DNA of 33,272 nucleotides from Coriobacteriales bacterium. Lineage in GTDB: Bacteria > Actinomycetota > Coriobacteriia > Coriobacteriales > UBA8131. The translations under genes and the position numbers were made by a program. Numbering within the stretch: the first letter of the stretch is position 1; the number at the start of each line of letters is the position of its first letter. This document shows, piece by piece, positions 1-33,272 of the stretch. The notes beneath the pieces were generated by a model. The model made no database searches. It was not told where the DNA came from and worked only from the letters and a program-made list of their open reading frames with translations. The stretch lies in contig JAISGJ010000220.1 of NCBI GenBank assembly GCA_031263105.1, forward strand, positions 1 to 33,272, written 5' to 3'.

Positions 1-1
1 C

Positions 2-376
2 GAAAAACTTATCGAAACGGGCTTTGGACTGAAAATCCCGGTCGGAATCATCACCGCCGACCATCTGGCAGATGCCCTCAAACACGCGCCGGATTGGTGG
101 AACGGCGACGCAGATTCCACACACAACGCGATATTTGCGATTCCGCCCGCGACAGCGGAGGAAATTTTTTCGTCCGTTGGCGAGGCGAAACCGGAATACG
201 AGAAGGTTTATTGCTATGGCAGCGTGATTTTCTGGTCTGCATCGCTCAAGACCTACTCGCGGACGCGCTGGTCTAAAATCGTTCAGAACAAAGCCGTTTA
301 CAACCTGATCACGATTCGGAATGCGAACACAACGCTTAAACTGGCGGCGCTGGCGAGGGGAGAGAACGTGAGATGA
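2..376 (+). CDS. DUF1697-family protein, C-terminal part (5' truncated by window edge)
   Basis: Open frame from base 2 to TGA 374-376, missed by the ORF track because there is no start in the window; translation EKLIETGFGLKIPVGIITADHL...WWNGDADSTHNAIFAI... resembles DUF1697; ATGA overlap with next ORF. Confidence 0.7.
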   Translation, partial: EKLIETGFGLKIPVGIITADHLADALKHAPDWWNGDADSTHNAIFAIPPATAEEIFSSVGEAKPEYEKVYCYGSVIFWSASLKTYSRTRWSKIVQNKAVYNLITIRNANTTLKLAALARGENVR

Positions 377-750
377 TGGAGAATTTCACACACGATGATA
401 TTCGGGATGCCCTGCGACCGATTGCGTCACTCATAAGTAAATCCGAAAAAGCTCGGACAAGACTGACGCCGGGAACATGGCAGCATACCATGCTGGGTGA
501 AAATCTCAAAGCATTGCGTGTCGCCTCCGCTATGATGGACGAAGAAATCGGCGATACGAACGATTGCGCTCCGGACGATTTGAAAGAAGCGCTCCGCGCG
601 TTCGAATCCATGATAAACAGGACGGAGAACGCCAAAATGAAATTCAAGGAGGGAACATCACAGTATTCACTTCAAAGAAATAGGCTCCGTGCGTTGCGGA
701 TAGCGGAAGCGTTGATAACTAAGGAATTGGAGGGCAAAAACAATGCCTAA
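373..750 (+). CDS. hypothetical protein with internal tandem duplication
   Basis: 125 aa ORF translationally coupled to upstream gene; two ~50 aa halves align (DDIRDALRPIASLISKSEKARTRL... / DDLKEALRAFESMINRTENAKMKF...). Confidence 0.7.
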   Translation: MMENFTHDDIRDALRPIASLISKSEKARTRLTPGTWQHTMLGENLKALRVASAMMDEEIGDTNDCAPDDLKEALRAFESMINRTENAKMKFKEGTSQYSLQRNRLRALRIAEALITKELEGKNNA

Positions 751-1276
751 GAAACTGCGTAAGACGCTCGGCGACGCGAGTGCGCTGTCTACCGTCGCCT
801 TGATGCGGCTCATCGAGACGCAGAGCAAAACGACGGTGGCGAACTGGACTCTTGACTACGCCGAGCGGAATATGCTCCCGCTGTTCGAGAAGCACTGTCC
901 AAATGACGAGCGGCCCGCTCACACGATAGCTGCCGCTCGCGAGTGGCTTGATGGCAAGGTCAAGCTACCATATGTCAAGAACATCATCCTGAACGAGTGT
1001 CACGCCGCCGCCCGCGAACTGGATGACAATCCTGTCGCCCAAGCCGCTGCAAGGGCCATCGGGCAGTCGGCGGGAAGCATACACGCTACTCCGCATTCGC
1101 TCGGTCTGTACTTCTACGCAGCAGCGGCAGTCGCCTACGACCGTTTGGGGCTTGAAGCGAAGAAGGCCGAATACGATGCAGTCGCCGAGGAGGTCTGCGC
1201 CGACTACACCGCCGCGCTCAAAGTTATTGCGATAGAGGATGAGTCAAATCCGGCACAATGCAAGTGGCGCTGCTGA
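743..1276 (+). CDS. Imm-5-like putative immunity protein
   Basis: 177 aa ORF overlapping previous stop; composition/motifs (AREWLDGKV..., A-rich helical, HSLGLYFYAAAAVAYDRLG) resemble the Imm-5-like family. Confidence 0.55.
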   Translation: MPKKLRKTLGDASALSTVALMRLIETQSKTTVANWTLDYAERNMLPLFEKHCPNDERPAHTIAAAREWLDGKVKLPYVKNIILNECHAAARELDDNPVAQAAARAIGQSAGSIHATPHSLGLYFYAAAAVAYDRLGLEAKKAEYDAVAEEVCADYTAALKVIAIEDESNPAQCKWRC

Positions 1277-1295
1277 GAGGGTACGGTGAGCACAT

Positions 1296-1700
1296 ATGGA
1301 AAAGAAAAGTAGCGGCATAGGCACGGCTACGGCGATTGACGAATACATTGACGAACAGGGCGCAGAGGCTCAGCCGCTCCTGCGAAATATCTGCGACGCT
1401 ATCCGCGACGCCGCACCGGGGGCGACAGAGAAAATCTCATATCGGATGCCGACGTTTTGGCGAGGTGAGAACATTATCCACTTCGCGGCGTTCAAGCATC
1501 ACATCGGTATCTACCCCGGGGGCGATGCGGTGGGCGTGTTCTTCGAACGGCTGATGGGATACAAGACGAGCAAGGGGGCTATCCGACTTCCGATTGACAA
1601 GCCAATAGACTACGAGCTTATCACCGATATCACGCGTTGGCGTATGGAGCAGATTGAAAGGAAGCGGGAGGGACAGATTCGGCAGAGGATTTCCGTATGA
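1296..1700 (+). CDS. DUF1801/YdhG-like protein
   Basis: 134 aa ORF; IDEYI...P..EKISYRMPTFW...IIHFAAFKHHIGIYP typical of DUF1801. Confidence 0.75.
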   Translation: MEKKSSGIGTATAIDEYIDEQGAEAQPLLRNICDAIRDAAPGATEKISYRMPTFWRGENIIHFAAFKHHIGIYPGGDAVGVFFERLMGYKTSKGAIRLPIDKPIDYELITDITRWRMEQIERKREGQIRQRISV

Positions 1701-1837
1701 TGGCGCGAAAGAGCATTACGTCGTTGATGTGGATGACCGAGATCTACTCTGCAAAGTCATCGGAATTCTCGAACCAATTACCCCGGTTCCGAAGCCGAGG
1801 AAAACGAAGATTAGATAAAAACAAGGAGCGAGCCAAT

Positions 1838-2090
1838 GTTACTGTTCACACCCCACTGTCATCCCGAGCCCCACTGTCATTCCGAGCTCCGCCGAGGAAT
1901 CCTTGGACACGCAGTGTCCAAGGGCAGGTCGGGGGGCCCTTCGGCCTGCGGTCGGCCGCTGGCGCGGTCGAGGATCCCTCGGCAGGCTCGGGATGACAGT
2001 GGGGCTCGGGATGACAGTGGGGCTCGGGATGACAGTGGGGCTCGGGATGACAGTGGGGTGTGAACAACCGTAGAGCGTGTGAACAGTAAC
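1838..2090. repeat. MITE-like palindromic element, copy 1
   Basis: Ends GTTACTGTTCACAC (1838-1851) and GTGTGAACAGTAAC (2077-2090) are a perfect inverted pair; flanked by perfect 8-bp direct repeat GAGCCAAT (1830-1837 / 2091-2098); internal CCCACTGTCATTCCGAGC arms; 4 x 18-bp tandem GCTCGGGATGACAGTGGG at 1986-2057. Confidence 0.85.
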
Positions 2091-2328
2091 GAGCCAATGT
2101 CAAACGATTCCCCCTAATGTCAAACGATTTTATCTCAGGGGGTGTGCATTGTATCATTTGATGGTAGGTCAACCAACAGCCGGCATGCACGGCAGACCCA
2201 GCAAACGGGCAATGCGCAGCCTCGACAGCAGGGGTGCGCATTGCATCATGTGACGGAGGATGGGCCATGAGGCAGGAGGCCGTTCCTCATCCCACAAAAT
2301 CCGCCCCTTGTCCCCGTAAGCACACCCT

Positions 2329-3876
2329 TTATCCCATGGGGCCCGCCCCTTCTCCCCCGTCTCCCGCCTGCGTCACGGGTTCGAGCTTCCGCTCGGCGAT
2401 CTGTTGCTGTATCTCCGCCATCCGCACACGGTCGAGCGGATAGAAGCGCATGCAGACGATGTTGACGACCCACGCCAAGGCAGGCAGCCCGCACAGGCAG
2501 AACATGCCTGCCCAAAACAGCGCCGGCGTCAGCGGCGTCGCAGTCGTGGGGTACATCTGGCCAAAGCCGATCGCCACCATCAGCAGTCCCACGATCACGT
2601 TGTTGAGCTGCGTGAAGAGCTTGTCCACAAAGCTGAACACCGCTCCGATGATGCCGGGGACGTAGCGTCCGCTGCGCGCGACCTCGGAGTCGGAGATGTC
2701 GGCGACCATGGGGACGAGCAGGGAGTTGTTGATGGACATGAAGCCGCCCCGCACTGCCGTGAGCACCAGCAGCGCGACGGTGAAGACACCCCAGTTGGCG
2801 AAGCTCAGGCTGCGCGGGTCGCCGAGGACGAACAGCGCAAAGATGCCCGCCGTGGTGACGAGCGCACCGTAGGTGCCCAAAAGGAAGGCGCGCTTCTGCC
2901 CGATGCGGCGGGCGAACCAGACGCAGAGCAGGCTCAGGACGAGGCTCGGCATGAAGACGAACATGTTCATCTGGCCCATAAGCGCATAGTCGCCGCAGAT
3001 GACACCGAAGATGATGATGCCGACGGTCGCATTGTTGGTGGCGACGTTCGCACAGAGCTTGTCGATGCCTGCCGCCACCATCAGCGAGGCAACGCTGCGG
3101 TTATGGGCGATGACGTCCCAATACTCACGGAGACGGATCCGTGGCGCCGGCTGCGCAAGGCCGAAGTACTGCTGGCGGTCCTTGCCCCAGATGCCCACGA
3201 CCGCAAGCAGGGTACAGACGGCAGCCGCAGTGATGGTGATGAGGAAGAACTCCCCGAACATCTCCGCCGTGAACCCGCCGTACTTGGGTTCGAGGTAGTT
3301 GCTCACCACCATGCTCACGCCGACATAGAGGACGATGTTCATGACCATGTCGAAGCCCGCATAGACCGGCCGCTGCTTCGGGTCGTTGGTCAGCACGCTC
3401 TGGGCGGCGCGCGTGACGCAGAACTGACAGGTGTAGCCCACGATGTAGACGAGGTAACAGGCCACGAAAAGCAGGGCGGCGACAAGGCTGCCCGCACTGC
3501 CCGCATCCACAGAATGCGTGAGGTACATAAGGGAGATGCCGGCTATCATGAGCAGGTTGCCGAGAATCATGAAGGGCCTGAATTTGCCCAGCCGCCCATT
3601 GGTACGGTCGATGAACCAACCGACCACCGGGTCGGTGACGGTGTCGAACACGCTCATCGCGAGCAGGATGCCCGTAACCACCACGACCGCCAGGCCGAGC
3701 ACGCCAGCCGCCCAGTACGAGATGTACATGATCATCATGTAATAGAGGTTCACTGCGGTATTGTTGAGCGCAAAGAAGCCGATCTGCCACACGCGGGCGC
3801 GGTGGTACGCTGGCGGGGCTTGCTCTGTGCGGCTCGGCGGGGCTTGTTCCCTGTGGGTCGGCAGATCCTGTGTCAT
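2329..3876 (-). CDS. MFS transporter, GPH (glycoside-pentoside-hexuronide) type
   Basis: 515 aa, multiple hydrophobic segments, DTVTDPVVGWFIDRTNGRLGKFRPFMILG motif characteristic of GPH symporters. Confidence 0.85.
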   Translation of the reverse strand: MTQDLPTHREQAPPSRTEQAPPAYHRARVWQIGFFALNNTAVNLYYMMIMYISYWAAGVLGLAVVVVTGILLAMSVFDTVTDPVVGWFIDRTNGRLGKFRPFMILGNLLMIAGISLMYLTHSVDAGSAGSLVAALLFVACYLVYIVGYTCQFCVTRAAQSVLTNDPKQRPVYAGFDMVMNIVLYVGVSMVVSNYLEPKYGGFTAEMFGEFFLITITAAAVCTLLAVVGIWGKDRQQYFGLAQPAPRIRLREYWDVIAHNRSVASLMVAAGIDKLCANVATNNATVGIIIFGVICGDYALMGQMNMFVFMPSLVLSLLCVWFARRIGQKRAFLLGTYGALVTTAGIFALFVLGDPRSLSFANWGVFTVALLVLTAVRGGFMSINNSLLVPMVADISDSEVARSGRYVPGIIGAVFSFVDKLFTQLNNVIVGLLMVAIGFGQMYPTTATPLTPALFWAGMFCLCGLPALAWVVNIVCMRFYPLDRVRMAEIQQQIAERKLEPVTQAGDGGEGAGPMG

Positions 3877-4104
3877 CCTTCCTCCTTGGTGCCTTGACGC
3901 TGGTGTTGGGCAGTCCGTTGGACGATGTCGATATTGGAGTATATCATATAGAAGATGCAGTCATATAGCGAGACGTGCGGTGCCTGTGGGTGCAGCAGCA
4001 CGGCGCCCGCTGCGGCGACGGATACGGCGCCCGCTGCGGTACCTGCTGCCCTTGTTGGTGCTGCCCCCGGTTGTTGGTATACTTGTCCCCTGTCAAGGAG
4101 CGAC

Positions 4105-4179
4105 GGGCGATTGGCGCAGCGGTAGCGCAGCTGCTTTACACGCAGAAGGTCGGCGGTTCAAATCCGTCATCGCCCACCA
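4105..4179 (+). tRNA. tRNA-Val(TAC)
   Basis: Acceptor GGGCGAT/ATCGCCC, loop TTTACAC (anticodon TAC), GGTTCAAATCC T-arm, encoded CCA. Confidence 0.9.
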
Positions 4180-4191
4180 AGCAGACAACGC

Positions 4192-4355
4192 GTTACACGT
4201 CACACCCCCACTGTCATTCCGAGCTCCGCCGAGGAATCTTTGGACACGCAGTGTCCAACGGTAGGTCAGGGGGCCCTTCGACCTGCGGTCGGCCGCTGGC
4301 GCGACCGAGGATTCCTCGACAGGCTCGGAATGACAGTGGGGGTGTGAACAGTAAC
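4192..4355. repeat. MITE-like palindromic element, copy 2
   Basis: GTTACACGTCACACCCCCACTGTCATTCCGAGC ... GCTCGGAATGACAGTGGGGGTGTGAACAGTAAC; flanks GACAACGC (4184-4191) / GACGACGC (4356-4363). Confidence 0.8.
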
Positions 4356-4458
4356 GACGACGCAAGCCGACTCAAAATAGCAGCTTGCTGCCAGTAGACA
4401 CGCGCAGGTGTTTCCGAGTAGAATAGCGTCCGCTGCTTTTTCGGCAGCTCACCCATGC

Positions 4459-4535
4459 GGGGTGTTAGCTCAGTTGGTTAGAGCGCTGGCCTGTCAAGCC
4501 AGAGGTCGCGGGTTCAAGTCCCGTACATCCCGCCA
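4459..4535 (+). tRNA. tRNA-Asp(GTC)
   Basis: GGGGTGT/ACATCCC acceptor, anticodon loop CTGTCAA (GTC), T-arm GGTTCAAGTCC, encoded CCA. Confidence 0.95.
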
Positions 4536-4669
4536 GATTATCCCCATTTCATTACTGTTTCGAGGCGGCCTTTCCTTTGTGGCGGCTCCCCCGCACACGC
4601 ATGCGCTGCTGTCGGGCTGGGCGTAGGTGCTCGGCGCAAGCCTGGGTTTTGCTCTATACTGGCCCTATT

Positions 4670-5767
4670 ATGCCGAGCATGACGTATCGCATGGAGATGC
4701 AGTTCATCCGCTGGTTCGGGCACAAGCGCGTCTTCGGGCTGCCCGAGGCCGAGCTTCGCCGCTGGCTTGCGCACAGCGTGGGGCGGCGGCCTGTCGGTGT
4801 GCCAAGGCCCATACGCGCGTCCCACACAGTCCGTGACCAGCGCATCGAGGGCCGCCCGTGCCCGATCGTCTCCCCACGGGCCGGGGCTTCGCGGGCCATG
4901 CGGGTCGCGCGGGCTCCTCAGCTTGTACGGGCCGCAGGAGCTATGCAGAGCACACGGATCGCAGGTGCCACGCAGGCCACAGAAGACAGAGGCCCCTCGC
5001 TGGTGCCGCCTGCCAGCCCGACGATCGCAGGGGGCCCTCCGGCCGCAGGAAGCAGCGCCCGCCCCGCCGACGCGCCGGTCGTGCTGTTCCTGCACGGGGG
5101 AGGCTTCCTCTTCGAAGCCCTGTTCGCCCACTGGGTGGCGGTCGACCGCCTTGTCCGAGAGACCGGTGCCGAGGTCTGGTTTGCCGCCTATCCCCTCCTG
5201 CCCCAGGCCACCCTATACGAGGCCCACGACATGGTGCTCGCCACCTGGCAGCGGATGTGCGAGCGCCACGACCCCGCCCGGATCGCCGTGCTCGGCGACT
5301 CGGCAGGCGCGACGCTTGCCCTCACGCTCACCCATGCCCTGCGGGCCGCAGGCCGCCCGCTCCCCCGCCAGCTCGTCCTGGCCTCGCCGGCCCAGTCCCT
5401 GTTCGAGCCGCACATCCGTGCGCAGATGGCCGCCTTCGCGCCCCTCGACGTGATGATCCCCCTCTCGCTCTTCGACGTGCTGGCACGGCTGATGCCCGAG
5501 CGGCCGGGCACCGCCCCGTGGATGCTGCGTCCGTTGGAGGGGGACTTCTCTGGCTTCCCACAGACCATGGTCCTCTCCGGCACCCACGAGGTCCTCTACC
5601 CGCTGATGCCCGACTTCCTGGAGCGCCTCGCCGCCGCCCGGGTGCCCACGGAGTTCGTCAGCGGCGAGGGGATGTGCCACGTCTGGCCCTACATCCCCGC
5701 CGCACCCGAGTGCGTCCGCACCCTCGGCCATATGATCGCGGCCCTGGCCGACGGGCCGTCAGCGTAG
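4670..5767 (+). CDS. alpha/beta hydrolase (HSL-like esterase/lipase)
   Basis: HGGGFLF oxyanion motif and GDSAGATL nucleophile elbow; ATG 4670 preferred over ORF-track 4577 (TATACT -10-like just upstream). Confidence 0.8.
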   Translation: MPSMTYRMEMQFIRWFGHKRVFGLPEAELRRWLAHSVGRRPVGVPRPIRASHTVRDQRIEGRPCPIVSPRAGASRAMRVARAPQLVRAAGAMQSTRIAGATQATEDRGPSLVPPASPTIAGGPPAAGSSARPADAPVVLFLHGGGFLFEALFAHWVAVDRLVRETGAEVWFAAYPLLPQATLYEAHDMVLATWQRMCERHDPARIAVLGDSAGATLALTLTHALRAAGRPLPRQLVLASPAQSLFEPHIRAQMAAFAPLDVMIPLSLFDVLARLMPERPGTAPWMLRPLEGDFSGFPQTMVLSGTHEVLYPLMPDFLERLAAARVPTEFVSGEGMCHVWPYIPAAPECVRTLGHMIAALADGPSA

Positions 5768-5778
5768 GAGAGGGTCAC

Positions 5779-6978
5779 ATGGGGAGAAACGAGCAGTGTC
5801 AAAAGGGCACTTCCGACAACGACCTGAGCCGCAGAGGCTTTATGGCGCTCTCGTGCACCGGAGCTGTCGCCTTGACGGGCCTTGTGCTTGGGGGGTGCAG
5901 TGCTCCCTCACAGACTCCAGAGCTGAGCCGCAGAATCGATGCCATAGTGAACGGGATGAGCCTCGAACACAAGGTGGCGCAGCTGTTTGTCGTTCGACCA
6001 GAAAGCATGGTCGATGCGGAGACGGTGACTCGGGCTGACGGCCAGACTCGGGAAGCACTGAGGCGGTGGCCTGTCGGCGGGCTGGTGTATTTCGCGCAAA
6101 ACCTCATCGATGCGGAGCAGACGAAGGCGATGCTCGACGACACCCTGCGCCATGGGCTCGAGTCAAACGACATCCCGCCGTTTTTATGCGTCGACGAGGA
6201 AGGCGGTGCAGTGTCGCGGATTGGCGGAAACGTCGGCTTCGACGTTGCCAATGTTGGCGACATGGCTGACATCGGGGCATCTGACGACCCCGCTTTGGCC
6301 AAGAGCGCGGCATCCGCTATAGGGGGATATCTGAAACCCCTCGGTTTCAACGTCGATTTTGCCCCCGTGTGCGACATCGTCAACAACCCTGACAGCGGCA
6401 CCATGAGACGGCGTTCTTTTGGAGACGACCCTGACCGAGTGGCCCGCATGGCAGCGGCTCAGGTCGAAGGCCTTTTGGAGCACGGCATGCTGTGCTGTGC
6501 GAAGCACTTCCCCGGTATCGGTTCCGCCACAGGAAACAGCCATGATGCAGGAATAACGTCGGCCCGGTCGGCTGAAGACCTGCGCGAAGTCGAACTGCTG
6601 CCGTTTGTGTCGGCAATTCGTGCTGGCGTGCCGTTTGTCATGGTAGGGCACCTGTCCCTTCCTGCGGTGACCGGGGACGATGCCCCTGCCTCGCTTTCGC
6701 CAACCGTGGTGCAGGGGTTGTTGAGGGAAGAGATGGGATACGAAGGACTGATCATAACCGACTCGCTGGAGATGGGCGCTGTCGATGAGGAGGAAAACGC
6801 CGTCCTTGCCTTAGGGGCAGGGTGCGACATCGTTCTCATGCCGCCAAGCCTCGAGCAGGCAATCAATGGCGTGCGTGCGGCCCTTGATATGGGAAGGCTC
6901 AGCGAAGAGCGGATCGATCGATCGGTTCGTCGCGTCCTACGCACCAAGCTTGAGTTTATGGGGAACTCGTTCCTGTAG
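5779..6978 (+). CDS. glycoside hydrolase family 3 (beta-N-acetylhexosaminidase-like) Tat/lipoprotein
   Basis: SRRGFMALSCTGAVALTGLVLGGCS signal with lipobox; KHFPGIGSATGNSH and ITDSLEMGAV motifs of NagZ-like GH3. Confidence 0.85.
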   Translation: MGRNEQCQKGTSDNDLSRRGFMALSCTGAVALTGLVLGGCSAPSQTPELSRRIDAIVNGMSLEHKVAQLFVVRPESMVDAETVTRADGQTREALRRWPVGGLVYFAQNLIDAEQTKAMLDDTLRHGLESNDIPPFLCVDEEGGAVSRIGGNVGFDVANVGDMADIGASDDPALAKSAASAIGGYLKPLGFNVDFAPVCDIVNNPDSGTMRRRSFGDDPDRVARMAAAQVEGLLEHGMLCCAKHFPGIGSATGNSHDAGITSARSAEDLREVELLPFVSAIRAGVPFVMVGHLSLPAVTGDDAPASLSPTVVQGLLREEMGYEGLIITDSLEMGAVDEEENAVLALGAGCDIVLMPPSLEQAINGVRAALDMGRLSEERIDRSVRRVLRTKLEFMGNSFL

Positions 6979-7033
6979 TCCAAGGAAGCGCTCGGGACGG
7001 GGGCGGGGGCAGGCGGGCTTTGCCTGAAGGCAG

Positions 7034-8470
7034 CTACTTGACGACACGCCTTCGATACAGTGCGATTGCTCCGAGTGCCATGAGCGAAAGCGGCACCGCC
7101 AACATCCAGAAGTCGTCTCCTGTGGTCGGCAGCGCCGTTTCGTTGTTGCCGTTGTTGCCGCTGTTGGCGTTGTTGGCGTCGCCATCGCTGCTGCCGGTGC
7201 CTTGGACGCTTCCGCCTTCCCCGTCAGCCCCATTGTCGCTATCGTTGCCTTCGCCTTCGTCGCCGCCGCCGTCGTCGCCGTCGTCGCCGTCTTCGTCGTC
7301 GTCAGCTGCCTGAATGCTGAAAGTTCCTGACGCCCTGGTTCCGTCGTCGAACTCCACGAGCAGGGTGTGCGTGCCGACGGACAGGGTGTCCAGATAGCCG
7401 GCAGCCAGCGTGACCACCACCGAGCCGGAGGTAATCGTGTACTGGCTGGCATCCAGCGCCGAGCCGTCTACGGAGACGGCAGGCAACACGGTCGGCAAGG
7501 TTGTCTCGATTATGAAGACCAGCTCGGTCTTGTCGCCGACCGCTTTCTTGTTGATGCCGTTTTTGAAGGCGGCGGTCGGGTCGGTGGGCCCAGGGTCAGG
7601 CCCAGGGTCAGGCGGCGGCGTGGTGTCCACAACGCTGAGCGCGACGGTGGGCGCGACGCCGAGAGTGGCCGCGAACTCCACTATGTAGTCCCCTGCCGTC
7701 AAGGTGGCAAGGAAGGCCTTGCTGATGGTGACGATGTTTCCGCTGACCGAATAGTCGGAACCTTGGGTCAGTGCGCGTTTTGCAGAGGGGTTGGACTTTT
7801 CTGCTGCGGTGACGGCATTGGCAAAGACTCCGTCGCCGGGGGTGAGCGTGACGGCCACATCGGCCTGGCTGTCCGTATTGAGGTCGAACGTGGCAGAAGC
7901 CGGGCTTGCCGTCATCGGCTCCGGCGCCTCGCGTTGCAGGTGCAGGCGCCTAACCACACTGAAGTTAGCACCGTACTCTGCTAACCAGAAGCTGAAATAA
8001 ACATCGTCCAGGTTGGTGATATTCAATGGCCCCACCGTCAGCAGGGTCGGCTGGTCGCCGTTGCTGTACGTGCCAAAGACGTCTGTGGCGATGGGTGTGG
8101 CGGAAGAGATGTCGGTGCCGTCATCCGTGCTGCCTGCATTCATGGGAACATCATGCGACCAAGGGCCTTCGCCAGAGTCCTCCGTGCAATTGACATCGAC
8201 GGCTTTTGCCCTGATCGATATCGCGTTCCAAGAGCAGTCAAACGTCTGGGTCGAGTTGCCGCCCGTGCTCATCTCGATCCAATGAACACCGCCGTCGCCA
8301 CTGACTTCTACCGTCAATGATTCCAGCGTGCAGTTGTTGCCCTTATGAGAGGCGAACGCCTGCGCACTCGTCGCCAGCATGGCGACGCAAAGCAACAGCG
8401 CACCCAGCAACAGCGAAACGCCCCGTGCTCGTCCAGACCTCTCGGTGACGGTTGATGCCTCAGCGCCCAT
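7034..8470 (-). CDS. LPXTG-anchored surface protein with X2-like domain(s)
   Basis: Signal peptide GVSLLLGALLLCVAMLATSAQAFA; X2-like segment (SPASATFDLNTDSQADVAVTLTPGDG...); acidic spacer; LPTTGDDFWMLAVPLSLMALGAIALYRRR sorting signal. Confidence 0.8.
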   Translation of the reverse strand: MGAEASTVTERSGRARGVSLLLGALLLCVAMLATSAQAFASHKGNNCTLESLTVEVSGDGGVHWIEMSTGGNSTQTFDCSWNAISIRAKAVDVNCTEDSGEGPWSHDVPMNAGSTDDGTDISSATPIATDVFGTYSNGDQPTLLTVGPLNITNLDDVYFSFWLAEYGANFSVVRRLHLQREAPEPMTASPASATFDLNTDSQADVAVTLTPGDGVFANAVTAAEKSNPSAKRALTQGSDYSVSGNIVTISKAFLATLTAGDYIVEFAATLGVAPTVALSVVDTTPPPDPGPDPGPTDPTAAFKNGINKKAVGDKTELVFIIETTLPTVLPAVSVDGSALDASQYTITSGSVVVTLAAGYLDTLSVGTHTLLVEFDDGTRASGTFSIQAADDDEDGDDGDDGGGDEGEGNDSDNGADGEGGSVQGTGSSDGDANNANSGNNGNNETALPTTGDDFWMLAVPLSLMALGAIALYRRRVVK

Positions 8471-8585
8471 TGAAGCCTCCTCATGTCGAGCCGCGATTGC
8501 GGCTTCGCACACACTTCTCCCTATTGCTTCTCTACAGCGAACATTATACACGCGCCGCAAGGACGGTGTGAGACGTTCGTGGAAC

Positions 8586-10004
8586 TCACCTCATAAAAAT
8601 GACGCCGAACGTGGGGTACTCCGTACTGCTGAGCGAACAGACGCTGAAGTCCAGGCGGTCGCTGGTGTTCCCGCAGTACCATAGGTCGCTCTCCTCCACC
8701 TGGCTGACCAGTCCCAGGTGGGCTATCCGGCCCTGGCTGTCATAGAGCAGAACCACGCAGCCGGGATACGCCTCACGTATCAAAGAGTCACGCCCCTCGT
8801 AGGTGTTGTCGTAGGATTTCTCCTCCATACCGCGATTCTTCGTCCAATAGGAGCAAAAGTCGCTGGTCCGACAAAATGCCGTGCTCATGCGATACAAGGG
8901 CGGAGATTCGACCTCTCCTAGAATGCTTGAGCTGTACCAGCTTTGCGGCGCATTGTCCACGACCAGGCGCTGCCCGGCCTGCGGCGGCGGCGAGTCGTCC
9001 ATCGCAAGGCCGCCGGCCACCAGGCACTGCGAGACGAAGGAGGTGCAGTTCTGGTCGGTCTCGGCATAGGCGCGATTGCGGCTTTTGACAAAGCGCCGGG
9101 CGTAGGCCACGGCAGCATCCGGGTCGTATCCCGCATCGTCGGCGCTGCTGAGCCCGCTGCCCAAGGTCGGGGCGCGTTCAGGGCCTTGTTCGGCAGCCGG
9201 AGCGGCTTGGACGACCGTGCCGCTGCCGGAGCCGTCGCCCGTGCCGCTCCCCTCGCCCGCGCCGCTCCCCTCGCCCGTGCCACCGCCACCGCCTCCGACA
9301 CTGCCGCCACCGTCGCCAGCAGCTGAGACGATAGGCTGCTCGGCGATGCTGTGGGCCGGACGAGTGCCCAAGGCACCGTTCGCCACAGCCTTGCTGGCCG
9401 CCAGATACTCGCGGGCAGCCACTGCGGCACCCTGGTACACGATGAGGTCGGCGTTGATGCAGCCGCCTTCCATGCCCAGGCAGCGCATCAGGTATCCGGC
9501 CCGCCCGGCATACTGCTCCTGGGTGCAGAAATAGAAGCTGGCGAGAGGGAACGTCGCCTGCGCCCGGCAGAGGCTGTCCCACGTGCTCAGGCCTTGGGAG
9601 TCGACCCAGATGTCTTGGGCCGGTATTCCGTCGCCCAGCAGATACGCGCACATCGACTCGGCCTCCTCCGGCCCGCCGCTGACCAGAATCCCTCCAACCA
9701 GATGGCCACGATACAGGTCGATGGCCCGGTTCAGCCGACCGGCCATTGCCAACGACGGACTATGGCCCTCCCAAGCAGCACCCGGCACGATGACCACATC
9801 ACGCCGAGGCAGCTCATCGGCATATTCGTAATACAGGAGGCCTTCCAAGCCATCGTCCTGCACTGAACGATAGCATGCCCAGGTCGCCGTCAAAACAAGC
9901 ACGGCAAGTGCCAAAACCGCAGCCGCCGCAATGACGGCGCGGCGCTTGCCCCGCTTTCGTCTCCCCGTTGTTTCGACCGGCTCCGTCAAAGCACCCTCAT
10001 TCAC
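8586..10004 (-). CDS. YdcF/DUF218-domain protein fused to C-terminal amidase_6-like domain
   Basis: N-term TM + PRRDVVIVPGAA...LRCAQ-like DUF218 region (GGILVSGGPEEAESM); Gly/Ser linker; AVAYARRFVKSRNRAYAETDQNCTSFVSQCLVAGG amidase_6-like motif. Confidence 0.7.
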   Translation of the reverse strand: MNEGALTEPVETTGRRKRGKRRAVIAAAAVLALAVLVLTATWACYRSVQDDGLEGLLYYEYADELPRRDVVIVPGAAWEGHSPSLAMAGRLNRAIDLYRGHLVGGILVSGGPEEAESMCAYLLGDGIPAQDIWVDSQGLSTWDSLCRAQATFPLASFYFCTQEQYAGRAGYLMRCLGMEGGCINADLIVYQGAAVAAREYLAASKAVANGALGTRPAHSIAEQPIVSAAGDGGGSVGGGGGGTGEGSGAGEGSGTGDGSGSGTVVQAAPAAEQGPERAPTLGSGLSSADDAGYDPDAAVAYARRFVKSRNRAYAETDQNCTSFVSQCLVAGGLAMDDSPPPQAGQRLVVDNAPQSWYSSSILGEVESPPLYRMSTAFCRTSDFCSYWTKNRGMEEKSYDNTYEGRDSLIREAYPGCVVLLYDSQGRIAHLGLVSQVEESDLWYCGNTSDRLDFSVCSLSSTEYPTFGVIFMR

Positions 10005-10070
10005 CGCTCTGCTCCCAATAACCCCTACATAGTATCAGACCTCTGCGGGACTACGGGCAATCGATGACGC

Positions 10071-10630
10071 GGCCCATGGAACCGCCCGCCTCTCGTTGCC
10101 GCAGGACACTATGACCCAAGCCCTTCCAGCGTTCACACCCCCACTGTCATCCCGAGCCTGTCGAGGGATCCTCGACCGCGCAAGCGGTCGACTGCGGTCG
10201 GGAGGCGTTTCGACCTGCGGTCGGCTGCTTCGCTCTCCATGGGCCGGGCGGCCCGTCCTCGCTAAGAACAGTCCGCCGGACTGTTCTCCGGGCGCTCGGG
10301 CCCGTGGGCCTGTCGGTTCCATGGGCTCACCCGCTCAGGGGCTCATACGCTGCTTCGCAGCTTCGCCCGGAAACAGCGCACCGCGCTGTTTCCCAGTCCG
10401 CAGGACTGTCGCGCCGTCCTCGCTGAAAACGCGATGCGTTTTCCGGGCGCTCGAACCCTAGGATTCCTCGGCAGGCTCGGCATGTCAGTGGGGGCTCGGA
10501 CTGTCAGTGGGGGCTCGGAATGACCGTGGGGGTGTGAACGGTAACGTTCCGGCACGGATGTGCGACCGGACTTGCGGCGACGGCCCTCGTCCGGCTGCGG
10601 GCCGATGGGGTAGAATGGACCTGCGGTGTT
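10071..10630 (+). promoter_or_regulatory. Promoter block upstream of hsdM, split by repeat copy 3
   Basis: 10546-10618 matches 20128-20200 with 3 mismatches in 73 nt, includes GGGGTAGAATGG (-10-like); 10071-10130 also aligns to 20076-20135. Confidence 0.6.
10131..10545. repeat. MITE-like palindromic element, copy 3 (composite, contains mini-hairpin array)
   Basis: GTTCACACCCCCACTGTCATCCCGAGC ... GGTGTGAACGGTAAC; flanks CTTCCAGC (10123-10130) / GTTCCGGC (10546-10553); uninterrupted homologous site at 20076-20200. Confidence 0.8.
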
Positions 10631-10780
10631 TATAGGGGGGATGCCTGCGGGGGCAATGCTGTGGAAGGGCGTCGCGTGGGCACAGAGCGGTAGCGGGCCC
10701 ACAGCGCAGGCAACAGGGCGACCTATAGCGACCCGGGGCTATTCGTTGGCAGAGAGGTGCCACATGAGGAGGAATGAGCA

Positions 10781-12280
<1,500 letters not shown>

Positions 12281-12353
12281 TTTCAACGAAAAACTCTCGC
12301 CACTGGTGAGAGAAAGATGATTATTCAACTTAGTGGCTTTAGAGGAGGGAGTC

Positions 12354-12701
12354 ATGACATCTGACAATTCCGAGATTATCATCTATCGCTCCTCAGACGG
12401 CGAGGTCAAGGTGGACTGCCGCCTCGACGGGGAGACGTTATGGCTCTCCCAAGCGCAAATCGCGCAGGTATTTGGGCGGAGCGTCAGCGTCGCTTCTCGG
12501 CATATCAAGAACATATTTGCCGAGGACGAGCTTGCCGAAAAAAGCAATTTGCAAAATTTGCACATTCCAAATTCCGACAGGCTGGTTATTGCAGAATTTG
12601 CAATAACCACTCGACACGGCGCAATGAAGGGCAAATCGCAAGAACATGCCATGATGCACTATAACCCTGACGTCGTCTGCGCGGGAGGTGAGGAGGAATG
12701 A
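12354..12701 (+). pseudogene. Truncated RhuM-like protein (5' fragment)
   Basis: N-terminal RhuM signature GETLWLSQAQIAQVFGRSVSVASRHIKNIFAEDEL; homology stops at HYNPDVV, reading frame ends inside the RBS/start of hsdS. Confidence 0.6.
12584..12608. repeat. Perfect inverted repeat GGTTATTGCA-GAATT-TGCAATAACC
   Basis: 10-bp arms, 5-bp centre, inside rhuM fragment. Confidence 0.95.
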
Positions 12702-13837
12702 GAACCGAACGAACAGCTCACCAGTTGGCTGACATTATCGACCTTATCGGTGGCGGAACACCGAAAACCAGCATTCCTGAATACTGGGACGGTGAAATTC
12801 CGTGGCTTTCAGTCAAGGACTTCAATAACGATGACCGCTACGTGTATTCCACTGAAAAGTCCATAACCCAAACTGGCTTTAACAATAGCTCTAGCAAGAT
12901 GTTGGCGCACGACGACATCATTATTTCAGCTCGCGGCACAGTGGGCGAACTGGCGATGATTCCGTTCCCGATGGCATTCAATCAGTCTTGCTATGGGATA
13001 AGGGGCAAGAAGGGCGCTATCTTGCAAACCTACCTCTACTATTTATTGAAGGACAGTATCCGACTTCTAGAAAACCAGACACACGGTTCGGTGTTTGACA
13101 CTATCACGCGGAACGCTTTCGCCAACATCAAAGTGAACCTGCCGATGATTCACGAACAGCAGACAGTAGCTGACACCTTAACCGCTTTGGATGACAAGAT
13201 TGCTGCCAACAAGCGTATAAATCATCGTTTAGAACAGATGGCGCAGGCCATCTGGTCGGAGCGATTCGGCGGACTCGAGCCAAACGGCAAGTTGGGTGAA
13301 GTCATTGAGATTTTTGACTCCAAGCGTGTGCCACTTTCCGGCAGTCAGCGTGAGAAAATGGATAAAACCTATCCCTACTACGGCGCAGCTGCACTTATGG
13401 ACTACGTCGACGACTATCTGTTTGATGGCATCTACCTTTTGCTTGGCGAGGATGGAAGCGTGATTGATGATTCGGGCTTCCCAGTACTTCAGTATGTCTG
13501 GGGTAAATTCTGGGTCAACAATCATGCACATATTCTTCAAGGCCGAAACGGCTTTACTGTAGAAAGCCTCTATGTTCTCTTGAGTCAAACTGGCGTAGCA
13601 TCGATTATTACCGGTGCTGTGCAACCCAAAATCAATCAAGCAAACCTCAAGGCTCTCGAAGTGGTCATCCCGTCCAGAAATGAGATGGTTCAATTCAACG
13701 ATACGGTCGACTCGCTTTTCGTGCAGATTCGGAATCATCACGACGAGAACCTCCGTCTTGCCGCCCTGCGCGACACCCTCCTGCCCCGCCTGATGTCCGG
13801 CGAGCTGTCGGTCGCGGACGCAGGCGTTAAACGATGA
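12698..13837 (+). CDS. hsdS: Type I restriction-modification specificity subunit 1
   Basis: Two TRD halves; central INHRLEQMAQAIWSERFGGLEPNG and C-terminal LAALRDTLLPRLMSGEL. Confidence 0.92.
   Translation: MRTERTAHQLADIIDLIGGGTPKTSIPEYWDGEIPWLSVKDFNNDDRYVYSTEKSITQTGFNNSSSKMLAHDDIIISARGTVGELAMIPFPMAFNQSCYGIRGKKGAILQTYLYYLLKDSIRLLENQTHGSVFDTITRNAFANIKVNLPMIHEQQTVADTLTALDDKIAANKRINHRLEQMAQAIWSERFGGLEPNGKLGEVIEIFDSKRVPLSGSQREKMDKTYPYYGAAALMDYVDDYLFDGIYLLLGEDGSVIDDSGFPVLQYVWGKFWVNNHAHILQGRNGFTVESLYVLLSQTGVASIITGAVQPKINQANLKALEVVIPSRNEMVQFNDTVDSLFVQIRNHHDENLRLAALRDTLLPRLMSGELSVADAGVKR
13217..13253 (+). repeat. 37-bp direct repeat in hsdS1 (partner 15437-15473)
   Basis: ataaatcatcgtttagaacagatggcgcaggccatct exact match; contains AGATGGC-GCAG-GCCATCT palindrome. 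Confidence 0.95.
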
Positions 13838-13841
13838 TTTA
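13769..13841 (+). repeat. 73-bp exact direct repeat at hsdS1 3' end (partner 16061-16133)
   Basis: cgcgacaccctcctgccccgcctgatgtccggcgag...gttaaacgatgattta identical at both loci. Confidence 0.95.
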
Positions 13842-13844
13842 TTG

Positions 13845-13893
13845 CTCCTTCTGCCAGTGCATAATGCATTTCTTATCGAAACGGCAGGAGGAG
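13845..13893 (+). promoter_or_regulatory. Hairpin predicted to sequester the recombinase Shine-Dalgarno
   Basis: CTCCTTCTGCC (13845-13855) pairs over 11 positions (one G-U) with GGCAGGAGGAG (13883-13893), which contains the SD before ATG 13896. Confidence 0.55.
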
Positions 13894-13895
13894 TT

Positions 13896-14888
13896 ATGAA
13901 GGACAGGTTGATAACTGAGATTCAGGCACGTATGGCGTTGATGTTAACGCAGGCGCAACTGGAGGAGCTACGGCGGGTGCTGACGCACAGCCTCCACAAC
14001 GTGGAAGTTTCGGAGCGCAAAGCCCCAGACCCACACGAAGCCGCCGAGAATGGAGGGTTGTTGGACGTGTTTATCGCTGCGAAACGGATTGAGGGCTGTT
14101 CGGAGAAGTCGCTGAGATACTATACCGCGACCATCCGTGCGATGCTCGGCACCGTAAAAAGGCCCGTGCGCGAAATCGCAACGGACGACCTGCGAGGCTA
14201 TTTGGCAAGCTACCAGAAGGAGCGCGGCTCCTCCAGAGTGACTGTGGACAACATGCGGCGAATATTCAGCAGCTTCTTTGGGTGGCTGGAGGACGAGGAC
14301 TACATCCTCAAAAGCCCCGTGCGGCGCATCCACAAAGTCAAGGCGGAAAAGACCATCAAGGAGACCTTTTCCGACGAAAGCCTAGAGCTGCTCCGCGATG
14401 CCTGCGAGGAAATCCGCGACCTCGCGATGATAGACCTGCTCGCCTCAACGGGGATGCGCGTGGGCGAACTGGTGCAGCTGAACCGCGCAGACATCAACTT
14501 CCACGAACGGGAATGCGTGGTCTTTGGCAAAGGCGGCAGCGAGCGAGTGGTCTACTTCGACGCCCGGACGAAAATCCACCTGCTGAACTACCTCGACAGC
14601 CGAAGCGACAACAGCCCCGCACTGTTCGTGTCGCTGCCCCTGCCCCACGAGCGCCTGCTCATCGGCGGCGTGGAGACACGCCTACGCGAAATCGGCAAGC
14701 GAGCTGACATGCAGAAAGTACACCCCCACAAATTCCGCCGCACCCTCGCCACCCGCGCCATAGACAAAGGAATGCCCATCGAACAAGTGCAGCGGCTACT
14801 CGGTCATGTCAAAATAGACACGACCATGCACTACGCTATGGTCAACCAAGCAAACGTGAAGAACTCGCACAGGAAATTTATCGGATGA
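13896..14888 (+). CDS. Tyrosine recombinase/integrase
   Basis: STGMRVGEL, HKFRRTLATRA, LLGHVKIDTTMHY: R-HxxR-H-Y catalytic set; N-terminal SAM-like core-binding domain. Confidence 0.92.
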   Translation: MKDRLITEIQARMALMLTQAQLEELRRVLTHSLHNVEVSERKAPDPHEAAENGGLLDVFIAAKRIEGCSEKSLRYYTATIRAMLGTVKRPVREIATDDLRGYLASYQKERGSSRVTVDNMRRIFSSFFGWLEDEDYILKSPVRRIHKVKAEKTIKETFSDESLELLRDACEEIRDLAMIDLLASTGMRVGELVQLNRADINFHERECVVFGKGGSERVVYFDARTKIHLLNYLDSRSDNSPALFVSLPLPHERLLIGGVETRLREIGKRADMQKVHPHKFRRTLATRAIDKGMPIEQVQRLLGHVKIDTTMHYAMVNQANVKNSHRKFIG

Positions 14889-16129
14889 GGGAGGCGGACG
14901 AAATGAGCAAATGGGAACGGCTTGCGCTTGGGGATGTCGCAGGCATCAAGCACGGTTACGCCTTTAAAGGCGAGTACTTCTGCGACGAACCTACGCACTT
15001 TTTGCTCTTGACTCCGGGGAATTTTATGATTGGTGGGGGCTTTCAGGAAAAGCCGAAATTCTATAACGGTCCTATTCCCGAGAGTTATGTTCTTGCAAAA
15101 GACGATTTAATCGTCACAATGACTGATTTGAGCAAACGAGGCGATACGCTGGGTTATTCGGCACTTGTTCCCACAAGCAACCGCTATTTACACAATCAGC
15201 GCATAGGTTTGGTAACAATGAAGAATTCCGAGGTATTAAAGGAGTTCGTTTACTGGCTAATGCGAACTTGGGACTATCAAAGGTTCATCATAAACCATGC
15301 TTCTGGTAGCACGGTAAAACACACATCCCCTAAGACAATCTTGTCTTACGAATTTGCGGCTCCCCCTATTGAGGAGCAACGAATAATCGTGGCAACGTTG
15401 TCTGCCATAGATGACAAAATCGCCAACAACAGGGCGATAAATCATCGTTTAGAACAGATGGCGCAGGCCATCTTCAAATCATGGTTCGTGGACTTCGAGC
15501 CGTGGGGCGGGAAGATGCCGGATGATTGGCGGGAAGGCACGATTTCCGATTTGGGCGATGTCATCGGTGGCAGTACGCCGTCCAAAGCAAAGCCCGAATA
15601 TTACGCCGAACATGGTATCGCTTGGATTACACCCAAAGATTTGTCTATCAACAAGAGCAAGTTCATAGCTCGCGGAGCAAATGACATCACGGAGTTTGGA
15701 CTTCGCAACAGTAATGCACGTCTGATGCCGCCGGGAGCTGTCCTTTTCAGCTCTAGGGCACCTATCGGTTACATTGCCGTAGCGAGTGGTGAAGTCTGCA
15801 CCAATCAGGGCTTTAAGTCCATCGTTCCGAAAGAGACCGTTGGCACGGCTTTCGTTTACTGCTTCCTGATTGAGAATCTCCAAACCATAGAGAGCATGGC
15901 TTCGGGTTCGACTTTCAAAGAAGTATCGGGCACAACAATGAAAGGCATTCCCGCTGCTATTCCCACCGATGACACATTTCGCCGCTTTCAAGAAGAGTGC
16001 ACCTCCCTTTTCGAGAAGCAAGAACTTCTGGAAGCAGAGAACGCTCGCCTCGCCGCCCTACGCGACACCCTCCTGCCCCGCCTGATGTCCGGCGAGCTGT
16101 CGGTCGCGGACGCAGGCGTTAAACGATGA
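14885..16129 (+). CDS. hsdS: Type I restriction-modification specificity subunit 2
   Basis: Two TRDs; INHRLEQMAQAIFKSWFVDFEP central and LAALRDTLLPRLMSGELSVADAGVKR C-term identical to hsdS1; start overlaps integrase stop. Confidence 0.92.
   Translation: MREADEMSKWERLALGDVAGIKHGYAFKGEYFCDEPTHFLLLTPGNFMIGGGFQEKPKFYNGPIPESYVLAKDDLIVTMTDLSKRGDTLGYSALVPTSNRYLHNQRIGLVTMKNSEVLKEFVYWLMRTWDYQRFIINHASGSTVKHTSPKTILSYEFAAPPIEEQRIIVATLSAIDDKIANNRAINHRLEQMAQAIFKSWFVDFEPWGGKMPDDWREGTISDLGDVIGGSTPSKAKPEYYAEHGIAWITPKDLSINKSKFIARGANDITEFGLRNSNARLMPPGAVLFSSRAPIGYIAVASGEVCTNQGFKSIVPKETVGTAFVYCFLIENLQTIESMASGSTFKEVSGTTMKGIPAAIPTDDTFRRFQEECTSLFEKQELLEAENARLAALRDTLLPRLMSGELSVADAGVKR
15437..15473 (+). repeat. 37-bp direct repeat in hsdS2 (partner 13217-13253)
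   Basis: Exact match. Confidence 0.95.
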
Positions 16130-16133
16130 TTTA
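16061..16133 (+). repeat. 73-bp exact direct repeat at hsdS2 3' end (partner 13769-13841)
   Basis: Exact match. Confidence 0.95.
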
Positions 16134-16178
16134 GCACTTTCGGGCTTGACGACGGAATGAAGGAGGAGGACGTAGCCG

Positions 16179-19100
16179 ATGCCACAAGACACGTACAGAT
16201 ATGCACACTTCACCGAAGCTCACTACGAGAACGCCGTCATAGAGGTGCTCCGCGACACCTTGGGCTACGGCTCTGTCTACGCGCCTGACCTGGAGCGGGA
16301 TTACACCGACCCGCTCTATGTGGACGAGTTGCTGCCTGCCTTGCGCAAAATCAATCCCAAGGTGCCGGAGGCGGCGCTTGCGGAGGCGGTCTACAGGCTG
16401 CGGGACTTCGAGGGCGGGACGCTCTGGCAGAAGAACATCCGGTTCATGGACTACCTCCAGAACGGAGTGCCCGTCAACTATCACGACGGGGGCGAGCAGC
16501 AAGCGGAGCTGGTCAACCTTGTGGACTACGAGGACGTGGGGCGAAACACCTTCACCGTCGCCAATCAGTGGACGGTTGTCGAGAACAGCGAGAAGCGTCC
16601 CGATGTCATCGTCTTCCTGAACGGCATGCCTATCGTAGTGTTTGAGCTCAAATCGCCCTCCCGGGAGGAGACCGATGCGAGCGAGGCGTACCGGCAGCTG
16701 CGCAACTACATGCAGGAGATACCGTCGCTGTTCGTCTACAACGCCTTCTGCGTCATGAGCGACCTTGCCACGTCCAAGGCCGGCACCATCACTGCCGAAG
16801 AAGACCGCTTCATGGAGTGGAAGACGAAGGACGGCAGCTACGAGAACACGCAGCACGCCCAGTTCGACACCTTCCTTGAGGGGATGTTCGACAAGGCGCG
16901 GCTGCTCGATATTGTCAAGAACTTCATCTGCTTCTCCGACGACGTGAAGATTCTCGGCGCGTACCACCAGTACTTCGCGGTGCGCAAGGCCATCGACTCC
17001 ACCCAGAGTGCGTCAGGGACAGACGGGAAGGGCGGCGTGTTCTGGCACACGCAGGGCAGCGGCAAGTCGCTCTCGATGGTGTTTTACGCGCACCTGCTGC
17101 AGGAGGCCCTGAACTCGCCGACCATCGTGGTCCTCACCGACCGCAACGACCTTGACGACCAGCTCTTCGAGCAGTTCTCCAAGTGCGCCGACTTCCTGCG
17201 GCAGACCCCGGTACAGGCGGAGAGCCGCGAGCACCTGAAGGAGCTTCTTGCCGGACGACGGGCCAACGGCATCATCTTCACCACCGCGCAGAAGTTCGAG
17301 GAGTCCGACGAGCGCCTTTCCGAGCGCAGCAACGTCGTCATCATCGCCGACGAGGCCCATCGCAGCCAGTTCATCGACCAAGCCGTCGACAGCAAGACGG
17401 GCAGGGTCAAAAAGACCTTCGGCCTCATCATCCGGGAGAGTCTGCCGAACGCCACCTACATCGGCTTCACGGGAACGCCGATATCCAGCAAGGACCGCAG
17501 CACCATCGAGGTCTTTGGCAACTACATCGATGTCTACGACATGACGCAGGCCGTCGAGGACGGCGCCACCCGCCCCGTCTACTACGAGAGCCGCGTCATC
17601 CATCTGAGGCTCGACGAGGACATCCTGCGGCTCATCGACGCCGAGTACGACCTCATGGCACAGAGCGCCGAGCCTTACGCCATCGAGAAGAGCAAGAAGG
17701 AGCTCGGTCGCATGGACAGCATCCTCGGTGCGGAACAGACCTTGGACGCGCTCTGCGAGGACATCGTGAGACACTACGAGGAGAACCGGCAGAACGAGCT
17801 CACGGGCAAGGCGATGATCGTCTCCTACTCCCGCCCGATCGCAATGGGCATCTACCGGAAGATACTCTCGATGCGCCCTGCCTGGGCAGAGAAGGTCGGC
17901 GTGGTGATGACCTCCAGCAACGACGACCCCGAGGAGTGGCACGGCGTCATCGGCAACAAGCGCCACCGCGACGAGATGGCCAAGAGGTTCAAGGACGACG
18001 ACGACCCCCTGAAAATCGCAATTGTCGTGGATATGTGGCTGACCGGCTTCGACGTGCCGAGCCTCGCGACGATGTACCTCTACAAGCCGATGGCCGGGCA
18101 CAACCTGATGCAGGCCATCGCCCGCGTCAACCGCGTCTACAAGGACAAGGAGGGCGGCCTGGTCGTCGACTACGTCGGCATCGCCTCCGCGCTGAAGCAG
18201 GCGATGAACGACTACACGAACCGCGACAGGCACAACTACGGGGACACCAACGTCGCCAAGACCGCATTGCCGAAGTTCGTTGAGAAGCTCGAGGTCTGCC
18301 GCGACCTGATGCACGGCTTTGACTATTCGGTCTTTATGAGAGACTCTGCGTCCGACCTCGACCGGGCAAAGACCATCAGCGGCGGCGTCAATTTCCTGAC
18401 GGCGGTGGAGCCGCTGCCCCGGCCTGCCGCCACTCCGACCGACGTCATCGGCTCGGACGACTACTTCTATGCGGACAAGGTGGCCGAGGGGGCGTTCGGG
18501 GCGCCGTTCGCGCACAAGGCCCTGAAGGCCTCGCCCGATGAGCGCGAGACGCGCAAGGACAGCTTCATCAAAGAGGCGATGCTGCTGCGCCAGGCCCTGT
18601 CGCTTTGCCGCAGCCTGCTGACCCCCGCGCAGAGGCTCGAGGCTGCGTACTTCGAGGCGGTGCGCACCTTGCTCACGCGCATCACAGGCGAGGACAAGCC
18701 GCTCTCGCTCAAGGACATCAATGCTCGCGTCAACGAGCTCCTCAAAGCGAGCATCCGAAGCGAAGGCGTCATCAACCTCTTCTCGGACATCGACACGGGC
18801 TTCTCGCTGTTCGACTCCCAGTTCCTCGAAGAGATCGCCAAGATGAAGGAGCGCAACCTCGCGGTGGAGATACTCAAGAAACTGCTCGCCGAGCAGATAT
18901 CCCTCTACCGCAGGACGAACCTCGTCAAATCCGAGAAGTTCTCCGAGATGCTTTCACGGGCAATGAAGGCCTATCTCAATGGGATGCTCTCCAACGAAGA
19001 GGTCATCGCCGAGCTGATGAAGATGGCGCACGAGATGCAGACCGCCCACGAGGAAGGCTCCGCGATGGGCCTGACCGACGAGGAACTCGCCTTCTACGAC

Positions 19101-19349
19101 GCACTGACGCGACCGGAGGCCATCAAGGACTTCTACGAGAACGACGAGCTCGTGGCGATGACGCGGGAACTCACGGACGTCCTGCGCAAGAGCCGCACCA
19201 TCGACTGGCAAAAGAAGGAGTCCGCCCGCGCCGGGATGCGCCGCATGGTCAAGAAGCTCCTGAAGAAGCACAAGTACCCGCCCGAGGGCATGGACGACGC
19301 CATCACCACCGTCATAGGCCAATGCGAGATGTGGACGGACAGGCCATAA
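16179..19349 (+). CDS. hsdR: Type I restriction endonuclease subunit R
   Basis: 1056 aa; nuclease region VFELKSP; helicase motifs HTQGSGKSLSM, DEAHRSQ, GFTGTPI, QAIARVNRV. Confidence 0.95.
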   Translation: MPQDTYRYAHFTEAHYENAVIEVLRDTLGYGSVYAPDLERDYTDPLYVDELLPALRKINPKVPEAALAEAVYRLRDFEGGTLWQKNIRFMDYLQNGVPVNYHDGGEQQAELVNLVDYEDVGRNTFTVANQWTVVENSEKRPDVIVFLNGMPIVVFELKSPSREETDASEAYRQLRNYMQEIPSLFVYNAFCVMSDLATSKAGTITAEEDRFMEWKTKDGSYENTQHAQFDTFLEGMFDKARLLDIVKNFICFSDDVKILGAYHQYFAVRKAIDSTQSASGTDGKGGVFWHTQGSGKSLSMVFYAHLLQEALNSPTIVVLTDRNDLDDQLFEQFSKCADFLRQTPVQAESREHLKELLAGRRANGIIFTTAQKFEESDERLSERSNVVIIADEAHRSQFIDQAVDSKTGRVKKTFGLIIRESLPNATYIGFTGTPISSKDRSTIEVFGNYIDVYDMTQAVEDGATRPVYYESRVIHLRLDEDILRLIDAEYDLMAQSAEPYAIEKSKKELGRMDSILGAEQTLDALCEDIVRHYEENRQNELTGKAMIVSYSRPIAMGIYRKILSMRPAWAEKVGVVMTSSNDDPEEWHGVIGNKRHRDEMAKRFKDDDDPLKIAIVVDMWLTGFDVPSLATMYLYKPMAGHNLMQAIARVNRVYKDKEGGLVVDYVGIASALKQAMNDYTNRDRHNYGDTNVAKTALPKFVEKLEVCRDLMHGFDYSVFMRDSASDLDRAKTISGGVNFLTAVEPLPRPAATPTDVIGSDDYFYADKVAEGAFGAPFAHKALKASPDERETRKDSFIKEAMLLRQALSLCRSLLTPAQRLEAAYFEAVRTLLTRITGEDKPLSLKDINARVNELLKASIRSEGVINLFSDIDTGFSLFDSQFLEEIAKMKERNLAVEILKKLLAEQISLYRRTNLVKSEKFSEMLSRAMKAYLNGMLSNEEVIAELMKMAHEMQTAHEEGSAMGLTDEELAFYDALTRPEAIKDFYENDELVAMTRELTDVLRKSRTIDWQKKESARAGMRRMVKKLLKKHKYPPEGMDDAITTVIGQCEMWTDRP

Positions 19350-19367
19350 CCGGCAGTTCTCAGACCC

Positions 19368-19736
19368 CTAGCTCAGTTCGGCGATGCATTGTTCGCAATA
19401 CGCCCTCAGGGGTGCTATGTCATGTGTGATTGTCTCCCAAAGATAGTCAGTGCGAAAGTCGCCGTAATGATGGGCCGCTATGTTGCGCATCTTTATTATC
19501 TGCCGCCAAGGAACATCGGCGTGTGAGTTCTTGAATGTTGGAGAAAGATGAGTCGCCAGTTCCCCGATCTGCAGGACACCCATCGCCGTGGTGTTCCTAT
19601 AGATGAAACTGCCAGTCAATGCCTCCTTGGAGTCGCCGAGCGCCTTCTTTGCCTCCTCTATCTCATCGCAATAGACGACGATCTTCTCAAGAATCGACTT
19701 GTCGCGCTCGTTGGTCGATACGGAGTCACTGCTCAT
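19368..19736 (-). CDS. HEPN-domain (DUF86-like) toxin
   Basis: MSSDSVSTNERDKSILEKIVVYCDEIEEA...IIKMRNIAAHHYGDF with R-x4-H motif; start inside the ORF-track entry 19368..19979. Confidence 0.85.
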   Translation of the reverse strand: MSSDSVSTNERDKSILEKIVVYCDEIEEAKKALGDSKEALTGSFIYRNTTAMGVLQIGELATHLSPTFKNSHADVPWRQIIKMRNIAAHHYGDFRTDYLWETITHDIAPLRAYCEQCIAELS

Positions 19737-20046
19737 AGACGACCACCTCGTGAGGGGCGATGCGGTCTCTGAATTCCTCACTGAGGGCATCGTCGGTGAG
19801 GAGGTCCACCGGCATCCCGAAGCTGTCCTCCAAGGCCAGCTGAAAGCCCGCCAACTGGATGAGGCCGCGAAGCGAGCCACGGTCAACGATACGAAAGTCC
19901 AAGTCGCTGTCCGAGGTAGGCGCGCCAACAGCATACGACCCAAAGAGGGAAACCTTGGCGACACCGTACTGACGGGCAATCGGCGTCACCTTTCGAGATA
20001 TTTCTGCTATGTCGTAATACTGGATCGACTTCATCTTCGTCACCAC
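19726..20046 (-). CDS. MNT-type nucleotidyltransferase antitoxin
   Basis: VSLFGSYAVGAPTSDSDLDF (GSxxx...DxD) minimal nucleotidyltransferase; overlaps the HEPN gene start. Confidence 0.88.
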   Translation of the reverse strand: MVTKMKSIQYYDIAEISRKVTPIARQYGVAKVSLFGSYAVGAPTSDSDLDFRIVDRGSLRGLIQLAGFQLALEDSFGMPVDLLTDDALSEEFRDRIAPHEVVVYEQ

Positions 20047-20075
20047 CAGCAGTATACCATCGACACGGCTCTGCT

Positions 20076-20257
20076 GGCCTATGGAACCGCCCGCTTCTCG
20101 TTGCCGCCGAGCGACATGGCCCGAGCCGTTCCAGCACGGATGTGCGACCGGGCTTGCGGCGGCGGCCCTCGTCCGGCTGCGGGCCGATGGGGTAGAATGG
20201 ATCTACGTTGTTTATCAGGGGATACCCGCGAGGGCAAAGGCGACAGGAGGGCGTCAC
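20076..20257 (+). promoter_or_regulatory. Uninterrupted promoter block upstream of MmeI-like gene (homologue of block at 10071-10630)
   Basis: GTTCCAGCACGGATGTGCGACCGGGCTTGCGG...GGGGTAGAATGG near-identical to the hsdM upstream region. Confidence 0.6.
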
Positions 20258-23047
20258 GTGGACATGAGGCGGCAGCGGGCGGCAGCGGCGGCCTTCGCCG
20301 GGAAGTGGGCGGGGCGCGGCTACGAGAAGGGCGACACCGCCCCGTTCTGGCTGGAGTTCCTGCGCGAGTGCCTGGGCGTGGCCGACCCCGACTCACTGGC
20401 CAGGTTCGAGAGGCGCACCGACGCGGGGTTCCCCGACGTGACCATCTCAGACACCGGGGTCATCATCGAGCAGAAGTCCCTGGGGGTGGACCTCGACAAG
20501 GCCGAGACCCGCCAGAGGCGGCAGGTCACCCCCTACGAGCAGGCGCTCAGCTACGCCCAGTCGCTGCCCCCCTCGCAAAGCCCGCGCTTCATCGTCACCT
20601 GCAACTTCGAGACCTTCCGCATCTACGACCGCGAGGCCGACCAGTCCGGCGAGGCCTTCACGCAGGTCGGGCTCGAGGAGCTGCCCGAGCAGGTGCACCT
20701 GTTCGGCTTCATGGCAGACCCCGCCAACTCCCGCACGGAGCGCGAGCGCAAGGTCTCCGTCGAGGCGGGCGCGCTCATCGGGGAGCTGCACCGCAGGCTC
20801 CGGGCCCAGTACCCCGACCCGGAGGGCGCCGAGAGCCGCCACTCGCTGAACGTGCTCTGCGTCCGGCTGGTCTTCCTGCTCTTCGCCGAGGACGCGGGGC
20901 TGCTCGGGAGGAAGGACTTCCTCTACGACTACCTGCGGGAGGTGCCCGCCGGCAAGGGGATGTTCCGCCGCGCCCTGCTCGACCTCTTCGACGTGCTGGA
21001 CACGCCCGCAGACGAGCGCAGGCTCTACCCGGGGGACGCGCTCGCCGGCTTCCCCCACATCAACGGCGGCCTGTTCGCAGAGCGCATCGAGGTCCCCGTC
21101 TTCACCGACGACATCAAGCACCACCTGCTCCAGAGGACCTCCCTGGGCTTCGACTGGTCGGCGATAAGCCCGGTCGTCTTCGGCGGGGTCTTCGAGTCCA
21201 CCCTGAACCCCGAGACCCGCGCCGGCGGCGGCATGCACTACACGAGCGTCGAGAACATCCACAAGGTCATAGGCCCGCTGTTCTTAGACGCGCTCGAGGA
21301 GGAGCTCGACGGCATCGTCGCCGCAGGGCTGCCGGAGAGGGCCTTGGCGCAGCGGCTCCGGGGCTTCCAGGACAGGCTCGCGTCCCTGCGCTTCCTCGAC
21401 CCCGCCTGCGGCTCCGGCAACTTCCTCACCGAGGCCTACCTCTGCCTGCGCCGCCTGGAGAACCGCGCTCTCATGCGGCTCCACGGCGGGCAGGGCACGC
21501 TCGACCTCGGCGACGGCGGCGCCGTCAAGGTGGGCCTCTCGCAGTTCTACGGCATCGAGATAAACGACTTCGCCGTGCGCGTGGCCGCCACCGCACTCTG
21601 GATAGCCGAGCTCCAAGCCAACCGGGAGAGCGAGGGCGTCACCCACCGCGCCATCGAGGACTTCCCCCTCAAGGACAGCGCCAACATCGTGCTCGCCAAC
21701 GCCCTCGCCACCGACTGGGACGACGTGCTGCCCGCCGACGAGTGCAGCTACGTCATGGGCAACCCGCCGTTCTTGGGGTATTCGACCATGAGCAAGCAAC
21801 AGGCGGCGGAGATGCAGGCCATCTTCGAGGGCACCAAGGGAGCCGGCACGCTTGACTACGTAGCCGCCTGGTACAGGAAGGCCGCCGACTACTCGGACGA
21901 CACGGGCGTCCACTGCGCCTTCGTCTCAACCAACTCGATCTGTCAAGGGCAGCAGGTCGAGCCGCTCTGGAAGCCTCTGTTCGAGCGCGGCATCCACATC
22001 AACTTCGCCCACAAGAGCTTCGTCTGGAACAGCGAGGCGACAGACCTCGCCCACGTTCACGTCGTCGTCGTCGGGTTCTCGCACGAGCCTGACCGACCGC
22101 TCCTGTTCGAGTACCTGGGCGGAAGGGGCGCGGCGACCGTCCGCCCGGTGAACAACATCAACGCCTATCTCGTAGACGCAGACAATGTGTTCGTCGCAAA
22201 GCGGTCGAAGCCGATGAGCGACGTGCCGCCCATGACCGCCGGAGGCAAGCCCACGGAGGGAGGCAACCTCATCCTGTCCCAAGACGAGAGGGACGAGCTA
22301 GTCTGCAGGGAGCCGCTTGCCGAGAGGTACATCCGCAGCTACTCGATGGGCGCCGAGTTCATCAACGGCATCCCCCGCTACTGCCTGTGGCTCGTGGACT
22401 GCCCTCCCCACGAGCTGCGCCAGATGCCCCTCGTGCGGGAGCGGGTCGAGCGGGTGCGCGAAATGCGCCTGGCGAGCTCGAAGGATGCGACGCGCAGAAA
22501 GGCCGCCACGCCGACGCTGTTCGATGAGATACGAGCGATTTCCGGTGACCACTATATAGCAGTACCGCAGGTCTCCTCCGAGAGACGAAACTACATACCC
22601 ATCGGGTTCCTGACGAACCAGACGGTTCCGGGCAACATGCTCTTCGTGATCGGAGGGGCCGACACGTACCTGTTCGGATTGCTCACCTCCCAGTTCCACA
22701 ACGCCTGGATGCGCACGATCGCCGGACGGCTGAAGTCAGATTATCGCTATTCGAACACACTGGTCTACAACACCTTCGTCTTCCCCGACGCGACTGAGGG
22801 GCAGAAGCAGGGAATCTCGGCTCGTGCCCAAGCGGTCCTTGATGCCCGCGCCAAATTCCCCGAAAGCTCCCTCGCCGACCTCTACGACCCCCTCGCCATG
22901 CCGCCCGACCTCCTCCGCGCCCACCGCTCCCTCGACCGCGCCGTCGAGCAGGCCTACGGCGTCACCTTCAACGGCGACGAGGAGCGAATTGTCGCGCATT
23001 TATTTGGGTTGTACTCGCAGGAAATCGAACATTTCGATGCCCAGTAA
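20258..23047 (+). CDS. MmeI-like (Type IIL/IIG) DNA methyltransferase, likely single-chain R-M enzyme
   Basis: FPDVTISDTGVIIEQK (PD-ExK-like nuclease), FLDPACGSGNF, GNPPFLG, MmeI-type domain order; GTG start 7 nt after AGGAGG. Confidence 0.85.
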   Translation: MDMRRQRAAAAAFAGKWAGRGYEKGDTAPFWLEFLRECLGVADPDSLARFERRTDAGFPDVTISDTGVIIEQKSLGVDLDKAETRQRRQVTPYEQALSYAQSLPPSQSPRFIVTCNFETFRIYDREADQSGEAFTQVGLEELPEQVHLFGFMADPANSRTERERKVSVEAGALIGELHRRLRAQYPDPEGAESRHSLNVLCVRLVFLLFAEDAGLLGRKDFLYDYLREVPAGKGMFRRALLDLFDVLDTPADERRLYPGDALAGFPHINGGLFAERIEVPVFTDDIKHHLLQRTSLGFDWSAISPVVFGGVFESTLNPETRAGGGMHYTSVENIHKVIGPLFLDALEEELDGIVAAGLPERALAQRLRGFQDRLASLRFLDPACGSGNFLTEAYLCLRRLENRALMRLHGGQGTLDLGDGGAVKVGLSQFYGIEINDFAVRVAATALWIAELQANRESEGVTHRAIEDFPLKDSANIVLANALATDWDDVLPADECSYVMGNPPFLGYSTMSKQQAAEMQAIFEGTKGAGTLDYVAAWYRKAADYSDDTGVHCAFVSTNSICQGQQVEPLWKPLFERGIHINFAHKSFVWNSEATDLAHVHVVVVGFSHEPDRPLLFEYLGGRGAATVRPVNNINAYLVDADNVFVAKRSKPMSDVPPMTAGGKPTEGGNLILSQDERDELVCREPLAERYIRSYSMGAEFINGIPRYCLWLVDCPPHELRQMPLVRERVERVREMRLASSKDATRRKAATPTLFDEIRAISGDHYIAVPQVSSERRNYIPIGFLTNQTVPGNMLFVIGGADTYLFGLLTSQFHNAWMRTIAGRLKSDYRYSNTLVYNTFVFPDATEGQKQGISARAQAVLDARAKFPESSLADLYDPLAMPPDLLRAHRSLDRAVEQAYGVTFNGDEERIVAHLFGLYSQEIEHFDAQ

Positions 23048-23117
23048 ATTCTGCGTCACTATTTCTTTGAAGCACGCTTTTAAGGCGTGAAACTTGAGAA
23101 TGGGAAATGAGGCAGTG

Positions 23118-24467
23118 ATGAAGCTCGAATACATATTAATTCCAACAGATGAAACAGATGATGAAGCTACTGCTCAAACAGTACGAGCATTTCTAAAGAG
23201 GCGGTTCAGGGCAGTAAGGGTAGATACGTTGGATTTGGAGTATCGCAAGAAGATAATAAGCGTACCTTATACGTTAAGGAAAAGTGAAGGTAGTGCAAGT
23301 ACACGATTCCATTTTTCTGTCGAACTATCCAACTTTCAGCGGGATTACCAGAGTCGTATTCTCTCAAAAGTCCATTCGCTAGTCTCCGAAGGGGAACGAC
23401 AACACTTTTATATCTTGCTTGTGCGAGATGATGTCAGCGCCTATTGTGCGGAAAGAATCTATCCTTCGCTATACCAACTGGAATCTCGGGTACGCTCCAT
23501 TCTCTACAAATTGCTTACAAAAGCCCTTGGACGTTACTGGTATGCGCAAGAAATGCCTAGCAAGCTAAAGAAGAACATTCAGAAGAAAATCAAGACATCG
23601 CCCAAACACTCGGAAGAAGAGGTGGTGGTAGAACGGGCACTGCAGGAACTCACCTTCAATGAACTTATTGAATGGTTACTGAGGAAATCAAGAGAGAACT
23701 CGCCTGACAAGATAATAGATGATGACCTAAGGGATGAAATTATATGCAACCTTAGCAAAGAAGAGATAATCGAAAAGGTGGCCACCGCACGCGAAAAGAC
23801 ATTATGGAGCAGATACCGTGCGGACTATTTTGAGATTGTCGGATTCGAAGAAAAGCTTGGAAAGCTCAAGGACGTCCGTAATGCTGTCTGCCATTGCAAG
23901 TTTTTTCATTGGGACGACCTGAGTTCAGCGAAGGCTCTATTTAAGGAAGGCGACTTGCTCGAATCTCTTGACAAGGGAATTGATAAAATTGACAGCGAAG
24001 ACATGACCGCTGAATTTGCTGCAGACGTTCTCCGGGATTCGGCATTAGGTCTCTCTGGACTCTCCGAAATGTTCAGCGAGTTATTGTATCCCCATGCAAT
24101 GAAGCTGTCGGAAATACTAGCCGACGCGATAGGCCCGATTACACAAAATTTCACGTCAGACATCCTTCAGCCCATCGCTAGGCCACTATCTGTTGCACAA
24201 ACGGAGCAAGCAGAGATGCTAAAAAGCTTCTTGGGTGCCATTATGCCCAAATACAATTTCACATCCGCAATCTCAAGCGTAACGGACTTTGGGATACACG
24301 AGGACATTGCTTCCCAAATGCTAAACTTACGAGGTCAATCATATGCAAACAATATGAGAACCACCATTTCTGCCCTTCCGTTAAAATGTTCAGGCTTACC
24401 AAGTAAAGACAAGGGCTTCGCGCAAATAGACAATAAGCACCATGTCGAGGAGAAGGATAAAGATTGA
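23118..24467 (+). CDS. Uncharacterised protein with HEPN-like region (RNAVCH)
   Basis: Long ORF directly downstream of the MmeI-like gene; IYPSLYQLESRVRSILYKLL... helix and LKDVRNAVCHCKFFHWDD (R-x4-H); visibly more AT-rich than neighbours; start 23118 or 23094. Confidence 0.7.
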   Translation: MKLEYILIPTDETDDEATAQTVRAFLKRRFRAVRVDTLDLEYRKKIISVPYTLRKSEGSASTRFHFSVELSNFQRDYQSRILSKVHSLVSEGERQHFYILLVRDDVSAYCAERIYPSLYQLESRVRSILYKLLTKALGRYWYAQEMPSKLKKNIQKKIKTSPKHSEEEVVVERALQELTFNELIEWLLRKSRENSPDKIIDDDLRDEIICNLSKEEIIEKVATAREKTLWSRYRADYFEIVGFEEKLGKLKDVRNAVCHCKFFHWDDLSSAKALFKEGDLLESLDKGIDKIDSEDMTAEFAADVLRDSALGLSGLSEMFSELLYPHAMKLSEILADAIGPITQNFTSDILQPIARPLSVAQTEQAEMLKSFLGAIMPKYNFTSAISSVTDFGIHEDIASQMLNLRGQSYANNMRTTISALPLKCSGLPSKDKGFAQIDNKHHVEEKDKD

Positions 24468-24510
24468 TGTTGAATCCACTGGCTGCAATTAGAGATAGGT
24501 GCGTAACATC

Positions 24511-26019
24511 ATGACCAACGAACACCTACACAAACTACTCGCCGAGGGCGAGGGCCTCACGGTCGAGTTCAAGGAGAGCACGAGCACCCTGAGCAACGCC
24601 GTGTTCGAGACCGTCAGCTCCTTCTCCAACCGCTATGGCGGCCATATACTCATCGGCGTCAAGGATGACGGCACGGTGCTTGGCGTGAGTCGCAATGCCG
24701 CTGGCTCGATGAAGAGGAACTTCGCCAACACCCTCAACAACCCCGAGCGCATGGCCCCCACGCTGTTCCTGAACCTAGAAGAGGCGGAGGTCGACGGCAG
24801 GCTCGTCCTCTATGCATACGTCCCCGCAAGCTCGCAGATACAGATGTTCTCCTCGCGGATATACGACCGCAACGAGGACGGTGACATGGACATCACCAAC
24901 TCCACCGACCTTATCGCCCAAATGTCCATCCGCAAGTCCAACAGCTTCACCGAGCGCAAGGTGTTCCCATACGCAACCTCAGACGACCTTCTGTTAAACG
25001 AACTGATGCCCGTCGTGCGCCGCAAGGCGGTAGGTCGGCAGGCTGGGCACCCGTGGGGCGATATGAGCGATATGGAGATACTGCTCAGCGCCGGCCTATA
25101 CGAGAAGGACAGGGTTACCGGCAAGGAGGGCTTCAACCTCGCAGCCCTCATGCTCTTCGGGCGCGACGAGATAATCCAGCAGGCGTCCCCCGGCTACGTG
25201 ACGGACTGCCTGCTGCGGGTGAAGGACATCGACCGCTACGACGACCGCGAGCGTGTGGACTGCAATCTCATCCAGGCATTCGACAAATGCATGGCGTTCA
25301 TCCGCAAGCACACCATCGACCCGTTCTTCCTCATCGACGACCTCAATGCCAGCGTTCGCGACAAGATCGCTAAGGAGTTGGTTTCCAACATCCTCGTCCA
25401 CCGAGAGTTCTCAAGCCCCATGCCAGGACGCATCGTCATCGAGAAGAACAGGATGACTGGCGAGAACTGGAATCGCTCGCTGCACCCCGGCCACCTTACA
25501 CCGGAGAGCTTCGAGCCCTATCCCAAGAATCCCATTCTCTCGCGCTTCTTCGTGAACATCGGCTACGCCGACACACTCGGGTCTGGTGTACGCAATCTGT
25601 TCAAATTCGTGAAGATGTACTCTGGCTCAGAACCGGAGTTACTTGAGAGCGATGTCTTCAAGACGATTATCCCGCTACCGCAGCTTGACGCAGAAAGCGT
25701 TAAGGTTGTGAGCTACGTTGCAGTGAGTGCTGCTCAAAGCACAAATACAGGTGAAACTGAAATTGGAAATACAACTGAAGGACAGGGCAATGCAACCACA
25801 AATGCAACTGTAACTCAATTCGGTGCAGCTGCAAATGCAACTGAAAATCAGATTCTTAACGCTGTTCGAAAAGAAAGGGCCATTTCATATGACGAGCTGG
25901 CGCAAAGGCTCTCGAAGGATAGAACGACAATCTACCGAAATATCAGGGCTCTTAAAGATAGAGGTATCTTGGAACGCGTTGGCCCTAATAAGGGCGGACA
26001 CTGGAGGATTCTAAAATAG
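24511..26019 (+). CDS. AlbA_2 (Schlafen-like) ATP-binding/RecG-like regulator with C-terminal HTH
   Basis: EGLTVEFKESTSTLSNAVFETVSSFSNRYGGHILIGVKDDG; ELVSNILVHREFS; HTH AISYDELAQRLSKDRTTIYRNIRALKDRG. Confidence 0.85.
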   Translation: MTNEHLHKLLAEGEGLTVEFKESTSTLSNAVFETVSSFSNRYGGHILIGVKDDGTVLGVSRNAAGSMKRNFANTLNNPERMAPTLFLNLEEAEVDGRLVLYAYVPASSQIQMFSSRIYDRNEDGDMDITNSTDLIAQMSIRKSNSFTERKVFPYATSDDLLLNELMPVVRRKAVGRQAGHPWGDMSDMEILLSAGLYEKDRVTGKEGFNLAALMLFGRDEIIQQASPGYVTDCLLRVKDIDRYDDRERVDCNLIQAFDKCMAFIRKHTIDPFFLIDDLNASVRDKIAKELVSNILVHREFSSPMPGRIVIEKNRMTGENWNRSLHPGHLTPESFEPYPKNPILSRFFVNIGYADTLGSGVRNLFKFVKMYSGSEPELLESDVFKTIIPLPQLDAESVKVVSYVAVSAAQSTNTGETEIGNTTEGQGNATTNATVTQFGAAANATENQILNAVRKERAISYDELAQRLSKDRTTIYRNIRALKDRGILERVGPNKGGHWRILK

Positions 26020-26030
26020 TGGAGGAGGCC

Positions 26031-26087
26031 ATGTCTGACGTGTGCAAAATTTGCGGTGCAGAGACCCGGCTTGATTCATTGCAGTAG
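26031..26087 (+). CDS. 18-aa Cys-pair mini-ORF (possible 5' remnant)
   Basis: GGAGGAGGCC then ATG: MSDVCKICGAETRLDSLQ*. Confidence 0.3.
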   Translation: MSDVCKICGAETRLDSLQ

Positions 26088-26171
26088 GGGGCATCTGCCA
26101 TAGGGAGCCTCCTAACCGTGCCACGAGTCGTAACAAAACAGTAGTCACCGGAATCGCTGAAAGGAATTGAA

Positions 26172-26345
26172 ATGCTTAACGAAAACGACTATTGCAAATG
26201 TGCGCACCCGTCATCTATCACGGCTACGGTGGACGAATGGGGTTATTGGGATACCTGTTGCGACTGCAATAAGCCACTTGAAGATGGCTTCCATGACTAC
26301 AATCACTACGATGGAAAAGATCACGACAATAGCGATTTGTACTGA
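26172..26345 (+). CDS. small Cys/His/Asp-rich protein, possible zinc-binding
   Basis: 57 aa not in ORF track: MLNENDYCKCAHPSSITATVDEWGYWDTCCDCNKPLEDGFHDYNHYDGKDHDNSDLY; AAAGGA upstream. Confidence 0.6.
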   Translation: MLNENDYCKCAHPSSITATVDEWGYWDTCCDCNKPLEDGFHDYNHYDGKDHDNSDLY

Positions 26346-26373
26346 TTATTCGTCCAAGACACCGTAACATGAC

Positions 26374-26619
26374 TCAGATGGCTATGCCGAGCAACGCCAG
26401 TACCGGGCAGCACGCGAACACGACAACGTACATCATCCCCACCAATATCACGACAACGATGGCTTCGCCCGCCCAGCCTCTCCTTTGGCCTTGTTCTCTG
26501 TTGGGCCCTTTCGTCCGCGCTATCGGTGCCTCTCGTTCGGCACGGCCTTGCTCCCTCGTCTCCTCTTTCCTAAGCAAGTAATCCTCCATCTGCCTGAAGC
26601 AATAAATCGGCATCTCCAT
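26374..26619 (-). CDS. small putative membrane protein
   Basis: 81 aa with C-terminal hydrophobic helix AIVVVILVGMMYVVVFACCPVLALLGIAI. Confidence 0.4.
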   Translation of the reverse strand: MEMPIYCFRQMEDYLLRKEETREQGRAEREAPIARTKGPNREQGQRRGWAGEAIVVVILVGMMYVVVFACCPVLALLGIAI

Positions 26620-26712
26620 AGAGAACCCGTTTCCAATTCTCCCACACGTAATTGAGGCATATTGTATGCTGCCTTAAGGACTGAGGCAATCCTTTCACTG
26701 CCTTGAGGAGCA

Positions 26713-27141
26713 GGTGCGGCGCCGTTCAGCCGCTCTGAGGCCCGCGACTTCTTGGATGTTGACAGGATACGAACCTCCGGCCTTTACTCCGACGACATGC
26801 CGCTGGCAATGATTCGCCAGCGTGCCCCCAGCTTCGAGATGGGCATGTTCGTTCAGCAGCTTGAGCACATAAATCGTTACCGTTCACATCCCACTGTCAT
26901 TCTGAGCGAAGCGCCCGCACGGGCGCGCAGCGTGAGAATCCTTGGGCACGCAGTGTCCAACTGGCCCGGTTGGGCGCTGGTGCTCTCAAAGATTCCTCGA
27001 CTTCGCTCGGAATGACAGTGGGGTGTGCAGTTGGAGCAGATAGAGTCCAGATTCAACGAGTGGATTGAAGCGCTCAAGGGCTTGGGGCGCAATGAAGCGG
27101 ATGCCGGAGATGCCCTTACGGAACACCCCCGGACTTCCTGA
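26713..27141 (+). pseudogene. Nucleotidyltransferase AbiEii-like remnant interrupted by repeat copy 4
   Basis: SRSEARDFLDVDRIRTSGLYSDDMPLAMIRQRAPSFEMGMFVQQLEHINRY before, QLEQIESRFNEWIEALKGLGRNEADAG after the repeat. Confidence 0.5.
26876..27027. repeat. MITE-like palindromic element, copy 4 (right end decayed)
   Basis: GTTACCGTTCACATCCCACTGTCATTCTGAGC ... GCTCGGAATGACAGTGGGGTGTG. Confidence 0.75.
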
Positions 27142-27181
27142 CAGGTCTGCCGACTGAATCATTTCCCGTCTGCGAGACGGG

Positions 27182-27790
27182 TCAGACGCGATGGCACGTG
27201 CCGCATTCGTATACGTCTTCGTGGTGGCAGGTCAGGCATGCTTTCGGGGCCGTCTCGATCACTGGATCAGAACCGTGCATCTTATGACAGGATGAGCAGG
27301 TGACGTTTCTGGCATGGTCGTCGTTGACGGGAAGGTCGTGCGGATTGACCACCGTACCTTTGGAATCAGTCAATATGGTCGTACTCTCCGTCTCGGTCTT
27401 GAGGGCACCGGCATTGTGGCAGTCTAGGCAGACCTCCGATGAGACCTCGGTCTTTTTCAGCTTGACGGGCACCTTGGCTGTCCCATAATCCTCATGCGCC
27501 TTCATCAAGGCTCCGTCATTATCGACATGGCAAGTGCCGCACCGTACTCCTTGCTGACCTGCGTGGTGGAAATATGCAGTAGTTGTGTCGCTCTCCGATT
27601 GCACTTCGGCGGTATGGCAGCTTGAGCAATCCATGTCTATGGCCCAAGTTGGCAGTTCGACGGAAGACATCTCTCCTGCGAATGTCGCAGCATGGGAATC
27701 CGGGGCCGCCTGCCTAGGGGCACATGCCACAAGGACAATGGCACAGACAAGGACGATGGGAGCAAAGAGCAGTCCGGTCTTCCTTGTCAT
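27182..27790 (-). CDS. multiheme c-type cytochrome lipoprotein
   Basis: Six CxxCH motifs (CSSCH, CGTCH, CLDCH, CSSCH, CLTCH, CGTCH); lipobox-like VLVAC. Confidence 0.9.
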   Translation of the reverse strand: MTRKTGLLFAPIVLVCAIVLVACAPRQAAPDSHAATFAGEMSSVELPTWAIDMDCSSCHTAEVQSESDTTTAYFHHAGQQGVRCGTCHVDNDGALMKAHEDYGTAKVPVKLKKTEVSSEVCLDCHNAGALKTETESTTILTDSKGTVVNPHDLPVNDDHARNVTCSSCHKMHGSDPVIETAPKACLTCHHEDVYECGTCHRV

Positions 27791-27803
27791 GTGCGACACC
27801 CCC

Positions 27804-29495
27804 CTACTCCCACGGCTCAAGCGCTGCTGCGTTTTCTGCCGCCAACTTGCCGGTTATGATAGCCTCGGCGACATTGCCGGAGCCGTGATATAACATGCTG
27901 TATACTGACCCGCACTCGCCGCAGGCATAGAACCTGGGTATTTCATTGTCGTCATGGTCTAGACACCTGCAATCCAGGTTGCTGTGCTTGGGGCCACCCT
28001 GTGTATTGATGAAGGTCGGAACCAACTCGATGCTATAGAAAGGCGGGGTGACAATCGGGGACATTTCAGTGCGGCCATATTCAAGATCCAAGCCTTGAGT
28101 TGCGTACTCGTTGAAGTTGTTGACCGTCTCTTCGAGTGCGTCGGGGTTGATTCCTGCAATTTCTGCTAGCCCGCGAATCGTATCTGCCCTTTTGATGATT
28201 CCGTTTTCGATCTCTTTCGAGTTGTCGTCGCTCCATTCATACAGGCCATGGTTGACAGCGAAACCCATCACCTGCCTATTGTTGGTTACATAGAAGCCAG
28301 CGTTGCCCGCAAGCCTTCTTGTCTCGTCGAAGACTGCGAAGGAAGGCACTCCCCAGAAGTCACAAAGAGATGTCGGGTCATCGGCAAAGCCCTTGAAATA
28401 AATCGGGGGGAACTCCTTGGTATGGATTAGGCTCATGTCTTCGTTGTACATCCGCTCACCCGACTTGTTAACGATGCACCCTGAGTTCAGGCCTCGAAAA
28501 TCACTGAAGGTCGACTGGTCGTCGTCGTTGATTCTCACGCCCAGTCCCAGCCACTCGATTCCAGCCATATGCCATAGATCGGCTCCGACAGGACCGGCCA
28601 TATAAATCGCGTCACCACGGTTGAAGGGACTGCCGGCAGGATAGACACGAAGCCCGGGCATGACATGATAGTCAATCAGCTCAGGGCTGTTCTCATAACC
28701 CCCGCAGCAAAGCAGCACGCCTTTGGTTGCCTTGATAAAGATGTCCTTTCCCTCTTTATCCTGTGCCCGGCATCCGAGAACCTCCCGAGTATTCGGGTTT
28801 TGAAACAAGGCAAGACCGCGAGTCTCGTACATGACCCGAATCCCACGATCAGACACCCGTTGCGCAAGCATGTCGTGTAAGTCCTTACCGTTCGCAGGCT
28901 CGCCGTCTTCGCGTATGGCCCTGTTTTGATCAATTCCCGAATCGCCAACAGCCCCAGAGGCTGGGTTACCCGTCAATGGGTCAATCGGTACGGAGTCAGA
29001 GGTAAAGAAGTGTGAATAGTTGTGCACCGTCTGTCTGTGCTCGATTTCCAGGGTGTCCATCCAGTCGATGATGCCCTTATCGGCTTCGACCCAGTCTTTC
29101 AAATAGTTGTCTGGAGTGATATGGAAACAGAGCTTTTGAAGGTGCTCCAAGTAAAGACTCTCATCCCATACGCTTACCCAGCCACCTCCACATGCCGTTG
29201 AGTTGCCGCCTCTCAATTCTTCAGGAGCGACTTCTAGCACCAACGCATCCGCCCCCTGCATATTGGCGGCTATTGCGGCGGAGGCGCCAGCGAACCCATA
29301 ACCGATTATCAGGATTTCAGTCTCTAAATCCCATTTCTCCGGCATCCACGCCTCGGTCTCCTTTGGTGCTTCGGCTGCGGTTCCTGTCGTGCCCGGCGTA
29401 CAGCCGTTGAGGGCAGTGACAGTTGCCGCGCCCGCTACAGCAGCTGCGGTAATCGCACCACCTTTGAGAAAGTCCCGCCTTGTGAATTTATCCAT
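27804..29495 (-). CDS. Tat-exported FAD-dependent reductase (flavocytochrome c/fumarate-urocanate reductase-like)
   Basis: MDKFTRRDFLKGGAITAAAVAGAATVTALNGC Tat signal; GYGFAGASAAIAANMQGADALVLE FAD motif. Confidence 0.9.
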   Translation of the reverse strand: MDKFTRRDFLKGGAITAAAVAGAATVTALNGCTPGTTGTAAEAPKETEAWMPEKWDLETEILIIGYGFAGASAAIAANMQGADALVLEVAPEELRGGNSTACGGGWVSVWDESLYLEHLQKLCFHITPDNYLKDWVEADKGIIDWMDTLEIEHRQTVHNYSHFFTSDSVPIDPLTGNPASGAVGDSGIDQNRAIREDGEPANGKDLHDMLAQRVSDRGIRVMYETRGLALFQNPNTREVLGCRAQDKEGKDIFIKATKGVLLCCGGYENSPELIDYHVMPGLRVYPAGSPFNRGDAIYMAGPVGADLWHMAGIEWLGLGVRINDDDQSTFSDFRGLNSGCIVNKSGERMYNEDMSLIHTKEFPPIYFKGFADDPTSLCDFWGVPSFAVFDETRRLAGNAGFYVTNNRQVMGFAVNHGLYEWSDDNSKEIENGIIKRADTIRGLAEIAGINPDALEETVNNFNEYATQGLDLEYGRTEMSPIVTPPFYSIELVPTFINTQGGPKHSNLDCRCLDHDDNEIPRFYACGECGSVYSMLYHGSGNVAEAIITGKLAAENAAALEPWE

Positions 29496-29780
29496 TACGT
29501 TCTCCTCTGCATCTTCCTGCACTGTTCCTTCACTATAGAAGCGAGAATCTAAATTCAGCTTCGAAGGCTGAAACAATTCTCCGAATCCGCCCAAAAGGCA
29601 GCAATCACACATCTGGTGTGAAAAACAGGTAAGCACTCACACGCGACGTGGCATTTGCTGCCTGACATCCATCGGGTGAGACCGCCTGATTCGAACTCGA
29701 TGGTTTTCTCTGTTTCACCCGCAACGTGTGAAGCGCGTAATGACTTGCCACACTACAATTGCATAGCACAGGGAGGAATC

Positions 29781-31202
29781 ATGTTGAAGAAAGCAACGCA
29801 GGAGGAAGCAAGCCTCGGTCGCAGCAAGTTGCTCGCCAGCGTGTCAAAAAGACTTCTGCCTTTGATTCTCGTTCTTCCCCGAGTATGGTCCTTATTCGCC
29901 TACCGCTCCTTGGGCGAGCAGGATCCCTCGATTATGACGATCTTTTATCTTGGGGAGGCTTTGGTCGCCGTTTTCGTCACAGTGGTAGTATCTGAACGAT
30001 TCAAAAGGATAGGAAGGCTTCTGTCCGCAATCGCTTATTCACGGACACTAGTGCTGATCCTCGGTGCATCGCCTGCTGCCATAGTGCTATTTGGTTCTCA
30101 TACAAATATCGCGCTCGTTCCGATTGCCGCTACCCTTAGTGGGATGTGTCGGGTCTGGCTATATTTCTTGTGCATCACCGTGTTGGGCAAGCTGGATAGT
30201 CGACATGCAATTGTCTATATTCTCGTCTCATTTTCACTTGCTGTGCTATTTCGATTGCCACTTGAGCTTCTGCCTCTTGACGTTGCCAGCCTCTTGGTCA
30301 TCCCGATACCTTTGTTATGTGTCGCAATCTGTCGAAAAGCCAAAAGCATCGCAGGCGACTCAATCGCTAACCCAAGACATTTCAAATCGCTGAGACATTT
30401 TGTTCCCTATATTGTCGTCATATTCGTTATCAGCATGGTGCTGGGTTGCTATCACAATACAATTAGCATCCACGTTCTTGATTTGCAGGTAATGGCTTAT
30501 GGGATTCTGTACAAGACCCTCGTTCCCTTGATTTTGCTAGTGTTCTTCATCAAGAATTCCCAGTTCATCAACCTTGGTCATATGTCACTTTTAACACTCC
30601 TGTTTGTGCTGACAATGCTGGTAGTATCCTTCTTCTTTGCTGGTAATGTTTTGATTGACGAGATGACATCCGATTATGCTCGTTGGACTTTTGAGATGTT
30701 GCTATTTGTGTCCTTGGTCGTCTTAGCTCGCCGCACGGACACCGATGTATTTCGTGTTTTCGGAGTCGGCTGGGCAACGGCAATGGTTGGCATGGCGCTC
30801 GGTGTTTTCGTTTGCGCGCCTCCGGGCTTTGACTTCGAATCTAGCTCAATGGTTCTGGTATTTATCTACACTCTTGTTGTCATGACGGTTGTCGTCGTAT
30901 TGTTCAATTTGAAGAACACCTTTGACTTCAGACTTATGGGCACGAGAACCAACCAAAAACAATCGGCTCAGGAGACCTATGAGGCCATACATGCCAAATG
31001 CCTAGAGTTACGGAATATCGAGCAGCTGACGCAGCGCGAACTTGAGATACTGCCCTTGATTTGCCTTGGACTCTCAAAGAGCGCCATAGCGAATCATCTG
31101 GTGATTTCCGAGAACACTGTTCGCACACATGCAAAGAACATCTACAGGAAGCTCAACATCCATAGCCGCCAAGACCTGTTGGATCTGTTATGGAGAATAT
31201 GA
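29781..31202 (+). CDS. multi-TM LuxR-family transcriptional regulator
   Basis: Hydrophobic N-terminal region; C-terminal LTQRELEILPLICLGLSKSAIANHLVISENTVRTHAKNIYRKLNIHSRQDLLDL; GGGAGG RBS. Confidence 0.92.
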   Translation: MLKKATQEEASLGRSKLLASVSKRLLPLILVLPRVWSLFAYRSLGEQDPSIMTIFYLGEALVAVFVTVVVSERFKRIGRLLSAIAYSRTLVLILGASPAAIVLFGSHTNIALVPIAATLSGMCRVWLYFLCITVLGKLDSRHAIVYILVSFSLAVLFRLPLELLPLDVASLLVIPIPLLCVAICRKAKSIAGDSIANPRHFKSLRHFVPYIVVIFVISMVLGCYHNTISIHVLDLQVMAYGILYKTLVPLILLVFFIKNSQFINLGHMSLLTLLFVLTMLVVSFFFAGNVLIDEMTSDYARWTFEMLLFVSLVVLARRTDTDVFRVFGVGWATAMVGMALGVFVCAPPGFDFESSSMVLVFIYTLVVMTVVVVLFNLKNTFDFRLMGTRTNQKQSAQETYEAIHAKCLELRNIEQLTQRELEILPLICLGLSKSAIANHLVISENTVRTHAKNIYRKLNIHSRQDLLDLLWRI

Positions 31203-31248
31203 CTGTTGCGAGCTTGCTCGCCCATCTTCAACGTGAGCGGAATGCTCG

Positions 31249-32709
31249 TCAGAGCACGGTGTATTTGGTTGCAGCAGATGTGCCGTTGCCGACTCTTTGC
31301 ACCCTGCCCTGACCAATCAGCTTGCTCAGTGAGTAGCGAACTTTAGCAAAGGTCAGACCCGTTGCCTTCTCAATCTGGCTTCGTGACAGGGGCTCTGTCC
31401 TTAAAGCCGCGAGTATCAAATCAATGTTACTCTTCTTGTCCCCCGTATCCTTCTCCAGGATTACGACAGGCTCATCCGGCTCGGCTCCTGCCGGTTTCAG
31501 TATCACCGTGAAATAGATGCCAGCATCAATAAAAGTGGGTGGCGCCATGTCAAGCGAGGCCAACTCTTCCAGAATCCGAGGAATCCCGCTGCCGAGCCTC
31601 TCTATGACGTTTTCCCCGCCATCGTCAACGACGTACTGGCATATCTCGGCAATCTTAGCGTTTCGCGTCTTTGAGCTGGTATGCCCAAGCTCATCTACTG
31701 ACAGGCCGTATAATCCGCCAGGATTACTGATAACCAGACGGTCGTCTTCAATGATGAGACTGATGTTTTGGAGCATGGACACAGGATTCATATCGCGATG
31801 AATCAGGGTGTTCGCGACCAACTCTCTGACCACAGATACGGGATACTCTCTGACATTGCGCACATGGCCGCTGCTCAGATTCAAAGTGAGCTCGTCGGTA
31901 TTGTGCTCAAGCCAGTGCAGGGTTTCGCTGAGTATCGTGGGGATCGGCCCATCTATCGAGTTGACATTGACGGCCCTAACCCTGTTGGGGCGGCTTTTCT
32001 TCTGTACGCTGACTTTGATTGAGTAATTTGGTAGAAACTGCTGAGGGAATATGCCCAAGGCTACTGCTCCGGCAACAGTCAGCTCGCCCTTGCGGTCGAT
32101 CACGCCTGTGCGAAACAGAATGTCCTCATCTTCCAATTTCGCAAGCGCTTGCGATTGTTTGCGCCGCCTTGCAATGTATGATTGCGTCAAATCCTTGTTC
32201 AAATCCTCAACTCTTGAGCCAGAGATGGTATCCTCATCAAAATGACTCGGACCGCGGCCAGCTATGAAGAACATCTCCTCTTGCGGCGAAAGGTGATAGT
32301 CACCATCGTAGAGCCTGATGTATGCCTTGCCGCTCTTCTCGATCTTGACTGGCTTCACCGTTCTGTCAGACTCCAGCACTCTTGCCCAAACGACCTGTTT
32401 GCTCCCAACGTTTATTAGAATGGTCTCAATAGTTATTGTGATCGAGAAGTTCTTGCGAGCGTAAGAGGCCAACGCCTGTTGGCACCGCTTTGGGTCATAT
32501 ACGCCAACGATGCTAAACTCAGCATTCTCGTCCACTCCGAGTATGATTACGCCGCCTCCTGGCGTATTGGCAAATGCAGACATTGTTTCCAATATGGATT
32601 CAGGCATTCCTCCAGAAGCAGTCTTTACCTCAAAATGGCGGTTATCGCTACGCTCTAACCGAAGTTCTGCGAGAACCGCATTGAGTCTGCTCAGGTCCAC
32701 CGTTTCCAT
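31249..32709 (-). CDS. AlbA_2-domain ATP-binding regulator (second copy) with C-terminal wHTH
   Basis: HFEVKTASGGMPESILETMSAFANTPGGGVIILGVDE; RELVANTLIHRDMN; C-term LSRSQIEKATGLTFAKVRYSLSKLIGQG. Confidence 0.85.
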   Translation of the reverse strand: METVDLSRLNAVLAELRLERSDNRHFEVKTASGGMPESILETMSAFANTPGGGVIILGVDENAEFSIVGVYDPKRCQQALASYARKNFSITITIETILINVGSKQVVWARVLESDRTVKPVKIEKSGKAYIRLYDGDYHLSPQEEMFFIAGRGPSHFDEDTISGSRVEDLNKDLTQSYIARRRKQSQALAKLEDEDILFRTGVIDRKGELTVAGAVALGIFPQQFLPNYSIKVSVQKKSRPNRVRAVNVNSIDGPIPTILSETLHWLEHNTDELTLNLSSGHVRNVREYPVSVVRELVANTLIHRDMNPVSMLQNISLIIEDDRLVISNPGGLYGLSVDELGHTSSKTRNAKIAEICQYVVDDGGENVIERLGSGIPRILEELASLDMAPPTFIDAGIYFTVILKPAGAEPDEPVVILEKDTGDKKSNIDLILAALRTEPLSRSQIEKATGLTFAKVRYSLSKLIGQGRVQRVGNGTSAATKYTVL

Positions 32710-32773
32710 ACATGCCCCATTTCTACTTTCCACTTGTCAGTTCTCAGCTCTCTCGAACGCCAGCCTCGGCACC

Positions 32774-32856
32774 ACCTAGACAAAACTAGGCAACTATTCT
32801 CTAAGACCTAGACATTTTCACTAAGCCTTGGACAATTTCCACCAAGACCTAGACAA
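32774..32856. repeat. iteron-like repeats AAG(A/C)CCTAGACAAT
   Basis: ACCTAGACA at 32774, 32806, 32847; CCTTGGACA at 32826; the last three preceded by AAG and spaced 20 and 21 bp. Confidence 0.65.
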
Positions 32857-33210
32857 TATTGTTGCACGTTTCACTAGGTATGGCAAACCTTAGTCAGACT
32901 TCTCTCTTCTCTCTTCTGGCGAGTCGATGCAGAAAATGCTACTGTAGCACATGACACTACAGAAAAGGCTACACTGAATACCGAGGAGCGGGAGTCGCTG
33001 CGTTGCTTACGAGGGACGCACAATAGGCTCTCTGGCAGTCACACGATAGAAAGCAATCGACCCGTGAGCGCAACCGGCCAGAGAATCTCAGAGCTCGAAA
33101 GGCGATTGACTCTGTTGCGAGCCGACAGGGAGAAAATCGATAGCGAGATCGAAAGCCTAGGGAAGCGCCGATTTATTCCCCCTGAGCGCACCGCTTGCGT
33201 CAATCGTGTT

Positions 33211-33244
33211 ATGTGGCCCGCCTTGGCGGGCCACATTTTTTTTG
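33211..33244 (+). terminator. Rho-independent terminator
   Basis: ATGTGGCCCGCC-TT-GGCGGGCCACAT followed by TTTTTTTT. Confidence 0.9.
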
Positions 33245-33272
33245 ATAGGCCCTGATATCGGCAAGAACATAA

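Follow-up and report, generated by a model that had tools for sequence, protein, structure and literature searches.

A short DNA element in more than a hundred copies across an uncultured actinobacterial genome, with eight bases duplicated per insertion

An uncultured actinobacterium of the order Coriobacteriales carries more than a hundred genomic copies of a short parasitic DNA element, and eight bases of the target are duplicated per insertion. According to its ends and duplications, the element is very probably an IS66-family MITE of the ISBst12-like group that is moved in trans by an IS66-type transposase. The window, which is the whole 33,272-nt stretch of DNA analysed here, is contig C28 of the source MAG (2.9 Mb, 250 contigs, 86% complete, 6.5% contamination).

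Results

The window contained two well-bounded copies of the MITE and two decayed copies (Table 1), the latter (10131-10545 and 26876-27027) being additional to those listed in an earlier note made from the sequence. That note had described a perfect 14-bp inverted repeat with identical 8-bp flanks at 1830-2098. The structure was found to be exact: when the window was scanned for pairs of perfect 14-bp inverted repeats spaced 50-600 bp and flanked by identical 8-mers, only 1838-2090 was returned, and 50 shuffles of the window returned nothing. The flanks of copy 2 at 4192-4355 differed at one position, as had also been claimed (GACAACGC and GACGACGC, 7/8). Copy 2 represents the common size class, and its triplet after GTTAC is ACG at the left end versus TGT at the right end. 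Copy 1 is longer than the 163-bp type owing to amplification of an 18-bp right-arm unit (CTCGGGATGACAGTGGGG, four copies). The same note had seen no transposase in the window, and a Pfam scan of the 20 larger window ORFs gave no transposase match. In the Rfam search, only two tRNAs were matched, and the MITE had no Rfam family.

Table 1. Positions of the MITE copies and of other features. Positions without a prefix refer to the window; C and L prefixes denote other contigs and loci.
Feature	Position	Strand	Remarks
Left target-site duplication, copy 1	1830..1837	.	GAGCCAAT
MITE copy 1	1838..2090	+	253 bp
Left terminal inverted repeat, copy 1	1838..1851	+	GTTACTGTTCACAC
Internal hairpin, copy 1	1901..1923	+	CCTTGGACACGCAGTGTCCAAGG
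Tandem 18-bp copies, copy 1	1987..2058	+	four copies of CTCGGGATGACAGTGGGG
Right terminal inverted repeat, copy 1	2077..2090	-	GTGTGAACAGTAAC on +, GTTACTGTTCACAC on -
Right target-site duplication, copy 1	2091..2098	.	GAGCCAAT
tRNA-Val	4105-4179
Left target-site duplication, copy 2	4184..4191	.	GACAACGC; shortly after tRNA-Val
MITE copy 2	4192..4355	+	164 bp; left end GTTACACG, right end reads GTTACTGT
Right target-site duplication, copy 2	4356..4363	.	GACGACGC; 7/8 vs left
MITE copy 3	10131..10545	+	415 bp; extra internal hairpin modules; left tip decayed; no target duplication
First hsdS	12698-13837
Tyrosine integrase	13842-14888
Second hsdS	14885-16129
MITE copy 4	26876..27027	+	right tip lost; no target duplication
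Nested copy	L183:7345-7507		target ATTCCGAG; within interior of another copy
Nested copy	L187:2424-2584		target GTGGGGCG; within right end of another copy
Nested copy	L195:4948-5108		target GCGTGGGG
IS66 element of G020 (Coriobacteriales bacterium Roe453_bin54, JAITRZ010000064.1)	C41:3703-6004		2302 bp

Across the 2.9-Mb MAG, there were 307 occurrences of the end motif GTTACNGTTCACACC (at most one mismatch) and 79 of another end type, GTTACACGTCACACC, the two counts overlapping in part; the GTTACNGTTCACACC pattern read backwards had no occurrence in the MAG. We read the stretches around the end sites, which amounted to 1.49 Mb, or about half of the MAG. The first 1.3 Mb yielded 127 end pairs, of which 43 had a perfect 8-bp duplication and 58 had one of at least 7/8, compared with 0.02 and 0.2, respectively, expected from cross-pairing (left flanks paired with the right flanks of other elements); this pass favoured right ends within 4 kb that gave a duplication, and the resulting slight inflation by chance is far below the observed excess. 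An earlier pass with nearest-end pairing gave 14 perfect duplications among 35. In all 1.49 Mb, we found 64 elements with a target duplication of at least 7/8 (46 perfect, 18 at 7/8). Their sizes ranged from 85 to 557 bp with a mode of 161-165, and terminal inverted repeats of 14-15 bp (GTTACNNNTCACACC) were present at both ends. No duplication-bounded element longer than 600 bp was found when the 1.49 Mb was searched to 4.5 kb. The element combines the features of a MITE, namely terminal inverted repeats, a constant 8-bp duplication, a short length without a transposase gene, and many dispersed copies. Extraction of the genome-wide flanks, a check proposed in the earlier note, revealed consistent 8-bp duplications, indicating a non-autonomous transposable element, as that note had suggested, rather than a mere palindrome of the REP type. 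The exact pattern of end plus core was absent from the databases of genome contigs and viral contigs, and a BLAST search of copy 2 against plasmids gave no match.

Three copies were inserted within other copies, and the target sequence was duplicated (Table 1). For the 59 elements with enough flank, placement was evaluated against gene predictions from a simple rule combining ORFs and codon-position GC. The results indicated that 50 of 59 elements lay outside predicted genes and 9 inside, compared with 84 and 216, respectively, of 300 random positions. Elements frequently coincided with contig ends in the assembly. Two ribosomal-operon contigs (L171 and L220) were compared for presence or absence of copies; the one large gap examined was different from the MITE. 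These two ribosomal-protein operon contigs lie in one bin and are about 81% identical, and the MAG is probably a mixture of two related species. Given these operons and the contamination of 6.5%, the copies may stem from two related organisms.

The common 163-bp form was a near-complete palindrome with a near-perfect cloverleaf fold, with two stems, the terminal one about 33 bp long (formed by the ends and CCCCACTGTCATTCCGAGC), and three hairpins. The predicted RNA fold had an energy of -119.7 kcal/mol, compared with -61 for shuffles (z -14), and the fold was similar as DNA. The mean identity of 21 common-form elements was 93%, suggesting a recent spread. Compensatory changes were observed in 9 of 66 predicted pairs, in which both sides had changed and pairing was kept; several of these were in the end triplet. 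In 35 of the 64 elements, the two ends had the same triplet after GTTAC, compared with a shuffled mean of 12.4 and maximum of 26, in a permutation test that ignores shared descent, itself a possible cause of the matching. The matched triplets occurred in several different versions. In longer copies, such as copy 1, CTCGGGATGACAGTGGGG was repeated in tandem as an 18-bp unit, with further hairpin modules in some of them. We also observed four tandem arrays after a normal end (L218:6069, L180:4107, L164:15026, and L102:4401), in which the 18-bp core had several A/T to G/C changes (CACTGTCATCCCGAGC to CGCTGCCGCCCCGGGC) homogenised along the array.

The interior core TGTCATYCYGAGC was present 957 times in the window's genome and 374 times in the complete genome G192, from another family of the same order. 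Elsewhere in the phylum, numbers were small and most genomes had none. Of 415 leading cores in the window's genome, 255 lay immediately after a recognisable end, and many of the others appeared to follow decayed ends. Thirty loci read in G192 (L247-L276) were palindromes without GTTAC ends or evident target duplication, located mostly between genes. In other genera of the family that includes the source bacterium, GTCATT-type palindromes (GTCATTGCGAGG, GTCATTGCGGCC, and GTCATTCCGGCC) were found with like ends (L283 in G005, L282 and L286 in G023, and L221 in G028). Patterns of end plus GTCATT were absent from viral contigs, and no repeat paper was among the matches listed in a literature search with the core sequence.

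The earlier note had proposed to look for a DDE transposase with matching ends, and a related genome contains one. The end GTTACNNNTCACACC was rare among 32 genomes of the same family, and G020 had two, facing inward and spanning 2302 bp. This element is bounded on each side by a perfect 15-bp end (GTTACAGGTCACACC) and has flanks forming an 8-bp duplication at 7/8 (CAAAACGG/TAAAACGG), and one 575-aa ORF, an IS66-family transposase (TnpC-type DDE; NF033517 IS66 transposase, 183.4 bits with a cut-off of 180; PF03050, 8.5e-20). The exact 15-mer GTTACAGGTCACACC is also an end in the window's genome. The MITE and the G020 element have only the ends in common, and their interiors differ. The G020 element also contains a 76-aa ORF (L279:1558-1788, - strand) without a Pfam or NCBIfam match, which may be a passenger or part of another transposase. 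In the 1.49 Mb scanned of the window's own genome, the search for an IS66 transposase gave no match. Ends of the form GTAACTATTCA... and 8-bp duplications are seen in known single-ORF IS66 elements of the ISBst12 group. Among such elements on plasmids, ISGst1 has the ends GTAACTATTCAGCC and GTAACTATTCACCCC with a perfect 8-bp duplication (AAAAGAAC); its right end matches GTTACTGTTCACACC at 12 of 15 letters, position 3 being among the differences. Perfect 8-bp duplications were likewise found for ISGka4 (end GTAACTATTCAGCCC, duplication AACTCGTC) and for a single-ORF IS66 element of a Planococcus plasmid (end GTAACTACTTAGG, duplication TTTAATTT). A second IS66 gene (MT837605.1) is followed by GTTACTGTTCAGAGG. 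In G023, from another genus of the family, a 143-bp MITE had the same end type and a perfect 8-bp duplication (AAAAGAAT). ISDge4 of the ISBst12 group has been reported with the ends GTAACTGCTCAGCA and the 8-bp repeat CCTCGATG (PMC12898284).

Other loci were also observed in the window. A type I restriction-modification locus (10781-19349) comprised hsdM, two hsdS genes, a tyrosine integrase, and hsdR. A 97-bp direct repeat (94%) closes both hsdS genes and suggests specificity shuffling by the tyrosine integrase. An MmeI-type restriction-modification fusion protein (20081-23047) adjoins the type I system, and two Schlafen/AlbA proteins (24499-26019 and 31249-32733) are encoded near it; the region 20081-32733 may be a defence island.

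Discussion

The IS66 gene lying between the same ends in G020, together with the ends and 8-bp duplications of the ISBst12 group, led us to classify the element as an IS66/ISBst12-type MITE. Judged from sequence comparison, an IS66-type transposase most likely moved the copies of this genome. In the proposed mechanism, an IS66-type DDE transposase supplied in trans would recognise the ends GTTAC-NNN-TCACACC and excise or copy the element, which would then be joined to target DNA with an 8-base stagger; gap repair would convert this stagger into the 8-bp duplication.

Several DDE families other than IS66, namely IS256, ISL3, IS1595, and IS4/ISAs1-type, also produce 8-bp duplications. An enzyme of one of these families could have moved the MITE, a reading compatible with the lack of an IS66 gene in the scanned part of the genome. 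We regard it as quite unlikely, since PF00872, PF01610, and PF12762 had no match in the whole genome assembly, and the MITE ends closely match those of IS66 elements but not those of the PF01609 genes. No IS256, ISL3, or IS1595 partner was found in the assembly. Three DDE_Tnp_1 (PF01609) genes were located near contig ends, and the two that were read closely were IS5-type with their own, different ends. Contig C96 also carries an IS110-like gene.

Retention for the benefit of the host, as a structured RNA, terminator, or regulatory cassette whose mobility is ancient, would fit the very stable cloverleaf, the compensatory changes, and the intergenic bias. However, intergenic bias and hairpin stability are also expected of a gene-avoiding MITE, many copies are decayed or nested, and the missing Rfam match and the high mean identity likewise speak against retention, which we consider very unlikely. 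Least probable of all, and close to negligible, is that an extragenic palindrome of the REP/BIME kind has spread without duplicating its target, with a RAYT as one possible agent and the flanking 8-mers being incidental. The abundance of end-less core palindromes in G192 fits such an origin, but in the window's genome the duplications far exceed chance expectation and abut the GTTAC termini exactly, and the nested insertions duplicate sequence of the host element. The 8-bp duplications refute the REP/BIME reading for the GTTAC-bounded copies, and it may still apply to the end-less G192 palindromes.

Compared with the IS66 elements of the ISBst12 group (ISBst12, ISGst1, ISGka4, and ISDge4), the MITE shares the 8-bp target duplication and ends of the type GT(A/T)AC...TCA..C, and in G020, a related genome, the same ends enclose a single-ORF IS66 transposase. 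The MITE differs in lacking a transposase gene at 85-557 bp, as expected of a non-autonomous derivative, and position 3 of its ends is T, whereas it is A in the known ends of the group. Previous studies have reported similar derivatives of other families. MITEAba12 is short, lacks a transposase, and has terminal inverted repeats and a constant-length duplication; its parent ISAba12 makes 9-bp duplications, and identity to the parent is limited to the ends (PMC6382973). MITECca01 of Cardinium has 169 copies and an IS982-family parent (PMC9769881). The present MITE resembles both in being short, without a transposase, and bounded by terminal inverted repeats, MITEAba12 also in its constant-length duplication and end-limited identity to the parent, and MITECca01 in its high copy number. 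In contrast to both, the present MITE has IS66 as its parent type and forms a palindromic cloverleaf over its full length. Truncated MITEs such as QMITE2 can resemble REP/BIME palindromes (PMC10969869). The present MITE is likewise an intergenic palindrome in many copies, but, unlike the REP/BIME and QMITE2-type palindromes, it has target duplications and terminal repeats. No description of an IS66-derived MITE was found in the literature searched, which left subscription papers mostly outside.

If the matching of the end triplets goes beyond sub-family descent, the ends might be homogenised by a process acting on the element in its folded, single-stranded state (template switching or hairpin repair), or several transposase specificities might coexist. 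With GTCATT-type palindromes inside like ends elsewhere, IS66-type transposases could also drive some GTCATTCC palindromes of other bacteria. We offer these ideas as speculation that will probably not hold.

In summary, the MITE is a clear new example of an already known kind of mobile element. A high-copy repeat of uncultured Coriobacteriales is assigned to a transposase family, together with its rules (ends and target duplication), and the elements have spread mainly in intergenic DNA, placing a strong hairpin beside genes and tRNAs.

What the first reader, a model, noticed from the sequence alone, without database searches (positions are those of the whole stretch)
10123..10553. Filled site with a matching empty site 10 kb away
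The hsdM upstream block reads CCCTTCCAGC-[415 bp element]-GTTCCGGCACGGATGTGCGACC, whereas the homologous block at 20121-20150 reads GCCGTTCCAGCACGGATGTGCGACC with no insert. The 8-mer (C/G)TTCC(A/G)GC is present once in the empty site and twice around the element, fixing boundaries and TSD length independently of copies 1 and 2.
Basis: seen in the sequence. Interest (0 to 1): 0.75.

Follow-up and report, generated by a model that had tools for sequence, protein, structure and literature searches.

The report
Old palindromic mini-transposon before hsdM
A 415-base mini-transposon with no genes, one of roughly 200 or more relatives in this actinobacterial genome, once jumped into the stretch before a restriction-enzyme gene and duplicated 8 bases there; a sister copy of that stretch 10 kb away still shows the site before the jump, and an IS66-family transposase is the likely mover.

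Summary
The 60 bp left of the element and the 154 bp right of it match one contiguous block at 20076-20280, and the two alignments overlap there by one 8-mer (20128-20135, GTTCCAGC). That 8-mer appears on both sides of the element (10123-10130 CTTCCAGC, 10546-10553 GTTCCGGC). The empty site is a paralogue (the region before an MmeI-type gene), not an orthologue. Genome-wide data support the reading independently: the terminal sequence GTTACNGTTCACACCC occurs 492 times in the 2.9-Mb assembly (reversed control 0), and 94 paired ends show an 8-bp duplication and no other length. The window copy has lost 6 nt (GTTACC) of its left end and its two duplicates differ at two of eight bases, so it is old. 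The elements are long palindromes without genes, i.e. MITEs. Two intact insertion sequences with matching ends and 8-bp duplications carry IS66-family transposases, one in the same bacterial family and one on a viral contig. No IS66 transposase was found in the assembled host genome. It is a new, very abundant member of a known kind. Paired arms of the palindrome co-vary, which is the only mildly surprising feature.

The parts
10131..10545 (.). MITE copy 3 (the finding), 415 bp, palindromic, no gene; left end lacks outer 6 nt (GTTACC) of the terminal inverted repeat
   Evidence: folds as one DNA strand at -127.5 kcal/mol versus shuffled -89.3, z -9.05
10123..10130 (+). left target-site duplicate CTTCCAGC
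   Evidence: compare 20128-20135
10546..10553 (+). right target-site duplicate GTTCCGGC
   Evidence: compare 20128-20135
20128..20135 (+). empty target site GTTCCAGC in the paralogous block
20076..20280 (+). uninterrupted paralogue of the hsdM upstream block, in front of the MmeI-type gene
   Evidence: MmeI Pfam domains
10071..10698 (+). interrupted upstream block of hsdM (contains the element)
1838..2090 (.). copy 1 of the same family, 253 bp, exact duplication GAGCCAAT on both sides
4192..4355 (.). copy 2 of the same family, 164 bp, duplication GACAACGC / GACGACGC
10781..12280 (+). hsdM, type I DNA methyltransferase (N6_Mtase, HsdM_N), starting 235 bp downstream of the element

Best explanation
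The insert is a non-autonomous miniature inverted-repeat transposable element (MITE). Shown: it belongs to a high-copy family with termini GTTACNGTTCACACCC, and members are flanked by 8-bp target duplications. It lies in a duplicated block upstream of R-M genes, between the divergent genes starting at 10004 (-) and 10781 (+), and the copy of that block in front of the MmeI-type gene keeps the unoccupied site. Inferred: a transposase of the IS66 family (ISBst12-like group) binds the terminal repeats and moves the element in trans with staggered cuts 8 bp apart. Inferred: the window copy has since decayed (6 nt lost from its left end, duplicates differing at two of eight bases), so it is probably no longer mobile. 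Inferred: it has little effect on hsdM, because the conserved 154 bp next to hsdM lies downstream of it.
For: Filled/empty site comparison. 492 terminal sequences in the host genome, reversed control 0. 8-bp duplication over 94 pairs, no other length. Core 160-165 bp copies form one palindrome. Insertion sequence in L322:695-2966, 2272 bp: ends GTTACTGTTCACA on both sides, exact duplication TAAATGGA, IS66 transposase PF03050 E 1e-13. Insertion sequence in L327:718-3019 from a genome of the same family: ends GTTACAGGTCACACC on both sides, duplication CAAAACGG/TAAAACGG, transposase above the NCBIfam IS66 cut-off, 183.4 against 180 bits. A third IS66-type transposase gene (L328) abuts GCTACTGTTCACAC. 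Published ISDge4, IS66 family ISBst12 group, has ends GTAACTGCTCAGCA / GTGACTACTCAGCA and an 8-nt repeat (PMC12898284). Relative G009 has about 35 sister elements of about 145 bp with the same type of ends, 8-bp duplications in most fetched cases, and a short stretch resembling the IS66 transposase at a contig end.
Against: No IS66 transposase was found in the assembled host genome; the assembly is 86% complete and in 250 contigs, many ending in repeats, so absence is weak evidence. The similarity between MITE and insertion sequences is confined to about 15 terminal bases. L322 lies on a viral contig of another host.
Confidence: 0.85

Rival explanations
1. The same MITE, but moved by a transposase other than IS66 that also makes 8-bp duplications (for example IS256, ISL3 or IS1595 type) and is missing from the assembly.
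For: No IS66 transposase in the assembled host genome; only about 15 terminal bases link it to the IS66 elements.
Against: Both complete insertion sequences found with these ends and 8-bp duplications encode IS66 transposases.
Confidence: 0.1
2. The element was removed from the paralogue at 20.1 kb rather than inserted at 10.1 kb (both blocks once carried it).
For: The two blocks are clearly copies of each other.
Against: The 20.1-kb block has a single 8-mer, no second duplicate and no footprint; precise loss would need recombination between the 8-bp duplicates.
Confidence: 0.04
3. A repeat array of REP/BIME type rather than a transposon-like insertion; the flanking 8-mers match by chance.
For: High copy number, palindromic, with tandem amplification of an inner 18-bp unit in some copies.
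Against: From general knowledge REP elements do not duplicate their target; here 37 of 94 pairs are exact at 8 bp, against 0 or 1 at other lengths of 4 or more.
Confidence: 0.01

Closest known systems
IS66 family, ISBst12 group (ISBst12; ISDge4 of Deinococcus geothermalis, PMC12898284)
   Same: Termini of the form GTNACTGYTCA, 8-bp duplication, IS66-type transposase in the presumed autonomous partners
   Different: The window element has no gene and is a palindrome of 415 bp (typical copies 160-165 bp); the partners carry an extra small reading frame (L322 upstream; L327 on the opposite strand), whereas the ISBst12 group is described as single-ORF
Bacterial MITEs such as MITECca01 of Cardinium (PMC9769881, from an IS982 element) and MITEPsy1 of Pseudomonas (PMC3189936, probably from ISPsy2)
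   Same: Short, gene-free, several to many copies, terminal repeats shared with a full-length insertion sequence
   Different: Different transposase family; here 8-bp duplications, near full-length palindrome, and a high copy number (492 termini)
Mobile insertion cassettes (MITE ends around a passenger gene)
   Same: L273:956-2606 in a relative: the same type of ends and an exact 8-bp duplication around a single AlbA_2/HATPase gene, no transposase
   Different: The window element carries no gene
REP/BIME palindromes
   Same: Abundant extragenic palindromes
   Different: No target duplication in REP elements; here one of constant length

Membership tests
MITE (non-autonomous DNA transposon) | Short, no transposase gene | tested here: met
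   415 bp; reading frames in it are incidental; typical copies 160-165 bp
MITE (non-autonomous DNA transposon) | Terminal inverted repeats | tested here: met
   GTTACNGTTCACACCC at both ends in the family; in this copy the left end lacks the outer 6 nt
MITE (non-autonomous DNA transposon) | Target-site duplication of constant length | tested here: met
   8 bp, 94 pairs
MITE (non-autonomous DNA transposon) | Shares ends with an autonomous element in the same genome | tested here: inconclusive
   Found in another genome of the same family and on a viral contig, not in the host assembly
MITE (non-autonomous DNA transposon) | Moves when the transposase is supplied | not testable with these tools
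   needs a transposition assay
IS66 family / ISBst12 group (as the mobilising system) | IS66-type DDE transposase between these ends | tested here: met
   L322 PF03050 E 1e-13; L327 NCBIfam NF033517 183.4 bits, cut-off 180
IS66 family / ISBst12 group (as the mobilising system) | 8-bp duplication | tested here: met
   L322 8/8, L327 7/8
IS66 family / ISBst12 group (as the mobilising system) | Single transposase gene without the accessory genes of classical IS66 | tested here: inconclusive
   One large gene plus one small frame: L322 104 aa, no IS66 accessory domain; L327 76 aa on the opposite strand, not scanned
REP/BIME | No target-site duplication | tested here: not met
   8-bp duplication present

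The most novel reading that the evidence does not exclude
The two arms of the palindrome, including the transposase-binding ends, are kept complementary after mutation (by hairpin-templated correction, or because an RNA or DNA hairpin is under selection), so that the ends of a given copy evolve together and new end types arise in matched pairs.
Probability: 0.2. Interest if true: 0.5.

Novelty: new member of a known kind. Interest (0 to 1): 0.33.

Why it matters
It gives a clean filled/empty pair and a genome-wide rule (8 bp, GTTAC ends) for an abundant palindromic repeat family of an uncultured Coriobacteriia-like lineage, and links that family to IS66-type transposases. It also gives a data set in which pairwise evolution of transposon ends can be tested. 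It does not change what is known of R-M systems.

Tried and rejected
Orthologous empty site in other genomes: 80 hsdM loci have no homologous upstream block, and no same-genus genome appeared in the searches. IS66 transposase in the host genome: none with the Pfam profile or with two related proteins. Idea that the AlbA_2/HATPase gene found inside one such element (L273) is itself the mover: of its relatives retrieved from other genomes none is flanked by these ends with a duplication, so it is a one-off passenger. A 1333-bp candidate element in G009 (L272) has no matching duplication and is probably two unrelated ends. Plasmid search with the core element: no match. Rfam: only two tRNAs in the window. 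Sigma-70-type promoters and terminators around the element: none. Literature search for the repeat sequence itself: no paper.

Full report
Observation. The window (G000:C28, a 2.9-Mb assembly in 250 contigs, 86% complete) holds at 10131-10545 a 415-bp insert between CTTCCAGC (10123-10130) and GTTCCGGC (10546-10553). The flanks, 10071-10130 and 10545-10698, align to 20076-20135 and 20127-20280. In the paralogue the two flanks share the single 8-mer GTTCCAGC at 20128-20135; the base 20127 also matches 10545, the last base of the element, by chance. The block occurs nowhere else in the genome.

Is it more than chance? The right end reads GGGGTGTGAACGGTAAC. Its reverse complement, generalised to GTTACNGTTCACACCC with up to two mismatches, occurs 243 times forward and 249 times reverse in the genome, and never in the reversed control. 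In 1.24 Mb of fetched contigs I paired 95 left/right ends (85-692 bp apart, most often 160-165). Comparing the bases outside the ends, identity is 0.70 per base for a duplication of 8 and 0.25-0.30 for every other length; 37 of 94 are exact at 8. Copies 1 and 2 in the window follow the rule (GAGCCAAT exact; GACAACGC/GACGACGC). The finding's copy follows it too, but its left end starts at GTTCACACC: six outer bases, GTTACC, are missing, and each duplicate differs by one base from the empty site. It is an old, decayed insertion.

What the family is. Aligned copies of 160-165 bp give one near-complete palindrome (consensus fold -114 kcal/mol), with no gene. The window copy is a longer variant with extra internal hairpins; as a DNA strand it folds at -127.5 kcal/mol against -89.3 for shuffles, z -9.05. 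Paired copies make up 1.7% of the fetched DNA, which was chosen to contain them. Insertions avoid long open frames compared with random positions (median stop-free span 980 versus 1593 nt), which points to intergenic spacers for many of them. The duplicated octamers show no strong sequence preference.

Who moves it. The host assembly has no IS66 transposase. A scan of viral contigs for the terminal sequence gave five loci. One, L322, carries a 2272-bp element with GTTACTGTTCACA at both ends, exact duplication TAAATGGA and a 556-aa IS66-type transposase. A search with this protein found L327 in a genome of the same family as the host: 2302 bp, GTTACAGGTCACACC at both ends, duplication CAAAACGG/TAAAACGG, transposase above the curated IS66 cut-off. 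L328, from the same order, has an IS66-type transposase gene next to GCTACTGTTCACAC. A published ISBst12-group element, ISDge4, has ends GTAACTGCTCAGCA and an 8-nt repeat (PMC12898284). A relative, G009, holds about 35 elements of roughly 145 bp with ends GTTTCTGTTCACGCCC, with matching 8-bp flanks in most fetched cases, and a short match to the IS66 transposase at a contig end. The best model is a MITE family moved in trans by an ISBst12-like IS66 transposase; the trans step is inferred.

A mild surprise. Arms of the same copy resemble each other more than arms of different copies (0.881 versus 0.832 over 16 terminal bases, none of 5000 shuffles as high) and slightly more than the arms of the copy with the nearest interior (0.85-0.87). 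On 24 aligned core copies, 12 pairs have changes on both sides against 4.0 expected from shuffles, and sliding the partners destroys this. Shared descent of subfamilies explains part of it, and one-sided changes remain common (82 one-sided against 24 matched), so I do not claim active correction.

Effect on the R-M locus. The insert lies between divergent genes (10004 on the minus strand, hsdM from 10781 on the plus strand). The conserved 154-bp part of the block lies between the element and hsdM, so hsdM control may be unchanged; no consensus promoter or terminator was found either way. The block before hsdM resembles the start region of the MmeI-type gene, which suggests that the block was copied from there (inference from the alignment).

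Noticed in passing
window 12698-16133: Two hsdS genes in the same direction (12698-13837, 14885-16129) with a tyrosine recombinase gene (13842-14888) between them and 97-bp and 106-bp direct repeats (13745-13841/16037-16133, 94%; 13148-13253/15368-15473, 73%): looks like a recombining type I specificity locus.
   Followed up: no
window 10071-10698 and 20076-20280: The regions before hsdM and before the MmeI-type gene are diverged copies of one block found only here in the genome; the hsdM copy seems to contain a decayed version of the start of the MmeI-type gene.
   Followed up: partly
L273:956-2606: In a relative, the same type of ends with an exact 8-bp duplication (GAAGAACC) enclose a single AlbA_2/HATPase/HTH gene and no transposase: a MITE that picked up a passenger gene.
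   Followed up: yes
L032, L035, L036, L037: hsdM relatives at 82-89% identity are recorded in assemblies named as Spirochaetaceae, Desulfobulbaceae, Deferribacteraceae and Puniceicoccales: recent transfer between phyla or mis-binned contigs.
   Followed up: no
window 1974-2066: In copy 1 an inner unit of about 18 bp (ATGACAGTGGGGCTCGGG) is repeated about four times in tandem near the right end; the finding's copy has a similar degenerate triplication at about 10480-10540.
   Followed up: no
window 4105-4192: Copy 2 sits 15 bases behind the 3' end of a tRNA gene (4105-4176).
   Followed up: no
L272, L274, L275, L282: In relative G009 another repeated hairpin, GTAGGGGACGCTGTCCACAGCGTCCC, is found inside or beside the sister elements.
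   Followed up: no
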